Source: Desulfobulbaceae bacterium (GTDB lineage Bacteria > Desulfobacterota > Desulfobulbia > Desulfobulbales > SURF-16). From it: 64,000 bases of DNA. The position numbers and the translations under genes were made by a program. Positions 1-64,000 of the stretch are shown piece by piece. The stretch covers positions 1 to 64,000 of the forward strand of contig PKTX01000046.1 in the NCBI GenBank assembly GCA_002868945.1, given 5' to 3'. Positions within the stretch are counted from its first letter, which is position 1, and each line of letters opens with the position of its first letter. The notes under the pieces are model-generated. The model was not told where the DNA came from and ran no database searches. It saw only the letters and a list, made by a program, of their open reading frames with translations.

Positions 1-107
1 GAGGTAAGCGAAACGAAGTGGAGACTCCGATATCAAATATATGCCTGCGCTTATTTTTCTCGCAGTCCTTGATCTCGAACGAAATGACCTATTTCTGGAT
101 AGACACT
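1..107. repeat. Family I MITE-like element, right part (cut by window start)
   Basis: The sequence ends in ATTTCTGGATAGACACT, the right inverted end of a dispersed element. The interior (GGTAAGCGAAACGAAGTGG, then a segment ending in CCTTGATCTCGAACGAAATG) matches the copy at 32428-32696 almost base for base, but lacks about 50 bases of that copy's middle part. The left end lies outside the window. It carries no plausible gene. Confidence 0.75.
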
Positions 108-207
108 GATTAGTGCCGCGTGGTTCCGGCAAACTCCAGTTGTCGCAGCTGTCGAGCCGATTTGCCGCAGGGGGTGCCCGGATTTTTATGAAAGAAGAGG
201 GAGAAAA

Positions 208-573
208 ATGGATATTTCCAAGACCATTGCTGAGATGAAAAAAAATCCGGAGTTTGCCCGCAACGTCGGTATGCTTCTGGTCCATAACGGTGTGGTGCGG
301 GCCTGGTCGCGGCAGAGCCGTGATCAGGTGGAGTACCTGGAGGTCAGGCCGGACCAGGAGAAGGTGGCGGCGCTCCGCCGGGAATTCCTGGAGAGGAAGG
401 GGATTTACGATATTATCATCGAGGCCCGGGAGGGTCGTTTCCTGCCCGGCGACGATCTGCTCTTTATCATTGTTGCCGGTGATATCCGGGAAAACGTCAA
501 GCCGGTGCTGGCCGAGCTGTTGGACCGCGTCAAGGCGGAGGCCATCACCAAAAAAGAGATTGTCGCGGCTTGA
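208..573 (+). CDS. MoaE-like molybdopterin synthase subunit family protein
   Basis: The 121-residue protein resembles the large subunit of molybdopterin synthase, which converts precursor Z to molybdopterin together with MoaD. Visible similarity lies in the N-terminal GMLLVHNGVVRAWSR strand region, the central EAREGRFLPGDDLLFIIVAG segment (MoaE: HRIGELWPGDEIVFVGV) and the C-terminal lysine-rich ITKKE, where MoaE has its catalytic lysine. It is shorter than E. coli MoaE (150 aa) and lacks the usual HR pair after the GD motif, so it may be a divergent family member rather than the housekeeping enzyme. The start is supported by an AGAGGGAGAAAA ribosome site. A Mo-enzyme (NapA) is encoded elsewhere in the window, but no other cofactor genes are adjacent. 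Confidence 0.65.
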   Translation: MDISKTIAEMKKNPEFARNVGMLLVHNGVVRAWSRQSRDQVEYLEVRPDQEKVAALRREFLERKGIYDIIIEAREGRFLPGDDLLFIIVAGDIRENVKPVLAELLDRVKAEAITKKEIVAA

Positions 574-679
574 TTCTCCTCGGCAAGTGGGGTACATATC
601 CCCTTGTTTTATCGGCAATGAGATCAGGTCATCTAGAATAAGTACAAGGTGGCCATAAAATAAGACCAGGAAGTGATTT

Positions 680-1243
680 ATGTATACCTCTTCAGACCTG
701 CGTAAGGGCCTTAAGATAGAAATCGACGGCGAGCCCTATATCATCACCAATTTTGAGTTTTCCAAGCCGGGCAAGGGCCAGTCCCTCTATCGTTGTCGGC
801 TGAAAAACATGGTGACCGGCAATGCCTTTGACAAGACGTATCGTTCCAATGATAAATTCAAAAAGGCCCCCCTTGAAGAACGGAAGATGCAGTACCTCTA
901 TAATCAGGGGGACGAGTATCACTTCATGGATACCAAGTCCTTTGAGCAATATATTATCACCAGAGAGCAGCTTGATGACGCCACCAGCTTTATGGTTGAC
1001 AACATGGAGGTGGATGTCCTGCTCTTCAATAACAACCCCATCGGGGTTACCCTGCCCATGTTTGTCGACCTGACCGTGACCCAGTCCGATCCTTGGGTCA
1101 AGGGGGATACCTCCGGATCAGACACCAAGCCGGTGACCGTGGAGACCGGCTACGTCCTGCAGGTGCCGCCCTTTATCGAAGAGGGGGAAAAGATCCAGAT
1201 AGATACCCGGACCGGCGCCTATATTACCCGGGTCAAAGAATAG
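680..1243 (+). CDS. efp: Elongation factor P
   Basis: EF-P binds between the P and E sites of the ribosome and relieves stalling at polyproline stretches. All three beta-barrel domains are present over 187 residues, the normal length. The loop carrying the modified lysine reads PGKGQ, with the target Lys at residue 32. The C-terminal domain has the usual TGYVLQVPPFIEEGEKI / DTRTGAYITR signature. The gene ends 10 bases before epmA, whose product lysylates this lysine, so the two are very likely co-transcribed. The RBS is AGGAAGTG just before the ATG. Confidence 0.97.
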   Translation: MYTSSDLRKGLKIEIDGEPYIITNFEFSKPGKGQSLYRCRLKNMVTGNAFDKTYRSNDKFKKAPLEERKMQYLYNQGDEYHFMDTKSFEQYIITREQLDDATSFMVDNMEVDVLLFNNNPIGVTLPMFVDLTVTQSDPWVKGDTSGSDTKPVTVETGYVLQVPPFIEEGEKIQIDTRTGAYITRVKE

Positions 1244-1253
1244 TTTTCCGGGT

Positions 1254-2156
1254 GTGATGAATATCCAGCGCCTTACGCAGCGGGCTGCCATTATCCAGGC
1301 AGTCCGCTCTTTTTTTATCGGGCAGGACTATCTGGAGGTGGAAACCCCCATCCGCTTGCCGGCCCTCATTCCGGAGGCCCATCTTGAACCGCTCACTTCT
1401 CATTCCTGGTTTCTGCAGTGCTCCCCTGAGCAGTGCATGAAACGGCTGCTGGCCGCGGGGGTGCCGCGTCTCTTCCAGATTTGTAAGTGCTTTCGGGCTC
1501 GGGAAAGGGGCAGGCGTCATCTGCCGGAGTTTACCATGCTGGAGTGGTATCGCCTGGCCGGCGATTATAATGATTTGATGGAGGAGACCACGGCGCTGCT
1601 GCAGGCCGTGGCCGGCCAATGCCGCGCCAAGGGCGGCTACGACGACCGGGTGATTGCCCTGCTGGAGCAGGAGCGCTGGCAGCGCCTCACCGTGGCCGAG
1701 GCCTTTGAACGCCATGCACCCATGCCGGCGGCGCAGGCCCTGGCCCAGGCGTGTTTTGACGAGGTCCTGGTGGAGCACGTTGAGCCCTGTCTCGGCCTTG
1801 AACGGCCCTGTTTCTTGTGTGACTATCCTGTTGCCCTGGGCTCCCTGGCCAGAGTCAAGGCGGATAATGCGCAGGTGGTTGAACGTTTTGAGCTCTATCT
1901 GCAGGGGGTGGAGCTTGCCAATGGCTTTTCCGAACTCACCGATGCGCAGGAGCAGGAGAGACGTTTTCGGCAGGAGGCCTCAATCGCCCGGGGGCAGGGT
2001 GTTTCCTTTGGTCCTGCTCCGCGGAACTTTCTTGCTGATCTTGCCATGATTGATACGGCCTGCGGTATTGCCCTGGGCATGGATCGATTGGTCATGCTCC
2101 TTACCGGTGCCGCCACCATTGATGAGGTGGTCAGCTTCACCCCTGAGACTCTCTGA
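1254..2156 (+). CDS. epmA: EF-P--(R)-beta-lysine ligase EpmA (GenX/PoxA)
   Basis: This is a 300-residue paralogue of the class II lysyl-tRNA synthetase catalytic core, without the tRNA anticodon-binding domain; the length is right for EpmA. Class II motif 2 is seen in FQICKCFRARERGRRHLPEFTM-type sequence around residues 80-100, and motif 3 as GIALGMDRLVMLL near the C terminus. EpmA attaches beta-lysine to the EF-P lysine. The first codon is GTG (1254) followed by ATG (1257); either could be used. It follows efp directly. The third pathway member, lysine 2,3-aminomutase EpmB, is not in the window. Confidence 0.93.
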   Translation: MMNIQRLTQRAAIIQAVRSFFIGQDYLEVETPIRLPALIPEAHLEPLTSHSWFLQCSPEQCMKRLLAAGVPRLFQICKCFRARERGRRHLPEFTMLEWYRLAGDYNDLMEETTALLQAVAGQCRAKGGYDDRVIALLEQERWQRLTVAEAFERHAPMPAAQALAQACFDEVLVEHVEPCLGLERPCFLCDYPVALGSLARVKADNAQVVERFELYLQGVELANGFSELTDAQEQERRFRQEASIARGQGVSFGPAPRNFLADLAMIDTACGIALGMDRLVMLLTGAATIDEVVSFTPETL

Positions 2157-2206
2157 CAACCCGTTGGAAAAGAGAGCGCTTTAAGCGCGGTAGTTTTCCA
2201 ACGGGC
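2157..2206 (+). terminator. Nested inverted repeat after epmA, possible terminator
   Basis: Arms CCCGTTGGAAAA and TTTTCCAACGGG enclose a second hairpin GCGCTTTAAGCGC. There is no clear T-run after the outer stem, so it may be a palindromic repeat rather than a classic intrinsic terminator. The motif CCGTTGAAAAA recurs at the end of the nested repeat at 25631-25713. Confidence 0.45.
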
Positions 2207-2443
2207 GTTCAATTTTCCCTTCACAACAAAATAAGGTCATATTTTCGTTTGATTCAGCGGAGGGGCTCACAAGGTCCAAGGTCCAAGGGTGATTTCGGGG
2301 TGCATTGTGTGTGCCGGAAAACAGGGAGCGGCGCGATAGTTGCCGCACTCCTGCCATGCGCCGTGGCTACCCCTTGGGTCCGGCATCGTGCATCTGATCC
2401 TCGCCGTCCCCTTCACCGATAACGCAACTGGAGAAAGTTGGGA

Positions 2444-3214
2444 TTATAGGTGGAGTTGCCGGAGGCGGTGCTGGATGAGTTGCAGGTCGTACCAGGCCGC
2501 CTTTTTCAGGTCCGGAACCTCGATGAGCCGGGCCGGATGGTAGGTGGCCACCAGGGGGATATTGTGAAACTGGTGAAAGCGGCCACGCAGGGCAATGAGT
2601 TTATTATTGGTGCTGAGCAGGGTCTGGCTGGCCAGCTGGCCCATGGTGCAGATGATATGGGGTCGCATGAGCTTGATCTGCTCTATGAGGTGGGGCTGGC
2701 AATTGGCAAGGCGGCCTGGCAGGTCTGTTGCGCTGTCGGGCAGGGCGCAGCGGATGATATTGGTCTGAAAGACATCATCGCAGCTCAGGTTAATGGCGGC
2801 CAGCATCTTGGCGAGCAACTCTCCGGCAGGGCCGGCAAAGGGGGCATTCTCCCTGATCACGGTACTGGTTGCCGCATCGCCGACAAGGAGCAGGGCCGGC
2901 CTCTCCTCTTTGCCTGAACCAAAAAGCGGTACCGCCTTGTCGGACACGGTCGGGCAGCGTCGGCACTGGCCGATCGACTCTCTGAGGGCTGTAAGGTCGC
3001 GCTGCGCCGGAGCGCTGACCTGTTGTTGTGCCGGTGGGGGCGGCGCGGCAACAGGCGGGTGTTGCTCAGGCGGGACTGACGGCTGGCGGCGGGCCGGGGC
3101 CGTAAAGGCCGCTGAGCGCGGATAGTCAAGGCCAAGGGAGCCATGCAGGCAAGAGAGCCTGCGGAAGGCGTCAGTGAGCAGGGCGAGTTCCGTATGGTTG
3201 TCGTGGCTGGGCAT
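2444..3214 (-). CDS. Family 4 uracil-DNA glycosylase (4Fe-4S)
   Basis: Excises uracil from DNA. The C-terminal 200 residues hold the family-4 layout: CRRC pair, LLLVGDAAT (family GEAPG), PFAGPAGELL, TNIIRCALP, a further Cys in ANCQPHL, LRGRFHQF and the THPAR-type motif ATYHPARLIE. The four cysteines match the 4Fe-4S ligands of family 4 enzymes. The N-terminal ~80 residues are Pro/Ala-rich linker. I place the start at ATG 3214 (256 aa) because the upstream in-frame stretch is not protein-like and a GAGGCGA site precedes this ATG. The usual first-motif Glu is Asp here, which may affect catalysis. Confidence 0.9.
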   Translation of the reverse strand: MPSHDNHTELALLTDAFRRLSCLHGSLGLDYPRSAAFTAPARRQPSVPPEQHPPVAAPPPPAQQQVSAPAQRDLTALRESIGQCRRCPTVSDKAVPLFGSGKEERPALLLVGDAATSTVIRENAPFAGPAGELLAKMLAAINLSCDDVFQTNIIRCALPDSATDLPGRLANCQPHLIEQIKLMRPHIICTMGQLASQTLLSTNNKLIALRGRFHQFHNIPLVATYHPARLIEVPDLKKAAWYDLQLIQHRLRQLHL

Positions 3215-3542
3215 GTTGTTTTGTGGTCGCCTCGTGCTGTTGTCCGGGTCGGCAGGCAGCGCTATCTGGCGCAGCCTGCCGGGGAAATGCCGTGTGGGCG
3301 GAATGGGCCGGCCTGGCGGCACTGGTCGTCATCGTCCATGGGGTTGCCTTGGAGCCACTGCGCCTGGCCGCAAATCGTCCCCTCTTTGCGGGCGATTTGC
3401 GGGAAAATCCTGGATAATCACCTGAAGAGTGCATAGTGTGCTCCGGAGACAGGAACAAGTAGCCGCGGCCAAGGTCTGCACCGGTTGTCGGCATGGTCGG
3501 ACCAGGAGCTCCATATTACCGAACTGTTTGGGATGCGCAACA

Positions 3543-4439
3543 ATGAATTTTGAAGGTCCGCTGGAGAGTGAGCGTGGTGCGGCAATCCGGGTTGACGATG
3601 CCGCCAGGCTGCATGACTGGTCGCTGGTCTTAAGTGCCGTGGGCATCGCCCACTTTGTGGAGAATGGCGAGGCCTGTAATCTGTGGGTGAGCAGTGACCG
3701 TCTCGAGGCGGCTCGCCATCAGATTTATCTCTATGAGGAGGAGAACCGGGCCGGCGCGGCCGCTGCCGAGCGCTATCGCGATGAGCACAGCTATAATCCT
3801 CCCACCCTGCTTGTCATGCTCCTCTTTATTCTCTTTTTTTATGAAACCGGGCCGTGGCAGAGTCAGTCGATCTGGTTTGGCCAGGGTGCTGTGGACCGGC
3901 AGGCCATTGTGGACGGCAGGCAGTGGTGGCGGCTGGTGACGGCCCTTACCCTGCATAGCGATGTCATGCACCTGGTGGGCAATATGGCCTTTGGCGGAGG
4001 GATCATCCATCTTCTCTGCAAGGTTGTCGGCACGGGCCTGGGCTGGTTTCTCGTTTTGTTGGCCGGTCTCGGCGGCAATCTTGTCAATGTCCTGCTGCAC
4101 CGAGGTCAGCACCTTTCAGTGGGGTTTTCCACTGCGGTTTTCGGGGCGGTGGGTATTTTGTGCGGCCTGGAGCTGGTCCGACGCCGGCATGGGCAGGGCA
4201 TCCTGCTTGTTGTTGGCGCCGGCCTCGGTCTTCTGGCCATGCTGGGCAGCGGCGGTGAGCGGGTGGATCTGGGTGCCCACCTCTGGGGTTTCGGCGTGGG
4301 CATATGCCTTGGCGCCCTGGCGGCGGTGGGGCGCCATGTGCGGGGGCGATATCCTGGTTTTCATCTGCAATTAGTCATGTTTTTTTCAGTAGTTGTGGTG
4401 GTATGGCTGGCCTGGCGCCAGGCCTTGGATTTTGGTTGA
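3543..4439 (+). CDS. Rhomboid-family intramembrane serine protease
   Basis: Rhomboids cleave transmembrane segments inside the bilayer. The 298-residue protein has a soluble N-terminal region of ~85 residues, then about seven hydrophobic segments. The family motifs are present: HSDVMHLVGN (residues 138-147) supplies the conserved His and Asn, GFSTAVFG the catalytic Ser (about residue 196), and DLGAHLWGFGVG the catalytic His (about 246). The start was set at ATG 3543, since the upstream in-frame extension overlaps the divergent promoter region of the glycosylase gene and lacks homology. The N-terminal domain resembles the small cytosolic domain of GlpG-like rhomboids in position only. Confidence 0.88.
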   Translation: MNFEGPLESERGAAIRVDDAARLHDWSLVLSAVGIAHFVENGEACNLWVSSDRLEAARHQIYLYEEENRAGAAAAERYRDEHSYNPPTLLVMLLFILFFYETGPWQSQSIWFGQGAVDRQAIVDGRQWWRLVTALTLHSDVMHLVGNMAFGGGIIHLLCKVVGTGLGWFLVLLAGLGGNLVNVLLHRGQHLSVGFSTAVFGAVGILCGLELVRRRHGQGILLVVGAGLGLLAMLGSGGERVDLGAHLWGFGVGICLGALAAVGRHVRGRYPGFHLQLVMFFSVVVVVWLAWRQALDFG

Positions 4440-4586
4440 AAAATAGTCGTAAATAGATGACACTGTATTTTCGTCGATTTACTATTCCTGCTGTCTCTCC
4501 TTAAAGAGGGGGTGACCTGGTTGCTGTGCAAAACCGGGTGGATTCCCTGAGAAATAATTCTTGCGGCAGCATGGTGGTACTCTAAA

Positions 4587-4800
4587 GGATATCTTGAACA
4601 ATGAGATATTTTGTCCGAGCTTGAGGGACAGGGAAAATAAAAGGTGCCGCAAGGGCATTCGGAATGTCGCTGCTCCCTTACCTTCTCCGGCTGCGCAGCA
4701 TATTAAGTATATGTGAGCAATTTTATTTTCGTAGCGCCGAAAAAATCGAACAGGTAAGCGAGCCTGCGAGACTCCGAAATAACAATTATTCAAAATGGTC
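4587..4800. repeat. Family II inverted-repeat element, copy upstream of hflK
   Basis: Left end GGATATCTTGAACAATGA; right end CAATTATTCAAAATGGTC, whose complement is GACCATTTTGAATAATTG. The 214-bp interior contains GGTAAGCGAGCCTGCGAGA, a motif found repeatedly in family I too, and an A/T-rich pair (AAAATAAAA ... TTTTATTTT) that would form an internal stem. It ends 23 bases before the hflK start codon, so the element probably supplies or disrupts the hflK promoter region. Confidence 0.65.
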
Positions 4801-4823
4801 TAAAAAAAAAAGGGAGAATATTT

Positions 4824-5918
4824 ATGTCCTGGCAAGATGAGCAGCCCCAATGGGGCAAGAAAAAAGGGCCGTCCTCACCCGAGGATCTGATCGCCGCCCT
4901 GCTCAAAAAGATTAAGGAAGGATTTGATGGTGGTGGCAACAAGGGTGACGGCCCGGGCGGTACCGGATCGGGAGGCCCTGATTTCAAGGGGGGACTCACC
5001 GCCTTTGGTCTGATCTTCCTGGTGATTGCCCTTATTGTCGTTGGTCGGTCATCCTTTTATATCCTTGACGAGGCCCAGGGCGAACGCGGCGTTGTCCTGC
5101 GCCTGGGTAAGTTTTATACCCTGACCGAGCCGGGCCCTCACTTTAAGATGCCCTTTATCGACGAGGTTTTTAAGGTCTCTGTTTCCGAGGTTCGCAAGGA
5201 GGAGTTTGGTTTTCGCTCCCGACCGCAGGGGCAGAAGTCCGTCTTTGCCAAGAGCGGTTATACGGATGAGTCTCTCATGCTCACCGGTGACAAAAACGTT
5301 ATAGATGTGGAGTGGATCGTCCAGTATCTGGTCCGGGACCCCTATAAGTTTGCCTTTAAGGTCCGCAATGTCCCCCAGGCGGTGCGTGATGTCTCGGAAA
5401 AGGTCATGCGGGCCATGGTGGGTAATTACAGTTTTGATTACGTGCTCAACAACCGCGAGATCCTTGGCGAGGAGGTGGCTCGCAATCTGCAGAAGACCTT
5501 GAACGAGTATGACAGCGGTGTCTATATCAGCGAGGTACGCCTCAAGGATGTGACGCCGCCTGATACGGTGAAGCCCGCCTTTAACGAGGTCAACGAGGCG
5601 GATCAGGATATGAAGCGCCTCGTCAACGAGGCAGAGCAGCAGTATAACAAGATTATTCCCAAGGCGCGCGGTAACGCCAAGAAGATCATCGAGGAGGCGC
5701 ATGGCTATGCCATCGGGCGCACCAATGCCGCCGAGGGTGACACCTCCCGTTTTCTTTCCGTGCTGGCCGAATATGAAAAGGCCAAAAACGTTACCCGCAA
5801 CAGGATCTATCTGGAGACCATGGCAAACGTGCTGCCCAAGGTTAATGAGATCTACGTGATTGACAAGGATCAGCGTTCCCTGCTGCCGCTTCTCAATCTC
5901 ACCGGCGCCAAGAAGTAA
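4824..5918 (+). CDS. hflK: HflK, SPFH-domain membrane protease modulator
   Basis: HflK forms with HflC a large cage around the FtsH protease in the inner membrane. The 364-residue protein has the typical Gly/Lys-rich N-terminal tail (residues 20-55), one transmembrane helix (about 57-80) and an SPFH domain beginning at YILDEAQGERGVVLRLGKF with GPHFKMPFID. A helical, Glu/Ala-rich C-terminal region follows (residues 250-330). Start chosen at ATG 4824 after AAAAAAAGGGAGAATATTT. hflC follows after 214 bases, which contain a repeat element rather than a gene. Confidence 0.95.
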   Translation: MSWQDEQPQWGKKKGPSSPEDLIAALLKKIKEGFDGGGNKGDGPGGTGSGGPDFKGGLTAFGLIFLVIALIVVGRSSFYILDEAQGERGVVLRLGKFYTLTEPGPHFKMPFIDEVFKVSVSEVRKEEFGFRSRPQGQKSVFAKSGYTDESLMLTGDKNVIDVEWIVQYLVRDPYKFAFKVRNVPQAVRDVSEKVMRAMVGNYSFDYVLNNREILGEEVARNLQKTLNEYDSGVYISEVRLKDVTPPDTVKPAFNEVNEADQDMKRLVNEAEQQYNKIIPKARGNAKKIIEEAHGYAIGRTNAAEGDTSRFLSVLAEYEKAKNVTRNRIYLETMANVLPKVNEIYVIDKDQRSLLPLLNLTGAKK

Positions 5919-5935
5919 GCTGCGGCACGATTCTA

Positions 5936-6075
5936 GGCTATCTTGAATAATTGCTTTTTCGTCCAAGCTCTGCGTTATGCTCAAAAAATAATGCTCGGAA
6001 TATCAAATATATGCCTGCGCTGATTTTTTTCGCATGCCTTGATCTTGAAAGAAAAATCTAATTATTCAAGACACC
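5936..6075. repeat. Family II inverted-repeat element between hflK and hflC
   Basis: Ends GGCTATCTTGAATAATT and AATTATTCAAGACACC form near-perfect 17-bp inverted repeats. The interior (GCTCAAAAAATAATGCTCGG, ATATCAAATATATGCCTGCG, CCTTGATCTTGAA) is nearly identical to the core of family I copies although the ends belong to a different family. It lies inside what is normally a tight hflKC operon. Confidence 0.75.
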
Positions 6076-6132
6076 TTCTATCTTTACGACCAAGGCGGCC
6101 TCGGCCGCCTGCACTATACGAGAGGAATTTTC

Positions 6133-7056
6133 ATGAAAGTAGGTAAAACAGCACTACTCTTTGTCGTCCTGGCGGCGGCCCTGGTTGTCTGGGACGGTTT
6201 TTTTGTCCTGCCTGAAGGCCAGCAGGCGGTTGTCACCCAGCTTGGTGCGCCGGTGGGTGAACCTGTTACCAAGGCCGGGGCCCACTTTAAAATGCCCATT
6301 ATCCAGAAGGTGCGTTATCTGGAGAAGCGGATTTTGATCTGGGACGGCAAGCCCAACCAGATTCCCACCAGCGACAAGACCTTTATCTTTGTCGATACCA
6401 CGGCTCGCTGGCGCATCAAGGATGCCATGGTCTTCATGCAGGCGGTGCGGGACTATGCCGGCGCCCAGCTCGTCCTTGACGACATTATCGATTCCTCGGT
6501 CCGCGATACGGTGAACAAGAATGATCTTATTGAGATTGTCAGGAGTTCCGACTGGGATGTCTCCCTCATGGGGGTGCGGCGTGAAAGCACCAAGGGGGAG
6601 GTCGTGGCCCTTGGCCGTGATAAGCTGGAGGAGGTCATCTTCAAGAACGCCTCGGAGGTCACTCCCAAATATGGTATCGAGCTTATTGACGTGATGTTTA
6701 AGCGCGTCAATTATATAGAATCGGTGCGGAATAAGGTGTATGAACGCATGATTTCCGAGCGCAAGCGTATTGCCGCGGAGAAGCGCTCCATGGGTGAGGG
6801 GGAGAAGGCGGAGATCCTGGGTAAGCTGGATCGTGAACTCAAGGATATCACCTCCGGTGCCGAACGCGAGGCCGAGGAGATCAAGGGCCGGGCCGATGCC
6901 AAGGCCGCCAAGATCTATGCCGATGCCTATAGCCGCGACGAGGAGTTCTATTCCTTTTACAAGAGCATGCAGAATTACGAAAAGGCACTGGGCAGCAATA
7001 CCCGGTTTGTCATCTCATCCGACTCGGAATTCTATAAATACATCGGCGACAAGTAG
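6133..7056 (+). CDS. hflC: HflC, SPFH-domain membrane protease modulator
   Basis: Partner of HflK. The 307-residue protein has an N-terminal signal-anchor (residues 7-25), the SPFH entry FVLPEGQQAVVTQLGAPVG, GAHFKMPIIQKV, and the ERMISERKRIAAEKRSMGEG-type motif that is highly characteristic of HflC (about residues 200-225), followed by an Ala/Glu helix. Start at ATG 6133 after CGAGAGGAATTTTC. The terminator at 7131-7162 is the first one seen after it and lies within the convergent neighbour. Confidence 0.95.
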   Translation: MKVGKTALLFVVLAAALVVWDGFFVLPEGQQAVVTQLGAPVGEPVTKAGAHFKMPIIQKVRYLEKRILIWDGKPNQIPTSDKTFIFVDTTARWRIKDAMVFMQAVRDYAGAQLVLDDIIDSSVRDTVNKNDLIEIVRSSDWDVSLMGVRRESTKGEVVALGRDKLEEVIFKNASEVTPKYGIELIDVMFKRVNYIESVRNKVYERMISERKRIAAEKRSMGEGEKAEILGKLDRELKDITSGAEREAEEIKGRADAKAAKIYADAYSRDEEFYSFYKSMQNYEKALGSNTRFVISSDSEFYKYIGDK

Positions 7057-7076
7057 GTTGGCGGAGGCGCCCCGGC

Positions 7077-7745
7077 TTACTGGGGCTTCTTTGCCGGATG
7101 GCCGGCCGTGGGATAGGCCGGCCGTTGAGAGGCCGCATCAAATGGGATGCGGCCTTTTTTTTGGGTCAATTCCTGGAAGCGTTGCAGCTGCTCTTCTGTA
7201 TTGAGTTCGGCCACACCCAGCTGCTGGAAGCGGCAGTCGCAGTTAATGAGCTGGCCGTCACACCATGGGCATATCTCCACCGGGCAGCCGAACTCGTGGA
7301 GCTCCCCCTCCCGACAGTAACAGATGGGGCAGGCCGCCGTGTTGAGAAAGTCGGGCGAGTAGGGCGGCAGGCCTGAAAAGTCGCCGTATTTCTTGAAGAA
7401 GGCTTCCTGGTCGGCAAAGCCGAAAAAGTGAAGAAGCTCTTCGGCCAGGCCCTCTCGGCTGGAGCCGGCCCACTCCGCCTTCTCGCTGTTGGCCAGATAG
7501 AAGTAGGAGGCGTGGCTGGTATTGACCAAAAAGAGGAGCTGGCCCTGGCACCGTTCAAGGAGGACCAGTTCTTCAATGCAATCCTCCACGGCATCGGGCA
7601 GGCGGCTGTAAAAATTGTGGAAAATATTAACGGCAAGCGGGTCGTGGCTGAATTTGTCCACCACTGTTCTGGCCTCTTTCTGCTGCTCCTTGGGGACGCC
7701 GTAGTCGATAAAGAGATCGAGCTCTTTGAGTTTGTCTGCAATCAT
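7077..7745 (-). CDS. Conserved protein with C-terminal cysteine-rich (zinc-ribbon-like) module
   Basis: Function unknown. The 222-residue protein is helical and acidic in its first 140 residues and carries a dense cysteine block near residues 145-185: CPICYC, HEFGCPVEICPWCDGQL, INCDC. The spacing fits one or two Zn-ribbon or rubredoxin-like knuckles; this is an inference from spacing only. The start ATG (7743-7745) overlaps the thiE stop codon as ATGA and is preceded by GGAGAGGAA, so it is translationally coupled to thiE. The last ~15 codons also encode the hairpin that terminates hflC on the other strand. Confidence 0.75.
   Translation of the reverse strand: MIADKLKELDLFIDYGVPKEQQKEARTVVDKFSHDPLAVNIFHNFYSRLPDAVEDCIEELVLLERCQGQLLFLVNTSHASYFYLANSEKAEWAGSSREGLAEELLHFFGFADQEAFFKKYGDFSGLPPYSPDFLNTAACPICYCREGELHEFGCPVEICPWCDGQLINCDCRFQQLGVAELNTEEQLQRFQELTQKKGRIPFDAASQRPAYPTAGHPAKKPQ
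7131..7162 (+). terminator. Intrinsic terminator of hflC
   Basis: GGCCGCATC-AAATGG-GATGCGGCC is followed by eight T residues. It lies inside the 3' coding end of the convergent cysteine-rich gene. Confidence 0.85.
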
Positions 7746-8416
7746 TTCCTCTCCTGGCTGGCGTGGCGGATGGCCTCGTGCCACTGCCTTGTTTCCTGAG
7801 CGATATCGTCGGCCTGGGTCAGGGCGGTGACCACGGCAAGCCGTCTGGCCCCGAGGCTGACCAGCTCGGCAATATGCTCTTTTTTGATGCCGCCCATGAC
7901 CGTGAAGGGCAGGTCGGAGTGGGCCGAGTAGGTGGTGATGGCCTGGGCGCCGAGAAAGCTATGCAGGCCCGATTTGGTCTGGGTGGCAAAGAGGGGGCCT
8001 ATATTGTAATAGGAGGCGCCCTTCTCCTTGGCGGCGGCCGCCTGTGCCTCGGTGTTCGCCGAGACGCCGATGATCAGCTCCGGGCCAAGGCGACGAGCCT
8101 CCCGGGCCGGAATATCGCTGTTGCCCAGGTGGAGGCCGTCCGCCTCGGCCAACAGGGCGATATCCAGGCGGTTGTTGACCATGAACAGGGCGCCGGCCTC
8201 ACTGGTCATTCTTCTGAACTCCCTGGCCTTGGCCAGCAGGGTTCTGTCGTCGGATGTTTTGTCACGGAGCTGGACAATCTTGGCGCCGCCGGCCAGGACG
8301 CCGGCCAGCCACTCAATGTCGCTGCGACCGCAGGCCAGTTTTTCGCAGGAAACCGGATAGACGGTGACTTGCTCAATAAAGTGCTGCAGACGTCTGGTGT
8401 AGAGTGATGAGGTCAA
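7742..8416 (-). CDS. thiE: Thiamine-phosphate synthase
   Basis: Joins HMP-PP and THZ-P to thiamine phosphate. TIM-barrel enzyme of 224 residues with the family landmarks: IVQLRDKTSDDR (diphosphate binding), MVNNRLDIALLAEADGLHLGNSD, IIGVSANTEAQAAAAKEKGASYYNIGPLF (written here in part) and PFTVMGGIKKEHI. The N terminus is slightly long and the only available start near it is TTG (8414-8416), preceded by AAAGGCGGAAA. It is coupled to the following cysteine-rich gene by an ATGA overlap. A degenerate family I repeat lies immediately upstream; I saw no TPP riboswitch there. Confidence 0.92.
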   Translation of the reverse strand: MTSSLYTRRLQHFIEQVTVYPVSCEKLACGRSDIEWLAGVLAGGAKIVQLRDKTSDDRTLLAKAREFRRMTSEAGALFMVNNRLDIALLAEADGLHLGNSDIPAREARRLGPELIIGVSANTEAQAAAAKEKGASYYNIGPLFATQTKSGLHSFLGAQAITTYSAHSDLPFTVMGGIKKEHIAELVSLGARRLAVVTALTQADDIAQETRQWHEAIRHASQERK

Positions 8417-8439
8417 AATGTTTCCGCCTTTGTTGCAGG

Positions 8440-8583
8440 GTGTCTGTTCATAAAAAAGCCTTTTCGGGCTGCTTTCTGCCTTGTTTCAAAAAAAGTCATA
8501 TCCGGCAATGGCAGATACATGGAGTTCTTTGTTGTTCGCACTTCTTTGATCTTGAACAGGGCAAGATGGTTCCAGGTAGACGC
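8440..8583. repeat. Degenerate family I element upstream of thiE
   Basis: Left GTGTCTGTTC and right TTCCAGGTAGACGC are decayed copies of the family I ends. CGCACTTCTTTGATCTTGAA corresponds to the right-hand core of other copies. The rest has diverged. Confidence 0.5.
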
Positions 8584-9030
8584 TAACTTGTTGATGTAAA
8601 AAGGAAAAAGGTTATAGCTTGAAATTTTTTAAGCTTTCCCGTAAAGTGCAATGTTGGCGTCGGGATGGATGTGCATGGTCTGGCGCAGTTATATAGATAA
8701 TATGAACTGCCGTCAAGGCCGTGGCCAATCTTCAATAACGGCTTTTGGCGACCACTCTCTGTGTGCTGCGGGAGAATCTATCCTCGGCTGCCTGCAGCCA
8801 TGCCGCTGCTGATTTTTGCGCAGGCCTTGATGGCCTAGAGTGCCGTGCCGGTATTTTTCCTCCAGGGCTCATTTTTCTCTCTTTCTTTTTCGTGGCCTCA
8901 ATCTTTATGCAGCGCAGGCCCGGATATGTCTTGTCGTTTCATCTAGCATGATGCGGCGCATGTGACGATCGTTTTCAAAAAAACAGGGTGCCTGCTCTGG
9001 ACCCATTGTTGATAGCTGTGAGGTGAAAGT
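8584..9030. other. Non-coding interval before gltA
   Basis: About 450 bases lie between the decayed repeat and citrate synthase. I see no convincing gene: the 68-codon reading frame around 8745-8951 lacks a ribosome site and protein-like composition. The segment at 8800-8840 (GCTGCTGATTTTTGCGCAGG, CCTTGATGGCC) recalls the family I core and may be another eroded copy. The gltA promoter should lie here but was not identified. Confidence 0.5.
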
Positions 9031-10338
9031 ATGTTGATGGATTGCATTTCTGATGAAAAGGCTGAGCTGACCCTGGAGGGCAAGACCTATAAGTTGCCGG
9101 TGGTGGAGGGGTCCATGGGGGAAAAGGCCATTGATATTCGGTCATTGCGGGCCGAGACAGGCTATATCACCATTGATTCCGGCTATATGAACACCGGTTC
9201 CTGTTGCAGCCAGATAACCTTTCTGGATGGTGAAAAGGGTATCTTGAACTATCGCGGCTATGCCATAGAGGATCTGGCGGATAATTGCTCCTTTGTCGAG
9301 GTTGCCTACCTCCTTCTGCACGGGGCGCTGCCCAATCTGCAGGAACTCCGCAATTTCAGCCGGCTGCTCAACTGCTACTCCCTTATTCATGAGGATATGG
9401 TCCACTTCTTTGACCATTTCCCGCCCAATGCGCCGCCCATGTCCATTCTTTCGTCCATGGTCAACTCCCTGGCCACCTTCTATCCGGAGATGACAGAGAA
9501 TCCCCTGGAAGATATAGACAATATGTCCGCCCGGTTGATCTCCAAGGTGCGCACCATTGCCGCCTTCAGTTATCGCAAGAGTCTGGGCTCTCCCCTGGTC
9601 ATGCCGCGTCACGATTACAGCTACTGCGCCAATTTTCTCAACATGATGTTTGACTCGCCGGTTAACCCCTACGAGGTGGATGATGACGTGGTGGCTGCCT
9701 TAAACAAGCTGCTCATCCTCCATGCCGACCATGAGCAGAACTGCTCAACATCAACGGTGCGCCTGGTGGGCAGTGCCCGGGTCAATCTCTACGCCTCTAT
9801 TTCGGCAGGCATCAACGCCCTCTGGGGGCCGCTGCATGGTGGCGCCAATCAGGCGGTGATCGAAATGCTTGAGGAGATTCACCTTAACGGCGACGACTAT
9901 AGAAAATATATTGATCGGGCCAAGGACCGCAATGACCCCTTCCGGCTTGTTGGTTTCGGTCATCGCGTTTACAAGAGCCATGACCCGCGAGCCCGCATTA
10001 TCAAGGAGGCCTGTGATCAGGTGCTTGGTGCCCTGGGCATCACCAATGATCCGTTGCTTGCCATTGCCAAGGAGCTGGAGGAGGTTGCCTTAAGTGATGA
10101 ATATTTCATTGAACGTAGTCTCTATCCCAATGTGGATTTTTATTCCGGTATTATCTATCGGGCCATTGGTATCCCGCAGAACATGTTTACGGTGATGTTC
10201 GCCCTCGGGCGCCTGCCGGGCTGGATTTCGCACTGGAAGGAGATGTGGGACGATCCCAACTGGCGTATCGGGCGACCGCGCCAGGTCTATGTGGGACCCA
10301 CTTCCCGTGATTTCCTCAAGATTGAAGATCGGCCCTAG
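9031..10338 (+). CDS. gltA: Citrate synthase
   Basis: Condenses acetyl-CoA and oxaloacetate to citrate, the entry to the TCA cycle (forward or reverse). The 435-residue protein is of the type II, hexameric-length class with its short N-terminal beta domain. The active-site segments are HADHEQNCSTSTVRLVGS, WGPLHGGANQAV, and GFGHRVYKSHDPRARII, with the catalytic Asp in YPNVDFYSG. Start ATG 9031 follows GTGAGGTGAAAGT; a second ATG two codons later is also possible. It is monocistronic, with a terminator at 10365-10398. Confidence 0.96.
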   Translation: MLMDCISDEKAELTLEGKTYKLPVVEGSMGEKAIDIRSLRAETGYITIDSGYMNTGSCCSQITFLDGEKGILNYRGYAIEDLADNCSFVEVAYLLLHGALPNLQELRNFSRLLNCYSLIHEDMVHFFDHFPPNAPPMSILSSMVNSLATFYPEMTENPLEDIDNMSARLISKVRTIAAFSYRKSLGSPLVMPRHDYSYCANFLNMMFDSPVNPYEVDDDVVAALNKLLILHADHEQNCSTSTVRLVGSARVNLYASISAGINALWGPLHGGANQAVIEMLEEIHLNGDDYRKYIDRAKDRNDPFRLVGFGHRVYKSHDPRARIIKEACDQVLGALGITNDPLLAIAKELEEVALSDEYFIERSLYPNVDFYSGIIYRAIGIPQNMFTVMFALGRLPGWISHWKEMWDDPNWRIGRPRQVYVGPTSRDFLKIEDRP

Positions 10339-10364
10339 CCTCTGCTGCGCTATAGTGCCGCCAC

Positions 10365-10398
10365 AAGGCCCCGTTTATCTTGAACGGGGCCTTTTTTG
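10365..10398 (+). terminator. gltA terminator
   Basis: AAGGCCCCGTT-TATCTTG-AACGGGGCCTT followed by a T-run. Confidence 0.9.
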
Positions 10399-10496
10399 CG
10401 TCTTTTTTTCAAGTTTTGCGACGTTGTGCCGATATATATATTAATAAGGCATAATGTATCTTTTCTTGAGTAGCTGTCTGATGGCAGGATTTCATT

Positions 10497-11393
10497 ATGG
10501 CGGAAGTCAATACTATTGCATCGTTTATCACCCCTGTGCCGCGTCCCCGTGCCGCTGTGGCAGAGAGAGGCGCTGCAGCCACGTTCAGTCGTCAGGAACA
10601 GGGGGCAACGCCTGATGCCTATGAGCCCACCGGCGTCGGGCCCGGCCGGGAGCGAGGTGTGCAAGCCTCCCGGGCCTGCCAATGCGGGCTCTGCCCCGCC
10701 TGTGCGGCCCAGGCCTACGGCGTTCAGGATCGAGCTGCCGGGCTCCCTGCCGATGAGTCGCCTGCTGCGGCCCGAGCCGCGGCAGGCGATCAGAAGGGGG
10801 GGCGGACCGAAGAAGAGGCCAGGGCAGACGCGCATGAGCCGCGCGGCGTGGATGGTGAGGTGCTCAGCAACCAGGAGCAGGCCCGGCTTGCTGAACTCAA
10901 AAAACGTGATCAGCTTGTCAAGGCCCACGAACAGGCGCATGTGGCGGCAGCCGGCAGTCTGGTGCGCCGGGGCGTGTCGCTCTCCTATGAAAAGGGGCCG
11001 GATGGCAGGCGTTACGCCGTGAGCGGTGAGGTCTCCATTGATACCTCCAGGGAGGCGCAACCTGAAAAGACCATGGCCAAGATGCAGACCGTTCGCGCCG
11101 CTGCCCTGGCGCCGGTCGATCCCTCTCCCCAGGACCGCAAGGTAGCGGCGGCAGCCACTGCGGCCATGCGAGAAGCCGGAAACGAACTGCGACTTGAGCG
11201 TCTCGGTCACCTCAAGGATGAGGAGGGGGGTAAAGAGGCCGCAGCTAGTCCTGTCGAACTGGGAGCGCCCAGCGGCGATCAAGGGCAGGCGAACGGCATA
11301 GAGCCGGACAGGCCACAGGCTCATGCGGCTCGGCGTTACGGCCAGGCCGCTGCTGCCGCGCCACAGAGGCTGACCGTCAATCTGCTGGCCTAG
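10497..11393 (+). CDS. SprA-related putative metalloprotease
   Basis: The 298-residue protein has a low-complexity Ala/Arg/Pro N-terminal half, including a small cysteine cluster ACQCGLCPAC near residue 60, and a conserved core. The core holds KAHEQAHVAAAGSL, with an HExxH-type zinc-protease motif (HEQAH, residues 144-148), then SLSYEKGPDGRRYAVSGEV and KMQTVRAAALAPVDPS, which match the SprA-related family. The cellular role of that family is not settled. RBS AGGATTTC precedes the ATG. The C-terminal 60 residues are again low complexity. Confidence 0.75.
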   Translation: MAEVNTIASFITPVPRPRAAVAERGAAATFSRQEQGATPDAYEPTGVGPGRERGVQASRACQCGLCPACAAQAYGVQDRAAGLPADESPAAARAAAGDQKGGRTEEEARADAHEPRGVDGEVLSNQEQARLAELKKRDQLVKAHEQAHVAAAGSLVRRGVSLSYEKGPDGRRYAVSGEVSIDTSREAQPEKTMAKMQTVRAAALAPVDPSPQDRKVAAAATAAMREAGNELRLERLGHLKDEEGGKEAAASPVELGAPSGDQGQANGIEPDRPQAHAARRYGQAAAAAPQRLTVNLLA

Positions 11394-11395
11394 CC

Positions 11396-11473
11396 CGTCT
11401 GGAAAAGGAGGACGCTTGCAAAGCGAGCTTTGTTCGCAGTCTGCTGATGCGACGTCGAAATTGGGCTTAAGGT
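11396..11473. repeat. Family III repeat relative (shares 25-bp core with 25631-25713)
   Basis: Positions 11443-11467 match the complement of 25663-25687 at about 22 of 25 bases (GCTGATGCG-CGTC-AAATT-GGCT). The left flank GCCCGTCTGGAAAAG resembles the CCCGTTGGAAAA arm at 2160. It lies just after the SprA-like gene. Confidence 0.5.
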
Positions 11474-11587
11474 AAAGGGGCCCGCCCGTCAGACCCCGGC
11501 ATGCCCCTGGATCCATGTGAGCCGCATCCGTAACCATTTGTACCCGGCCCTGCTCGGGCCTGGTGCGATGTTCAGGGCACCGGCCCC

Positions 11588-11794
11588 TTACAGAGAGCCG
11601 CACATCAGTTGATAGTTTTCACATTCCCTACGGTTGACAAAGGGGCAGGGCGCCCTGCGGAACCACTGCCTTTTCGGGCACCAGTAGCGATCCTTGAACG
11701 GTTCGTTGCAGCCTGATGGGCTGAGTTGCTTTCTTGATCTGGCACCACTCGTGACAGTGCCGTGTTCAATGGTGAATCTCCACACTTTTTCCAT
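11588..11794 (-). CDS. Small cysteine-containing protein (68 aa)
   Basis: Unknown function. The reading frame has a strong ribosome site, CCAGGGAGGGATTGCC directly before its ATG, and a basic, cysteine-rich sequence with five Cys spaced over the C-terminal 45 residues (GCNEPFKDRYWCPKR, APCPFVNRRECENYQLMCGS). There is no signal peptide or membrane segment. It stands alone between convergent/divergent neighbours. I call it a real gene from the RBS and the regular cysteine spacing; the coordinates are firm, the function is not. Confidence 0.6.
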   Translation of the reverse strand: MEKVWRFTIEHGTVTSGARSRKQLSPSGCNEPFKDRYWCPKRQWFRRAPCPFVNRRECENYQLMCGSL

Positions 11795-12109
11795 GGCAAT
11801 CCCTCCCTGGAGTTAATGCCATTACACCTTCCCTGTGCCGGCAGGTGTTTTGGGAGGGGCGCCTTTTGCTTTGCGGCCCTCCTTGATCCGGGAGGCAACG
11901 GAGTGTTGCCTGCCAGACACCTGTTATTATACTTGTCGGCCAGGCCGCCGCTTAAGTTGAGGAGTTTATTGACGGCCGTCGGGGGGTATGGTAGAAAAAA
12001 CAGTTTTCTTGGCGGCAATCAGGCGAGAGTGTGGTCCGGCAGCAGGCGATTAAATCTGCCGGAATGAAGCGGGATTATTCAAGGCCCCTTGGGGCGGAGT
12101 AGATATTTC
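11795..12109. other. Divergent promoter interval
   Basis: About 315 bases between the small cysteine-containing gene (leftward) and the aminotransferase (rightward). The reading frames here are not protein-like. Promoters for both genes are expected, but I could not pick reliable -35/-10 pairs. Confidence 0.4.
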
Positions 12110-13417
12110 ATGCGTACTGATATAGTTCATATTGGAGCAGGAGAGCTTACCTACGAGATTCGCAATATCGTGAATGTCGGTCAGAAGCTTGTGGATCTAG
12201 GTATACGAACCCATTGGGAGAATATCGGCGACCCCATTGCCAAGGGCGAGAAGATCCCGGTCTGGATGAAGGAGATTGTCGCGGATTTTGCCATGCAGGA
12301 TCTCTCCTATGGCTATTGCCCCACCCGCGGCATGTTGGCCACCAGGGAATTTATAGCCAACCAGGTTAATGCCCGGGGCCGTGTGCAGATTTGTGCCGAT
12401 GATATCCTCTTTTTTAATGGCCTCGGTGATGCGATCAGCAAGGTCTTCGGTTTTCTGCGCCGTACAGCCCGGGTTGTGGTGCCGACGCCCAGCTATACCA
12501 CCCATTCATCGGCTGAGGCAGCCCATGCCGGTGATCGGCCGGTAACCTATATTCTGGATCCGGACAATAATTGGTATCCTGATCTTGATGACCTGGAAAA
12601 GCGGATCAAATATAATCCCGCCGTGGCCGGTATTTTGATTATCAATCCCGATAATCCCACCGGCGCCGTTTATCCGGAGGCCATTTTACAGGGAATGGTC
12701 GATCTGGCCCGCAAATATGACCTTTTTGTCATCTGCGATGAGGTCTATCATCACATTGTTTACAACGGCAAGAGAACCGTGCCCATTTCCGACATTATCG
12801 GTGATGTGCCGGCCATTGCCATGCGCGGCGTCTCCAAGGAGATGCCGTGGCCCGGTTCGCGCTGCGGCTGGATTGAGGTGTACAACTCGGACAAGGATCC
12901 CATGTTTAAGAAGTATGTGGATTCCATCCTGAATGCCAAGATGACCGAGGTTTGTTCCACCACCTTGCCGCAGATGGTGCTGCCCAGCATCGTGAGTCAT
13001 CCCGAGTATCCCGTCTACCTGCAGGAGCGTATTGATCGCTATGAGCGTTTGGCCAATATTGCCTATGATGCCTTGAAGAAGGTTGACGGTATCAAGGTGA
13101 ATCGTAGCAATGGCGCCTTCTATATGAGTGTGGTGTTTAAAGAGGGGGTCTTGAACGGCAAGCAGAGCCTGCCCATTGAAAACGAAGAGGTGCAAAGACA
13201 TATCGAAGAGCTGGTTGCCGGAGATAATGTCGCCTTTGATAAGCGCTTTGTCTATTATCTGCTGGGCGCCACCGGTATCTGTGTTGTGCCCTTGACCTCC
13301 TTTGCCACACAGCTCAATGGTTTCCGGACTACTCTGCTTGAGCGTGACGACGAGACCTTTGCCATGATCTTTCAGACCATGGCTGCAAAGATCAGCGAGT
13401 ATATCCACTCTGCCTGA
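12110..13417 (+). CDS. Class I/II pyridoxal-phosphate aminotransferase
   Basis: Fold-type I aminotransferase of 435 residues, probably acting on an amino acid/2-oxo acid pair (AlaT/AspC-like). The PLP lysine is in the motif GVSKEMPWPGSRCGW (Lys about residue 243). NPDNPTGAVYP, CDEVYHHIVY and the Arg in SRCGW are the other cofactor contacts. The C terminus with CVVPLTSF and NGFRTTLLE supplies the substrate-carboxylate Arg. The ATG at 12110 has GGGGCGGAG eight bases upstream and fits the family start; an upstream in-frame TTG is less likely. The precise substrate cannot be read from sequence. Confidence 0.88.
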   Translation: MRTDIVHIGAGELTYEIRNIVNVGQKLVDLGIRTHWENIGDPIAKGEKIPVWMKEIVADFAMQDLSYGYCPTRGMLATREFIANQVNARGRVQICADDILFFNGLGDAISKVFGFLRRTARVVVPTPSYTTHSSAEAAHAGDRPVTYILDPDNNWYPDLDDLEKRIKYNPAVAGILIINPDNPTGAVYPEAILQGMVDLARKYDLFVICDEVYHHIVYNGKRTVPISDIIGDVPAIAMRGVSKEMPWPGSRCGWIEVYNSDKDPMFKKYVDSILNAKMTEVCSTTLPQMVLPSIVSHPEYPVYLQERIDRYERLANIAYDALKKVDGIKVNRSNGAFYMSVVFKEGVLNGKQSLPIENEEVQRHIEELVAGDNVAFDKRFVYYLLGATGICVVPLTSFATQLNGFRTTLLERDDETFAMIFQTMAAKISEYIHSA

Positions 13418-13449
13418 GCAGCGCAGTCAGCAGCAGGAGAGAACAAAAA

Positions 13450-13478
13450 AAGCCGGGGATTTTCCCCCGGCTTTTTTT
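13450..13478. terminator. Bidirectional terminator
   Basis: AAAAAAAGCCGGGG-ATTTT-CCCCCGGCTTTTTTT has an A-run on one side and a T-run on the other, so it can serve both the aminotransferase and the convergent carbonic-anhydrase-like gene. Confidence 0.9.
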
Positions 13479-13508
13479 ATGCCTATGTCCCGTACCATTG
13501 GCCGGCTG

Positions 13509-14282
13509 TCAGCGCCGGCCGATGAGTTTTTTCAGTTCCGGCGACAGATTGCTGGTCAGACGCAGGCGGCGCAGGGCGTCCGGCCGTTGTTCACCATTGA
13601 TATTAATGATGATAAGCCTGTTTTTGCCTGCGCCGTAATGGTTGCTGATGTCAAGGATGGCGCCGATAACGGCCAGGCGACCGGCCTGGATCCGCTCACT
13701 GTAGCGTTCCACGGCCTTTGTCACCTGGTGGTCGACATTTTTCTCGGCCAGATTGACGATCTTCTGGGGCAGGGAAGGGGTTTTTTTGTTCTGCTCCTGT
13801 TTTATTTCCTGGGCCGGGAGAAACAGATGGTTCAGGTCGGTCTGAATGGGGGTGGGCAGGGCTTTTTGATCCGTTAGAAAAAGGGCCAGGGTTTCACTGT
13901 CGCTGTTGCCGGTGATAAGCAGAACCGGGGTGTGGAGATAGCGGACACCGAAATCAACAGCCCCCAGGGAGAGGACCAGTTGGTTTGCCAGGTTGCGGAC
14001 ACTGTAGAGAAGGCCGCTGTCGCAAGGCAGGATGAAGCGCGGTTCCACCCTGGCGTCGGCATCTGCCAACCAGGTCAGATAAGGGGTCTGGGTGACCATT
14101 TGGGTGCGGGGCAGGGGCGGGGGGGTGGCCGGGGAGAGGTTGGTTTGCAGGATTATCTTTAAGACCTCGTGGGGGGGGGTGCCCACGCGGTGTTTGAGGA
14201 TCGGTCGCATGTCTGCGGCAATACTGGTGTGGATGCCGACAAGGAGCCAGAGGACAATGGTGAGGGGAAGGGCAAACTTCAT
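13509..14282 (-). CDS. Secreted beta-carbonic-anhydrase-fold protein lacking zinc ligands
   Basis: The 257-residue protein has a signal peptide (MKFALPLTIVLWLLVG..., cleavage likely after IAA). The following domain aligns with beta carbonic anhydrases: DADARVEP for CSDSRVPP, LYSVRNLANQLV for FVVRNAGN, LGAVDFGVRYLHTPVLLITG for the SVEYAVEHLGVPLIVVLGH-type strand, and GRLAVIGAILDI near the C terminus. The Asp-Arg dyad (D76, R78) is kept, but the three zinc ligands are replaced: Cys to D74, His to N126, Cys to S129. A normal Zn hydratase is therefore unlikely. Start set at ATG 14282 because it begins the signal peptide. Confidence 0.7.
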   Translation of the reverse strand: MKFALPLTIVLWLLVGIHTSIAADMRPILKHRVGTPPHEVLKIILQTNLSPATPPPLPRTQMVTQTPYLTWLADADARVEPRFILPCDSGLLYSVRNLANQLVLSLGAVDFGVRYLHTPVLLITGNSDSETLALFLTDQKALPTPIQTDLNHLFLPAQEIKQEQNKKTPSLPQKIVNLAEKNVDHQVTKAVERYSERIQAGRLAVIGAILDISNHYGAGKNRLIIININGEQRPDALRRLRLTSNLSPELKKLIGRR

Positions 14283-14503
14283 GGTGGCGGGCCTTGGGGT
14301 AAAATGGACAAGGAGTATGATTGTCTCCACAGTAGCAGATTAATACGGCAGGTGGCAAGCAAAGCCATGCTGCTGAAATGAATGCAGTTTTGTTTGGGGG
14401 CAACCGGGGCTGCATTTTTGTGCCACGGAGCGGTCATCGGCACCTTAGGTTGCCGGCCATGAAGCTTTTTGGTGATTGGCCGACAATTTAGAAAAGCGCT
14501 GCC

Positions 14504-14532
14504 TTGACAAAGAAAATAGGCATACTTATTGT
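14504..14532 (+). promoter_or_regulatory. Candidate sigma-70 promoter of grpE-dnaK
   Basis: TTGACA (14504-14509), 17-base spacer, TATTGT (14527-14532). Initiation near 14539 would give a leader of about 220 bases. No CIRCE element was found. Confidence 0.55.
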
Positions 14533-14535
14533 TGC

Positions 14536-14691
14536 TTCCAAGCTTGAGACGCCCGGCACGGACCATTTATAAATATCCGTTCCGTAAGGAAAATTGAGCT
14601 TGGAATCTTTTCACCTTCGTTGTCCTGGCACGGATATATCTGTACGGATCGTGTTGTACAGCTCAGGCTTGTCTCTACGGCAGAGTAGAGA
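14536..14691 (+). promoter_or_regulatory. Structured grpE leader with serial hairpins
   Basis: Visible stems: TTCCAAGCT (14536-14544) with AGCTTGGAA (14597-14605), enclosing ACGGA-ATTTATAAAT-TCCGT; CTGTAC (14640-14645) with GTACAG (14656-14661); TCTCTAC (14672-14678) with GTAGAGA (14685-14691). The predicted transcript start coincides with the first arm. A regulatory role is an inference. Confidence 0.4.
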
Positions 14692-14759
14692 TGGGCGGCT
14701 GCCGTTAAGCGGGAGAGCGATTGACCATAGTGACTACGCCCTGCAATGAGGAGGATTTG

Positions 14760-15329
14760 GTGTCTGAAAAAGAGGAAAACGTCCAGGAGGCCGTCGAGGA
14801 ACGGCAGGATGTATATGAGCCTGAGATTATAGAAGAGCCGGAGCAGCAAGCGGTTGAGGAAAATGACACTGATGAGCTGGCTGCAGTCCGTCAGCAGTGC
14901 GAGGAGGCCAATGACAAGCTGCTCAGGATGGCCGCTGACTTTGAGAACTATAAGAAACGCATGGAGCGTGATCGGGCAAAGTCTCTGAAGTATGCGGAGG
15001 AGAATCTCCTCAAGGAGCTTCTGCCGGCGGTTGATAATCTTGAAAGGGCAATTGTCCAGGGCCGTAAGGCCGACAACAACAGTGAACTCCTGCAAGGAGT
15101 TGAGTTGACCTTTAAGGGGCTTATCGCCACCCTGGAAAAATTCGAGGTCACCCCCCTGGAGTCTCTTGGCCAGCCCTTTGATCCCAATTTTCATGAGGCC
15201 CTGGCCATGGATCACAGCGATGAGGTCGCTGAGAACCATGTTCTGCAGGAGTTTGAAAAGGGATATCAATACAAGGATAAGCTTCTCAGGCCGGCCAAGG
15301 TGGTGGTTTCCAAGGGGGCTGCCGACTGA
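14760..15329 (+). CDS. grpE: GrpE nucleotide exchange factor
   Basis: GrpE exchanges ADP for ATP on DnaK. The 189-residue protein has the acidic N-terminal tail, the long coiled coil (LRMAADFENYKKRMERDR), and the beta domain with QPFDPNFHEAL and VLQEFEKGYQYKDKLLRPAKV, all diagnostic. I prefer the GTG at 14760, which lies five bases after GAGGAGGA; an upstream TTG has no such site. It is followed by dnaK after 84 bases. hrcA and dnaJ are not adjacent. Confidence 0.93.
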   Translation: MSEKEENVQEAVEERQDVYEPEIIEEPEQQAVEENDTDELAAVRQQCEEANDKLLRMAADFENYKKRMERDRAKSLKYAEENLLKELLPAVDNLERAIVQGRKADNNSELLQGVELTFKGLIATLEKFEVTPLESLGQPFDPNFHEALAMDHSDEVAENHVLQEFEKGYQYKDKLLRPAKVVVSKGAAD

Positions 15330-15413
15330 GAGTGCGACGGACATCGGTCTTCGTGTACTCTGTTGCAATACTATTCATAAGTTGAACTATATTTTTTAAG
15401 GAGTTGATTAGTC

Positions 15414-17315
15414 ATGGGAAAGACAATTGGAATTGATCTGGGAACAACAAATTCCTGTGTTGCTATAATGGAGGGTGGCGAGCCCACTGTTATCACCAAC
15501 GCGGAGGGGAACAGGACAACACCTTCGGTGGTGGCCTTTTCCGACAGCGGTGAGCGCCTTGTCGGCCAGGTTGCCCGCCGTCAGTCTGTTACCAATCCCA
15601 CCCGTACCATTTTTGCGATGAAACGTCTCATCGGTCGGAATTTTTCCGATCCGGAGGTGAAGAAATCCATTGAGGTGAGCCCCTTTAAGATTGTTGAAGG
15701 CAGTGGCGAGCCCGCCATTGAGGTGGAGGGTCAGACCTATACCCCGGCCGAGCTTTCCGCCATGGTGCTTACCAAAATGAAACAGACGGCTGAGGAGTAT
15801 CTCGGCGAGAGCGTTACGGATGCGGTTATCACGGTTCCCGCCTACTTTAACGACAGCCAGCGCCAGGCCACCAAGGATGCCGGTAAGATCGCCGGGCTCA
15901 ATGTTCAGCGTATCATCAACGAGCCCACCGCCGCCTCTCTGGCCTACGGTCTCGACAAGAAAGGGGAGGAGACCATTGTCGTCTTTGACCTGGGTGGTGG
16001 TACCTTTGATGTCTCCATCCTGGAGATCGGTGACGGTGTCTTTGAGGTAAAGTCTACCCATGGTGACACCTTCCTCGGTGGCGAGGATTTTGATATGCGC
16101 ATCGTCAACTGGCTTGCCGATGAGTTCAAGCGGGAGCAGGGTATTGATCTGCGCACCGACAAAATGGCTTTGCAGCGTCTCAAGGAAGAGGCGGAAAAGG
16201 CTAAGAAAGAGCTCTCCTCCGCCATGGAGACAGAGATCAATCTGCCCTTTATCACCGCCGACGCCTCCGGCCCCAAACACCTTAATATCAAGTTTTCCCG
16301 TGCCAAGCTGGAGAGCCTGGTGGATGATCTCATTGAAAGGACGGCCGGTCCGTGCATGACGGCGCTGAAAGATGCCGGATTGTCCGCCAGTGATATTGAT
16401 GAGGTGATTCTGGTGGGTGGTATGACGCGTATGCCCAAGGTGCAGGCCAAGGTGAAGGAGCTCTTCGGCAAGGAGCCCAATAAGAGCGTCAACCCTGATG
16501 AGGTGGTCGCCATTGGCGCTGCCATTCAGGGCGGTGTATTGCAGGGCGATGTCAAGGATGTCCTGCTCCTTGACGTTACCCCTCTCTCTCTGGGTATTGA
16601 GACCTTGGGCGGCGTCACCACCAAGCTCATTGACAAGAACACCACGGTACCCACCAAGAAGAGCCAGATCTTCTCCACTGCGGCTGATAACCAGCCGGCG
16701 GTATCGATCCACGTCCTGCAGGGTGAACGCGAAATGGCCCAGGACAACAAGTCCATCGGTCGTTTTGAGTTAGCCGATATTCCGCCTGCACCTCGCGGTG
16801 TGCCGCAGATCGAGGTTACCTTTGATCTGGATGCCAACGGTATTCTGCACGTTTCCGCCAAGGACATGGGCACCGGTAAGGAACAGTCCATTAAGATCAC
16901 GGCCTCAAGCGGTCTGTCCGAAGAGGAGATTGAGCGCATGCAGCGTGACGCGGATGCCCACGCCGAAGAGGACAAGAAGCGCAAGGCCCTGGTTGAGGCG
17001 AAAAATACAGGCGACTCCCTCCTCTACGCCACGGAAAAGAGCCTGAAGGAGGTGGGTGACAAGGTCGATGCCGAGACCAAGGGTAAGGTTGAAGGTGCCA
17101 TGGAGACCCTTAAGAAGAGTCTTGAGGGTGACGATCTTGATGCAATTAAGAAGGCCACTGACGAGCTCACCGAGGCCTCCCACAAGCTTGCCGAGATTAT
17201 GTATTCCCAGGCATCTCAGCAGCAGCCCGGTCCGGAAGGCCCGGAGCAGGGCGGTGATTCCGGTAAGGGCGACGACGATGATGTTGTTGACGCCGACTAT
17301 GAAGAGGTCAAGTAA
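15414..17315 (+). CDS. dnaK: Chaperone DnaK (Hsp70)
   Basis: ATP-dependent chaperone of 633 residues. The nucleotide-binding domain starts at [15 protein letters not shown] and holds [29 protein letters not shown] and [13 protein letters not shown]. The linker [16 protein letters not shown] and the substrate-binding domain follow, ending in the Gly/Asp-rich tail with a terminal [28 protein letters not shown] precedes ATG. Downstream terminator at 17353-17384. Confidence 0.98.
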
Positions 17316-17352
17316 ACGATTCTTTTCTGACAGCTTGCAGCTTCTGGAAAAA

Positions 17353-17384
17353 GGGCGGGGGATATTTCCCTCGCCTTTTTTTAT
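17353..17384 (+). terminator. dnaK terminator
   Basis: AGGGCGGGGGA-TAT-TTCCCTCGCCT then a T-run. Confidence 0.85.
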
Positions 17385-17435
17385 GAAAATACTTTATCAC
17401 TTGCCTACTTTGTGTTTTATGAATGCAGGTTAACA

Positions 17436-17703
17436 CGTGCCTGTCCGGAAATGGCCCTCTCGGAGTCTCGTAAACTCGCTTACCGGCCCGATCTCCCGGA
17501 GTTTCGCGAGCTCGGTTATCTCGTCATGCTCAAAAAATAATGTTCGGAGGTAAGCGAAACGAGGTGGAGACTCCGATATCGAATAGATGACTGCATCCCA
17601 AGGGTATTTCTGTCAGGGCGTGCTTATTTTTTCGCACTCCTTGATCTTGAACAGGTAAACGAGCCTGCGAGACTCCGAAACGACCTGTTTCTGGACAGAT
17701 ACT
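17436..17703. repeat. Family I MITE-like element between dnaK and trpS
   Basis: Left end GTGCCTGTCCGGAAATGG; right end CTGTTTCTGGACAGATAC, inverted. The sequence AACA flanks both sides (17432-17435 and 17704-17707), a possible target duplication. The interior contains the inverted motif pair CGGAGTCTCGTAAACTCG / GGTAAACGAGCCTGCGAGA and the core GCTCAAAAAATAATGTTCGG. Length about 268 bp; no gene inside. Confidence 0.8.
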
Positions 17704-17800
17704 AACAAGGTTGCGGGTCTGGCCTTGCCCGGCCCGGAGATGTGTGCATTGCGGCATGAACACGCCGCTCAGGCCCTCTAAGAAAAAAAGAAGTGAAAGA

Positions 17801-18766
17801 ATGAGAATATTGTCAGGTATCCAACCATCTGGAAAGCTGCATGTCGGAAATTACTTCGGCATGATGCAGCCCATGATTGAAAATATGGATCGGGGCGAGC
17901 TCTATGCCTTTATCGTTAATTTCCATGCCTTGACCTCGGTGCATGATAAAGAGGCCCTGCAGCGTGGCACCATGGAGGCGGCAGCCGACTTTTTGGCCCT
18001 GGGCCTTGATCCGGACCGCTGTGTCTTCTGGGTCCAGTCAGATGTGCCGGAGGTGACCGAACTCATGTGGTACCTCTCGACCCTTACGCCCATGGGGCTT
18101 CTGGAACGGTGCCACTCTTATAAGGATAAGGTGGCCAAGGGGATCGCCCCCTCGCATGGTCTGTTTGCCTATCCGGTGCTGATGGCCGCCGATATCCTGC
18201 TCTTTCAGGCCGATGTCGTACCTGTGGGCAAGGACCAGAAGCAGCACCTTGAGGTGGCCCGCGATATCGCCATCAAGTTCAACAATACCTTTGGTGACAC
18301 CTTTGTGGTGCCGGAGCCCCAGATCTCTGAAACCCTGGCCACGGTACCGGGTACGGATGGTCAGAAGATGTCCAAGTCGTACGGCAATACCATTGGCATC
18401 TTTCTGCCGCAGAAGGAGCTCAAAAAGAGGGTAATGGCCATTGTCACCGACTCGGCACCGGTGGAGGAGGCCAAGGATCCGGATAAGTGCAATCTCTATA
18501 ATATCTTCAAACTCTTTGCCCCGGCTGAACGTCTTGCCGAGGTGCGGGAGCTCTATATCAATGGCGGTGCCGCCTATGGTTACTTAAAGCTGGAGTTGGT
18601 CGATATCCTCTGGGAGTATTTTCGGGAGGCCCGGGCCAGGCGTGAGGCATTGATGGCCGATCCAGGCTACCTGCGGCAGGTATTGGCCCAGGGGGCTGCC
18701 AGGGCCAGGGAAAAGGCGACCACAACCCTTGACCTGGTCCGCGAACGTCTGGGTATCCACTACTAG
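17801..18766 (+). CDS. trpS: Tryptophanyl-tRNA synthetase
   Basis: Class I aminoacyl-tRNA synthetase charging tRNA-Trp. 321 residues, the expected length. The HIGH-like motif is GKLHVGNYFG (residues 11-20) and the KMSKS motif is intact in GQKMSKSYGN. GIQPSG at the start is also family-specific. The ATG at 17801 is chosen because MRILSGIQPSG is the conserved N terminus; the upstream in-frame extension has no homology and abuts the family I repeat. Terminator at 18816-18844. Confidence 0.96.
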   Translation: MRILSGIQPSGKLHVGNYFGMMQPMIENMDRGELYAFIVNFHALTSVHDKEALQRGTMEAAADFLALGLDPDRCVFWVQSDVPEVTELMWYLSTLTPMGLLERCHSYKDKVAKGIAPSHGLFAYPVLMAADILLFQADVVPVGKDQKQHLEVARDIAIKFNNTFGDTFVVPEPQISETLATVPGTDGQKMSKSYGNTIGIFLPQKELKKRVMAIVTDSAPVEEAKDPDKCNLYNIFKLFAPAERLAEVRELYINGGAAYGYLKLELVDILWEYFREARARREALMADPGYLRQVLAQGAARAREKATTTLDLVRERLGIHY

Positions 18767-18815
18767 GGGGCCGCTGAAAAGAGAGCCGGGCACGAAGGTG
18801 TTGGGTATGGTTTGA

Positions 18816-18844
18816 GAAGCCGCTTCCGAGAGGGAGCGGCTTTT
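18816..18844 (+). terminator. trpS terminator
   Basis: AGCCGCTTCC-GAGA-GGGAGCGGCT followed by T residues. Confidence 0.88.
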
Positions 18845-19045
18845 TTGTGTCATTTTATTGACGATTGACGGGGCCCGGCCCGGCCCCTTCGGCAAAAAAT
18901 GCCCAGCGTCTAATGGCATAATGTGGCGGCGGCATGGCTTTTTTCCTGAGAAATCTTACGGTGTCTCAATTATTATTCAAAAAAAACAAAAGGTTGGGGA
19001 GGTTTTTAGAAAAATTTGGGGGCGCCGGCCGGCCTGCATTTGTTT

Positions 19046-19063
19046 TTGGCATGGAAATGGCAA
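19046..19063 (+). promoter_or_regulatory. Candidate sigma-54 promoter of the GGDEF gene
   Basis: TTGGCATGGAAATGGCAA has the GG and GC dinucleotides 10 bases apart, as needed for -24/-12. It lies ~50 bases before the ATG. The -12 element (TGGC instead of TTGC) is imperfect and no activator site was identified. Confidence 0.4.
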
Positions 19064-19111
19064 TAAATACTAATTGTCAATTTTCAAAAACAAAAATGCC
19101 GGGAACAAAAA

Positions 19112-20146
19112 ATGTCCATGGATGAACAGGCCCTTTACAAAGAAGATAGCGATTCTCACCTCGTTAAGCCGGAACTTGATGAGGTGTTGACTGAACTGCA
19201 ACAGCTTCGCGAAAAGACCGCCCGTCTGGCCCTCTTGAATGATCTGCATGCCCGCCTGGCTAATGCCGTTGATCTGCCCAGCATGATTGATGCCTTTTCT
19301 GTCTGGTTGATGCCGCTGGTGCCCCATGAGTTGATGGCCTTTGACGGCGCGAGCAGCAGGCACCAACATTTCTGCTGTTCCTGCCATGGCCCGGAGCGCC
19401 AGCATATCGTCACCCTGGCCGAGCGCCTTTTTGCCGATGCCCGTCAGGTGGCACTCCTCAAGAAGTGGAAGGAAGAGGAGTTTTATGTGCACAATTGGCC
19501 GCTTAATTTTGCGGGATGCAACGGTATAATGCTGATCCTGCGGCAGGAGCGAAGTTTGACTGCGGCCGAGGAAGATGTGGTGAATGAGGCCCTGACGGTT
19601 CTCTGTGAGCCGCTGCAGCGCGCCATGGCCTATGAGGATGTCTTCAGGCAGGCCAAGTGTGATTCCCTGACCGGTCTGGCCAACCGTCGTATCTTTGACG
19701 AACGTATCGATCCCCTTATTGATAATGCCCAACGTCACGGTCACCCCTTGAGCATGGTGAGTATGGATCTTGACCATTTTAAGCAGGTAAACGATGAGCT
19801 GGGCCATGCCGCCGGTGATAACGTTCTCAAGCAGGTCGCCGCCACCCTTACCGCCATGATCCGTTCAAGCGACATCCTGGTTCGCATGGGCGGCGATGAA
19901 TTTCTTCTGCTGTTGCCTGATACCGATCTTTGTTCGGCCCGCATCCTTGCCGAGCGGCTCTGTCGTGCCGTGGATGATCTTGATATCTATTCCGCCGCTG
20001 ACCGGAAACTGGGGGTCAGTATCGGGCTGAGCCAGTGGCAGCCGGGTATGACCAAAGAGATGTGGTTGCAAAGGGTGGATGAACTCCTCTATGAGGCCAA
20101 GGGGAAGGGCCGCAACCAGGTTTATGCAGAGGGGGATAAAAACTGA
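19112..20146 (+). CDS. Diguanylate cyclase (GGDEF domain)
   Basis: Makes cyclic di-GMP from GTP. The 344-residue protein has an N-terminal ~170-residue region with GAF-like pattern and several cysteines/histidines (HFCCSCHGPERQH), then a complete GGDEF domain: DSLTGLANRRIFDE, MDLDHFKQVND, and the active-site loop MGGDEFLLLLP. The RxxD inhibitory I-site is present (RSSD, five residues before GGDEF), so product feedback is expected. There is no membrane segment. A sigma-54-like promoter lies just upstream. The CSCH stretch in the sensor part might bind metal or heme, but it is not a CxxCH. Confidence 0.9.
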   Translation: MSMDEQALYKEDSDSHLVKPELDEVLTELQQLREKTARLALLNDLHARLANAVDLPSMIDAFSVWLMPLVPHELMAFDGASSRHQHFCCSCHGPERQHIVTLAERLFADARQVALLKKWKEEEFYVHNWPLNFAGCNGIMLILRQERSLTAAEEDVVNEALTVLCEPLQRAMAYEDVFRQAKCDSLTGLANRRIFDERIDPLIDNAQRHGHPLSMVSMDLDHFKQVNDELGHAAGDNVLKQVAATLTAMIRSSDILVRMGGDEFLLLLPDTDLCSARILAERLCRAVDDLDIYSAADRKLGVSIGLSQWQPGMTKEMWLQRVDELLYEAKGKGRNQVYAEGDKN

Positions 20147-20175
20147 AAAAAGGCTGGATTTTCAGGGCGATTTCA

Positions 20176-20210
20176 GGGGAAGATGATGGAAGTCATCTTC
20201 CCCTTTTTTT
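20176..20210 (+). terminator. Terminator between GGDEF gene and serA
   Basis: GGGGAAGATGA-TGGAAG-TCATCTTCCCC followed by seven T residues, ending 16 bases before the serA start codon. Confidence 0.88.
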
Positions 20211-20225
20211 ATGGAGAGGCAGCCT

Positions 20226-21395
20226 ATGCGCATCAAGATTATTGATAAAATATCGCCGGAAGGACTGCGGTTGTTGCCGGAGTCCTATACCTGCGGACCT
20301 GAGGTGGATGATCCGCACGGCATCGTGGTCCGCAGCTCCCAGATCAATGTCGAGGAGTATCCTTCCCTGTTGGCCGTGGCTAGGGCCGGGGCCGGTGTCA
20401 ATAATATTACGGTGGACACGGCCACTGCTCGCGGTATCTGCGTCTTTAATGCACCGGGCGCCAATGCGAATGCCGTGGCTGAACTGGTCATGAGCATGGC
20501 CGGGATCGGCGCTCGTAATATTTATCAGGCCATCGACTTTTGCCAGGGCCTTGCCGGCAAAGGGGCTGAGGAGATCCAGGCACGGGTGGAAGGAGGCAAG
20601 AGCGCCTTTCGCGGCATGGAGTTGGCCGGCAAGACCCTGGGAGTCTTGGGGCTCGGTCAGATTGGTGTGTTGGTGGCCAACAAAGGGGTCAGGCAGCAGA
20701 TGCGGACCATTGCCTATGATCCGGCTCCGGCCCTGGAAAATATCCATCGGCTGTCGCCGCAGGTCACCTTGGCGCGCTCTTTGGCTACCTTGCTTGCCGT
20801 CGCCAATGTCTTGACGGTGCATGTGCCTTTAAACGGCAAGACCGAGGGGTTGGTCAATAAAGAGCTTCTTGATCAACTGCCGCATGGCGCCATGTTGATT
20901 AATTATTCCCGCGGACCGGTGGTGGTTGAAGGAGATGTCCTGGCGGCCTTGCGCTCCGGGAGATTGTCCCTCTATATCACGGACTTCCCCTCTGTCGAGA
21001 CCATCGCTCATCCCCAGATCCTCACCACCCCGCACCTGGGCGCCTCCACTGAGGAGTCGGAGGAACAGTGCGCCACCATGGCGGTGGGGGAACTTGTCGA
21101 CTATCTGCAGTTCGGTGCCGTGGTGCGAAGTGTCAATTTCCCGACTGCCGAGTCTATTGCCGGTGGCCAGGTAGCAACCCGGCTGATTATGATTAATCGC
21201 GACCGACCCGGTATGATCGGTTTTGCCTCCCAGACCCTGGGTGATGCCGGCATCAATATCTCCAGCTACCTGAATGAGAGTAATGGTGTTATCGGCTATA
21301 ATATCATTGACTTGGAGTCTGCTGTGCCGCCAGAGGTTCTGAGTCGGATTCGCGAGCATGCCGATGTCATTCGGGTGCGCACCATTTCCTTTTAA
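20226..21395 (+). CDS. serA: D-3-phosphoglycerate dehydrogenase
   Basis: First step of serine synthesis, oxidising 3-phosphoglycerate to 3-phosphohydroxypyruvate. 389 residues, the short SerA type with a C-terminal ACT domain (RLIMINRDRPGMIGFASQT onward), which usually mediates serine feedback. The Rossmann motif is LGVLGLGQIGVLVAN; catalytic residues are expected in INYSRGPVVVEGD (Arg), the following Glu, and TPHLGASTEES (His). Start at ATG 20226 after GGAGAGGCAGCCT. A sugar- or hydroxy-acid dehydrogenase of the same family is the only alternative; the ACT domain favours SerA. Confidence 0.9.
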   Translation: MRIKIIDKISPEGLRLLPESYTCGPEVDDPHGIVVRSSQINVEEYPSLLAVARAGAGVNNITVDTATARGICVFNAPGANANAVAELVMSMAGIGARNIYQAIDFCQGLAGKGAEEIQARVEGGKSAFRGMELAGKTLGVLGLGQIGVLVANKGVRQQMRTIAYDPAPALENIHRLSPQVTLARSLATLLAVANVLTVHVPLNGKTEGLVNKELLDQLPHGAMLINYSRGPVVVEGDVLAALRSGRLSLYITDFPSVETIAHPQILTTPHLGASTEESEEQCATMAVGELVDYLQFGAVVRSVNFPTAESIAGGQVATRLIMINRDRPGMIGFASQTLGDAGINISSYLNESNGVIGYNIIDLESAVPPEVLSRIREHADVIRVRTISF

Positions 21396-21569
21396 GACCG
21401 CCATGTTCTTTGTCGGCACGAATAAAGTCAATATCTTGACAAGATCTGCCGCCATTCTTACCTGTCTTGTTATTCTCCCTTCTTCAGATGGTTAGATAAC
21501 CATGGAGAGTGGGGAAATGCCCGAATATGTTTATTACTTTCTTAACGATACATGGTCTTGGAGGTCTGC

Positions 21570-24161
21570 ATGAATCTTGACAAATTTACACTCAAATCCC
21601 AGGAGGCCCTGCAGGGCGCCAGCCAGCTTGCCGGGAACCTCGGACATCAGGAAATTGTGCCTGAGCATGTCTTTAAGGTCATTCTCGAGCAGAAGGACGG
21701 CCTGCTCCGGTCGGTGATTCAGAAGATAGGTTGTGAGCTTGCCGTTGTCATGGCCGGCACCGAGGAGCTTTTGCAGAAGATTCCCAAGGTGAGCGGTTCC
21801 GGCTTTGGTCAGGTCTATGGTTCGCAGCGCCTCAGCAAGGTCCTGGACCAGGCCCTGAAAGAGGCGGTGGCCATGCATGACGAGTATGTCAGCCTGGAAC
21901 ATCTGGTGCTGGCCATGCTGGCCGAAAGCGGCTCTGGTCTGGCCAGGATGTGTGCCGGCCACGGTATTACCCGTGACGCCTTTTTTAAGGCCCTGGTGGA
22001 GATTCGTGGCAGTCATCGCGTTACCGATCAGAACCCGGAGGAGAAGTATCAGGCCCTGGAGAAATATGCCGCCAATCTCACTGATCTGGCCCGCCGCGGT
22101 AAGCTTGATCCGGTTATCGGGCGCGACGACGAGGTGCGCCGCGTCGTCCAGGTTCTGAGCCGGCGCACCAAGAACAACCCCGTCTTAATCGGGGAGCCCG
22201 GTGTCGGTAAGACCGCCATTGTCGAGGGCTTGGCCCAGCGTATTGTCATGGGCGATGTGCCTGATACCCTGCGGAACAAGGAGGTGGTGGCCCTGGACAT
22301 GGGCGCCTTGATTGCCGGCGCCAAATATCGCGGCGAGTTTGAGGATCGTCTCAAGGCGGTGCTCAAGGAGGTTAAGGAACGCCAGGGAGACATTGTCCTG
22401 TTTATTGATGAAATCCACACCCTGGTTGGCGCCGGTGGTGCGGAGGGGGCCATGGATGCCTCCAATATGCTTAAACCCGCCCTGGCCCGTGGTGAGCTGC
22501 ATTGTGTGGGTGCCACAACCCTGAACGAGTATCGCACCATTGAAAAGGACTCTGCCCTGGAACGCCGTTTCCAGAAGGTTCTGGTCCTGGAGCCGTCGAT
22601 TGAGGATTCCATTGCCATCCTGCGCGGCATCAAGGAAAAGTATGAGGTGCATCACGGCGTGCGGATCCAGGATGGCGCCACCGTGGCGGCGGTGACCCTG
22701 TCCAAGCGCTACATCACCGATCGTTTCCTACCGGACAAGGCCATTGATCTCATTGATGAGGCGGCCTCGCGGATCCGCATCGAGATTGATTCCATGCCCA
22801 CGGAGATCGATGAGGTGGAGCGACGCCGCATTAAGCTGGAGATCGAGCGCGAGGCCCTGAAAAAGGAGAAGGACGAGGCCTCCAAGCAGCGTCTGCAAAG
22901 ACTGGAGGAGGAGTTGGCCAACCTCAACGAGCAGCTCAACTCCATGAAGGGGCACTGGCAGCTGGAGCGCGACATTATCCAGAATATTCGCAAGATTAAG
23001 AGTGATATCGACGAGGCCAAGGTGGAGGAACAGCAGGCCGAACGCGTTGGCGATTTAAGCAAGGTGGCGGAGATTCGCCATGGCCGCCTGGTGGAGCTGG
23101 CTCGCAAGCTGGAGGAGGAGAATGCGCGTCTGCAGGAGATTCAGGCTGATCGCAAGATGCTCAAGGAGGAAGTCTCGGAGGAGGATATTGCCGCAGTGGT
23201 GGCCCGCTGGACCGGTATTCCCATGGACAAGCTCCTGGAGGGTGAGAAGGAACGGCTGGTGGGGGCCGAGGACCAGCTCGGCCAAAGGGTGATCGGCCAG
23301 GAGAAGGCCATCGCAGCGGTGGCCAATGCCGTGCGCCGGGCCCGGGCCGGATTGCAGGACCCCAATCGCCCCTTGGGCTCCTTCATCTTCCTTGGTCCCA
23401 CCGGTGTCGGCAAAACAGAGTTGGCGCGTGCCCTGGCTGAATTTCTCTTTGACAGCGAGCAGGCCATGATCCGGCTCGATATGTCGGAATTCATGGAAAA
23501 GCACTCGGTGGCCCGTTTGATCGGTGCCCCGCCAGGTTATGTCGGTTATGAGGAGGGGGGATATCTCACCGAGGCGGTCCGCCGCCGCCCCTATTCCGTC
23601 ATCCTTTTTGATGAGATTGAGAAGGCCCATCCCGACGTCTTTAACGTCTTGCTGCAGATTCTTGATGATGGCCGCATGACCGATGGTCAGGGCCGTACCG
23701 TGGATTTCAAGAATTGTATCCTGATCATGACCTCCAACCTGGGCAGTCAGATCATCATGGAGCACGGCACCGCTGATGAGGCACGCATGGAAAAGGAGCT
23801 TGACGATATCCTCAAGCACAGCTTTAAACCGGAGTTCTTAAACAGGGTGGATGATACCATTACCTTCCATGCCCTGCGTCGTGATGAGCTCACCAAGATT
23901 GTTGATATCCAGCTTGGTTACCTGGAGACGCGGATGGCTGAGCAGGGCTATGGTCTGAAGTTGACGGATGCGGCCAGACAATTTATTGTCGATGTCGGAT
24001 ATGATCCGGTCTTTGGTGCTCGCCCCCTGAAAAGGGCCATCCAGCGCCATATTCAGGACCAGTTGGCCCTGGAGATCCTGGCCGGACGTTTTGTCGGACA
24101 TGACACCATTGTCGTGGATCATCGACCAGGGGCGGATTCCCTGGATTTTGCCGTGGAATAA
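21570..24161 (+). CDS. clpB: ClpB protein disaggregase
   Basis: Hsp100 disaggregase working with DnaK/GrpE. 863 residues with all parts: the Clp N-terminal double repeat (1-145), AAA-1 with Walker A GEPGVGKT and [13 protein letters not shown], the coiled-coil M domain (about 405-525, marking ClpB rather than ClpA/C), and AAA-2 with [23 protein letters not shown] and the C-terminal [13 protein letters not shown] 21570 follows GGAGGTCTGC. A TTGACA at 21436 has only a poor -10 (TACCTG) 17 bases on, so the promoter is uncertain. Confidence 0.97.
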
Positions 24162-24167
24162 CAAACT

Positions 24168-24719
24168 ATGGGGTATTTGTCGCTCCGGGATGAAGAGATG
24201 GAACCTGCTGCGGAATCGCTGAAGGAGGATATCGTCGCCCAGGTGGTTGCCCGGGTGGCTGATTGTTATGACAAGCATGATCTGTGCTGTTCAGAATCTA
24301 TTTGCTATGTGCTGAGTCAGGCCTTTGCCGGTGGGCTCAGTGGCCGTGATGCAGTGCGGCTGGGCGCCGGCTATTGTCACGGCATGGGGGGCGCCGGCTG
24401 CAGTTGCGGCGCCCTGACCGGGGCAGTGGCCATGTTGGCCTTTTACCTTTCGCCCCATTCTCCGGAAGGCCTCCGGAAAAAGCCCTTTCGTCGGGAGATC
24501 AGGGCGATGCATGATCAGTTCCGGCAGCGCTTTCACTCCACCTGTTGCCGCGTTTTGTCAAAAAAGGGGGAGGCGGGCCGCCGGCGCTTCAACTGTCAGG
24601 AGTTGACCGAGGCCGGCGCCGAGATGGCCGCCCATGTTCTGCTTACCGTCAGGCCGCACCTCATGGAGGCGGTTGATCGGCAATTCCTGCAGGATCGGAC
24701 CTGCTCACTGACCGGCTGA
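24168..24719 (+). CDS. C-GCAxxG-C-C family protein (putative redox protein)
   Basis: Small cysteine-rich protein of the family named for its spaced Cys motif: DLCCSESICY (about residues 39-48), GMGGAGCSCGALTGAV (about 73-88), STCCRVL and FNCQEL. The family is widespread in anaerobes and is suspected to be redox-active; its role is unproven. It starts six bases after the clpB stop. The ATG at 24168 has no obvious ribosome site; an in-frame ATG at 24198 is the alternative and would lose ten residues outside the conserved part. Confidence 0.72.
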   Translation: MGYLSLRDEEMEPAAESLKEDIVAQVVARVADCYDKHDLCCSESICYVLSQAFAGGLSGRDAVRLGAGYCHGMGGAGCSCGALTGAVAMLAFYLSPHSPEGLRKKPFRREIRAMHDQFRQRFHSTCCRVLSKKGEAGRRRFNCQELTEAGAEMAAHVLLTVRPHLMEAVDRQFLQDRTCSLTG

Positions 24720-24748
24720 CCGGCATTTCTCTATTTGAGAAATATGAA

Positions 24749-25399
24749 TCAGTGGTCTTGAACGCTCTCCCTGTCTTCCCCCTCGTCAACCTTGCGCATG
24801 CCCTCCATGAGGATCATCATGAAGTTGCCCAGCTGATCACGATGACGTTCCTCCTCCGCCAGGCCTGCCTCAAAATGAAAAGAGCCTTCTTTCTCGGCCA
24901 GCATGGCAAAGATGGCGGCCAGACCTGTCTCCTGCAGATAGGTGGCCCGGATAAATTCCCCGTCGCGGAAAAGGGCAGAGCCCGGGCCGCCGGGGAAGTC
25001 AAAACGGATAATGCCGGTTTTTTCGCTTAAATTGAGGGCCTGAAAGATTTCGGTGGTGGAAAAGGTGTTGAGGTTGCCATGGATGCCGCTGGTTGTTGCG
25101 CAGCCCTCGGCCTCGGTGGCGCCCTCTTTGTCGGGCATGGCCTGCTCATCGGTGAGTTTGAACTTGATAAGGCCGGTGCAGCCGCCGCAACCATAGAGGA
25201 GGGACGGGTCCGGCTGTTCCTTACCCAGGAGCTTGAAAAGGAGCTGGGTCAGTTCCCGGATAAGGATGAAGCAGGCCGGTTTGCACTCGGGAAAGGCAAC
25301 GGCATTGTCCCGGAGTACGATCTGGTCGCCTTTTTTGTAGAGGGGGCAGTTGAGTTCATCGACGATCTTAAAGACTGCGGTATAGGGTTGCATGGGCAT
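24749..25399 (-). CDS. DUF4388 (PATAN-like) domain protein
   Basis: 216-residue cytoplasmic protein. The first ~85 residues (VFKIVDELNCPLYKKGDQIV, FPECKPACFILIRELTQLL, GCGGCTGLIKF) form a small cysteine-containing domain that recalls the TIGR04076 pattern. From about residue 100, GNLNTFSTTEIFQALNLSEK, TGIIRFDF, ALFRDGEFIRATY and EGSFHFEAG match the DUF4388 signature common in delta-proteobacterial signalling proteins near GTPases and chemotaxis proteins. The function is unknown. The gene is convergent with the preceding one. Its 5' side is filled with repeat elements, so its promoter may come from one of them. Confidence 0.68.
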   Translation of the reverse strand: MPMQPYTAVFKIVDELNCPLYKKGDQIVLRDNAVAFPECKPACFILIRELTQLLFKLLGKEQPDPSLLYGCGGCTGLIKFKLTDEQAMPDKEGATEAEGCATTSGIHGNLNTFSTTEIFQALNLSEKTGIIRFDFPGGPGSALFRDGEFIRATYLQETGLAAIFAMLAEKEGSFHFEAGLAEEERHRDQLGNFMMILMEGMRKVDEGEDRESVQDH

Positions 25400-25512
25400 A
25401 CTCGCTGAGTTCGCTCAGCCTGAGCCGCTCTGTCTGAGGGCTCAGCTGGCCGGGATGTGGAAAAAAGATTCCTTTTTTATAGAGGTTGTTTATACTCTAA
25501 GCGTGTCATCTG

Positions 25513-25804
25513 GTGCCTGTCCGGAAAGGGCTTTTCAACCGATCTCTCGGAGTCTCACGAGCTCGCTTACCTTGGCATGCTCAAGGCACACTGCTCGGCA
25601 GATGTCTGTACCCCAAGGGCACTTCTTTCACAGTCCGTTGAAAAACGTAACGAGCCCAGCTGAGCCGAATTTTGACGACGCATCAGCAAGTTCAGTATTT
25701 TTTCAGCGGGCTGTTCAGGGCGTGCTTATTTTTTCGCACTCCTTGATTTCGAACAGCTAAGTGAGCCGGCGAGACTCCAAAATGACCTGCGTCTGGATAG
25801 ACGG
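25513..25804. repeat. Family I element with a nested repeat inside
   Basis: Left GTGCCTGTCCGGAAAGGG; right end is a decayed GTCTGGATAGACG. The interior carries the usual CGGAGTCTCACGAGCTCGC / CTAAGTGAGCCGGCGAGA inverted pair, CACCCCAAGGGCAC-type segment and CGCACTCCTTGATTTCGAAC. An additional ~83-bp repeat (25631-25713) interrupts it. Confidence 0.7.
25631..25713. repeat. Family III repeat nested in the family I element
   Basis: The ends CAGTCCGTTGAAAAAC and TTTTTTCAGCGGGCTG are inverted with 13 of 16 matches. The middle shares a 25-bp core with 11443-11467. It splits the family I sequence, so it inserted later. Confidence 0.6.
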
Positions 25805-25901
25805 CATCAAGGTAAAAAAATCTAAATAGTTGCGTTGTCTTCGCTCTCTTGAGTATGCAGACAACTGGAAGGGTGCCCCTGCATGCCGTTTCATACTAAA
25901 G

Positions 25902-26039
25902 GGTATCTTTCATCGTGAGTTTGTTTGAGTTTGCAAAGCATAGAAAATAAAAACCGTAGCATATCGGGCAGATGTGAGCATTTTTATTTTCCTTGTCACG
26001 AAAAAAAAACGGTCAAAAGAGCAGTTCTCCAAGATGGCC
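25902..26039. repeat. Family II element, degenerate copy
   Basis: Left GGTATCTTTCATC; right TTCTCCAAGATGGCC, whose complement GGCCATCTTGGAGAA matches the family II end. AAAATAAAAACC (25946-25957) and TTTTTATTTTCC give the internal AT stem typical of this family. Confidence 0.55.
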
Positions 26040-26064
26040 TAAAAATATAAACTGCACCTGCCTG

Positions 26065-26114
26065 GTGTCTGTCCGGCAAGAGATTGGGCGAAAGGGCCAT
26101 TTCCGGACAACCAC
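26065..26114. repeat. Minimal family I element (50 bp)
   Basis: GTGTCTGTCCGGCAA and TTTCCGGACAACCAC are inverted ends with only 20 bases between. It lies 48 bases before the E2-like gene. Confidence 0.55.
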
Positions 26115-26161
26115 TTTTAACGGGCTGCTAACCGTACACCCACCACACAAGTTTAGCAATC

Positions 26162-29080
26162 ATGAGCGACGCCGATAACCGTCTGGCAACAGAAGCAGAA
26201 GATGTGCAGCGCCGGTTTGCCGACCATCCCCATATCTCTATTGTCTCCACTGAGGGAAAACCGGTCAATAAATATGTTATTGAATATCGCCTGCAAGGCC
26301 TTGTCCGTCTCGATGATGGTGAAATTGCCAGATCAGACCAGCACCGTGTTGAGATAAGTCTCTCCTTTGGTTTTCCCCACTTTCCTCCCAACTGCAAACC
26401 ACTGACCCAGATTTTCCATCCGGATATAGATCCGTCCGCCATCAAAATTGCCGATTTCTGGAGCACGGAAGAGAGTATGGTCTCTCTGATTATCCATATC
26501 GGCCGGCTGATATGTTGGCAGCTCTACTCCGATGAAAATGTTTTTAACCAGGAGGCTGCCGCCTGGTTGGTCGAACACGGCAAGGATGTTCCCCTTGATA
26601 GTGTCGACCTTGCCGCTGAGCCGGAGCAGGGCGTCGCACCAGCCGCGCCTGAAGCACCGGCGGTTTCTGGGGATGTCAGCGGCGACCTTGAGCTGGATTT
26701 AGATGCCGAAGAAATGCCGGAGCTGGCCTTTGAGACCGTGGAGCTGGGGGGCGAGCAAAGCGCTCCCGCTGCCCCGGAGGCGACAGGGGGGGCGGAGCAG
26801 GAGATTGATTTTGTCGGTCATAACAGTGAGGTGGCCCGGGCAGAAGAAGAGGGGCAGCTGCCCGACATTGCCAAGGATCTGGATTTCAGCTTCCAGGCCC
26901 CGGCCGACAGTGCGCCTCGGGAATCTGCATCTGCGGCGGATGATGACAAGGAGATAGAAGGACCTGCCTTGCCGCACTCCGGCGAGATGCCCGAGTATGA
27001 GGTTGAGGGAGAGGTGGACCTTGATTTTGCCACGGTGGACGTTGATTATGACATTCTGCGCGGCATGATGGATCAGGGTAATTACTTTGCCGCCCAGCGT
27101 AAAATAGAGGGCATGGCGGCGGAGAATATCAGTGAGGCCGTGGCTGCCTTGCGTCCGGATATTGAGAAGCACATTCGGCAGGCCGAAAAGGCCTTTCAGG
27201 AGGCGCAGGAATTAGAGGCGCAGGAGCTTCTCGAGGAGGCGGCGCGTAAGTTCGAGGCTGTTCTCAATATTGCCAGGGATTATCCCGGCCTGGAAGATCG
27301 TATGAAACGGGTGCGTAATGCCTGGGTCGCCTCCATGGGGGATGGCGACGAGACGGTTGCCGGCTCCGATAAGCTGGAGATCGAAGAGGTTGAGCTGTAC
27401 GACCTTGCCGCGGATCAGGAGATCGTCCTGCCTGGCGCCATGTCGCTGTCGCTGGAAAGCAGTGAGGCGCAGCAGGGTGAACCGGAACCGGAGGAAGCCG
27501 CTCCGAGTGCGGCAAAAGAATTTGTTCCGCCCGAGGTCGCTGACAGCCTCATTGTTGAACGCTCGTCCTCATCCCCTGCAGCTGGCCGGAAAAAAGAGGG
27601 GGCGCCCGCCATGAAGGCCACCGAAAAACCCCCTCGTCAGGCCGGCAAGGACACCGAGAAGCCATCGAAATCAAAGAAGATATTTGTTGTGGCCGCTGTT
27701 GTCATCCTTGTTCTGGCCCTCTCCGGTTGGACCCTGATGGAGTGGACCTCTCTCAAAAAGGCCACGGAGAAATGGAATGCAGTGCATCCCCTCTTGCAGC
27801 AGGGTGAATATCATCAGGTGAATCAGCATTGTCAGGAAATCATTGCCCTGCTGGATCGTGTTCAGTTTGTCCTGGTCTCCGACAAGAAGAAACTTCTTGC
27901 CCAGGTTGATGATATTATCAGCTCGGAACATTTCCAGGAGGCCATCGGCGGCAAGGTCTACTATCAGGATAAATATATCTCGAAGATGGCCCATGCCGCC
28001 TATTTGGAGATCGGCAAACTGCTGGCCGCCGGCGAGAAGGCTGCTTCTGTCGGTGATTGGCAGGAGGCCCTGGCGCACTACTCGGCCGCCCTGGATGTGG
28101 CGGAAGAAAACAAAAAGCGTCTTGATGAAAAATTTTATGAGCAGGTGCTCTTCCGGGTCAAGCAGGCCCAATTTGCCGACAATGTTGCGCAGGGCAAGAA
28201 GGCCTTTGTTGCCAAGCAGTGGCCCACGGCCATTAAGCATTTGCAGGAGGCCTTGGAACTGGCAGCCCTGCCTGATGTTGCCGAGCCCGCCACACGCAGC
28301 GATGTCAACCGCTCTCTGCAGCAGGCCCGCTTTTCACAGTTGATCAGGGAGGGGGACGACTTCCTTGAGCAAGGCAAGTGGCAAGAGGCGGTGAGCCGTT
28401 ATCAAGGGGCCCATGATATTGCGCGGCAGAGTAATGTAATCGATAAGGCCAGGGCCGAGTCCGTAACCCTGAAGCTCCAGCAAACCACCCTGGTGAAGAG
28501 CGTCACGGCAGGGGATGCCTTCAGCACGGCCGGAAAGTGGGTGCCGGCCGTGCAGGAGTATGAAAAAGCGGCGGCTGTGCTGCCTTATGATGTCACTCTG
28601 CCTGGCCTGGGTGTGGCGGCCACCCGGGAGAGGGTGGCCGGTTCATTGCTCACCGCTCTCTATAACAAGGAAAGACAAGAGGCCCAGGCCTATCTGCAGG
28701 AGGGCCATTATGACAAGGCGGTTGCCGCCTTGCAAAGGGCGGTGAGCGCGGTTGAGGACTCACCCCTGAAGAGCACGGCCAAGTGGCAATTGTTAAAGAA
28801 AGAGGCGGAGGAAGAGCTGGAAAAGGCGAGTTTGCAGGGGGTTATCGACGAGAAAACCGCCTACCTCTACGCCCATTATCAAGAGTTTTTTGTGAAAAAT
28901 TTCGACGGAGTACGGGCCAAGACCTTAAGCCAACCGCGCGTTACCTTTCTGGAGGCCAGCGGCAATGCTTTGATCTTCCGCATCCGCTGTCGTGAACTTC
29001 GTGATTTGAAGTATTATACCCTGGAGCTCATCTATCAATATGATATGGCGCGGGACCAGTGGGGCTTTCAGGGTAGTTGA
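26162..29080 (+). CDS. Large membrane protein: E2/UBC-like domain, acidic linker, TM helix, helical repeats
   Basis: No known function. Residues ~20-140 look like a ubiquitin-conjugating (E2) fold: HRVEISLSFGFPHFPPN, then LTQIFHPDID for the E2 motif FLTKIFHPNVD, an aromatic/Trp stretch ADFW and a C-terminal helix ending in FNQEAAAWLVEHG. The E2 active-site Cys would fall about residue 97 and is Ala, so it is likely a UEV-like, non-catalytic domain. Residues 150-310 are Glu/Ala/Pro-rich. Residues ~310-390 form helical repeats. Residues ~517-540 (IFVVAAVVILVLALSGW), after a Lys-rich stretch, form one TM helix. The last 430 residues are TPR-like helical repeats (QEALAHYSAALDVAEENKK, WPTAIKHLQEALELA), predicted periplasmic by the positive-inside rule. 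972 residues in all; start has no clear RBS. Confidence 0.6.
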   Translation: MSDADNRLATEAEDVQRRFADHPHISIVSTEGKPVNKYVIEYRLQGLVRLDDGEIARSDQHRVEISLSFGFPHFPPNCKPLTQIFHPDIDPSAIKIADFWSTEESMVSLIIHIGRLICWQLYSDENVFNQEAAAWLVEHGKDVPLDSVDLAAEPEQGVAPAAPEAPAVSGDVSGDLELDLDAEEMPELAFETVELGGEQSAPAAPEATGGAEQEIDFVGHNSEVARAEEEGQLPDIAKDLDFSFQAPADSAPRESASAADDDKEIEGPALPHSGEMPEYEVEGEVDLDFATVDVDYDILRGMMDQGNYFAAQRKIEGMAAENISEAVAALRPDIEKHIRQAEKAFQEAQELEAQELLEEAARKFEAVLNIARDYPGLEDRMKRVRNAWVASMGDGDETVAGSDKLEIEEVELYDLAADQEIVLPGAMSLSLESSEAQQGEPEPEEAAPSAAKEFVPPEVADSLIVERSSSSPAAGRKKEGAPAMKATEKPPRQAGKDTEKPSKSKKIFVVAAVVILVLALSGWTLMEWTSLKKATEKWNAVHPLLQQGEYHQVNQHCQEIIALLDRVQFVLVSDKKKLLAQVDDIISSEHFQEAIGGKVYYQDKYISKMAHAAYLEIGKLLAAGEKAASVGDWQEALAHYSAALDVAEENKKRLDEKFYEQVLFRVKQAQFADNVAQGKKAFVAKQWPTAIKHLQEALELAALPDVAEPATRSDVNRSLQQARFSQLIREGDDFLEQGKWQEAVSRYQGAHDIARQSNVIDKARAESVTLKLQQTTLVKSVTAGDAFSTAGKWVPAVQEYEKAAAVLPYDVTLPGLGVAATRERVAGSLLTALYNKERQEAQAYLQEGHYDKAVAALQRAVSAVEDSPLKSTAKWQLLKKEAEEELEKASLQGVIDEKTAYLYAHYQEFFVKNFDGVRAKTLSQPRVTFLEASGNALIFRIRCRELRDLKYYTLELIYQYDMARDQWGFQGS

Positions 29081-29122
29081 GTGGTGCTCTGCCGTCCTTT
29101 CGGGCCTGGCGGCCACTCTTCT

Positions 29123-30052
29123 TTATAGCTGTCTGAAGGTGTAGCCCCGCTCTTCCAGGAGTCTGATCATGCTGTTGGGGCCCACCAGGTGACCGGCGCC
29201 GACCACCACCAGTACCGTGTCATGCTCTGTCGCAAATTTTTCGATAAGGGGCAGCCAGGCCTTGTTTCTGTGGACGATGAGCCGGTCATAGAGACCGGGA
29301 AAGTCTTGGAAGCTTGTGATCAGCAGCTCCTGCAGCTCCTTGCTCTTGCCCTGTCGCCAGGCCTGACTCATTTTGTCTGATTGACTGGCAAAGGTGTCAA
29401 GCTCAAGTAAGGTCTGGACCAGGAATTTCTCCTGCTCATCTCCGCTTAAGTCAAAAAAAAGATTGATCTGAAACTCGGCACTCTCCAGCGCCGCTGTTTT
29501 CTTGCCCCGACGCCTGGCCTTGTCGGCAAAGTATTGGTCCAGGCCGTATTGTGGTTCAAACCCCAGACGTTGAAATTCCATCATGGTGATGACCAGGGCG
29601 CTGTAGGCCGGTTTCATGGGCTGAAAGATGGCCGGCGGCAGTTTCAGGGTGGCAAGGTGGTCCAGAAGGGCCTTAAATGTTGCAGGCGCCACCTCCTGTT
29701 GCAGGGTCTGGCCGGCCGGGTACATGCCTTTTTTACGGATGATTTCCTGGCTGGCCGGGCTCTCCATTTCCTGCTGGTCGATCTCAAAGACAATGAGATC
29801 GCTTTCCTGAAAGGCCTTTTCCATCACTTCGGGAAGGGGGTAGTGCTCTTTCTGGAGGACATGAATGGAGCCCATCAGGTAGATGGTCTTGCCGTTGGCA
29901 TGCCCCTGCCACAGGGTGGTTTGGCCCCAGACCGAAGGGCTGTAAAGGAGCAGGGCGGTGACAGTGGCCAGGAGGCATCGGCCAAGCATGGACCGAACCT
30001 GCTTTCCTGGGCCGGCGTGGTTTCTACAGGTGGTGCGGGCGGTTGTCATCAT
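29123..30052 (-). CDS. TraB/GumN family protein
   Basis: 309 residues. The N terminus has a basic stretch then a hydrophobic segment (CLLATVTALLLYSPSVWG), suggesting export or membrane anchoring. The family signatures are IYLMGSIHVLQKEHYPLP near residue 60, the two conserved Glu in the next strand (IVFEIDQQEME), and VLVVVGAGHLVGPNSM near the C terminus. TraB/GumN proteins are proposed to be membrane-associated metalloproteases of the Tiki/EreA-like clan; activity is unproven here. The ATG overlaps the dus stop codon as ATGA, so it is translationally coupled to dus. Confidence 0.82.
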   Translation of the reverse strand: MMTTARTTCRNHAGPGKQVRSMLGRCLLATVTALLLYSPSVWGQTTLWQGHANGKTIYLMGSIHVLQKEHYPLPEVMEKAFQESDLIVFEIDQQEMESPASQEIIRKKGMYPAGQTLQQEVAPATFKALLDHLATLKLPPAIFQPMKPAYSALVITMMEFQRLGFEPQYGLDQYFADKARRRGKKTAALESAEFQINLFFDLSGDEQEKFLVQTLLELDTFASQSDKMSQAWRQGKSKELQELLITSFQDFPGLYDRLIVHRNKAWLPLIEKFATEHDTVLVVVGAGHLVGPNSMIRLLEERGYTFRQL

Positions 30053-30987
30053 GTCTCCTGCTGAAAGAGCTGTGTGATCAGGGCGTTGTAGGCCTCTATC
30101 TTTTTGGTTTTTTGGATCTTTTTGAGGATTTTGTCCCCATGGCTGAAGGAGCCGGCCAGGTAAAACCAGACCGCCTTCATCCGGCCCAACAGATGACCGC
30201 CGCCGCTGAGGCGCCGGCTGTAGAGCCGGAAGAGCTCGTCGTGAAAGGCCCGGATCCGTGCAGCAGGATCGGCGGGCAGCGGCATACCCTTGATCTTGGC
30301 CGGTAAAAAGGGGTCTCTGAGGGCGCCGCGGCCGATCATCCAGCGTTCCACATCCGGGAAACGATTCTGCAGGGCCTGAAAATCCTCGGGCCGGCGGATG
30401 TCGCCATTATAGCTTACCGGGTTGGTGGAGTGGGCCAGGCAGTAGGCAAAGGTTTCCAGGTCTACATCGCCCTTGTAAAGCTGGCTGCCGAGGCGGGGAT
30501 GGATGATGAGCTCCGCCAGGGGAAAGGCGTTGAAGAGGGGCAGCAGCTCTTTGATCTCCGCACTGCTTCTTCGGCCGATCCGGGTCTTGATGGAGAGCCG
30601 ACAGGGCAGATCGAGCAGTTGTTCCAGAAAGGCGGCAATTTTATCGGGATGGGGCAACATGCCGGAGCCGCGGCCCTTGTTGGCCACCATGGGATAGGGG
30701 CAGCCAAGATTCCAGTTCACCGTCTCGTATCCCAGGTCCGTGAGCATGGCGGCCAGCACCTTGAACTGAGCGGCATCCTTTGACAGGATCTGCGGTACCA
30801 CCGGCAGATCTTTGTTGTTGGCCGGCTGCAGATCGTCCAGGCGGGCCGATTTCACCCTGGTGCCTTGAAAGGTGGTGAGAAAAGGGGCCATGGCCAGGTC
30901 AAAACCGGGGAAATGCCTGGCAAAGGTGTTGCGGTAAATGGCGTCTGTGAGGCCGCGTAAGGGGGCGAGGCTGAGAATGGTGGTCAT
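30049..30987 (-). CDS. tRNA-dihydrouridine synthase
   Basis: Flavoenzyme reducing uridine to dihydrouridine in tRNA D-loops. 312 residues with the Dus signature: LAPLRGLTDAIYRN at the N terminus, the active-site Cys in NWNLGCPYPMVANKGRGSGM, SIKTRIG, IIHPRLGSQLYKGDVD, and VSYNGDIRRPED / WMIGRGALRDPFL for FMN binding. The Dus subtype (A/B/C) cannot be assigned by eye. It lies three bases downstream of asnS and overlaps the TraB/GumN gene by four bases, forming a three-gene operon. Confidence 0.92.
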   Translation of the reverse strand: MTTILSLAPLRGLTDAIYRNTFARHFPGFDLAMAPFLTTFQGTRVKSARLDDLQPANNKDLPVVPQILSKDAAQFKVLAAMLTDLGYETVNWNLGCPYPMVANKGRGSGMLPHPDKIAAFLEQLLDLPCRLSIKTRIGRRSSAEIKELLPLFNAFPLAELIIHPRLGSQLYKGDVDLETFAYCLAHSTNPVSYNGDIRRPEDFQALQNRFPDVERWMIGRGALRDPFLPAKIKGMPLPADPAARIRAFHDELFRLYSRRLSGGGHLLGRMKAVWFYLAGSFSHGDKILKKIQKTKKIEAYNALITQLFQQET

Positions 30988-30990
30988 GGT

Positions 30991-32388
30991 CTAAATGGCG
31001 GCTGAACCTGGGGTGCGGGGAAAGGGGATGACGTCGCGGATGTTGCCGAGGCCGGTGGCCAGCATCACCAGGCGTTCAAAACCGAGACCAAAACCGGCAT
31101 GGGGAGCGGAGCCGAAGCGGCGCAGGTCAAGATACCACTGGTAGGGTTCCTGCGGCACATTACATTGGGCCATGCGGGCCGTGAGAACGTCAAGCCTTTC
31201 CTCACGCTGGCTGCCGCCGATGATCTCGCCGATACCGGGCACCAGGACATCCATGGCGGCCACGGTTTTGTTATCGTCATTAAGACGCATGTAAAACGGT
31301 TTGATTTTCTTTGGGTAATTATAGATGATCAGGGGGCGTTTGAAGAGGCTGTCGGTGAGATAGCGTTCATGCTCCGATTGCAGGTCCATGCCCCAGCTGA
31401 CAGGGTAGGCAAAGGTTTGTCCGCTGGTCAGCAGAAGGTTAATGGCTTCACTGTAGCTGAGGCGCTTGAACGGCTCCTGCAACAGGGCCAGGCGCTTGAG
31501 AAGTTCCTTATCCACAAAACGGTTAAAGAGGGCCAGGTCATCAGGTGCGCTGGTGACCAGGTCGTCAATCACAAAGCGCAGCATCTCCTCGGCCAGGTCC
31601 ATGTCACCGGCAAGGTCGCAGAAGGCCATCTCCGGCTCCACCATCCAGAATTCAGCCAGGTGGCGGCTGGTGTTTGAGTTCTCCGCCCGGAAGGTGGGGC
31701 CAAAGGTGTAGACGTTGCCCAGGGCCAGGGCATACGTTTCTGCCTCAAGCTGGCCGCTGACGGTCAGGCTTGCCTGCTGGCCGAAGAAATCCCGGCTGTA
31801 GTCAACCTGTTGCTCCTTTGTAATGGGGAGGTGGGCAAGGTCCATGGCGGTGACGGTGAACAGCTCACCAGCCCCTTCACAGTCGCTGGCGGTGATGATG
31901 GGAGTGTGCAGCTCGTAGAAGCCGTGCTGCTGGAAAAAGGTGTGAATGGCATGGGAAAGTCGGCTGCGGATGCGGATCATGGCACCTATGCTGTTGGTGC
32001 GGCCGCGCAGGTGGGGCAAGGTACGCAAAAACTCAAAACTCTGTCTCTTTTTCTGCAGGGGGTAGAGGGCAGCATCGGCCCAGCCGTGGATGGTGATCTC
32101 CTCGGCAATCAGTTCAGCGGCCTGCCCCTTGGCAGGCGACTCCTGCAGAACGCCACGAACGGACAGACAGCAGCCGGTGGTCAGTTTCTTTATCTCCTCC
32201 TGGTAGTTGGTCAGGCCGGAGTCGGCAACAACCTGCAGACCCTGGAGACAGGAGCCGTCGGTGATATCGAGGAAGGAAAAACCCTTGGCATCACGCCGTG
32301 ATTTTAGCCAGCCTTTAATCTCCAGGGTGGTGCCCAGGGGCGGTGCTGAAATTATTTGCTTAATGCGTTGCGAGCTTATCTGAGTCAT
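30991..32388 (-). CDS. asnS: Asparaginyl-tRNA synthetase
   Basis: Class IIb synthetase charging tRNA-Asn. 465 residues: OB-fold anticodon-binding domain (EIKGWLKSRRDAKGFSFLDI), then the catalytic core with motif 1 around IHTFFQQHGFYELHTPIIT, motif 2 FRAENSNTSRHLAEFWMVEPE and motif 3 GFGLGFERLVMLATG. NxxRxLAEFWMVE with the preceding FRAENS is typical of AsnRS rather than AspRS. First gene of the asnS-dus-traB run; a family I element lies 39 bases upstream of its start. Confidence 0.96.
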   Translation of the reverse strand: MTQISSQRIKQIISAPPLGTTLEIKGWLKSRRDAKGFSFLDITDGSCLQGLQVVADSGLTNYQEEIKKLTTGCCLSVRGVLQESPAKGQAAELIAEEITIHGWADAALYPLQKKRQSFEFLRTLPHLRGRTNSIGAMIRIRSRLSHAIHTFFQQHGFYELHTPIITASDCEGAGELFTVTAMDLAHLPITKEQQVDYSRDFFGQQASLTVSGQLEAETYALALGNVYTFGPTFRAENSNTSRHLAEFWMVEPEMAFCDLAGDMDLAEEMLRFVIDDLVTSAPDDLALFNRFVDKELLKRLALLQEPFKRLSYSEAINLLLTSGQTFAYPVSWGMDLQSEHERYLTDSLFKRPLIIYNYPKKIKPFYMRLNDDNKTVAAMDVLVPGIGEIIGGSQREERLDVLTARMAQCNVPQEPYQWYLDLRRFGSAPHAGFGLGFERLVMLATGLGNIRDVIPFPRTPGSAAI

Positions 32389-32427
32389 GGCAAAGTTGCG
32401 TGCGGGTGGGGCACAGCTCCATTAGTT

Positions 32428-32696
32428 AGTGTCTGTCCAGAAATGGCCCTCTCGGAGTCTCGTAAACTCGCTTACCGGGAGTCTCATCAACTCGCTTACC
32501 GGCCCGATCTCGGCGTCAGGCGAAAAAAATAATGCTCGGAGGTAAGCGAAACGAAGTGGAGACTTCGATATCGCATATATGCCTGCACCCCAAGGGCACC
32601 CGGAGTGTCGCAGGCTCCCTTACCTCTTTCAGGGCGCGCTTATTTTTCCCGCAGTCCTTGATCTCGAACGAAATGACCTATTTCTGGACAGACACT
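32428..32696. repeat. Family I MITE-like element, best-preserved copy
   Basis: AGTGTCTGTCCAGAAAT (32428-32444) and ATTTCTGGACAGACACT (32680-32696) are perfect 17-bp inverted ends. The 269-bp interior has CGGAGTCTCGTAAACTCG, repeated once more in altered form, then the core and GGTAAGCGAAACGAAGTGG. No clear target duplication beyond a shared GTT on either side. No open reading frame of transposase type. Confidence 0.85.
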
Positions 32697-32800
32697 CGTT
32701 ACAGTGTGGGTGGTTTTCGTTATTTCCAGCATTGGGCTGGATAGTTACAATTGCCAGACAATATAACATGGAGAGCAAGCAATTTGCGGAGGATTTTTTT

Positions 32801-33358
32801 ATGGAACGGATAAAGCGGCTTGACCCGAAACGTTGTGGTCTGCTGGTGGTGGATATCCAGGAGCGGATGATGCGTGTTATCCCGGCGCGGGACGAGGTGG
32901 TTCGCAATAGTGTTCTTCTCATCAAGACCGCCAAAGAACTGGGGCTGCCCATTGTGGCCACCACTCAGTATGTGGCCAAGATCGGCGCACTTCTTCCCGA
33001 GATTACCGCGGAGATGCCCGAGGTGCAGGTCATTGACAAACTGGAATTCGGCTGCTTTACCAATCCGAACGCCCTGGCAGCCCTGCAGGCCCATGAGAAG
33101 GTGGATACCTGGATCACCTGTGGGGTGGAGACCCATATCTGTATGTACCAGACCGTGGCCGGCGGAATAAACAGCGGTTATGACATGTGGGTGCCGGCCG
33201 ATGCCGTTGCCTCCCGGGCCATGAAAAACTATGAGACCGGTCTGGCCAGGATCAGGGAAATCGGCGGCGTTGTCGCCAATACCGAGATGATTATTTATGA
33301 GTTGCTGGGCAAGGCCGGCACCCCTGTGTTCAAGGCCTTGTTGCCCTTTTTGAAGTAG
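32801..33358 (+). CDS. Isochorismatase-family cysteine hydrolase
   Basis: 185-residue alpha/beta hydrolase of the isochorismatase/nicotinamidase superfamily. The Asp-Lys-Cys triad is visible: Asp in GLLVVDIQERMM, Lys in VIDKLEFGCF, Cys in CGVETHICMYQT, preceded by the usual cis-peptide region. It most resembles the YcaC-like subgroup with unknown substrate. The ATG at 32801 is favoured by GCGGAGGA eight bases before it; the upstream in-frame ATG at 32768 lacks one. The promoter region is shared with the family I element upstream. Confidence 0.85.
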   Translation: MERIKRLDPKRCGLLVVDIQERMMRVIPARDEVVRNSVLLIKTAKELGLPIVATTQYVAKIGALLPEITAEMPEVQVIDKLEFGCFTNPNALAALQAHEKVDTWITCGVETHICMYQTVAGGINSGYDMWVPADAVASRAMKNYETGLARIREIGGVVANTEMIIYELLGKAGTPVFKALLPFLK

Positions 33359-33632
33359 GAGAAGGGCCCCTGGCAGCCCCCTGTTGCATGGCATTTGGCA
33401 AGCGTTTCAAAAAAAATATCAAGATTTCAAAATGTTGTGCCGATAGGTGCGCCATAGAGCCTTCTCTTTTTCATGTAGAGGTCTCGTTTATCTAGCGGAC
33501 AACGTGGATATCTGTGTTTTTTTGGGGTTCCCTGCAATCTGTCAGCAGGGAGAATAGCGGCTACCAGGCAAGGGTCTTCTCGAAGCAGAGAGGGTCTTGG
33601 CCCGGCAGGCAACAAGAGAAAGGGGGAACGTC

Positions 33633-35150
33633 GTGGCGGACAAACCGGAAATTTTTCTGGAAATCGGGGCAGGGTATTTTCGTATACCCACTGCAGAGGC
33701 CAATTATAATATTACCATTATCGGTGAACAGGCCGGTGCCTCGACCGTGCAGACCACGGCGCCGCTTCCGCAGGATATGGCCACCACCGGCGGCGGGGTC
33801 GGTGATGATGATTATTATCAGGCGGTTTCAGAGGATCTTTATCACGATATCGGCCATCTGGCCAAGTCGCTCAGTGCCACCATCATGGAGATTCCGGCCG
33901 AGGATCGGCGTCAGCAGCGGGCCACCCTTGATGAGGCCGGTGACAAACTGGAGAGCGCCAAGACTCAGTTAAAGGATATTGTCGCCATGACGGAAAAGGC
34001 CGCCATGGAGATCATGGACAATGTCGAAAAGGTCCAGGGCGGTACCGGCAATGTCCAGGAACTCCTCTCGGAGTTGAAGAATCATCCCGCCTTTGGTCTC
34101 AACGGCGACGAAGCACCGGCAACAGAGGAGGAAGGGGAGGAACAGGAATCGCCTATTGAGGCGGAGGTTGAGGAGATCAAGGCGGATATCGAGGCAACCC
34201 TGCGCCTGTTGCATGAGGTGGGCACCTCCGCCGGTCAGCACGAAGAAGCAGACGCAACAGCCGAGCCCGCTGAAAAATCCAAGCGCTACCTTTTTGATCT
34301 GGACGTCATTTTCCAAACACTCTATGAGCTCTGCACCAATGAAACGGTGAAGGAGCATATCAGCGGGGCCCGGGAAAAGGCGGCGGAGATTTTCGACCTG
34401 GACCGCTTCCGGGATAAAATCAGCACCAAGGCAGTGGCCTATGAGGCGGACTCCGACAATTATTTTAATGTGCCCATGTCCGATGTCTTTCAGTCCCTCT
34501 TTGCCGCCTGCAGTGACAAGGGAGTCAAAAACCTCCTTAAAAAGATGGATGCCGGCCAGAGCACCATTTTTCTTGACCAGGCCATTCCCCTGGAGGTCCC
34601 GGAGATAGAAGAGATTGGTGGTGAAGAGGAGAGCCCGGCAGCGGCCCAGGCCTCCGCCGCTACTGTTGATCCACGTCTTGGCGAGGCGATCACCGCCCTG
34701 GAAAAGGTGCAGCAGGCCGTGGACCACTTGCCGGAGTCGGCCAGTAAAAATGCCGCTGCTGCTGCGGGCGGCAGTTTGATGAGCCTTGAAGATCAGCGGG
34801 AGATCTTTGCCAAAATTGAGGCGGCCTTCAGTGTCTCCACGGCAATAACCGCCGATGTCTCGAAGATCACCGAGTCGCTCAGCTTCCAGGACCTTTCCGG
34901 GCAGCGTATCATGAAGATCCTCAAGCTGCTCAGTGATTTTCAGGTTCAGCTTCTGGCTCTGGTGGTCAGTTTCGGCTCACAACTCAAGCTTAAGAAAAAG
35001 AATGTTGATATCTCTGTGGAGGAGAGTAAGGCCCTGGCCCAGGAGGATGTGGACAAGTATCTCGGCTCCATTGCCGGAGAAGAGCAGGATGCGGAGAGCA
35101 TGCTTGACCAGCAAACCGTCAACAAGATGTTGGAAGATTTCGGCTTTTAA
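33633..35150 (+). CDS. CheZ-like protein phosphatase with ~220-residue insertion
   Basis: CheZ dephosphorylates CheY-P. The N-terminal part (EDLYHDIGHLAKSLSATIME, then TQLKDIVAMTEKAAMEIMDN) matches the first helical hairpin of CheZ. The catalytic segment is SLSFQDLSGQRIMKILKLL, with Asp 420 and Gln 424 equal to the E. coli CheZ pair D143/Q147. The last residues, VNKMLEDFGF, mirror the CheZ C-terminal CheY-docking peptide (DDLLDSLGF). Between them lies an acidic, helical insertion of ~220 residues of unknown role. 505 residues from the GTG at 33633, preceded by AAAGGGGGAACGTC; CheZ is normally 210-240. It lies upstream of the MglA-like/roadblock gene run. Confidence 0.8.
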   Translation: MADKPEIFLEIGAGYFRIPTAEANYNITIIGEQAGASTVQTTAPLPQDMATTGGGVGDDDYYQAVSEDLYHDIGHLAKSLSATIMEIPAEDRRQQRATLDEAGDKLESAKTQLKDIVAMTEKAAMEIMDNVEKVQGGTGNVQELLSELKNHPAFGLNGDEAPATEEEGEEQESPIEAEVEEIKADIEATLRLLHEVGTSAGQHEEADATAEPAEKSKRYLFDLDVIFQTLYELCTNETVKEHISGAREKAAEIFDLDRFRDKISTKAVAYEADSDNYFNVPMSDVFQSLFAACSDKGVKNLLKKMDAGQSTIFLDQAIPLEVPEIEEIGGEEESPAAAQASAATVDPRLGEAITALEKVQQAVDHLPESASKNAAAAAGGSLMSLEDQREIFAKIEAAFSVSTAITADVSKITESLSFQDLSGQRIMKILKLLSDFQVQLLALVVSFGSQLKLKKKNVDISVEESKALAQEDVDKYLGSIAGEEQDAESMLDQQTVNKMLEDFGF

Positions 35151-35180
35151 CTGAAAGAAGCGTTGATGCGGCATCAAAAA

Positions 35181-35223
35181 AAGGGGTGGCCGGAGAAAAA
35201 TTCTCCGGCCACCCCTTTTTTTT
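35181..35223 (+). terminator. Terminator of the CheZ-like gene
   Basis: AGGGGTGGCCGGAGAA-AAA-TTCTCCGGCCACCCCT followed by eight T residues and preceded by seven A residues; can act on both strands. Confidence 0.93.
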
Positions 35224-35246
35224 GTGGGTACGATGGTTCTACAAAA

Positions 35247-35278
35247 AAAAGGGCCTAAGGAAAGATCATTAAGCCCTT
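35247..35278 (-). terminator. Probable terminator of tRNA-Cys
   Basis: Read on the minus strand: AAGGGCTTAATGATC-TTTCCTTAGGCCCTT then a T-run; the stem is imperfect. Confidence 0.55.
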
Positions 35279-35287
35279 GAAATAGCG

Positions 35288-35363
35288 TGGAGGCGGCACC
35301 CAGAGTCGAACTGGGGAATAATGGTTTTGCAGACCACTGCCTTAGCCACTTGGCTATGCCGCC
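35288..35363 (-). tRNA. tRNA-Cys (GCA)
   Basis: On the minus strand the cloverleaf starts GGCGGCA and ends TGCCGCC-T-CCA, so the CCA tail is encoded and the discriminator base is U, as expected for tRNA-Cys. The D arm contains AGTGGCTAAGGC, the anticodon arm TGGTCTGCAAAACCA gives anticodon GCA, and the T arm has the TTCGA loop (CCAGTTCGACTCTGG). 76 bases including CCA. Confidence 0.97.
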
Positions 35364-35369
35364 TTGCAA

Positions 35370-35918
35370 GAGATGATGCGTAAAAAGCTGGGCAATAGTA
35401 TCCGTTCAGGAATAATTTGACAAGAAAAAAAGGGCAATTGTTTCAATGCGGAGCAGTTCCCGGGCGGAAAATATGGATACCCGGAGAGCTGGTAAGGGTA
35501 AGCCCTTTAAAATATTTTAAAAAAGGATTAGATCGTTGTGTTGAGAATAGTTACAATGGCAAGGAAGTTTTACAGCCGTTGCCAGGGGCGGGAAACGTCC
35601 AGGCCATCTTGAATAATTGCTTTTTTATCCGATTTGTTCGGCGCTACGAAAATAAAAACCCTCACATATGTCCGATATGCTGCGGTTTTTATTTTCTATA
35701 CTTCTCAAACTCGAACAGGTAAGCGAGCGGAGCGAGACTCAGAAAAGATCTAATTTTATCAAGATATCCTGCCGTCATTGTCGCCCTCTGGCTTTGCCGG
35801 CAGATTGTCGCCGAGGCGGATGCGGTGTTGCTGCATTTTTGTGAATTTTTTAATCATCTTGAGTGATCCCGGCCAGCATGTCCGGCGCCCACGTCAGTCC
35901 TGAAGGAGGCATTATAAT
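35370..35918. other. Intergenic interval upstream of the roadblock/GTPase genes
   Basis: About 550 bases without a gene. It includes the family II element 35602-35769. A TTGACA at 35417 lacks a good -10. The frame at 35417-35722 is not protein-like and runs into the repeat. Confidence 0.5.
35602..35769. repeat. Family II element upstream of the roadblock/GTPase run
   Basis: Left GGCCATCTTGAATAATTGC; right AATTTTATCAAGATATCC. Inside, ACGAAAATAAAAACC and GGTTTTTATTTTCTAT form a strong stem around TATGTCCGATATGC, and GGTAAGCGAGCGGAGCGAGA recurs. Confidence 0.75.
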
Positions 35919-36320
35919 ATGTATGGGGTAACCCAGGAGCAGCTTGATCAGATAGATGCCCTTATTGTCTCGGATCTTATCGGTATAGGTGTCCATAGCG
36001 TTATTGTGGTGGATGTGGCGGGTAATGTCATTGCCGAGCACGATAATGGTAACGCCAATGTTGATGTCCATGCCTTTGCCGCCCTGGCGGCCGGAAATTT
36101 TGCAGCAGTGGATGCCATGGCCCAGCTTGTTGGGGAACGGGAGTTTTCCCTCCATTTTCATAAAGGCGAGGATGAGTCCATTCATTTCAGTAAAATAAAC
36201 GACGATATCCTGCTTATTACCATTTTCGGGAATGATGTCTCCCTTGGTTTTTTGCGCCTTAAAACAACGGAAGTCATCGATAAGATAAAAGAAATGTGGA
36301 AAACAACCGACTACTCATAA
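35919..36320 (+). CDS. Roadblock/LC7-domain protein (putative MglB-like partner)
   Basis: 133 residues. The alternating pattern GVHSVIVVDVAGNVIAEHDNG, AFAALAAGNFAAVDAMAQLVG and NDDILLITIFGNDVSLGFLR is that of the roadblock/LC7 fold, whose bacterial members (MglB) act as GTPase-activating partners of MglA-type Ras-like GTPases. It lies 30 bases upstream of such a GTPase gene, which supports that partnership by inference. No membrane segment. RBS AAGGAGGCATTATAAT precedes the ATG. Confidence 0.82.
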   Translation: MYGVTQEQLDQIDALIVSDLIGIGVHSVIVVDVAGNVIAEHDNGNANVDVHAFAALAAGNFAAVDAMAQLVGEREFSLHFHKGEDESIHFSKINDDILLITIFGNDVSLGFLRLKTTEVIDKIKEMWKTTDYS

Positions 36321-36350
36321 AAAGGGGGAGTCGGCCGTACAATTTTTTTT

Positions 36351-36968
36351 GTGAGGTGGGCTTTGGGCTTTGTAAACGTTAAAAAGCAAGAGGTGCTGGT
36401 TAAGCTCGTCTATTATGGGCCGGGCCGTGGTGGTAAAACAACCAACCTCGATTATATTAATAACAAATTCAAAGAGCGTATCAAAACGGACATGGTCAGT
36501 ATCAAGACCCATGGTGACCGGACCCTCTTTTTTGACTTCCTGCCTGTTGATATCGGTAAGATCAAGGGCTTTGATATCAAGATCCAGCTCTATACCGTGC
36601 CTGGCCAGGTAAAGTATAACGCCACGCGGAAGCTTGTTCTGAAAGGGGTGGACGGCCTGGTCTTTGTGGCGGACAGCCAGGTGGAGATGCGTGAAAAGAA
36701 TGTCATTGCCTTAAATCAGATGAAAGAGAATCTGGCGGCCATGAATAAAGACATCAGCAAAATACCGTTGGTTCTCCAGTATAATAAGTTGGATCTGGCC
36801 GAGGAGGGCATAGAGCTCCTTGATTTTGATACAATGGAAGCTGACCTGAACAGTGAATTAAAGGTTCCGGCCTTTCAGGCCAGTGCTGTTACCGGTTATA
36901 ATGTCGTCAATACCCTGAAAAAGGCTATTTCGCTTACCATGGTCTCATTCAAAAAAGAGTTGTTGTAG
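36351..36968 (+). CDS. MglA-like small Ras-type GTPase
   Basis: Small GTPase of the bacterial MglA/Arf-like group that sets cell polarity or controls motility machinery. The G motifs are visible: P-loop YYGPGRGGKTTNLDYI, switch region with FFDFLPVDIG, DxxG replaced by YTVPGQVKYN as in MglA, and QYNKLDL for N/TKxD. 205 residues from GTG 36351. A TTG at 36363 just after GAGGTGGGC gives the better fit to MglA N termini, so the real start may be there. Lies between a roadblock gene and a large acidic protein, with short gaps. Confidence 0.88.
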   Translation: MRWALGFVNVKKQEVLVKLVYYGPGRGGKTTNLDYINNKFKERIKTDMVSIKTHGDRTLFFDFLPVDIGKIKGFDIKIQLYTVPGQVKYNATRKLVLKGVDGLVFVADSQVEMREKNVIALNQMKENLAAMNKDISKIPLVLQYNKLDLAEEGIELLDFDTMEADLNSELKVPAFQASAVTGYNVVNTLKKAISLTMVSFKKELL

Positions 36969-36981
36969 GAGAGGTTCTTTC

Positions 36982-38808
36982 ATGTCCGATCGTGATTCTG
37001 CCAGCCCTGTTGAAATCCTTGAGAAGCTCAAATCAGCAATTCTTGATATCGATTGGGAAATTTCTGATGAGAATATTGCCGTCCTTAATGATGAGTTGGC
37101 CGCCTTGCGGAGCATCTGGGAGGGGCAAAAGACGCAGCAGATTTATCTACAGATCCTCGGGGCCCTGAGCCATTATATTGCCGTTAACAAAGAGCAGGCC
37201 AATCCCGCTGTTTTCCCCATGCTGCGGAACGCCTTTGCCAGTCTGGAAGAATTGGTGGTCAGTCCCGGCAGTGAAGAGGATGAACAGAAAAGGCTCATGA
37301 CGCATGTTGATGCCTATAATGAGCTGAAGAAGGCTGTGGCCACAGGTGGTGCGGGCCAGGCCGCCGCCGGCACCCCGGCAGAGGGGACAGCGCCCGCCTC
37401 GGAGGTGGAAGCGGAATCTCCGGCCCAAGAGGGTGGTCAGGAAAAAGAGGCCGAACCGGCCGAGGAGGAGAAGGAGGAGTCTTCCACCATTCATCGTCTC
37501 CTGGATGACAAGGAGGACCATAGCACTGATTCAATATTTGATTCCATGCTTGACGAGATGGTCCAGGTGGAGGACGAGGAGAAGAAAGAAGAACCTGAGC
37601 CGGCAAAGAGGCCTGCTGCCCCGGCCGGTCGACCGGCGGTGCAGGCCGCCTACAACAAGGCTGATGGCACGGAAGTCGAGGCTGATCGCAATATTGAAGA
37701 AGAGTTTGCCGAGGCAGATGAATTGCTGGACAACTTTTTTGAAGATGATGTGCCGCCACCCGGGGTGGCAGCCAAGACCAGCGGCGATGAGTTTGATCTA
37801 GGGACCCTGGATGATGAAGGGGAAGGCGACGACATCCTGGATCTGGATGAGACGGAGCAGGCAGCCGGCGAGGTGACGGCGGCCCAGGAAACCCGTGAGC
37901 TCGATGAGGCCGCTTCCCTGGAGGTTCCGCCGGCAGAGGGACCGGAGCCGCCCCTTGCTCAACTGGAGCAGGTTGAGGCTTCTGAGCTGGATATTTTTAA
38001 GCTTGAGGAAGAATCTGCCCAGCCGCAAACCGCGGAGGCGGACGAGGGGGGGGATTTCCCTGAGATGGAGGCGGCCCTTGACGATTTTTTTGAGGGGGAG
38101 GCTGAACCTGCCCCTGCTCAGGCTGATGGCGCGGCGCAGGCCGCGACTGCACCGGCTGATGCTGAACATGGCGAGGTGGAGGCGGCCCTGGATGATTTCT
38201 TTGCGGAGGAAGAGCCTGAAGGGGCGAGCGCCGGCGCATCCCCGTCGGCATCCGGAGGCGAGGCGGCAGGTGTATCCGCGGCCCTTGCGCGGATCCAGGC
38301 CCTGCTGGACTCTGCGGCTGAGGGCATAGATGATGTGCTTCTGCAGGGGCTGAACGAGGAGATCAACAATCTCGTCCCTGCGGTGGCGGGACAGGCTGCG
38401 GCCTTGAGCCATCTCAACCTCCAGAAAAGTGTGCTGCGCCATCTCGACAAGGCATCATCTCCAGAGCTTGTCACGGCATCTCTGCACTCTCTGCAGGAGC
38501 TGACCACTAGTTTTGCGGATATGATGGCGGCTGCGCCGGATGAAGAGGGCCGTTTTTTGCCCCGGGCAGTGACCGTTTTTGTTGACTGGCACGAGCAGAT
38601 GATGGCCGATTTTGAAGATCGGCCGGCCCACTCCCTGGCCCCGGACAGTGCCGCTGAAGAAACAACCGAGAAGGGTGAGCCGCTCGGAGTTGGTGCGCAG
38701 CCTGAGAGTGGCCGGGAGGGATTGAAGGCTGAAATTCTCGCGGAGGTTCGCGACCTCTTGCGCCATGAAATAGAGGCGATCCGGCAGGAATTCCTGGCCA
38801 AGGAATAA
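36982..38808 (+). CDS. Large acidic protein with duplicated helical domain and LDDFF repeats
   Basis: Unrecognised. 608 residues, cytoplasmic. Residues ~8-95 (EISDENIAVLNDELAALRSI...) and ~435-520 (EGIDDVLLQGLNEEINNLVP...) look like two copies of one helical bundle. Between them lies a Glu/Ala/Pro-rich, probably disordered linker containing short repeats: DELLDNFFEDD (about 245), EAALDDFFEGE (about 363) and EAALDDFFAEE (about 400). These repeats resemble the C-terminal peptide with which CheZ binds CheY (LLDSLGF) and the end of the neighbouring CheZ-like protein (KMLEDFGF). The C terminus is another helix. Starts 13 bases after the GTPase; RBS GGAGAGGTTCTTTC. Confidence 0.7.
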   Translation: MSDRDSASPVEILEKLKSAILDIDWEISDENIAVLNDELAALRSIWEGQKTQQIYLQILGALSHYIAVNKEQANPAVFPMLRNAFASLEELVVSPGSEEDEQKRLMTHVDAYNELKKAVATGGAGQAAAGTPAEGTAPASEVEAESPAQEGGQEKEAEPAEEEKEESSTIHRLLDDKEDHSTDSIFDSMLDEMVQVEDEEKKEEPEPAKRPAAPAGRPAVQAAYNKADGTEVEADRNIEEEFAEADELLDNFFEDDVPPPGVAAKTSGDEFDLGTLDDEGEGDDILDLDETEQAAGEVTAAQETRELDEAASLEVPPAEGPEPPLAQLEQVEASELDIFKLEEESAQPQTAEADEGGDFPEMEAALDDFFEGEAEPAPAQADGAAQAATAPADAEHGEVEAALDDFFAEEEPEGASAGASPSASGGEAAGVSAALARIQALLDSAAEGIDDVLLQGLNEEINNLVPAVAGQAAALSHLNLQKSVLRHLDKASSPELVTASLHSLQELTTSFADMMAAAPDEEGRFLPRAVTVFVDWHEQMMADFEDRPAHSLAPDSAAEETTEKGEPLGVGAQPESGREGLKAEILAEVRDLLRHEIEAIRQEFLAKE

Positions 38809-38823
38809 AGGTGTGGTGGCGGT

Positions 38824-39669
38824 ATGCTTGTTTTTTGTGAGGATTGCGGTAAGAGGCATTCGGTTACCGAAGGCGGCGATGAGAATGGCTGCGTCCGCTT
38901 CCGTTGCGATGCCTGCGGTTTTCTTATCACAGCCACTGGCGTGCCTCCCAAAGAGCGGCGGGCCAGTGCGCCGGATGCCTCGGTGGAACTCACCTGTTCC
39001 CATAATGAGCTGGATTTCGACACTGTCCTTGGCGATGAAGAACCGGAAAAGACTATTTTCCTGGCGGCTCGAGATGGTCGCAAGCTGGAACTGGAGTATA
39101 AGGTTCTGGCAGATGTTCGTGGCAATATTGCCGTGGAGCAGATCTCGCCCTATGCCTTTAAGGTACGGCTCATTGCAGCCGCCAAGATGGGAGCTGATCT
39201 GCTCAACGTCTTTGACGGTAATGGCCTTGAGTTTTTTGATGGTGTTTCCGGCGCCCTCCTGACCCTGCCCCTGGTGTTCAGCCGGTTGAAGCCTTCGGTG
39301 CTTATCGAACCGGGGCTCGTTGATTTGGGCACAATAGAAGCGGATGTCTTGGTGGAGGGCAGCTTTCTGGTTAAAAATTGCACAGCCGCCCCCCTTGCCC
39401 TGACTGTTACCGCTGATCCGCAATCTTTTTCTCTTACCAGTTTTTTTTCCCTGACCTCGGATACCAGTCTGATTCTGGCCGCTGGTGAGGAGAGGAAAAT
39501 CACCTTCTCGGTTCGCTCAAACAAGGAGAGCGATGCGGAGGTGCCCTTTGAGCAGCTGGTCCTGGTGTCGCCCAGTGATAATAACCAGCCGGCCCGACGC
39601 TTGCGGATTATCGCTACCCAGAAGCCCTTTGCCGGCAATGCCGTGGAGGATTGGGGAGCTATCGTCTAG
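38824..39669 (+). CDS. Zinc-ribbon protein with Ig-like (ASH-type) domain
   Basis: 281 residues of unknown function. The N terminus is a treble of CxxC pairs, VFCEDCGKRH and FRCDACGFLI, a zinc ribbon like those in adventurous-gliding and DUF-type signalling proteins. The middle ~110 residues are beta-rich. The C-terminal ~110 residues (PGLVDLGTIEADVLVEGSFLV, NCTAAPLALTVTADP, ILAAGEERKITFSVRS) fit an immunoglobulin-like ASH/MSP fold. Follows the acidic protein by 15 bases; its stop codon abuts an inserted inverted-repeat element that separates it from the next two roadblock genes. Confidence 0.7.
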   Translation: MLVFCEDCGKRHSVTEGGDENGCVRFRCDACGFLITATGVPPKERRASAPDASVELTCSHNELDFDTVLGDEEPEKTIFLAARDGRKLELEYKVLADVRGNIAVEQISPYAFKVRLIAAAKMGADLLNVFDGNGLEFFDGVSGALLTLPLVFSRLKPSVLIEPGLVDLGTIEADVLVEGSFLVKNCTAAPLALTVTADPQSFSLTSFFSLTSDTSLILAAGEERKITFSVRSNKESDAEVPFEQLVLVSPSDNNQPARRLRIIATQKPFAGNAVEDWGAIV

Positions 39670-39829
39670 GAGCCTGTCGGACTTAGAGAATCGTAACGAA
39701 AATTCGAAAAATCAAGGCCAGATTTACATGGATTTGAGGCGAATAGCAGAGCTATTTAACGAAAAGCCATGGGAATATGGGCCGATTTTTCGAATTTGCA
39801 GTAGATTTATGTCTAAGTCCGACAGGCTC
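39670..39829. mobile_element. 160-bp MITE with perfect 18-bp inverted ends
   Basis: GAGCCTGTCGGACTTAGA (39670-39687) and TCTAAGTCCGACAGGCTC (39812-39829) are perfect inverted repeats. A second perfect inverted pair lies inside, ATTCGAAAAATC (39702-39713) and GATTTTTCGAAT (39784-39795). Flanking bases are CTAG on the left and TTAG on the right, both YTAR, the target class of IS5-type elements; the one-base difference leaves the duplication unproven. No gene inside. Confidence 0.85.
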
Positions 39830-39989
39830 TTAGGCCGGGCAATGGGGAAAGGTGCCGGCTGCGACCGGTAAAAAAAGCTCTGCCGGAGAGGGCAGGGAGT
39901 GTGGCTTGTTATTCAGCGGCCTGCTCGGGGGTCGTGTCTGGGCCCATGCCGTCTGTTGGGAGCGGCAGGCAGGGGGATCTTGAAGCAGC

Positions 39990-40349
39990 ATGGAAACTAT
40001 TATTGACAGCTTGGTGCACTCAGTGGAGGAGATCTGCGGCGTCTGCCTCTATGACTTCAATAGTCAGATTGTTTTTAACCGCATGCCCGAGACCTTCAGC
40101 CGTGAGAGTCTGGTGCTCCTGGCTGAAAAGATGGTGCGCAACCTGAATCTCGGTAAGAGTCGTTACGCCGATATTGCCGAAATATCGCTCCATTTCGATA
40201 ATGTCAATATTACCGCCAAGGAGATCCGCAGTGACCGGCTGCTCATTGTCATGTTCAATCCTTCGGTCAATAAGCAAAAGCTGCATATGTCCCTGGAACG
40301 TGCCCTGGAAAGCTTGGCCGAGAGCACTGTGGAGAGAATACTCAAATGA
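39990..40349 (+). CDS. Roadblock-like protein 2
   Basis: 119 residues. EICGVCLYDFNSQIVFNRMP, then a helix SRESLVLLAEKMVRNLNLG and LHFDNVNITAKEIRSDRLLIVMFNP follow the roadblock/LC7 layout of strand, helix and strand pair, ending in a helix (HMSLERALESLAEST). No catalytic residues are expected. Shorter than the first roadblock protein. Overlaps the next gene by four bases (ATGA). Separated from the zinc-ribbon gene by the 160-bp element; a GGGGGA lies rather far (about 14 bases) upstream of its ATG. Confidence 0.65.
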   Translation: METIIDSLVHSVEEICGVCLYDFNSQIVFNRMPETFSRESLVLLAEKMVRNLNLGKSRYADIAEISLHFDNVNITAKEIRSDRLLIVMFNPSVNKQKLHMSLERALESLAESTVERILK

Positions 40350-40693
40350 CCTCACTGCGTGATTTCAGCAAGGTAAAGAGTGTTGCCGGTGTCAACGAGT
40401 ATGTCCTGGTCAGGCAGGATGGTCATGTTGTGGTGCATGAGGCCCGGGACCATGAGGCCCTGGGGCATATTGTCCAGCTCTGTGGCGCCAACTGTGATGC
40501 CATAAAAACCGATATTCCCGGTCGTTTTCACTATTTTCTCTATAACCGAGATTGCGGTGAGCATCTTCTGGTCTTTCCGGTGGGCAGCTACTACCTGGGG
40601 ATTCTCCAATCCTCGGCAGTGGAGAGTTCCCATCTGGCCCTGGCGGTGCAGACATTTATCCGTACCCTTATTAATCAGGCGCGCCAGGCCTGA
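40346..40693 (+). CDS. Roadblock-like protein 3
   Basis: 115 residues with the same layout as the preceding protein: GVNEYVLVRQDGHVVVHEARD, the helix HEALGHIVQLCGANC, then HLLVFPVGSYYLGILQSS and a final helix SHLALAVQTFIRTLI. Probably a paralogue able to form a heterodimer with protein 2 (inference from coupling and size). Two of its cysteines (CGANC) are unusual for the fold. Last gene before a strong terminator. Confidence 0.65.
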   Translation: MTSLRDFSKVKSVAGVNEYVLVRQDGHVVVHEARDHEALGHIVQLCGANCDAIKTDIPGRFHYFLYNRDCGEHLLVFPVGSYYLGILQSSAVESSHLALAVQTFIRTLINQARQA

Positions 40694-40756
40694 GGGCCTG
40701 GAGACATTTTTCTTTAGTGGAGAGAGGGGCTGCATCTATTGCCGGTTCCCCTAAAA

Positions 40757-40794
40757 AAAACCAGGACCATTTACTGGGAAATGGTCCTGGTTTT
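40757..40794. terminator. Terminator after the GTPase/roadblock run
   Basis: AAAACCAGGACCATTT-ACTGGG-AAATGGTCCTGGTTTT; A- and T-runs on both sides, so it may also serve the convergent small gene. Confidence 0.92.
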
Positions 40795-40878
40795 ACGTTG
40801 TGGACAATAGTTGCTTATCGGCAAGCATCTCTGCTGCAACGGTGTCTGGCCACACCATATTGTGCGGCCGGCCACCTG

Positions 40879-41085
40879 CTAGCAGCCTTCAATGGCTTTT
40901 CTTTGCTTGGCGGTTCGTACCTTCACGGTATCGCCACTCTTGAAAGAATCATTCTTGACGCCACAATCAAGGGTGATGCCTTGGTCGCTTGCCGTTGTTA
41001 CCGTGCAGGTGGCGGTTGCCGCCAGGGCCTGATTTGACGCCACTGCAAGAAAAAGGGCCAGGGTAAGGATGGTTGCTTTTTTCAT
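40879..41085 (-). CDS. Small secreted protein (68 aa)
   Basis: Unknown. A clear signal peptide (MKKATILTLALFLAVASNQALA) is followed by a ~46-residue mature part with three cysteines (ATCTVTTASDQGITLDCG; C-terminal EGC), a beta-type pattern and several lysines. Start chosen at ATG 41085 because of the perfect ribosome site CAGGAGGACATACC; the upstream in-frame stretch runs into the cytochrome gene. Probably a small periplasmic or extracellular protein. It follows the three-heme cytochrome gene by 62 bases on the same strand. Confidence 0.75.
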   Translation of the reverse strand: MKKATILTLALFLAVASNQALAATATCTVTTASDQGITLDCGVKNDSFKSGDTVKVRTAKQRKAIEGC

Positions 41086-41147
41086 GGTATGTCCTCCTGA
41101 TTTTTTATTTGTTGATTCAGCCGAGCGGCCGGATCGGTTTGCCGGCC

Positions 41148-41597
41148 TTATCGGGGTGAATGGCATGCCTTGCAGGATGTGGGACCGCTTGTCGCTGTCG
41201 CCTTTTTCATGCTTCGGTGGCAGTCGAGACAAATCCCGTGCATGTAGTTCTTGACACTGCCGGCGGCCTGCACTGCCGTGATCTGTTTTTGCCGTGCCGT
41301 CTCTGTGCCGATCTCTCCGGCATCGCTTACACCGGCATGACAGGCGACACAGGTGAATTGATCAGTGTAGGGCGTGCCGGCATGGCTGCTGTTGTTTTTC
41401 AGGAAGATCTCGGCATGTTTGCCATGACTGAATGCCGGGGCGCTCTTTGTATCCTTGGCCGTTTCTGCCAAGGCAGGATATGATTCCTGGAGGTTGATAT
41501 CAACGCTGTCCGGCATGGCTGCGGCCAGGCTGGCGCTGCTCAGTCCCGCCATCAGGAATCCTGCCGTTAGTAATGATTTGGGGCATCTGTTTTTCAT
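41148..41597 (-). CDS. Three-heme c-type cytochrome (c7/c3-like)
   Basis: Periplasmic electron carrier. A signal peptide (SLLTAGFLMAGLSSASLA) precedes three CxxCH heme sites, CVACH, CLDCH and CKACH. Additional histidines (FSHGKHAEIF, YMHGICLDCH) can give bis-His coordination as in cytochromes c7/c3. 149 residues from ATG 41597, which follows CAAGAAGGAGAAAAC. Cytochromes of this type usually shuttle electrons between periplasmic dehydrogenases and membrane multiheme complexes in sulfate and metal reducers. Divergent from the membrane HTH gene; twin direct repeats lie between them. Confidence 0.88.
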   Translation of the reverse strand: MKNRCPKSLLTAGFLMAGLSSASLAAAMPDSVDINLQESYPALAETAKDTKSAPAFSHGKHAEIFLKNNSSHAGTPYTDQFTCVACHAGVSDAGEIGTETARQKQITAVQAAGSVKNYMHGICLDCHRSMKKATATSGPTSCKACHSPR

Positions 41598-41681
41598 GTT
41601 TTCTCCTTCTTGTTGTGGTTGCTGGTCAATAAAGCATTTGCCTTTGTCACTACTATAAGGGAGTGGCCCAAAAGAAAAAGC

Positions 41682-41720
41682 CGACATGGGGTCATGTGGC
41701 TGGTCGGCATGGGGTGATGT
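41682..41720. promoter_or_regulatory. Twin 16-bp direct repeats in a divergent promoter region
   Basis: CGACATGGGGTCATGT (41682-41697) and CGGCATGGGGTGATGT (41705-41720) match at 14 of 16 bases with a 23-bp period. They lie between the cytochrome and HTH genes, just upstream of a possible -10 (TATAGT on the minus strand near 41655) of the cytochrome gene. A binding site for the HTH protein is an inference. Confidence 0.5.
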
Positions 41721-41899
41721 CGGGTCTCTTCTCGTAAATTCAAGGTGTTAGCAGGCGCTATGTCGGGTTGTCGTGTCGGAGGAAGGGCTCAATCCCTCTT
41801 GAAAAAAGGATCTGTAGGCGTACAATATGGCCAAAATTTTCAATCACAAAATCAGCAGATAGTTCCTTGAAAGAAAAAAAATTCCAGTTCGGCCAGAGC

Positions 41900-42814
41900 A
41901 TGGTGCGTATTGACGGTAGCCGTGTCCGGCAGTTGCGCGAAAAAAAGGGGCTCACCCAGCTCTATGTCGCCACTGCTGTCGGGGTCACCACCGATACTAT
42001 TTCCCGTTGGGAAAACAGGCACTACCAATCCGTTAAGTTGGAGAATGCCCGTGGTCTTGCCGCGGCCCTTGAGGTGGAGCTTGCCGCCATTCTTGAAGCG
42101 TCGGAGCCTCAAGAAGCTGAAGAAGTGGAAGGAGCGGAATCGGTGGCGGCCAGCGTTTCGGTACCATCTCCGGCCGGATCGTGGTTCAAGGGCAGAGGGG
42201 CACTGCCGGCAATTCTACTCCTGGCGGCCATGCTGGCCTTGGTGGTTCTGCTGATGCGCAACAAAGAGCAGGACTTGGCTCCGGATATCGGCTTGACGGC
42301 AACCAGGAAGATTCCCGCTCATGCCATGCCCGGCTATCCCATGCCGGTGGTAATTACCGTGGAGAGCACTGCCTCGCCTGTTTCGGTGCTGATCAAAGAG
42401 ATACTGCCGTCTCGGGTCAGGGTGGTGAGTTCATCCGCCACCCTGCAGCCCGCAGGCAAGGAGGAGCTCAAGTGGATTGTCAAGCACCTGAGCGGCCGGC
42501 AGCGTTTTGGGTACATGGTGAGACCGACGAACGGGGAAGACCTGCACTTTCATGGCACGGTGGCTTCTGGTGCCGGCAGGGGGCAAGAGGTGGTCATCGG
42601 CGGTGGGCAGTCCGTGGCTATGGCCCCTTTTCATTGGGCCGATACCAACCGGGACAACATAATCAGCGATGACGAGATCCTGGTGGTTTATGATGATTTT
42701 GAGGATGTGGACGGCCTGGATGTGGATGTCGAACTGGTGGAAGAGATGTGGATAGGCAGCGGCTATCGCTGGGATGAGAATAAAGAGGCCTTTGCGGTTA
42801 TTCCTTGGCCCTGA
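41900..42814 (+). CDS. Membrane-anchored HTH protein with EF-hand-like periplasmic part
   Basis: 304 residues in a RodZ-like order: N-terminal XRE-type HTH (SRVRQLREKKGLTQLYVATAVGVTTDTISRWEN written in part: GLTQLYVATAVGVTTDTISR), linker, one TM helix (ALPAILLLAAMLALVVLLM, about residues 100-120) and a periplasmic domain. The latter holds a Ca-binding-loop-like DTNRDNIISDDEIL, as found in dockerins/EF-hands, near residue 250. It may be a transmembrane regulator that senses periplasmic conditions; RodZ itself lacks the EF-hand. ATG 41900 chosen from the HTH boundary; its RBS is weak and a start further upstream cannot be excluded. It overlaps the small cysteine-rich gene by 17 bases, tail to tail. 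Confidence 0.72.
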   Translation: MVRIDGSRVRQLREKKGLTQLYVATAVGVTTDTISRWENRHYQSVKLENARGLAAALEVELAAILEASEPQEAEEVEGAESVAASVSVPSPAGSWFKGRGALPAILLLAAMLALVVLLMRNKEQDLAPDIGLTATRKIPAHAMPGYPMPVVITVESTASPVSVLIKEILPSRVRVVSSSATLQPAGKEELKWIVKHLSGRQRFGYMVRPTNGEDLHFHGTVASGAGRGQEVVIGGGQSVAMAPFHWADTNRDNIISDDEILVVYDDFEDVDGLDVDVELVEEMWIGSGYRWDENKEAFAVIPWP

Positions 42815-42968
42815 AAAGCTGACATCTCATGCCGGAATTTGTCAAAACCACCAGGGAGGGGAGCTGGCGGGACTTGAACTTCATGGCCCGGCAGCCATAG
42901 GGGTGGGCCGGCAGATGAGTGATGTAAAAGTAACGGCACTTAAAGCAGTTTGGCCCCTGCTCACTCAT
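42798..42968 (-). CDS. Small conserved cysteine-rich protein (56 aa)
   Basis: The sequence NCFKCRYFYITHLPAHPYGC, then AMKFKSRQLPSLVVL and a fourth Cys in SGMRCQLF has the look of a conserved short protein seen in many Desulfobacterota and other anaerobes: CxxC, then two more cysteines, with a PS[LV]VV middle. It probably binds a metal. The ATG overlaps the stop of the BadF-type ATPase gene (ATGA) and has GGAGGCGAGC upstream, so it is translationally coupled as the third gene of that operon. Confidence 0.72.
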   Translation of the reverse strand: MSEQGPNCFKCRYFYITHLPAHPYGCRAMKFKSRQLPSLVVLTNSGMRCQLFRAKE

Positions 42969-43627
42969 GGCCAGCTCGCCTCCATGCCAGCCACCACACT
43001 CAGACCTCTGAGCAGGACAAAGCGGCCGAGGGGGATGACCGTGCCCGGGAAGCTCCTGACAAAAAGAGGGTTGGCGCACAGGCCGCCGGAGAGGTAAAGC
43101 CGGTCTGGTTCTCCGGCAAAGCGGTGGGCATTCAGGGCAATGGATTTGACAAAGCGGGCCACGGCCTGCGTCTCGTCGCAGCCGGTGGTGATTTCATCAA
43201 ATATCTGGCTTATGCCAAGCACGCCGCAGGTGACGGAAAAGGATGTTTGCGGCACCTCAAGTTTCGTAAAGTCAATATTATAGTAGCGGCCCAGCAGCTC
43301 TATGGTGAAGCCCATGGAGGCGCCGCATTCGGCATTCCATCCCATATCCGCCATCTTGCCCTTCTCATAACGGATGAATTTGATGTCGCGGCTGCCGCAG
43401 TCAAGCAGGGTGAAGTCCGGTTCGTTGATCAGATATTCGCCGCCGCGGGCCAGGGCGGTCAATTCATTGACATATTTCGTGGTGTAGCGTTTGGCGTTGT
43501 GACCGGTGGCCATGTCCACTCGCAGGTCGGCTTTGATCTTTTTGGCGGCCTCCAGGTAGGGGTGCGGTTCCGGGGCGGCCAGGTCGATGAACTTGGCATA
43601 GGTTGTGCCGAAATCAGCAAGAAGCAT
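42965..43627 (-). CDS. BadF/HgdC-type ATPase (acyl-CoA dehydratase activase family)
   Basis: ASKHA ATPase of 220 residues. Phosphate-1 motif LLADFGTTYAKFIDL, phosphate-2 LLDCGSRDIKFIRY, adenosine motif YLSGGLCANPLFV. The two cysteines that in activases hold the intersubunit 4Fe-4S cluster are present (NAECGASMGF and SVTCGVLGIS). Such proteins inject low-potential electrons into a partner by ATP hydrolysis. No dehydratase or benzoyl-CoA reductase subunits are near; the partner is presumably the gene just upstream, which it overlaps by 14 bases. It is slightly shorter than typical activases (~260). Confidence 0.85.
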   Translation of the reverse strand: MLLADFGTTYAKFIDLAAPEPHPYLEAAKKIKADLRVDMATGHNAKRYTTKYVNELTALARGGEYLINEPDFTLLDCGSRDIKFIRYEKGKMADMGWNAECGASMGFTIELLGRYYNIDFTKLEVPQTSFSVTCGVLGISQIFDEITTGCDETQAVARFVKSIALNAHRFAGEPDRLYLSGGLCANPLFVRSFPGTVIPLGRFVLLRGLSVVAGMEASWP

Positions 43628-44405
43628 GGCAGGCTCCGGAAAGTTCCAGGAATGCTTGGATTTTGGCGCGGACCGAGCTGCCGGCGCTGATGTCGTTGTC
43701 CAGGAAGAGGGCGCAGGGATGTTTGTCGGCCAGATGCTTGGCCAGAGCGGTCTTGGCGCAGAACGACTGGGCAAAAAAGACGGTGGGCACCGCCGCATTG
43801 TAGAGGGACTCAAGCCTCAGGTCTGCCGGTGTCTTATTTTCCATGCAGCGTGTCCAGCCGTAGACATGGGTGGTGTTCGGGAAAAGGGCCAGCAGGGAGA
43901 AGTCGCGGGGCGGTACGCCCCAGAAGGCGGCTGTGGGCAGGCAGGCCGGGAGCTCCCGGTGCCTGGCCGTGGACTGGATTGACTTGCAGATTTGTGCAAT
44001 TTTTTCCGGCAGCGGCATGTCGGCCGTGCATAAGGGGTTGCCATAGGGCGTGGTGTCGCGGTTTATCGTGGTGAGGACCGGGATTGACAAACGATCCGCC
44101 AGGATGGTGGCAACATGCAGGGCGCAGTCGCACTTGCCTGGACCGACATCCATGATAATGGCCTGCAGGTCCAGGTGAAGGCTGTTGATGACCACGGTGC
44201 GCAGGATGGCGCAGTAGACGCGGGGCAGATAGAGAATGGTCTCCTCCATGTCCCGTCTGACAATGGTTTCATCCAGATCGAAAAGAGTGGCCCTGCATTT
44301 TTCCAGGGCCGCCATGATGTGGAGCGGCGGCACACCGACAATGCCCACCGGTGCTCCTGGTGGCAGATTCTTCAGAAAGGTGAGCTGGTCTGTCTCCGAC
44401 AACAC
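43614..44405 (-). CDS. Unrecognised partner of the BadF-type ATPase
   Basis: 263 residues, cytoplasmic, eight or more cysteines scattered along it (EKCRATLFDL, VYCAILRT, GKCDCALHVA, PLCTADM, QICKS, ELPACLP, TRCMENK, SFCAKT, HPCALF, ACHASC). I do not recognise a family with certainty; the C-terminal half (THVYGWTRCMENKTPADLRLE, VPTVFFAQSFCAKTALAKHLA) looks like a substrate- or cofactor-binding domain and is the most conserved-looking part. GTG start with TGAGGAC upstream. Because it overlaps the ATPase gene it is the best candidate for the ATPase's electron-accepting partner. Confidence 0.6.
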   Translation of the reverse strand: MLSETDQLTFLKNLPPGAPVGIVGVPPLHIMAALEKCRATLFDLDETIVRRDMEETILYLPRVYCAILRTVVINSLHLDLQAIIMDVGPGKCDCALHVATILADRLSIPVLTTINRDTTPYGNPLCTADMPLPEKIAQICKSIQSTARHRELPACLPTAAFWGVPPRDFSLLALFPNTTHVYGWTRCMENKTPADLRLESLYNAAVPTVFFAQSFCAKTALAKHLADKHPCALFLDNDISAGSSVRAKIQAFLELSGACHASC

Positions 44406-44409
44406 GTCC

Positions 44410-45489
44410 TCACCCCCCTCGATTCATACGGGAAATAGAAAAAAGGCCGATGCCCAGCATGGCGATGTGGATGGACCAGGCCGCCATGTTGGGCGTCAGG
44501 ATCTCGGCCCGGGCCATGGACTGCATGCTGGACCAGATTCCCCAGAAGACAAAGGCCAGACAGCAACTCAGCGGAATGGCCACGGTCAGGTCCCGGCCCC
44601 AGCGTTGATGGACGTGGATGGTCAGCGGAATGGCAACAATAAAGAGCGGAACGCCCAAGAGGATAAAGGAGAGACGGGCATAGAAGTCCAGAGTGCCGGT
44701 GAGGAGGCCCTCTTTTTTGTCCTGCTGCGCCTTGTGCCAGAGATAGGTGATGGAGTGCTCTTCAGCCCGGTAAACAGGGGCAAAAAAGTCCGTCGCCCCC
44801 TCCTTGAGGGCCACCTGCCGCTTGCGAAAGGTTTTGATGGCGTATGTCCCTTGGGGGGTCAGGGTCTTTTCCAGTCCCTTGCCGAGGTGCCACTCCTCCT
44901 TATGGTGCGCACTCTGGGCAACGAGGAAATTGGTCAGGCTGTAGTTGTCATCCCACTGGGTGTAGATCAGATCTCGATAGGCGTGATCGTCCTTGGTCAG
45001 CCGGAAGGTGTAGATGCCCTCGCTGCCGCGAAAAAAGATGCGACCGTTTTGCAGGATGCCGTTAATGATAGGTTGCTTGACCTGGGTGTACCAGATTTTG
45101 TTGGTCTTGCTGGTGGTGATGGGCAGCAGCCACTGGGACATGGCCAGGGTGATGAGGGTGAGCAACAGTGAGGCCAGTATCATCGGGGTCAGAATACGCC
45201 AGAGGCTGATGCCGCCGGCATTGAGGGCCATTGCCTCACGGTTATGGTTGAGCAGACCCAGGGTGATAATGCCGGCCAGTAAAATGGCCACCGGTGAAAG
45301 TTGATAATAGATGCTGGGGATTTTGATGATGAAAAAACGCAGGGCAAAACCGATGCTCAGGCCTTTTTCGGTAAACTGGTCAATCTGCTCAAAGAAATCT
45401 ATGAGCAGATAGAGGGAAATGAGCCCCCCCAGCACCAGAAGCATGTTCCAGAAAAGTTGTCTGATAATGTAACGATCGAGAAGATTCAA
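44410..45489 (-). CDS. lptG: LPS export permease LptG/LptF family
   Basis: Inner-membrane permease of the LptB2FG lipopolysaccharide exporter. 359 residues: three N-terminal TM helices starting MNLLDRYIIRQLFWNMLLVL, a ~170-residue periplasmic beta-jellyroll domain, and three C-terminal TM helices. The start motif (LDRYI...F) and AREAMAL-like NREAMALNAGGIS are diagnostic. The LptG rather than LptF assignment is from overall similarity only. It overlaps crcB by four bases. Confidence 0.86.
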   Translation of the reverse strand: MNLLDRYIIRQLFWNMLLVLGGLISLYLLIDFFEQIDQFTEKGLSIGFALRFFIIKIPSIYYQLSPVAILLAGIITLGLLNHNREAMALNAGGISLWRILTPMILASLLLTLITLAMSQWLLPITTSKTNKIWYTQVKQPIINGILQNGRIFFRGSEGIYTFRLTKDDHAYRDLIYTQWDDNYSLTNFLVAQSAHHKEEWHLGKGLEKTLTPQGTYAIKTFRKRQVALKEGATDFFAPVYRAEEHSITYLWHKAQQDKKEGLLTGTLDFYARLSFILLGVPLFIVAIPLTIHVHQRWGRDLTVAIPLSCCLAFVFWGIWSSMQSMARAEILTPNMAAWSIHIAMLGIGLFSISRMNRGG

Positions 45490-45881
45490 GGGGCGCCGCC
45501 TCCCATGGCGATGAAGCGGCGGGCCAGCAGGTAGCCGGCAAAGACGAGGAGAACGCCGAAGATATTGCTGGTCAAGGCGTAGATGATTGCCACCTTAACC
45601 TCGCCCACCTTGAGCAGTTCCGCCTTTTCACGGGCAAAAGTGGAGAAGGTGGTAAAGGAGCCGAAAAAACCGGTGAGCACAAAGAGTCGGTATTCAACGG
45701 CAATTTTATAATGTTCCAGCAGGGCGCCGCACAGGCCGATGAGAAAGGAGCCGAGCAGATTGACGGAAATGGTGCCCACAGGGAAGTTGCTCTGGACAAA
45801 ACGATGCACAAAGATGTTGATGCCGTGACGGCTGGTGGCCCCCAAGCCACCGCCCAGCATTATGGCAACAATTTCTTTCAT
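45486..45881 (-). CDS. crcB: CrcB/Fluc fluoride channel
   Basis: Exports toxic fluoride. 131 residues with four TM helices and the family signatures GGGLGATSRHGI, GTISVNLLGSFLIG and TGFFGSFTTFSTFARE (the TTFSTF segment lines the fluoride pore). Upstream sequence (45882-46017) does not show the fluoride riboswitch core. Translationally coupled to lptG downstream. Confidence 0.92.
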   Translation of the reverse strand: MKEIVAIMLGGGLGATSRHGINIFVHRFVQSNFPVGTISVNLLGSFLIGLCGALLEHYKIAVEYRLFVLTGFFGSFTTFSTFAREKAELLKVGEVKVAIIYALTSNIFGVLLVFAGYLLARRFIAMGGGAP

Positions 45882-46017
45882 GGTTGCTTGACGAGGAATC
45901 TGGTATGGTTACGCGATTAGAATTTTGCTGAAAATCGTCTAGGGAGCGGCTTGCGGGAAATCTGTTTTGTGCAGGCAGACGTCTTTTGCAACCCTTCAAT
46001 TTTGAGAGTCGGAAAAT

Positions 46018-47565
46018 ATGGTGCCCCTTGTCCAGCTTGTCACTGTTGATTGCCCTAAGCCAAGTCTGCAAGATAACACAGGTGATATAGATAGACTAAA
46101 AAAAAATGTTGCGGCGATCTGTGGCATGCCGCTTATCGTGCCCTATCAGGCCTTGGCCCCGGTGGCCGCCGCCTTTCGGCGGGCCGGTTTTGCGGGGCAT
46201 GCCGTGCTCAATGACTGCGGCATCTTCTATGAACTTGTTGATTTTGTTGCAGAAAAACCTAAGGTCTTGCCGGCGGTCGCTCTTGATCTCGGCACCACCC
46301 ATCTGGAGGCCAGCCTCCTTGATCTGTTGAGCGGCAAGGTGATGGCTCAGGCCCATCTGGCCAACGGCCAGATCGACTATGGTACGGACATTCTGACCCG
46401 TATCCATTTTGCCGCCAGCCCGGAAGGTCTTGCTGCTCTGCAGCGGGCCGTTCTTGCCTCCATCAACAGCCTCTGCGCCGAATTGAGCAGCAAGGCGGGT
46501 CTGGCCGGGACGGATATCCGCGGCCTGGCAGTTTCCGGCAACACCACCATGGTTCATTTTCTGCTCGGCATTGAAGCAGCCAGCCTCTGTCGTGAGCCCT
46601 ATATCCCCGGGATCAACAGCCCGGATATCTGCCACGCTCAGGATTTACGTCTGGCCATGCACGATCTGGCACCGGTCTGGATCATGCCCAGTGTGGGCAG
46701 CTATTTCGGCGGCGATCTCATCTCCGGTATTGTCGCCTCCGGTCTTGACGCCCGGGCCGGCACTGCCATGCTCATCGATGTGGGCACCAATGCCGAGGTG
46801 GTGGTGGGCAACCGCGAATGGCTCATTGCCTGTGCCGGCGCGGCCGGCCCGGCCCTGGAGGGGGGCATTGCCAAGATGGGCATGCGGGCCGGAGCGGGTG
46901 CCATTGATAGGGTGCGCATTGACCCGGACAGCGGCGAGGTGACCTATTCCACCTTGGGTGGCGGCAAGGCGCGCGGCCTGTGCGGCTCCGGTATCATCGA
47001 CCTGGTTGCCGCCCTCTATCTGGCCCGGATGATCGATGTGCGGGGCAAGTTTCAGCCCCGCTTTGCCGGAGAACGTCTCATCACGGAGAAGGAAGGGCCT
47101 GCCTTTGTGGTGGCCACGGCCGAGGAGAGTGCTGATGGTACGCCCGTGACCTTTGCCCAGGTTGATCTTGATGCCATGATGCGTTCCAAGGCGGCCATGT
47201 ACTCCATTCTCACCACCATTATCGGCCAGGTCGGCCTGGAGTTTGCCGATCTGGAGAGGATATTTGTGGCCGGCTCATTCGGCAAGCATATTGATCCGCG
47301 CCAGGCCATCACCCTGGGCATGATGCCCGACCTGCCTCTTGATGTCTTTGAGGCCATCGGCAACAGCTCCCTGGCCGGGGCCGAGGAGGTGCTGCGCAGC
47401 CGCCGGAGCCGCGAGCGCTGCCAGGCTTTGCCGCAGAAGATTACCTACCTGGAGCTCAATGTGAACCAGGAGTTTATGATCCGTTTCTCGGGCTGCCGTT
47501 TTATCCCCCACACCGATCCGTCACTCTTCCCATCTGTACCTGTTTTTGACGATTGTACGAGCTGA
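46018..47565 (+). CDS. RACo/RamA-like ASKHA activator lacking the [2Fe-2S] domain
   Basis: 515 residues. After a ~85-residue linker-type region comes the DUF4445 ASKHA ATPase of corrinoid-protein reductive activators: AVALDLGTTHLEASLLDL, LAVSGNTTMVHFLLGI, SVGSYFGGDLISGIVASGL, MLIDVGTNAEVVVGN, and CAGAAGPALEGGIAKMGMRAG. These enzymes use ATP to reduce Co(II) to Co(I) in methyltransferase corrinoid proteins. The normal N-terminal ferredoxin-like [2Fe-2S] domain with its four Cys is absent; the last 70 residues carry two Cys (ERCQALPQK, FSGCRFIPH). Either a separate ferredoxin serves it or the N-terminus has been lost. ATG 46018 follows GAGAGTCGGAAAAT. Confidence 0.78.
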   Translation: MVPLVQLVTVDCPKPSLQDNTGDIDRLKKNVAAICGMPLIVPYQALAPVAAAFRRAGFAGHAVLNDCGIFYELVDFVAEKPKVLPAVALDLGTTHLEASLLDLLSGKVMAQAHLANGQIDYGTDILTRIHFAASPEGLAALQRAVLASINSLCAELSSKAGLAGTDIRGLAVSGNTTMVHFLLGIEAASLCREPYIPGINSPDICHAQDLRLAMHDLAPVWIMPSVGSYFGGDLISGIVASGLDARAGTAMLIDVGTNAEVVVGNREWLIACAGAAGPALEGGIAKMGMRAGAGAIDRVRIDPDSGEVTYSTLGGGKARGLCGSGIIDLVAALYLARMIDVRGKFQPRFAGERLITEKEGPAFVVATAEESADGTPVTFAQVDLDAMMRSKAAMYSILTTIIGQVGLEFADLERIFVAGSFGKHIDPRQAITLGMMPDLPLDVFEAIGNSSLAGAEEVLRSRRSRERCQALPQKITYLELNVNQEFMIRFSGCRFIPHTDPSLFPSVPVFDDCTS

Positions 47566-47828
47566 AGGCGCCATCATCGGGCGGCCGGAAGCCTTGACGC
47601 GGTGCCGAGGTATGCTTGCTTCTATTTTGTTGTTTGAAGGAGTTTATTTGATCTTTTCCTTGCCTTTCCGTTTTGGCGATCGGTATGATTGTCAGAACTG
47701 CCCCCGTGCATGGCCCGGCTTTTACGGTCTTCAGGCCTGAAACCCACGGAATGGCCCTGGTTTTTTGTTCCGTATGGGGTGAGGCGGATGTGATTTTGGA
47801 TATTGGTAACCATGGAGAGTCAGCAGCA

Positions 47829-48143
47829 ATGAGTGATGAAAAACCAAGTTTGATAACCTGTGTCGTGCAGCGAGGCGAGGCGGATAAGGTGGTGGATGCC
47901 GCCCTTGACGCCGGCGCGGAAGGGGCTACCATCTATTTTGGTCGCGGCCGCGGCGTCCGCGAGAGGATGGGTTTTCTGGGCCGTTTCATTAAGCCGGAAA
48001 AGGAGGTTATTCTCATTATTACCCGGCAGGACCAGACAGATGCCGTTTTTGATGCAGTGCAGAAAACCGCCAAGCTGACCGAGGCAGGCAAGGGCTTTGC
48101 CTTCCTCCATAAGCTCGATCGCGCCATCGGCTTTGTGGCCTGA
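47829..48143 (+). CDS. PII-like signalling protein
   Basis: 104 residues. SLITCVVQRGEADKVVDAALDAG, then GRGRGVRERMG in place of the T-loop, EKEVILIITRQDQTDAVFDAV and the C-terminal FAFLHKLDRAIGF fit a PII (GlnB-fold) protein with a shortened, Arg-rich T-loop lacking the uridylylated Tyr context of GlnB/GlnK. Start at ATG 47829 after GGAGAGTCAGCAGCA. It probably regulates the membrane protein encoded 28 bases downstream, as PII-like proteins often lie next to their transporter target. Confidence 0.78.
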   Translation: MSDEKPSLITCVVQRGEADKVVDAALDAGAEGATIYFGRGRGVRERMGFLGRFIKPEKEVILIITRQDQTDAVFDAVQKTAKLTEAGKGFAFLHKLDRAIGFVA

Positions 48144-48171
48144 TCAGTAATCGGCCGAGAGCATAAAAGAA

Positions 48172-48630
48172 ATGTGGATCCATCTCCTGATACTTGCCGT
48201 TTCCTTCGGGTTCGGCGCAGCCTATAATGTAGATATGGCGGCCTGGTATGACCAGGTCACCGGTGCCATGGCGGACGTCCAGACCGACATTTTTATCAAG
48301 ACAGTGCTTGGTGCCGGCCTCATTGTCCTGCTGGGTGTGGTCATGGCCCAGGTGAACGCCTATGCCCTGATGCTGCCCCTGGCCCGTCTCATCATGGAGA
48401 TCAGTCTCTTCGGGGTCAGCCTCCTGGCCTTTGGCAGCTTCTACTTTGCCGGGACCTTGGCCAGAAATTTCTGGTTTGATATGGGGAGTGCGGCGCTGGT
48501 CCCCTTTGTCGGTCTCATCACCGCCGCCATTATTCTCTATCTCTTTGATTTCAACTACCCTTACAAGCAGAAGATCTCCGCGTATCTCTTCCTTGCTTTT
48601 ATCTCCCTGGCCTTTGCTTTTGCCGTGTAA
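48172..48630 (+). CDS. Small integral membrane protein next to the PII-like gene
   Basis: 152 residues, about four TM segments (FIKTVLGAGLIVLLGVVMAQ, LIMEISLFGVSLLAFGSFYF, LVPFVGLITAAIILYLFDFN, AYLFLAFISLAFAFAV) and a leading signal-like helix. No family recognised. The pairing with a PII-like gene suggests a transporter or its regulatory subunit; this is an inference from position. Confidence 0.6.
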   Translation: MWIHLLILAVSFGFGAAYNVDMAAWYDQVTGAMADVQTDIFIKTVLGAGLIVLLGVVMAQVNAYALMLPLARLIMEISLFGVSLLAFGSFYFAGTLARNFWFDMGSAALVPFVGLITAAIILYLFDFNYPYKQKISAYLFLAFISLAFAFAV

Positions 48631-48706
48631 GAACGAGCCCCGCCTTTCCGGTGCTTCCTTCTGAATAACGATTGAGAAACGATGCAGGACTGCGGTGTTA
48701 CACGAT

Positions 48707-49975
48707 TCAGAGCGTTTCGCCGGAGGCCAGCTCAGGGCCGGGAAAATCCTCGGCGCGGCTCCAGGGGGCAATGATACAGTTGCGGCCTATTTTGACCTGG
48801 GCCGGAATAGTTGCCTCTTTGCCCACCAGGCTGATACCGGTGTAGAGATGGGAGGGGTATTTGTTGTTGGGGATCTTCTTGTTGTTGCCGTGGCCCACCA
48901 CGGCGCCTTGGTGCACGGTGACGCGTTTATCCAGAATGGCCAGGTCAACGCGGGCCTGGGCCGCGACGTTGACGTCATGAAAGAGAATGGAGTCACGGAT
49001 GACTGCCCCTTTGGCCACTGTGACGCCGGGGGAGAGCACCGAGTTGTACACCTCTCCGGCAATGGTGCAGCCAGCCGAGATCAGTGAGCGGTGCACCGTG
49101 GCGCCGGGTAAGAATCGGGCCGGCGGGCGATCGGCACTGCCTTTGACGCTGGATTCGATATTGGGCCGTACTCGCCAGCTTTCAGGGGAAATGCCGGAAT
49201 GTTCCTCCAGGAGATCCATATTGGCCTGCCAGTAAGACTGAATGGTGCCCACGTCACGCCAGTAGTCGTGGAAGGGGTAGGCAAAGACATCGTCGCGTTC
49301 AATGGCCTTGGGGATGAGGTGCATGCCGAAGTCAACCTCGGCTCGATCCTCTCCCAGCAGCTGCAGGAGGTAGTCGGTGTCAAAGACGTAGATGCCCATG
49401 GAGGCCAGATTGGTCCGCGGCACCTCCGGTTTTTCCTCCCACTCTACAATACGCCCCTCGTCATTGGTGATACCTGTACCGAATTGGTGGATATCCTCTT
49501 TGGGAACCACCATCATGGCAATGGTGACATCGGCATTTTTGCGGCGATGAAACTCCAGCATATCGTCAAGATCCATGCGGTAGATATGGTCTCCGGAGAG
49601 GATGACAAGCTCCTTGGAGGGATGGGCCTTGATGAAATCGATATTCTGGCGCACCGCATCTGCCGTGCCCTGGTACCAGTCAGAGTCCTGGGAACCGGTA
49701 CGTGGCGGCAGGATCTTGACGCCGCGACGGCGGCCGATAAAATCCCACGCCTCGCCGCCGCCGAGATGACGCATGAGGCTGAGCGGCTTGTATTGGGTGA
49801 GAACGCCCACCTGGTTCAGGCCTGAGTTCATGACATTGGAGAGGCTGAAATCGATGATACGATAGATGCCGGCAAAGGGTACGGCAGGCTTGGCCCTGGT
49901 CTGCACCAGGTTGTTAAGGCGGCTGCCCACGCCGCCGGCCAGGATGAGGACCAGGGTGTTGTCGTCTGTTGTCAT
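48707..49975 (-). CDS. glgC: Glucose-1-phosphate adenylyltransferase
   Basis: Makes ADP-glucose for glycogen synthesis. 422 residues. The nucleotidyltransferase motif is complete, LILAGGVGSRLNNLVQTRAKP, and YRIIDFSLSN, WYQGTADAVRQN, LSGDHIYRMD and the substrate site EWEEKPEVPR are present, followed by a left-handed beta-helix C-terminal domain. Its ATG overlaps the stop of the upstream glgC-like gene by four bases (start 49975), with GAGGTGGTGCG before it. Likely the catalytic subunit of a pair. Confidence 0.92.
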   Translation of the reverse strand: MTTDDNTLVLILAGGVGSRLNNLVQTRAKPAVPFAGIYRIIDFSLSNVMNSGLNQVGVLTQYKPLSLMRHLGGGEAWDFIGRRRGVKILPPRTGSQDSDWYQGTADAVRQNIDFIKAHPSKELVILSGDHIYRMDLDDMLEFHRRKNADVTIAMMVVPKEDIHQFGTGITNDEGRIVEWEEKPEVPRTNLASMGIYVFDTDYLLQLLGEDRAEVDFGMHLIPKAIERDDVFAYPFHDYWRDVGTIQSYWQANMDLLEEHSGISPESWRVRPNIESSVKGSADRPPARFLPGATVHRSLISAGCTIAGEVYNSVLSPGVTVAKGAVIRDSILFHDVNVAAQARVDLAILDKRVTVHQGAVVGHGNNKKIPNNKYPSHLYTGISLVGKEATIPAQVKIGRNCIIAPWSRAEDFPGPELASGETL

Positions 49976-51231
49976 CGCACCACCTCACCGGGGTTGATGT
50001 GCCGGGTCAGTTGGGCGGCATCAACACGCGGATAGATGGTGCAGCCTGCGCCGATGATCAGCTCATCCGGGAAAAAATTGTTCCATCCCAACACCGTGAC
50101 ATTTTTATCGTCATTTCCCATACTTTTTCCTATCTGAACGTTGTTGCCGATGGTGACATTGACATCACTGATGATTTTTTCAAGGCGGCAGTCACGGCCC
50201 ACCACATTGTTAAAAAAGAGCACCGAGTCTTTGACCACCGCCCCCTTCTTGACATGAACGCCGGGAAAGATGATGGAGCGCTCCACCTCGCCTTCAATGA
50301 GACAGCCGTTATAGATCAGGCTGTCGTTGATCTTGGCGTGGCTGCCCACCTTCATGGGCTGGCAGTCGCGGATATTGCGGTGTTCAAGGTTGGTGCGCAG
50401 GCCCCACTCTTCAAGCTGTATCTTCGGGGTGGGGCCCAGCAGGTCCATGTTGGTCTGCCAATACTCGTCAATGGTACGACTGTAGGCCCAGTAGTCATGG
50501 AATTTATAACCATATATCTTGCATTTTTCGAACATCATGCGCGGGATGATGTCGCGGCCGAACTCAAAGGAGTCGTCCTCGCGGGCATTTATGGTGAGCA
50601 TCTCATGCAGAACTTTCGGTTTAAAGCAGAATACGGTCATGGAGGCCCAGTTAAACTCCGGCTCAGCGGGTTTCTCCGTGTATTGCAGAATGCGACCACC
50701 GCGATCCTGGTCTTCATCGTCAATGTCGGCCACTCCGAAGCGCTGGGCTTTTTCGGGCGGCACCCGTACGCAGGCGATGGTCAGGTCGGCATCCTTTTCA
50801 CGGTGGTAGGCGATCATGTCGCGGTAGTCCATGTGGTAAACATGGTCGCCGGAGAGGATCAGCAGTTCATCCGGGTCATGATATTCGATAAAATCGGAGT
50901 TCTGGAAGACGGCGTCGGCCGAGCCTTTGTACCAGGAGCTGGTGCCGAAGCCGGTGGAAGGCGGCAGGATGGAGACGCCGCGGTACTTGCCGAGCATGTC
51001 CCAGGCCGCGCCTATGCCGATGTGGTTGATGAGGGAGAAACTGCGATACTGACTTAAGATGGCCACCTGTTCCAGGCCGGAATTCATCAGGTTGCTCAGG
51101 GGAAAATCAATGATCCTGGCAAAACCTCCAAACGGGACAGCTGATTTTGGTCGGTAATGGGTGAGAACGTTAAGTTCGTCCACTCGACCGCCTGCCAGAA
51201 TCATGGCAAGGGTGCGTGGCTTTAGTTTCAT
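49972..51231 (-). CDS. GlgC-like subunit with degenerate nucleotide-binding loop
   Basis: 419-residue paralogue of the following gene. The sugar-binding and structural parts are intact (RIIDFPLSNLMNSGL, WYKGSADAVFQN, LILSGDHVYHMDYRD, and a beta-helix C-terminal domain), but the phosphate-binding loop reads LAGGRVDELNVLTHYRPKSAVP instead of GGxGxRLxxLTxxRAKPAVP: the second Gly and the catalytic Arg are missing. A regulatory, GlgD-like partner is the best explanation, comparable with the GlgC/GlgD pairs of Firmicutes. First gene of the two-gene operon. Confidence 0.8.
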   Translation of the reverse strand: MKLKPRTLAMILAGGRVDELNVLTHYRPKSAVPFGGFARIIDFPLSNLMNSGLEQVAILSQYRSFSLINHIGIGAAWDMLGKYRGVSILPPSTGFGTSSWYKGSADAVFQNSDFIEYHDPDELLILSGDHVYHMDYRDMIAYHREKDADLTIACVRVPPEKAQRFGVADIDDEDQDRGGRILQYTEKPAEPEFNWASMTVFCFKPKVLHEMLTINAREDDSFEFGRDIIPRMMFEKCKIYGYKFHDYWAYSRTIDEYWQTNMDLLGPTPKIQLEEWGLRTNLEHRNIRDCQPMKVGSHAKINDSLIYNGCLIEGEVERSIIFPGVHVKKGAVVKDSVLFFNNVVGRDCRLEKIISDVNVTIGNNVQIGKSMGNDDKNVTVLGWNNFFPDELIIGAGCTIYPRVDAAQLTRHINPGEVVR

Positions 51232-51654
51232 GAAGACCTCTAGTCAAATGCGGGGGAAGGAGACCGACGCGGTGCGGCTGCGTGCAGTGTCTCTGTTAAC
51301 TAAAAGTTTTCTTAAATTATCAGCGGTCAGTCAATAATTAATCCATCTTAACCTTCTCCAGTTGTTTTATGATGCTGTAATGGCGTCATAGTTTTGTTTG
51401 GCGAAGGCCTTGTTTTCTTACGGGTGAAGGGGGAGGCGATGCAGCTGCCGGGCCGGCTCTCCATTGCAGCTTGGCTTTTGACAGGCTGAACGCACCACAA
51501 AATCGCCCCGTCCACCTGGAAGCATAGGACGTCGGCCGCTGATTTGATTTGAAAAAAGAACGACCTTTCGAGCCATCAACCAGCTCGGCAAGGTTGCGTC
51601 CGCTAATCTCGCCGGCCCTTTGCCGTCGCCCCGGTTGATGCCGGGGAGAACCTG
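51232..51654. other. Intergenic interval between glgC-like and DHH genes
   Basis: 423 bases. AT-rich stretch around 51300-51350 (upstream of the leftward glgC-like gene) may hold its promoter. I see no gene, repeat copy or strong hairpin. Confidence 0.4.
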
Positions 51655-52686
51655 TTACAGGTGGCGACGGGTCAGGCGGCGCAGGGTCTGGGTGTTGAAG
51701 TCCTGATCCTGTTTGTCCAGGTTCTTCATGGGGACCTCGGCCCGGGCCGCCTCGCGATGACCGCCGGCCGAGCCGATCTCGCCAAAGGCCTTTTGGGCCA
51801 GTACCCCGGCATTTTTGCGATAGCCGTCGCAGCGGAAGATAACAACCAGTCGTTCGCCATGGATGCCGGAGATAAAGACCCAGGATACCTGATGAACCCG
51901 ATTGAAGAAATCAGCAATGATGACAAGAATGTCCGGGTTGAAGACCCGGCCGACATGGGCATAGAGACGGTTGTTGCTGACCTTCATGGTCTCAAAGGCG
52001 GTCTTGAAGTAATTCAGCTCTGAGAGGCGGAGCTCGGACAGCTCGATTTTGCGGACCAGATTCTGGTTGGCTATGTTGAAGAGATAGCGAAAAGAGATGG
52101 CATCGGCCAGCTTTGCCTTTTTCTCAAAATTGTTGGTGTCCACCTTGATGGCATAAAAAAGGGCGGTGGCAATGGCCACCGACGGTTTCAGGTCGGCTGC
52201 CCGGAGATATTCCACCATCATCGAGGCAGTGGCGCCATAGTCGGGCCGGATATCAATGAAGCTCGCCTTCCATTGGCCGGTCACCGGGTGATGGTCGATA
52301 ATCGCGTCAAAGGTTATGTCGGCAAAAACAGGGTTGTGGGAGGGTTGTGAATCAATAATAATGAACTTGCTGTAGTCGTCTTTGGTGATCGACTTGATGC
52401 GTTTTGCCGAAATTTTGAGCAGGTCCATCATGGCGACATTACTCAGCCGGCGGATCTCGTTGGGGTAAACAATATGTGTTCTTTTGACGCGATAGCGCAG
52501 CAGTCGTTTGGCGGCCATGGCGCTGGCCAGTGAATCCGGATCAGCGGAAATGACGATAAGGACGCTATCATCCTTGCTAAAGATCTCCCAAAAATCGTTG
52601 AGGCGATCTTTGGCCGTTTTTTTTATGCCTTGATGATTCTTTTTAAACTCTTTGGCACTGATTACTTCAGTCAATACATTCACCAT
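51655..52686 (-). CDS. DHH-family phosphoesterase
   Basis: 343 residues. Metal-binding motifs of the DHH superfamily are visible: ADPDSLASAMAAKRLL (first Asp motif), FIIIDSQPSHN (second), IIDHHPVTGQW (the DHH motif) and the C-terminal DHHA1 region with GEIGSAGGHREAARAEV. Members hydrolyse phosphodiesters such as nanoRNA or cyclic dinucleotides. The substrate is not predictable here: a ~30-residue N-terminal helix precedes the domain, with no CBS or GGDEF fusion. A hairpin at 52750-52802 lies on its upstream side. Confidence 0.84.
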   Translation of the reverse strand: MVNVLTEVISAKEFKKNHQGIKKTAKDRLNDFWEIFSKDDSVLIVISADPDSLASAMAAKRLLRYRVKRTHIVYPNEIRRLSNVAMMDLLKISAKRIKSITKDDYSKFIIIDSQPSHNPVFADITFDAIIDHHPVTGQWKASFIDIRPDYGATASMMVEYLRAADLKPSVAIATALFYAIKVDTNNFEKKAKLADAISFRYLFNIANQNLVRKIELSELRLSELNYFKTAFETMKVSNNRLYAHVGRVFNPDILVIIADFFNRVHQVSWVFISGIHGERLVVIFRCDGYRKNAGVLAQKAFGEIGSAGGHREAARAEVPMKNLDKQDQDFNTQTLRRLTRRHL

Positions 52687-53009
52687 GCAGGATCAGCCTG
52701 CAAATCCTTTTGTTGACCAGTGGCCTGGTCTCGTCTATGGCCAAAATAAAAAAAATGGTAAATGAGCCCCAGACCAAGGGGCCTGTGGCTCATCACCATT
52801 TTTGTCATGTTGCTTTTACCATAGATAAAACGAAAGACGCAAGTGGCTAATTGATAAAAAAAATATAGTAAAAACGAGTGTTTGGCTGCGGGAGGTACTT
52901 TTTGTGATTTTTTATGGAGTAAGCCATGGCCAGGTGACGATGGTGCTCTGCTGGCGAAAAACCGTGCTGTTTCTGGTTGGACAGTGTTGGCCCGGGCTGC
53001 CGGGGAAAG
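52687..53009. other. Divergent intergenic interval with strong hairpin
   Basis: Between the DHH gene and the kinase regulatory region. At 52750-52802, AAATGGTAAATGAGCC and GGCTCATCACCATTT form a long stem with flanking A/T runs, terminator-like in either direction. The reading frame at 52882-53130 is not protein-like. Confidence 0.45.
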
Positions 53010-53025
53010 GTTACTGAAAAGTAAC
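53010..53025. promoter_or_regulatory. GTTAC-N6-GTAAC palindrome (kinase operon)
   Basis: GTTACTGAAAAGTAAC. Its centre lies about 131 bases upstream of the start expected from the sigma-54 element at 53122-53139. Same sequence class as the sites at 58435, 59332 and 59364. Confidence 0.65.
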
Positions 53026-53121
53026 GCTTGGCCAGGGCAGCGGCTGGCGTTTATTCTGAAAGAGAGCCGATTTGCCGGGACCGGCGCCTTTTTTCGGCCT
53101 TTGGCAGGAGCAGGTGTCCTG

Positions 53122-53139
53122 CTGGTATGATTGGTGCAA
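53122..53139 (+). promoter_or_regulatory. Sigma-54 promoter of the kinase/regulator operon
   Basis: CTGGTATGATTGGTGCAA: GG and GC ten bases apart, TGC at -12. It shares GGTATGA-N5-TGCA with the napF promoter. Confidence 0.6.
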
Positions 53140-53207
53140 AAGGCGTATACAGGTCAGGTGGTGCCCAGAGAGGCAAGCCTTTTTTTGTGTGATGGGATGG
53201 AGAAGAG

Positions 53208-54758
53208 ATGCATATCAGAATGAAACTCAGCCTTACCGTGGGATTGGTGATTGTCGTCTCTTACGGTATCACCTTTTACCGGACATCCGCCTTTCAGCAG
53301 GAGTTTGTCTTTACCCAGGTGGCCCAGCAGGCCCGCATGCTTCACCAGCAGGTGCTGATGACCCGGAAATGGGTTTCCGACCACCAGGGGCTCTTTGTCC
53401 TCAAGACCTCGGAGTCGCCGGTAAACCCCTTTCTGGATACTCCTGATGCCGAGATTTTTGACAGGGAGGGACATGCCTATGTGAAGCGCAATCCGGCCAT
53501 GGTTACCCGGGAGCTTTCCCTCTACTCCCGAGAGCAGGGGCTTTTTCACTACCGGGTCACCACCCTGAAGCCGATTAATCCGGCCAATGCGCCTGATGCC
53601 TTTGAGCGGCAGGCCCTTCTTTTTTTTGAGGAAGAGGGCGGCGATGAGATGGTCAAGATTCTTCAAGAGGACGGCCAGCAGGTTCTGCGCTATATATCGC
53701 CTCTGCATGTGGAGGAGTCGTGCCTGGAGTGCCATGCCAAACAGGGCTATAAGGTGGGGGATATCCGTGGCGCCCTCAGTACAACGATCTCAGTAGAGTG
53801 GGCCTTTGCCGATATCAGAGCCAATAATCGCATGTTGCTCGGCATCTGTCTGTTGACTATTGTGGTGGTGGGGGTGGTAATATTCCTGTTGCTTGATATG
53901 GTCGTGGTGCGGCGGCTCGGCAGGCTTTCCCAGGCAGTGGAGCGCTTTCCGGAGAGTGACGATTTTGAAAATCTGGGCCGCGGCGACGATGAGGTGGGCC
54001 GTCTCACCGAAAAATTTCAGGAACTTGCCCAGCGCCTGAAGAAATCACAGCTCGAGCTGGATAAGACCCGGGCCCATATCTATCAGAGTGAGAAGCTGGC
54101 CGCCCTTGGCCGCCTGGCTGCCGGTGTGGCCCACGAGATCAACAACCCCCTGGGCGGTATGATGAATTGTGTGAAGGGCATGGGGGAAAGCCCGGGGGAT
54201 GCCGACATGGCCAGGCGCTATCTTCCCCTGCTTGAAAAGGGGCTGCGCCGCATCGGCAATATTGTCAGCCGCCTTCTCAAGTTTGGCCGGCGCGAGGCGG
54301 TGCAGTACGGCAAGGCCTCGGTGGATGAGCTGGTGCGTGAATGTTTCCTGTTGCTGGAATATGGCCTGAAGGATATTGATCTGCAGCTTGACCTCCATCT
54401 GGGCCAACCGCGTCTGGTGGATGGTGAGGCCCTGCAGCAGGTTATTGTCAATGTCGGTCTCAATGCCATTCAGGCCATGCCGGATGGCGGGGTTCTCCAG
54501 GTCCGCACCTTTGAGGAGGAGGGCCGGATGATCCTGGAGTTTGAAGATAGCGGCGCCGGTATCCCGGAGGAGCAGCTGGAGAAGATTTTTGATCCCTTTT
54601 TCACCACCAAGGAGGTGGGCCAGGGCAGTGGTCTGGGCCTTTCCATTACCTATACCTTGGTGGCGCGGATGAACGGTGTTATTGAGGTTACAAGCCAGCC
54701 CGGCAGCGGCAGCTGTTTTCGTATTGTCCTGCCCGGCCACCAAGCGGATGAGGCTTAG
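53208..54758 (+). CDS. Heme-binding membrane sensor histidine kinase
   Basis: 516 residues. An N-terminal TM helix is followed by a periplasmic DUF3365/Tll0287-like domain with one CxxCH (CLECH, residues 172-176), a covalent heme site, then a second TM helix (about 205-228), a HAMP linker, the phosphoacceptor motif [14 protein letters not shown] (His 309) and an ATP-binding domain with [20 protein letters not shown]. Heme-carrying sensors of this type detect redox state or a gaseous/nitrogen-oxide ligand. It is two bases upstream of its response regulator. ATG 53208 follows GGAGAAGAG. The ligand is unknown; nitrate/nitrite/NO is a guess from the neighbourhood. Confidence 0.85.
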
Positions 54759-54760
54759 AT

Positions 54761-56131
54761 ATGCAAGCACTGGCGACAACTACCGGTCGGGCTAGACTCC
54801 TTCTGGCCGAAGATGACGAGATCATGCGTATAACCCTGCATGACCGCCTGCAAAAAGAGGGCTGGCAGGTGGATGAGGCCAGTAATGGCCGGGAGGCCCT
54901 CGATTTTCTGAAAAACAACAGCTATCATATCCTGATTTCCGATATCCGTATGCCGCAGATGGACGGCAATCGCCTGCTGGCCGAGGTGATGCAACTGGCA
55001 CCGGAGACGGACCTGATCTTCATGACCGCCTACGGCAGTGTCGAGGATGCCGTGGTCTGTCTGAAAAACGGCGCCGCCGACTACCTTCTTAAACCCTTTG
55101 ATATGGATGATCTCATTATCCGGGTGAAAAGATTGCTTGAGGTGCAGGCCGTCAAAGCCCGCTGTGTTTCCCTGGAAGATTGCTGTCGCCATGCCCGCAA
55201 GCCCATTATCGGCAGCAGCCAGGCCATGCTTGGGCTGTTGCGGCTGATCAGCCAGGTGGCGGTACGGGATTCCACCGTGCTGATAAATGGGGAGTCAGGC
55301 ACCGGTAAAGAGCTGGTGGCGGCGGCCATTCACCACAACAGTCCCCGCGCCAACAAGCCATATATTCGGGTCAATTGTGCTGCTATCCCCGAAGGCCTCA
55401 TGGAGTCCGAGCTTTTCGGCCATGAAAAGGGGGCCTTTACCGGGGCGGATTCCAGTAAAAAGGGGCGTTTTGAGATGGCTGATACCGGTACCATCCTCCT
55501 GGACGAGATCGGTGAATTACCCCTGCATCTTCAGGCCAAGATGCTGCGAGTGTTGCAGGAGAGAGAGGTGGAAAGGGTGGGAGGCAACCGTACCATCAAG
55601 GTGGATGTCCGGGTATTATGCGCCACGGCCCGGGACTTGGCGGCAGCTGTTGAGGCCGGCACCTTCCGGGAGGACCTCTACTATCGCCTCAAGGTCATCC
55701 CTGTGCAGGTGCCGCCCCTGCGTGAGCGGAAGGAGGATATTCCGGAGCTCTGCACCTTCTTTTTTAAGGAGTTTCGCGGTGGCCATCAGGAGCCGCTGCG
55801 GCTGGCCCCTGAGGCCCTTGATCTTCTTCTGGCTTACGACTTCCCTGGCAATGTCCGTGAGTTGCGCAACATTATTGAGCGGATATCGGTGCTGGCCAAC
55901 GGTCCGGTGGTGCAGCCGTGGGATCTGCCGGCCGACCTCACCGGTCAGGCAGGCGTCGTGGCGGCGCACGGCTGCACCAGCCTTGCCGAGGCAGTGAGCC
56001 GGGCCGAAAAAAAATGTATCACCATGGCCCTGGGAAAAACCAACGGCAAAAAGGCGGAGGCGGCTCAGCTCCTGGGCATCAGCCGCAAGAGTCTGTGGGA
56101 GAAGATGAAGGCCCTGCAGATTGAAGTCTGA
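54761..56131 (+). CDS. NtrC-type sigma-54 response regulator
   Basis: 456 residues: receiver domain with acceptor Asp 61 in [16 protein letters not shown]+ activator domain with Walker A GESGTGKE and the sigma-54 contact loop GAFTGA, the sensor motifs [23 protein letters not shown], and a Fis-type HTH ([23 protein letters not shown]) at the C terminus. It is coupled to the heme kinase. The natural prediction is that it binds the GTTAC-N6-GTAAC palindromes in front of the kinase, cytochrome/napF and napD genes. Confidence 0.93.
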
Positions 56132-56196
56132 GTTCTTTTATGATGGCCAGCCGTGCCACCCATATCCGTTGTTATGACCTGCTCTGGGTTACATAA

Positions 56197-56232
56197 AAAA
56201 CGCCCGCGACCTTGAAAGGCTGCGGGCGTTTG
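56197..56232. terminator. Bidirectional terminator between regulator and HAO-like gene
   Basis: AACGCCCGC-GACCTTGAAAGGCT-GCGGGCGTT, with A-run and T-run flanks. Confidence 0.88.
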
Positions 56233-56258
56233 TCGTGGCTAAAGTGGACAGTGGTTCT

Positions 56259-57629
56259 TTATTCAGGTCCGGTGCTCATCACCGTGCTGAGTTCCTCAAT
56301 GGAATTGGTCTTGATCCGCCAGTTGTAGATATCCTCCATGTCCTTGAAGACCTGGAATACCTGGAAGAAGCCATGCCAGTGGGCATAGTCAGGGGCATTC
56401 ATAGCTGCACCCTGGCGGGCCCTGCGGCCGGTATGGTGCCAGAGGAAGTACATGAGCTCCTGAAAGCCGTCACGCCAGGCATCGTCCTTGAGCAGGCCAC
56501 GGGCCTTGAGGTCCTTTTTCATGGTGACGGCGCGATCCCAATATTCGTTATAAAGGGCCACCGCGTCGTCCACGGTTTTCTCCTGGGTGGCGGTGTGGCT
56601 CGGGCCGTGGCAGTTGAGACAGACCTTCCGCATATTTTCTCTACCTTTTTCGCCATCGCCATGGATGCCGGAGCGCACCTCGCTGCGCTTATGCATCAGA
56701 TCCCAGTGCAGGCGCTCCTCGACATTGTGGGTTGTCTCCAGCTCACCGATGCCGCTCATGTGACAGACCGCACAGGTGGGCGCGGTGTAATCACCTGGCT
56801 GCCAGGTGTCGGGTGCCGCATCCCAGTTCCACTCTTCTCCCTGGGTCTGATAGATCTGGCCGTGCTTGCTCTCCAAATAGATCTCGATATTCGGATGGTC
56901 GGGGCCGAGATGGCAACTGGCGCAGGCCTCCGGTTTTCTGGCCTCGGCCACGGAGAATTGGTGGCGGGTATGGCACACCGTACAGTTGCCCACTGAGCCG
57001 TCCGGATACTTGGTGCCGACACCGGCCGGCCAGGTTCCGGCCAGGGGTTTATTGTCCGGACCGACTTTGACTTCGGAGCCGTGGCAGACCTGGCAACCGG
57101 ACTGGCGCGAGGCACCGTTGGCCGCTGAGCCTTCCTCGACACCCATAAATCCGCCGCCCTCATGGTGCAACTGCAGTGCTACCAGCTTGCCGCCAGCCTT
57201 GTTCTTGTCATAGACCGCGATGCGGGCCAGGTCAGCATGGGCACTCTGCTGAAACTGTTTAACCTCGGTGGGATGGCAGCGGCCACAGGTCTTTGAGGAG
57301 ACCATGGGGGAGATGAAGGTCTTGCTGCCCTTGATGCCAGAGCATTGGCTGGCCATGGGCGAGTTTTTGTCCACCACATGGCAGTCGTAGCAGGTGATGT
57401 TGGCGTGCCCCATTTTCCCCTGTTTCCAGGCCTCGATAATACCGGGCGTCTTCTGGGCGTGACACTCGATACATTTGCTTGCCTCAGCGGAAATGCCGCG
57501 CTTGACCACCACCTCCTTGGGGGCCATGTTGGGCATGCCGGCTGCCTGGGCATGTGTTGTGCCGAGGCTGAAGGCCCCGGCCAACAGAGCCGCGCCCACC
57601 AGTACGGGGTGTACACATTGTCTTATCAT
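56259..57629 (-). CDS. Octaheme cytochrome c, hydroxylamine-oxidoreductase family
   Basis: Periplasmic octaheme protein: after a signal peptide, eight CxxCH sites (CIECH, CYDCH, CGRCH, CQVCH, CTVCH, CASCH, CAVCH, CLNCH) and the HAO-type C-terminal helices with [20 protein letters not shown] and [15 protein letters not shown]. Its gene order with a NapC/NrfH-type tetraheme gene matches the haoA-haoC arrangement of epsilonproteobacteria, where the enzyme is thought to reduce nitrite rather than oxidise hydroxylamine. Whether the P460 Tyr cross-link residue is present cannot be decided by eye. ATG 57629 after AAGAAGGAGGGAACA; 456 residues. Confidence 0.87.
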
Positions 57630-57667
57630 TGTTCCCTCCTTCTTTGTTCTCTCTGTGGTATACGTCT

Positions 57668-58228
57668 TCATGTCTTGTTGAAAAACCTCGCTGCTGTCTC
57701 CAGCATGTCTTTGTGGCCCACATGCGGATGGCATTCCGCGCAGCGCTTACCGGTGGTGCCCAGCATATACTGGCGATGGGCGATAAGGCCGCCGGAAGGA
57801 ATTCCGGGTGGGGTTAAATTGTGATGGCAGCGCCGGCAGGCACTGTCAAAGGTGAAGTGAAGGCGGTTGCCTTCGGCATTGGCGGCCCAGTCAAACTTCT
57901 GGGCATCAAAGGTGATGTTTTGAATAACATCACCGGTGCCGGTAATGGCCTTGGTTGTCAGATATTCCACGAAATTGCCGTGGGGCAGGTGACAGTCAAC
58001 GCACTGGGCGGCAAAACCCTGCGGGTTCTGGCCGCCATGGACCGATTCCTGCCAGGAGGCCCGGAAGGGCGCCATGGCATGACATTTCACGCAAAAGGCA
58101 TCGGTGTTTGTCGTTTCAATCATAAAGCCCGATGCCAAGACGGTGACCAAGGCAAGGAGCACTCCCATGGAGATGCCTACCCACAAGGCCTTCTTGCCCC
58201 GGGGATGCCTCGTTCCCTCTTGTTCCAT
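57668..58228 (-). CDS. Tetraheme NapC/NrfH-family quinol dehydrogenase
   Basis: 186 residues. One N-terminal TM anchor ([20 protein letters not shown]) and four heme sites, CVKCH, CVDCH, CRRCH and CAECH, the NapC/NrfH layout. It passes electrons from menaquinol to the octaheme partner 38 bases downstream, and perhaps also to NapA since no napC is visible in the window. RBS AAAGGAGGTGATTTA directly before ATG is near perfect. Driven by the sigma-54 promoter at 58346-58363. Confidence 0.9.
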
Positions 58229-58345
58229 TAAATCACCTCCTTTTATCTCGTTGAGCTGCTTGAATATTTCATGGGCACCTGCCTATAAAGAAATAAGGCG
58301 ATGCCGGCCGCGATGGGAAGTTTGCGTTTCCGCTATTCTTACACG

Positions 58346-58363
58346 TAGCAAGTCCCGTTCCGT
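58346..58363 (-). promoter_or_regulatory. Sigma-54 promoter of the cytochrome operon
   Basis: On the minus strand ACGGAACGGGACTTGCTA: GG and GC 10 bases apart with a good TTGCT -12. Predicted start near 58336, 108 bases before the ATG. Confidence 0.65.
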
Positions 58364-58401
58364 GTATAAGTTGTTGATTTTGTGTGAACGTGGTCCGAGA
58401 T

Positions 58402-58417
58402 GTTACGGGATGGAAAC
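58402..58417. promoter_or_regulatory. Degenerate GTTAC-N6 palindrome
   Basis: GTTACGGGATGGAAAC; the right half GAAAC differs from GTAAC by one base. Centre 33 bases from the neighbouring site at 58435-58450. Confidence 0.45.
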
Positions 58418-58434
58418 AGTCGGTGGCGGCCAGG

Positions 58435-58450
58435 GTTACTGGTCGGTAAC
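58435..58450. promoter_or_regulatory. GTTAC-N6-GTAAC palindrome (cytochrome/napF divergent region)
   Basis: GTTACTGGTCGGTAAC. It lies between the leftward sigma-54 promoter at 58346-58363 and the rightward one at 58473-58488 and could serve both. Confidence 0.65.
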
Positions 58451-58472
58451 GACCGGCACGGGGCCGGTAAGG

Positions 58473-58488
58473 CGGTATGAATCATGCA
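58473..58488 (+). promoter_or_regulatory. Sigma-54 promoter of napF
   Basis: CGGTATGAATCATGCA: GG and GC ten bases apart, with GGTATGA-N5-TGCA as in the kinase promoter. Confidence 0.6.
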
Positions 58489-58595
58489 GCTTTGTTGCTC
58501 TGGAAGGGCGGCCGGGGTATCCTCTGTGCTCTGGAGACACCACTGCCCTTTGACCAAGGAGCAGGGCATCGTTAATATGAGTCAGGAAGGTGACA

Positions 58596-59063
58596 ATGGA
58601 TCTGAGTAGACGCCTCTTGTTGACCGGAGGCCGGGCGCCGCTGATCAGGCCGCCCTGGTCCGGAAAGGAAGATGACTTTGCCCGTAAATGCAACGGCTGC
58701 GGTATCTGCGTTACGGTGTGTCCCGAGAAGATTCTGGAGATTGCTGGTGGCAATTATCCTTGGGTCAACTTTGCCGATGGTCACTGCACCTTCTGTGGCG
58801 CCTGTCGCCGGCACTGCCCGGAGCAGGCCCTTGCCGGTGGTGATGACGAGTCTCCCTGGTCTTGCACGGCAGTCATTGGTTCCGCTTGCCTGGCCCGCCA
58901 GGGTACCAGCTGCCGGAGCTGCGGCGAGCATTGTCAAGATGCAGCCATCACCTTCCGCCTCGGCCTGGGCGGCAGCAGTCAGCCACTGGTCAACACGGAT
59001 CTGTGCAGCGGCTGCGGTGCCTGTGTGGGTGTCTGCCCGGTACAGGCCATCCATATTTTCTAG
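58596..59063 (+). CDS. napF: NapF-type iron-sulfur protein
   Basis: 155 residues with four cysteine groups: CNGCGICVTVCPEK, CTFCGACRRHCPEQ, CRSCGEHC and CSGCGACVGVCPVQ, the NapF pattern of several 4Fe-4S clusters. NapF is cytoplasmic and helps maturation or electron supply of NapA. The ATG at 58596 is preferred over an upstream GTG because AGGAAGG lies six bases before it. It is separated from napD by about 465 bases that hold the nap promoter. Confidence 0.87.
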   Translation: MDLSRRLLLTGGRAPLIRPPWSGKEDDFARKCNGCGICVTVCPEKILEIAGGNYPWVNFADGHCTFCGACRRHCPEQALAGGDDESPWSCTAVIGSACLARQGTSCRSCGEHCQDAAITFRLGLGGSSQPLVNTDLCSGCGACVGVCPVQAIHIF

Positions 59064-59198
59064 GGCAACTTGAATACAAGATGGCCACAGGCGAAACAGC
59101 TGCCTATTCAAGGCGCCTTTAAAAAAAAGCCATCCGCAGTACCATTGTTGTTCGATCCCGTGCCGCCTGTTCGTCTGCATGACCGGTGGTTTTCAGTG

Positions 59199-59287
59199 GT
59201 GCCTGTCCGGCAATGGCCCTGCCGATCGATCCGCCGGAGTCTCGCGAACTCGCGAGACTCGGAAGTGTCCTCTTTCTGGACAGACAC
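59199..59287. repeat. Short family I element upstream of the nap promoter
   Basis: Left GTGCCTGTCCGGCAATGGCC; right TCTTTCTGGACAGACAC, inverted. Only 89 bp, with the CGGAGTCTCGCGAACTCGCG motif in the middle. It lies 45 bases before the first regulator site. Confidence 0.7.
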
Positions 59288-59331
59288 TCCATACCCTGTT
59301 TTTCGAGAGACATTAGCTGACCTGGCGGGGT

Positions 59332-59347
59332 GTTACCTGAAGGTAAC
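59332..59347. promoter_or_regulatory. GTTAC-N6-GTAAC palindrome (nap, distal)
   Basis: GTTACCTGAAGGTAAC. Centre about 104 bases upstream of the predicted start. Confidence 0.7.
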
Positions 59348-59363
59348 GCTTCCCGTGCCTTTT

Positions 59364-59379
59364 GTTACCTGCTGGTAAC
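59364..59379. promoter_or_regulatory. GTTAC-N6-GTAAC palindrome (nap, proximal)
   Basis: GTTACCTGCTGGTAAC. Centre 32 bases from the distal site (three helical turns) and about 72 upstream of the predicted start. Confidence 0.7.
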
Positions 59380-59415
59380 AACATCTTGTTTTTCCGCCGT
59401 TTCCGGCCGATTTTT

Positions 59416-59432
59416 TTGGCATACCTCTTGCT
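59416..59432 (+). promoter_or_regulatory. Sigma-54 promoter of napDAGH
   Basis: TTGGCATACCTCTTGCT: close to the consensus TGGCAC-N5-TTGC, with GG and GC 10 bases apart. Predicted start about 59443, 85 bases before napD. Confidence 0.75.
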
Positions 59433-59527
59433 CTTCCCTTGATATGTGTGTGCATACTAAGAGTGTCGTCCCCCTATAGATGGCGGACAGGGTGGCCATA
59501 TCATGAATTCAAGGTGAGGAGTACCAC

Positions 59528-59764
59528 ATGGATATTGCAGGGGTTTTGGTTCATGTCAAACCGAGTGCGGTGGATCTGGTTGCAGAGTGTTTGGGCCGGC
59601 TGCCCGGCGTCGAGATTCATGCCAGGACGCAGGACAGTCGTTTTGTCGTCACCATCGAAGATGACGGCCATGGGGGAGTGTCCGATACCCTGAGCCAAGT
59701 CAATACCATCCAGGGAGTTCTTTCGGCAGCCATGGTTTATCAGCACGCAGAAGACGAGCAGTGA
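59528..59764 (+). CDS. napD: NapD, NapA maturation chaperone
   Basis: 78 residues of the NapD ferredoxin-like fold: GVLVHVKPSAVDLVAECLGR, GVEIHARTQDSRFVVTIED and DTLSQVNTIQGVLSAAMVY with the conserved I-(Q/P)-GV. NapD binds the twin-arginine signal of NapA until cofactor insertion is complete. RBS GGTGAGGAGTACCAC before ATG. First gene of the operon, 83 bases before napA. Confidence 0.93.
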   Translation: MDIAGVLVHVKPSAVDLVAECLGRLPGVEIHARTQDSRFVVTIEDDGHGGVSDTLSQVNTIQGVLSAAMVYQHAEDEQ

Positions 59765-59847
59765 AAATGGACCCGGGCCGGTTTTGCTGCCGGGAAACGC
59801 ACTCTGCCGGTGGTCCGGAATGGGTGAGCAAGTAAAGAGGAGAGAAT

Positions 59848-62358
59848 ATGAAACTAACAAGGCGAAAATTTATTAAAAGCAATGCGATTGCGGCCACTGC
59901 CGTTGCCGCCGGTATAAGCCTGCCGCAAGGCGAGGTCCTGGCCCAACAAGAGGATCCCACCATCCGCTGGGATAAGGCGCCCTGTCGCTTTTGCGGTACC
60001 GGTTGCAGTGTCCTGGTGGGCACCAAGAACGGTAAGATGGTGGCCTCCCAGGGCGACCCGGATGCGCCGGTCAATAAGGGTCTCAACTGTATCAAGGGCT
60101 ATTTTCTCTCCAAGATCATGTATGGTAAGGACCGTCTGCAAACCCCCATGCTGCGCATGAAAAACGGCAAGTACGACAAGAACGGCGTCTTTACCAAGGT
60201 TTCCTGGGACACCGCCTTTGATATCATGGCCGTCAAGTGGAAGGAGGCCCTTAAAAAGAAGGGGCCCAGCGCCGTGGGGATGTTCGGTTCCGGCCAATGG
60301 ACGGTGTGGGAGGGGTATGCCGCCGCCAAGCTCTATAAGGCGGGTTTCCGTTCCAACAATATTGATCCCAATGCCCGTCACTGCATGGCATCGGCGGTGG
60401 CCGGCTTTATCAGGACATTCGGCTCGGATGAGCCCATGGGTTGTTATGACGATCTCGAACATGCCGATGCCTTTGTCCTCTGGGGCTCCAACATGGCGGA
60501 GATGCATCCCATTCTCTGGTCACGCCTCACCGACCGGCGTCTCACCGCATCGCACGTCAGGGTGGCGGTGCTCTCCACCTTTGAGAACCGCAACTTTGAA
60601 CTGGCGGATCTCGGCCTCATCATGAAGCCCCAGTCCGATCTGGCTATTCTTAACTATATCGCCAACTACATCATCGAAAACGGTAAGGTCAACGAGGCCT
60701 TTGTCGCCAAGACGGTGAACTTCAAAAGGGGTAATGCCGATATCGGCTATGGCCTCAGACCCACCGATCCCCGGGAGCAGAAGGCCAAGAACGCCACCAA
60801 GGCCGGTGGTTCCTCGCCCATCTCCTTTGAGGAGTATAAGGCCTTTGTCGCCGACTACACCCTGGAGAAGGCCCATGAGATCTCCGGCGTGCCCAAGGAG
60901 CAACTGGTGGCCCTGGCCAAACTCTACGCCGATCCCAAGACCAAGGTGGTCTCCTACTGGACCATGGGCTTTAACCAGCACAGCCGCGGCACCTGGGTCA
61001 ATAATCTGGTCTATAACATCCATCTGTTGACCGGCAAGATTTCAGAGCCCGGGAACGGTCCCTTCTCCCTTACCGGTCAGCCCTCGGCCTGCGGCACGGC
61101 CCGCGAGGTGGGCACCTTTGCCCACCGCCTGCCTGCCGATCTGGTGGTTAAAAAGCCGGAACACCGCGCCTTTTCCGAAGAGATCTGGAAGCTGCCCCAG
61201 GGCACTATCCCCGGTCAGGTCGGTTTCCATGCCGTGCTCATGCAGCGCAAGCTGCGGGACCGGGAGATGAACTGCTACTGGCAGATGTGCAACAACAATA
61301 TGCAGGCTGGTCCCAATATTAATGATGAGATGTATCCGGCCTGGCGTGATCCGGAGAATTTCATTGTGGTCTCCGATCCCTATCCCACCGTGTCGGCCCA
61401 GGCCGCCGATCTGATTCTGCCCACCGCCATGTGGGTGGAGAAGGAGGGGGCCTACGGCAATGCCGAGCGGCGCACCCAGTTCTGGCGCCAGCAGGTCAAG
61501 GCACCGGGCCAGTCGCAGTCAGACCTCTGGCAGCTGGTGGAATTCTCCAAACGCTTTAAGGTGGAAGAGGTATGGCCGGCCGAGCTTATCGCCAAGAAGC
61601 CGGAGTATAAGGGAAAAACCCTCTATGACGTGCTTTATGCCAATGGCCAGGTCAATAAGTTCGGCAGACAGAAGATCACCGATATGGCCGGCAACGTCTA
61701 CGACAACAGCGAGATGGACCATTTCGGCTTCTATATCCAGAAGGGCCTCTATGAGGAGTATCGCCTCTTTGGTCTGAAGGGACCCAAGAAGGGCCATGAA
61801 CTGGGCGAGTTTGACAAGTACCACCAGGCGCGCGGCCTGCGCTGGCCGGTAATTGACGGTAAGGAGACCCTGTGGCGTTATCGGGAGGGCTATGATCCCT
61901 ATGTCAAGAAGGGAGAGGGCGTGGTTTTTTACGGCCAGAATGATGGTCGTGCCAATATTTTTGCGCTGCCCTGGGAACCGCCGGCCGAGTCGCCGGACAG
62001 CGAGTATGATCTCTGGCTCTCCACCGGTCGTGTGCTGGAACATTGGCATACCGGTTCCATGACCCAGCGGGTCCCGGAACTGTACCGGGCCGTGCCCCAT
62101 GCCGTGGTTTTTATGAATGCCAAGGATGCCGAGAGGCGCGGCCTGCGTCGTGGTGTGCCGGCCAAACTGATCACCCGGCGCGGGGAAATTACCGCCACCG
62201 TGGAAACAAGAGGCCGCAACCGAATGCCGGAGGGGCTCATTTTTGTGCCTTTTTTCGATGCCAGGCGCCTGGTCAACAAGCTGGTGCTGGATGCCACCTG
62301 CCCCATTTCCAAGGAGACCGATTTCAAGAAATGCGCTGTTAAGGTGGTCAAGGCATAA
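59848..62358 (+). CDS. napA: Periplasmic nitrate reductase catalytic subunit
   Basis: Mo-bisMGD enzyme that reduces nitrate to nitrite in the periplasm. 836 residues, the E. coli-type length rather than the short Desulfovibrio form. Twin-arginine signal [10 protein letters not shown]; 4Fe-4S cysteines at 46, 49, 53 and 81 ([22 protein letters not shown]); Mo ligand Cys at about 179 ([11 protein letters not shown]). [36 protein letters not shown] and the C-terminal MGD site are intact. ATG with GAGGAGAGAAT upstream. Confidence 0.97.
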
Positions 62359-62379
62359 GTCGTGGTGGTGGGAAGAGAT

Positions 62380-63168
62380 ATGAGTGATGCAGAGGTAAAG
62401 GATCAAGCCCATGCCAGCCGCCGCAGATTCCTGTTGGGGTCTGCGAAAACGGCCTGTGGCGTGGCCCTCTTCGGTCTGGGCCTGGGGTTCTATGGCGCTC
62501 GGCAGAGTGAGGCAATGCCTTACTATGCCATGCGGCCACCCGGTGCCCTGGATGAGAAACGTTTTCTGGCCGCCTGTATCCGGTGTGGCCAGTGCGTCCG
62601 GGCCTGTCCTTACAGCACCCTGCGTCTGGCCGCTCCGGAGGAAAAGGTGGCCACCGGCACCCCCTATTTTATTGCGCGCCAGATCCCCTGTGAGCTCTGT
62701 GAGAATCGGCCCTGTATCACGGCGTGTCCGTCAGGGGCCCTGGATCCTACTCTCACCGATATCTATCAGGCCAGGATGGGCCTGGCTGTTGTCATGGACC
62801 AAGAAAGCTGTCTGAACTTTCTGGGGCTGCGCTGTGATGTCTGTTACCGCAGCTGCCCATTGCTCGACAAGGCCATTAGCCTGGATGCCCAACATAACCG
62901 GCGCAGCGGTAAGCACACCCTCTTTATTCCCACGGTGCATTCCAAGCACTGTACCGGTTGCGGCAAGTGCGAAAAGTCCTGTGTCCTGGAAAAGGCGGCC
63001 ATCAAGGTTGTGCCCCTTGTCCTGGCCAAGGGTGAGCTGGGCAAACATTATCGTCTGGGCTGGGAAGAAAAGAGCAAGGCCGGCCGCAGTCTCATTCCTG
63101 AGCAGTTGGATCTGCCTGATCGTCTGCCTGAATTTGACAGCCCCCTGCAACCGGAGTGGAAGCCATGA
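62380..63168 (+). CDS. napG: NapG ferredoxin-type subunit
   Basis: 262 residues. Twin-arginine signal [11 protein letters not shown] followed by four 4Fe-4S clusters: [35 protein letters not shown] and [12 protein letters not shown]. NapG partners NapH as a quinol-to-NapA electron route. Start at ATG 62380 after GGAAGAGAT; an earlier in-frame start would add six residues. Its stop overlaps the napH start (ATGA). Confidence 0.93.
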
Positions 63169-64000
63169 CCGATAGCAAAGAGATCGGCGCTCTGGCCATC
63201 AGTCGCAAGGGCTGGCTGCGCTCCCATCAATGGCTGCTGTTGCGCCGCACCGTGCAGGTGGTGATCCTCCTGCTCTTCCTGGCCGGACCGCTGACCGGAG
63301 TCTGGCTCCTGAAAGGCTCATTGGCCGGCAGTCGCTTCCTTGACCTGGTGCCCCTTCATGATCCCTACATCCAGCTGCAGGGTCTTGTCGGTGGTCATGT
63401 GCCCACCACCACCGTCCTTATCGGTGTTCTGCTGGTCGGCGGCTTCTATCTGCTGGTCGGCGGCAGGGTCTATTGCTCTTGGGTCTGCCCGGTCAATATG
63501 ATCACCGATGCGGCGGCCTGGCTGCGCAGGCGGCTGGCCATCGAGGAGGGTATGCGCCTTGCCAGGAGCACCAGGTACTGGTTGATGGGTATGGTGCTGC
63601 TGCTTTCCGCCCTGCTCGGCATGATTGTCTGGGAATTGCTTAATCCGATTACCATGTTGTACCGCGGTCTCTTGTTCGGCATGGGGATGGCCTGGCTTAT
63701 TCCGGTTGCCATCTTTTTCTTTGATCTGCTGGTGGCCAAGCATGGTTGGTGCGGCCATCTCTGCCCGGTGGGCAGCTTCTACAGCCTGCTTGCCCTTGGC
63801 AGTCCGCTGCGGGTCCGGGCCAATGGTCGGCAAGAGTGCATTAAATGCCAGGACTGTTACGCGGTCTGCCCGGAGCCGCAGGTTATCTCGCCGGCCCTCA
63901 ATGGCGCAGAGCAGGGCAGGGGGCCGGTAATTCTTTCAGCCAACTGTACCAATTGCGGCAGGTGCATTGATATCTGCGCCGAGGGGGTTTTTTCCTTTGG
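63165..64000 (+). CDS. napH: NapH membrane iron-sulfur quinol dehydrogenase (incomplete at window end)
   Basis: The first 278 codons are visible and the stop lies outside the window. Four TM helices ([72 protein letters not shown]). Two cytoplasmic CX3CP motifs, YCSWVCPVN and CGHLCPVGS, and two 4Fe-4S groups, [12 protein letters not shown] and [12 protein letters not shown], are as in NapH. Coupled to napG. NapB or NapC may follow beyond the edge. Confidence 0.93.

Follow-up and report, generated by a model that had tools for sequence, protein, structure and literature searches.

Nearly all known bacterial E2 domains come from conjugation and defense operons, among them ubiquitin-like conjugation operons described by Iyer et al. 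(2006, PMC1779556) and, as Bil/Bub operons, cited in PMC13373217. Inactive E2/RWD-like domains have been described in bacterial polyUbl operons of type 6e (PMC1779556). In eukaryotes, UEV domains (Mms2, the Tsg101 UEV) and RWD domains adopt the E2 fold without its cysteine and are used for binding. PATAN is a domain of undetermined function, and PATAN/DUF4388 proteins include PatA (PMC7380572); to our knowledge, no UBC protein works with PatA. The locus described here lies in the window, the whole 64-kb stretch of DNA that was analyzed, and encodes a protein in which a UBC (E2-fold) domain is joined by a linker and a single transmembrane (TM) helix to a TPR solenoid and a C-terminal beta domain (Table 1). 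The initial annotation knew of no described system with this order of parts. In the open-access literature searched, we likewise found no description of the UBC-TM-TPR architecture, nor any earlier account of a UBC domain exapted into a membrane protein for which a candidate partner is proposed; that no report exists at all is not proven.

Table 1. Features of the UBC-TM-TPR locus and of the divergent gene upstream, in window coordinates
Feature	Coordinates	Strand	Basis or remark
Candidate partner gene, Cys-rich N-terminal domain and DUF4388/PATAN domain	24749..25399	-	DUF4388, 5.8e-19
Intergenic region between the divergent UBC and partner genes	25400..26161	.	Weak promoter-like site, one per strand; no strong claim
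Whole gene, UBC-linker-TM-TPR-beta protein	26162..29080	+	ORF, 972 aa, ATG start
UBC (E2-fold) domain, residues 1-152	26162..26617	+	UQ_con, profile against the PDB, AF2 model; cytoplasmic side inferred
FGFPHFPPN, E2 FPxxP-type motif, residues 69-77	26366..26392	+	Conservation
HPD, counterpart of the E2 HPN motif, residues 86-88	26417..26425	+	Conservation
Lys95, catalytic-cysteine position	26444..26446	+	Alignment to Cys-bearing homologues and to E2s beside Ub-like genes
Acidic linker	26618..27016	+	Differs between homologues
Helical TPR-like stretch, residues about 290-395	27029..27346	+	Inferred from sequence; cytoplasmic side
Single transmembrane helix, residues about 507-525	27680..27736	+	Hydropathy 2.66
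Periplasmic TPR solenoid	27743..28900	+	Pfam TPR families, AF2 model, fold matches
Conserved C-terminal three-stranded beta domain	28838..29077	+	Conservation, AF2 model; strands at model residues 403-442

The N-terminal domain has a UBC fold and is a true relative of E2s. The Pfam family UQ_con matches residues 57-134 of the isolated window domain (E=7e-5, 22.9 bits, under the cut-off of 27 bits for this sequence alone) and 40 of the 41 homologues, with a best E of 7e-10; these homologues are the ORFs that are covered fully or nearly so, the window sequence being counted among them. A phmmer search of the PDB with the window sequence reaches E2s at about 0.007, and the family profile does so at 1.2e-7, all 60 matches shown being E2 chains. 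Residues F69, G70, P72, F74 and P76 are invariant across the 41 homologues, as are P80, H86, P87, D90, W100, L109 and A132, and D88 is present in 40 of them. This conservation argues that the FPxxP and HPD motifs, the latter within IFHPDID (residues 84-90), are not a product of chance. The asparagine of the E2 HPN motif is replaced by aspartate in the window and in nearly all family members. The AF2 model of the domain, built from seven sequences without the homologues of the genome search, shows the helix-sheet-helices order of E2s with modest confidence (mean pLDDT 68, pTM 0.67). In Foldseek, the 50 top-ranked rows all hold E2/UBC chains, alone or within complexes (E about 1e-4); VIA-align reaches Z values of up to 10.2 over 103-127 residues, mostly with UBC-fold chains, among them the UEV Ube2V1.

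Alignment with homologues that have the cysteine (AICIGDFW) and with E2s encoded beside Ub-like genes (VCAQDI, LICIGRMW) places the catalytic position at Lys95. Cys is found at this position in f7, in f15 and in the f1 genera g5 and g9; Arg occupies it in most sampled f6 members and at loci L046 and L060, Lys in the clade of the window, and Ala, Pro or Asp in small lineages; a few sampled f6 members have Ala or Pro. The tree requires at least six state changes at this position, with the FPxxP and HPD motifs retained. A varying catalytic residue with retained motifs is what would be expected if the fold were maintained for a non-catalytic role, and an E2 that was exapted and repeatedly lost its cysteine would fit the data. 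The simplest reading, which we favor, is that the ancestral state was Cys, but it is not proven because the branches of the outgroups are very long. Catalysis remains possible in the Cys-bearing clades. The window domain itself corresponds to a UEV/RWD-like domain, in the sense of a UBC fold without the cysteine; binding of a partner by this domain is inferred.

The order UBC domain, linker, TM helix and TPR array is the same in all 41 homologues, window included, each of which contains one TM helix. The stretch from the UBC domain to the TM helix ranges overall from 16 to 419 aa, with 23% identity. Mean pairwise identity is 47% for the UBC domain, 35% for the C-terminal domain, and 23% for both linker and solenoid, so that the UBC head is the best-conserved part of the protein. 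Lys and Arg are richer on the N-terminal flank of the TM helix in 30 of 41 homologues, and from this and the kinship of the UBC domain we infer a cytoplasmic UBC domain and periplasmic TPRs. In the window protein, TPR_12, TPR_11, TPR_7, TPR_1 and TPR_2 all exceed their curated Pfam cut-offs. The AF2 model of the periplasmic part, built from five sequence rows without the homologues of the genome search, shows an array of TPRs with three strands at its end (mean pLDDT 88.5). Its fold matches are mostly TPR proteins, including BamD, which indicates TPR and nothing finer. No named fold was obtained for the C-terminal beta domain by fold matching, the lists being taken up by matches to the TPR part, and an NCBIfam search with the window protein returned only weak, off-target matches.

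From the sequence alone, the initial annotation had described an E2-like domain with FP-x-YPxxPP and HPN-like motifs, and this holds, since the motifs are conserved and homology and fold agree. The reading survived a check on the predicted structure, which is UBC-like by AF2, Foldseek and VIA-align, and a check on homologues, the PxxP and HPD motifs being conserved in the homologues sampled out of the 171 gene-bearing genomes. The claim that the active-site cysteine is missing holds for the window, with relatives in other families keeping it; the placement of the cysteine position at Ala97 failed, as the alignment puts it two residues earlier. The proposed acidic linker, single TM helix and periplasmic-type TPRs are confirmed, the TM helix by hydropathy and the TPRs by Pfam and AF2, with the periplasmic side inferred.

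Of the 22 genomes from the family, 16 carry the UBC homologue, as do 171 of the 258 from the class, and almost every carrier has a single copy; outside the order, just three of the sampled genomes of the phylum gave a match. One of these, at L090, has HPN, Cys and a UQ_con score above the cut-off, and sits with genes for a YukD-type Ubl, a ThiF E1, a JAB protein, a Prok-RING protein and DnaJ. Another, a weaker UBC relative at L092, also has HPN and Cys and lies beside a ThiF E1. The E2s of L090 and L092 rank among the closest relatives detected outside the order. At L091 (7254-10418), in another family of the phylum, a 1054-aa distant UBC-TPR-TM-TPR protein without the cysteine is encoded, possibly an independent case of the same UBC-TM-TPR fusion.

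The envelope part of the protein also exists without its UBC head, a point that the initial annotation had overlooked. Searched with a C-terminal-domain profile, 171 of the 251 class genomes gave a match; outside the order, the sampled phylum yielded only one, a marginal match. In genome G117, a TM-TPR-beta protein of 503 aa occupies the same locus with the UBC head lost, and no DUF4388 partner match is listed. In other families of the order (L138-L142), the C-terminal module carries a TPR-like, presumably cytoplasmic head in place of UBC, the proteins starting with TPR-like repeats at the position of the helical stretch of the window protein (residues about 290-395). No DUF4388 gene was found beside the module in the stretches of L138-L142 examined. 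As a further observation, the module at L139-L142 lies near genes that, as a sequence impression only, resemble membrane respiratory subunits and ferredoxin-type proteins. A 588-aa TM-TPR-beta paralogue in which a TPR-like head replaces UBC is encoded in the window's own genome (L135, 3716-5482 of G000:C58), which therefore holds two versions of the envelope module; a similar paralogue of 580 aa is found at L143 (3786-5528). From the UBC-less versions in G117, L138-L142 and L135, it follows that the envelope protein carries its UBC head as a separable module. Head and partner appear tied, as inferred from their joint absence in G117 and in the TPR-headed relatives of L138-L142.

A survey of neighbors revealed a single recurrent close neighbor of the UBC gene, the divergent DUF4388 gene upstream, which had also escaped earlier notice and is now, by linkage, the candidate cytosolic partner. 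The window copy scores 68.8 bits against PF14332 (DUF4388), with a cut-off of 25, and a long form in other clades adds a cNMP-binding domain (cNMP_binding 7e-17 in the L062 homologue). A DUF4388 gene lies within 3 kb at 110 of the 150 listed UBC loci, in head-to-head orientation in all 110, with a median gap of 285 nt measured between matched stretches. Several of the 40 loci without an adjacent DUF4388 gene are at contig ends, and in the g29/g30 genera and in G002 the neighbor seems truly missing. In two families, the UBC locus is flanked by conserved housekeeping genes (secDF, KdsD-like, birA-like), and the head-to-head pair is also found in f1 genera with different flanking genes (L060-L065 and the window). 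Linkage of the UBC gene to the PATAN gene is shown, and physical binding of the products is inferred, with no interaction data. A second, more distant DUF4388 copy occurs elsewhere in many genomes, some of them without UBC. One such Cys-rich/DUF4388 copy, of 367 aa, is encoded away from the UBC gene in the window's genome (L137, 2666-3769 of G000:C63).

Farther downstream, genes for CheZ-like, roadblock/LC7, MglA-like small GTPase and acidic proteins lie in a row (33597-38808 of the window) and form a polarity- or motility-type cluster. These MglA/roadblock/CheZ genes, 5-10 kb from the UBC gene, were considered as part of the UBC unit and rejected because most homologous loci lack such a neighborhood.

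Homologues of the E1, JAB, Ubl and RING components of bacterial Ub-like operons were found neither in the 64-kb window nor within about 10 kb at the 41 UBC loci, where the neighborhood search matched only a J-domain protein, at three loci within a single genus. The earlier statement that no E1, ubiquitin-like or JAB protein is nearby holds over this range, and gene linkage to a Ub-like cascade was rejected on the basis of the 41 loci and the window-wide scan. A Ubl of the YukD type, the only type searched for at this scale, was not found in 253 genomes of the class. JAB matches of at least 70 bits occur in 56 genomes, and by a hand count from the result tables the UBC gene shows no enrichment among these JAB-rich genomes (present in 22 of 56; base rate 171 of 258). 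The window's own genome does encode a ThiF-JAB pair, on another contig beside a CBASS-like nucleotidyltransferase. At this locus (L103, 5781-9428 of G000:C79), genes for a ThiF-domain protein, a JAB protein, a nucleotidyltransferase with the motif GSNTRG...DIDYMIVF and a membrane protein lie in a row, and the cluster may be of the CBASS-type defense kind.

The reading that we prefer, with moderate confidence, is that of a UEV-like docking head through which a regulator in the cytoplasm is joined to a TPR receptor of the envelope. It builds on the UBC fold, the conserved motifs, the replacement of the cysteine, the membrane architecture and the PATAN linkage, all of which are shown. In this view, a bacterial E2 domain would have been recruited onto an inner-membrane TPR receptor, where it would act as a non-covalent docking surface, as in eukaryotic UEV and RWD domains. 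The UBC domain would reside in the cytoplasm, with the long linker and the single TM helix spanning the inner membrane, and the periplasmic solenoid and C-terminal beta domain would bind an envelope ligand. On the cytoplasmic side, the divergently encoded PATAN (DUF4388) protein would be the likely partner, or else another cytoplasmic protein; the two together would link a signal in the cytoplasm with an envelope complex, in either direction. The orientation, the UBC-PATAN binding, the periplasmic ligand, and the signaling and its direction are all inferred. The initial annotation had put forward the idea of a UEV-like scaffold that connects a cytosolic partner to the envelope; this is supported and remains the best reading, with binding by the UBC head inferred. 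Several points weigh against docking: 40 of 150 UBC loci have no adjacent partner, apparently a true absence in g29/g30 and G002; many clades retain a cysteine that a pure docking domain would not need; and the UBC model is of modest confidence (mean pLDDT 68), with no interaction data. On a bolder reading, which we consider less likely than not, the two proteins would form an order-wide envelope signaling unit, in which a former E2 domain docks a cyclic-nucleotide- or PATAN-type regulator, perhaps covalently (by thioester or disulfide) in Cys-keeping clades, with the loss of Cys traceable stepwise.

The main catalytic rival is an active membrane-anchored E2, either at present or still in the Cys-bearing clades, that conjugates a Ub-like modifier encoded elsewhere. 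It is favored by the presence of Cys in two separate clades (f7/f15; g5 and g9 of f1), aligned with the Cys of E2s beside Ub-like genes, by the ICIG motif common to Cys-bearing members and L092, and by the ThiF-JAB pair in the window's own genome. Against it, the window carries Lys and the sampled f6 members Arg, with few Ala or Pro; HPD replaces HPN in nearly all members; E1, JAB, Ubl and RING were not found near the 41 loci, nor a YukD-type Ubl in 253 genomes; the UBC gene is not enriched among JAB-rich genomes (22/56 vs 171/258); and the own-genome ThiF-JAB pair adjoins a CBASS-like nucleotidyltransferase on a different contig. We regard this rival as unlikely. A further possibility, which we consider rather unlikely, is that the UBC head serves the dimerization or stability of the TPR receptor and that the PATAN gene is a mere neighbor in a conserved region. 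In favor of this view, the UBC locus of two families is surrounded by conserved housekeeping genes (secDF, KdsD-like, birA-like), so that the UBC-PATAN linkage could be passive, and UBC occurs without the partner in some genomes. The pair nevertheless stays head-to-head despite different flanks in f1 genera (L060-L065, window), and G117 is without both head and partner. Finally, the likeness to E2s could be fortuitous or reflect merely a generic alpha/beta fold, as the single window sequence falls under the Pfam cut-off. With UQ_con matches in 40 of 41 homologues, E2 chains in all 60 PDB profile matches shown, conserved motifs and UBC-fold structure matches, this explanation is all but excluded, and chance similarity to E2s is rejected on the profile and fold evidence.

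In the window family, an E2 domain now forms a conserved, chromosomally encoded part of an envelope protein in much of an order, and the replacement of its catalytic residue more than once offers a bacterial parallel to the eukaryotic origin of UEV and RWD domains. The natural series of Cys, Lys, Arg and no UBC allows the E2 fold to be studied without catalysis, and the PATAN/cNMP protein is named as a concrete candidate partner, for a domain whose function is unsettled. Like PatA, the partner gene has a DUF4388/PATAN domain; unlike PatA, it has a Cys-rich N-terminus, and many relatives have a cNMP-binding domain in place of the CheY-like domain. In contrast to UEV and RWD proteins, the window protein is bacterial and membrane-anchored, without a known E2 or ubiquitin partner. 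It resembles the E2s of bacterial conjugation operons in its UBC fold and motifs, and its relatives at L090 and L092 adjoin an E1 and, at L090, also Ubl, JAB and RING genes. It differs from them in the lack of E1, Ubl, JAB or RING genes nearby, in carrying Lys rather than Cys and HPD rather than HPN, and in its membrane anchor and TPR receptor. With the type 6e domains it shares a bacterial UBC fold without the catalytic Cys. Those domains are encoded in mobile clusters together with polyUbl and JAB-E1 genes, an arrangement that does not apply here, as E1, JAB and Ubl homologues are absent from the window and from the vicinity of the 41 homologues; the window gene is chromosomal, kept over much of the order, and fused to a TM helix and TPRs.

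Follow-up and report, generated by a model that had tools for sequence, protein, structure and literature searches.

A compact HadC/DCCP-fold protein and its activase-type ATPase as a putative two-component ATP-driven reductase, near-universal in one order of sulfate reducers

The window, that is, the whole 64,000-nucleotide stretch of DNA that was analysed, carries on its minus strand three overlapping genes, which we call A, B and C (Table 1). The overlap is 14 bases long between A and B (43614-43627) and 4 bases long between B and C (42965-42968). The trio is real: the reading frames lie where the original prediction had put them, and both overlaps are as it described. Its limits as a three-gene operon were drawn too small upstream, where an lptF/lptG-family gene and crcB lie, and too large downstream, where C adjoins B in 20 of 56 loci. 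Between the end of the lptF/lptG-family gene and A there are 4 bases, and the same gene shares 4 bases with crcB; the transcript therefore probably extends beyond the trio. This permease gene is probably co-transcribed with A, and we do not count it among the components of the mechanism proposed below.

Table 1. Positions of the genes and of the cysteine codons discussed in the text (gene positions of A, B and C include the stop codon)
Feature	Position	Strand	Remark
Gene A, compact HgdB/HadC/DCCP-fold protein	43614..44405	-	putative electron acceptor and catalytic component; coding 43617-44405, GTG start, 263 aa, stop 43614-43616
Gene B, compact HgdC/BadF-type ASKHA ATPase (activase)	42965..43627	-	coding 42968-43627, ATG start, 220 aa, stop 42965-42967
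Gene C, 56-aa four-cysteine protein, optional neighbour	42798..42968	-	coding 42801-42968, ATG start, 56 aa, stop 42798-42800
A Cys65 codon	44211..44213	-	proposed cluster ligand, compare BzdN Cys73; sequence checked by eye
A Cys92 codon	44130..44132	-	proposed cluster ligand, compare BzdN Cys100
A Cys187 codon	43845..43847	-	putative fourth ligand, or else beside the open iron; BzdN Cys263 counterpart inferred by topology
A Cys216 codon	43758..43760	-	proposed cluster ligand, compare BzdN Cys327
B Cys101 codon	43325..43327	-	cluster cysteine, expected at the dimer interface
B Cys134 codon	43226..43228	-	cluster cysteine, expected at the dimer interface
lptF/lptG-family permease gene	44410..45489	-	directly upstream of A; named by eye
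crcB	45486-45881	-	named by eye

By sequence, the similarity of A to the dehydratase superfamily appears marginal. The A protein of the window had no Pfam or NCBIfam match at E up to 10; in a scan reaching to E 1, 20 of its 56 relatives touched PF06050, the best of them with E 9.4e-5, and ten relatives rescanned singly all scored <28.4 bits, below the Pfam HGD-D cut-off. Of all PDB sequences, HadC alone (E 0.68) matched A within the limit of E 10, in an alignment that pairs C65 and C92 of A with two HadC cysteines. A comparison of A with 21 DCCP-like proteins by hhalign gave E 0.004, with a probability of only 8.5%, over the stretch from C65 to C92, and an hhalign-type comparison with a narrower DCCP alignment was not significant (E 0.43).

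The predicted structure of A (pLDDT 90.9) was closest to HadC (Z 14.9, rmsd 3.5, 230 residues aligned), followed by DCCP (Z 14.6 and 14.3), MbdN (14.3), BzdN (14.2) and HadB (11.7). Nine superfamily entries fell at Z 11.7-14.9, the first unrelated chain scored 7.0, and the five best Foldseek matches were those same superfamily proteins. In the model, two four-stranded alpha/beta halves adopt the two-domain arrangement characteristic of HAD/BCR/DCCP proteins, and the stretch linking them holds a single helix (132-144) between strands 110-113 and 159-163. At that place BzdN and BzdO have a three-helix middle domain that contributes to the CoA channel (PMC11971306). The model of A lacks this three-helix domain, the channel wall of full-size members, and we therefore infer that A has no CoA channel. 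The fold of A is well supported at the level of the model, and A would thus belong to the dehydratase superfamily as a protein of 263 residues and two domains (family length 237-275 residues), apparently without the CoA-channel helical domain. The statement that no dehydratase accompanies the ATPase holds as far as annotation goes; A itself has the predicted superfamily fold, and the genome has two further loci of this kind (C30 and C15, see below). Nor is the usual partner of such an ATPase absent, since A appears to be a compact version of that very partner.

Twelve cysteines are present in the A protein of the window. Four of them, C65, C92, C187 and C216, are invariant in 56/56 members of an alignment made without L004 and L022 (in-frame stop in A) and without further near-duplicates; C126 (50/56) and C155 (46/56) are less conserved. 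According to PMC11971306, the [8Fe-9S] cluster of BzdN is ligated by Cys36, Cys73, Cys100, Cys263, Cys293 and Cys327, and the catalytic [4Fe-4S] cluster of BzdO sits on three cysteines. The spacing from C65 to C92 is 27, the same as from Cys73 to Cys100 of BzdN, and in the predicted model C65, C92 and C216 precede helices, as do BzdN Cys73, Cys100 and Cys327. We equate C216 with Cys327 by topology plus a low-confidence profile alignment, and in the C-terminal half of A, C187 comes after strand two, the expected place of Cys263; both placements rest on the order of strands and helices, the profile alignment being unreliable there. Counterparts of BzdN Cys36 and Cys293 were not seen in A, which does not present the six ligand cysteines of [8Fe-9S] double-cubane proteins, and by eye the acid/base residues of BzdO, Glu65 and His131, had no match at the equivalent places of A. 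Given four invariant cysteines and no visible Cys36 and Cys293 counterparts, a double cubane in A seems unlikely, and the simplest reading would be a single [4Fe-4S] cluster with C187 as a ligand or beside an open iron.

Gene B encodes a small HgdC/BadF-type activase. Its model (pLDDT 92.5) has the predicted ASKHA fold of the HgdC/BadF subfamily and is most similar to DCCP-R (Z 20.7, 215 residues aligned), MbdQ (20.1) and HgdC (18.8), the first other ASKHA protein being pantothenate kinase (16.2). Profile comparisons pointed the same way, with matches to HgdC (1hux_A, E 1.3e-10), DCCP-R (7yyl_E, E 3.3e-10) and the 2-hydroxyisocaproyl-CoA dehydratase activator (4eht_A, E 1.2e-9). Because B scores below the curated cut-offs of PF01869 (21.2 of 31.5 bits) and TIGR00241 (44.1 of 125.4 bits), it is, to judge from its sequence, a divergent, shortened relative of the BadF/HgdC activases. 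Both activase cluster cysteines are kept in B, as had been predicted: C101 and C134 align with the cysteines of 1hux and 7yyl_E and are invariant in 55/55 relatives (L068, in which B is cut by the contig end, was left out), which would give each monomer the two cysteines required for a shared [4Fe-4S] cluster. The sole low-confidence stretch of the B model is the loop of the first cluster cysteine (101-103).

We found A in 128 of the 146 genomes of the order to which the window belongs, a count that includes four genomes with an interrupted A (G030, G038, G042 and G088), and in 98 of 109 genomes of good quality. A named-genome scan with B, which requires exact short peptides and says little on distant relatives, returned 18 loci whose labels read Desulfobulbaceae, Desulfobulbus or some higher rank, and from these labels the order is taken to be Desulfobulbales. 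In the phylum, to which the profile search was confined, A was matched in 28 of 395 genomes, and a profile of 56 A sequences likewise gave 28/395. Besides the order, matches were confined to two families, f31 (54-56% identity) and f53 (39-41% in full-length matches). A plasmid location of A was rejected, as a search of a plasmid collection gave no match.

Wherever A was fetched, B was next to it: in all 40 loci fetched by A (L030-L049 and L051-L070) the two genes adjoin, B being cut at the contig end in L068. Conversely, 17 of the 18 loci fetched by B have A before B, one of these A genes with an in-frame stop, and the eighteenth (L020) begins inside B at a contig end. A search with B of 247 phylum genomes gave 22 matches at E <=2.7e-64, every one in an A-positive genome, and the next match (5.6e-13) belonged to ordinary paralogues. 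With A in 128/146 genomes of the order and B beside it in 40/40 loci, the A-B pair is not chance, and the pairing is well supported. Outside the order, A and B stay adjacent while the surrounding genes change, and clustering of the neighbours revealed only genes syntenic within the order and no metabolic theme. The expectation that the trio would recur in other genomes is thus borne out for A and B in 40/40 loci and not for C, which is optional (20/56). A literature search, with most subscription papers outside its coverage, found no description of the A-B pair.

Among known systems, DCCP with its activase DCCP-R (6eno, 7yyl, 7yzm) resembles A-B in layout, both being two-gene pairs of a single-gene acceptor and an ASKHA activase; in the models B is nearest to DCCP-R and A reaches Z 14.6 against DCCP. 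In contrast to DCCP, which has about 420 residues, A has 263, is without the middle helical domain and misses two of the six cluster cysteines. HadBC and its activator HadI (3o3m/3o3n, 4eht) share with the pair the fold nearest to A (HadC), the aligned C65 and C92, and an activator that B matches at Z 18.8, whereas HadBC has two acceptor genes instead of one and a CoA-channel domain is not predicted in A. Class I benzoyl-CoA reductases (BzdNOPQ, MbdNOPQ) resemble A in fold (Z 14.2-14.3) and apparently in three ligand-cysteine positions; they differ in having two catalytic and two activase subunits, a CoA-ester substrate and, in BzdN, a six-cysteine double cubane. The lead towards methanogenesis-marker families did not hold up and such membership was rejected, since no NCBIfam model of these proteins matched A, B or C (E up to 10) or the 56 A members (E up to 1).

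The original guess that the protein upstream of the ATPase accepts its electrons is now well founded: A is predicted to have the fold of HadC, DCCP, BzdN and MbdN, appears to have cysteines at three known ligand positions and has B adjacent in 40/40 loci. It is probable, in our judgement, that A and B together make up a minimal ATP-driven reductase of two components, acting on a small, probably non-CoA substrate. C101 and C134 of B would hold a [4Fe-4S] cluster around which this protein dimerises; B would bind ATP and dock on A, and ATP hydrolysis would then drive low-potential electrons onto the [4Fe-4S] cluster of A. This cluster would lie in the cleft between the two alpha/beta domains, held by C65, C92 and C216, with its fourth iron near C187 either serving as the reaction site or taking C187 as a fourth ligand. 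A would then reduce a small substrate, probably without CoA. The cluster, the use and coupling of ATP and the direction of electron flow are assigned here by homology to DCCP with DCCP-R and to dehydratases acting with an activator. More tentatively, and with rather less than even confidence, we suggest that A-B is a hitherto undescribed super-reductase driven by ATP, which retains only the two-domain core of the benzoyl-CoA reductase/double-cubane superfamily. Its four-cysteine site would stand halfway between HadB/BzdO with their single cubane and DCCP/BzdN with their double one, its substrate would be a small non-CoA molecule (a compound of sulfur or of nitrogen, for instance), and nearly every genome of one sulfate-reducing order would carry it.

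The occurrence of exactly four invariant cysteines in A would also suit a relay, in which C65, C92, C187 and C216 ligate the cluster fully and A-B serves to super-reduce or reactivate some other metalloenzyme of the cell. Other ASKHA ATPases, those of the RACo type, reactivate enzymes, and no substrate genes lie near A-B. However, the known proteins with the fold of A (HAD, BCR and DCCP) act on substrates. Acetyl-CoA synthase is absent from A-positive g19 genomes and present in A-negative g41 genomes, and nine A-positive genomes are without RACo; neither was retained as an obligatory target of A-B, since their presence does not track A. We regard the relay as possible and unlikely. The shared superfamily fold of A could alternatively mean that A-B is a 2-hydroxyacyl-CoA dehydratase or an acyl-CoA reductase that holds its CoA ester differently from known members. 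The known dehydratases and benzoyl-CoA reductases have two subunits of about 375-440 residues each and a CoA-channel helical domain, whereas A is a single protein of 237-275 residues with one helix in that place, and CoA genes were not found consistently near A-B by neighbour clustering. Such a function is improbable.

Sulfur chemistry is at hand in the hosts of the pair, since a DsrA match was found in every host tested (26/26), and A might be a desulfidase or sulfur-transfer enzyme like TudS, with B merely loading or repairing its cluster. The 4-thio-UMP desulfidase TudS likewise belongs to the superfamily in trimmed form and has a [4Fe-4S] cluster on three cysteines (PMC11971306, PMC10611767). 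TudS differs from A in having one domain and no activase, and is, to go by a section heading in the literature, independent of the cluster redox state. Such a redox-independent enzyme would need no ATP-driven activase, whereas A and B overlap or adjoin in every locus, a sign that B is needed for function. A TudS-like role is accordingly improbable as well. The 50 structural matches listed for the A model do not include TudS. That A-B serves the cell envelope together with the upstream permease can hardly be credited: lptF/G lies directly upstream of A in 44/48 loci of the order (at a distance of 25 bases or less in 29, with start codons as we chose them) but in 0/8 loci outside it, for which reason it was rejected as a functional partner, the predicted folds of A and B are those of a soluble low-potential redox pair, and plain co-transcription is simpler. 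These upstream counts and the adjacency counts of C refer to 56 loci, same-genome duplicates and the incomplete L017 being left out.

DsrA was rejected as a marker of A-B, since ten A-negative genomes tested also carry it. All 12 A-positive genomes tested outside the order matched DsrA, 11 above the cut-off; the match in G304 (73% complete) lay below the cut-off only. We give this co-occurrence little weight.

The genome of the window also holds a full-size double-cubane protein with its activase (G000:C30, 492 bits to 6eno) and a further HGD-D-like/activase locus (G000:C15), and A-B therefore comes on top of the known systems and does not stand in for them. Within the order, 51 of 96 genomes have a relative of this DCCP, which is thus less widespread there than A. 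To our knowledge, ATP-driven electron transfer beyond the potential of ordinary ferredoxin is limited to few systems: nitrogenase, 2-hydroxyacyl-CoA dehydratases, class I benzoyl-CoA reductases and DCCP. The reductase that we favour appears to be a compact version of such a machine. A smaller, stand-alone version in 128/146 genomes of one order would serve as a model for the origin of these machines and would help to show what a single cubane does without a CoA channel. It points to a further redox step in sulfate reducers, and offers a testable function for two gene families that passed no curated cut-off here.

Protein C belongs to a four-cysteine family found in 52 of 198 genomes of the phylum, the majority of which belong neither to the order nor to f31 or f53, and in two f31 loci its gene is about 7-8 kb away from B. 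On account of this wider distribution of its own, and of its adjacency in only 20/56 loci, C was rejected as an obligatory third component and is best treated as a passenger or an optional helper, accessory at most.

In the order Desulfobulbales, an lptF/G gene, the gene for the putative electron acceptor A (a compact HgdB/HadC/DCCP-fold protein) and that for its HgdC/BadF-type activase B follow one another in 44 of 48 loci, whereas this gene order was found in none of the 8 loci outside the order; within the run, stop and start codons frequently overlap. In the window, lptF/G is itself preceded by crcB. The RACo-like ATPase encoded divergently from this run seemingly lacks an N-terminal ferredoxin domain, and genes similar to it were found close to A-B in other loci.

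Outside the order, three loci of family f53 (L032, L036 and L038) have two metallo-beta-lactamase-fold genes adjoining the pair, and a CxxCxxxCC-type protein is also encoded next to it (labels assigned by eye).

The copies of A in L128, L129 and L130 (genomes G088, G038 and G030, respectively) and in L004/L022 show a frameshift near residues 157-181, a shortened linker or an in-frame stop, and B is intact in these loci. Either sequencing error or recent decay may account for such copies.

The genome containing the window carries two other activase-containing sets. Locus L076 encodes a bona fide double-cubane protein; when 96 genomes of the order were searched, 51 were found to carry a relative. 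The L077 set adjoins an acetyl-CoA hydrolase-like gene (labelled by eye).

Elsewhere in the window, the gene set containing the multihaem cytochromes resembles a periplasmic nitrate reductase region.

Features in the window and on two other contigs of the same genome
Feature	Location	Coordinates	Remarks
crcB-lptF/G stretch	window	44410-45881	
RACo-like ASKHA ATPase gene	window	46018-47565	divergent from the crcB-lptF/G-A-B-C run (C, optional 56-aa four-cysteine neighbour); label by eye
Two glgC-like nucleotidyltransferase genes in succession	window	48707-51231	label by eye
Multihaem cytochromes, ferredoxins, molybdopterin oxidoreductase with Tat-like start	window	56259-63168	labels by eye
Double-cubane protein and its activase	L076 (G000:C30)	5662-6969, 6973-7722	492 bits to 6eno (PDB entry of double-cubane cluster protein)
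Two dehydratase-like proteins and 340-aa activase	L077 (G000:C15)	4648-5748, 5863-6804, 6746-7768
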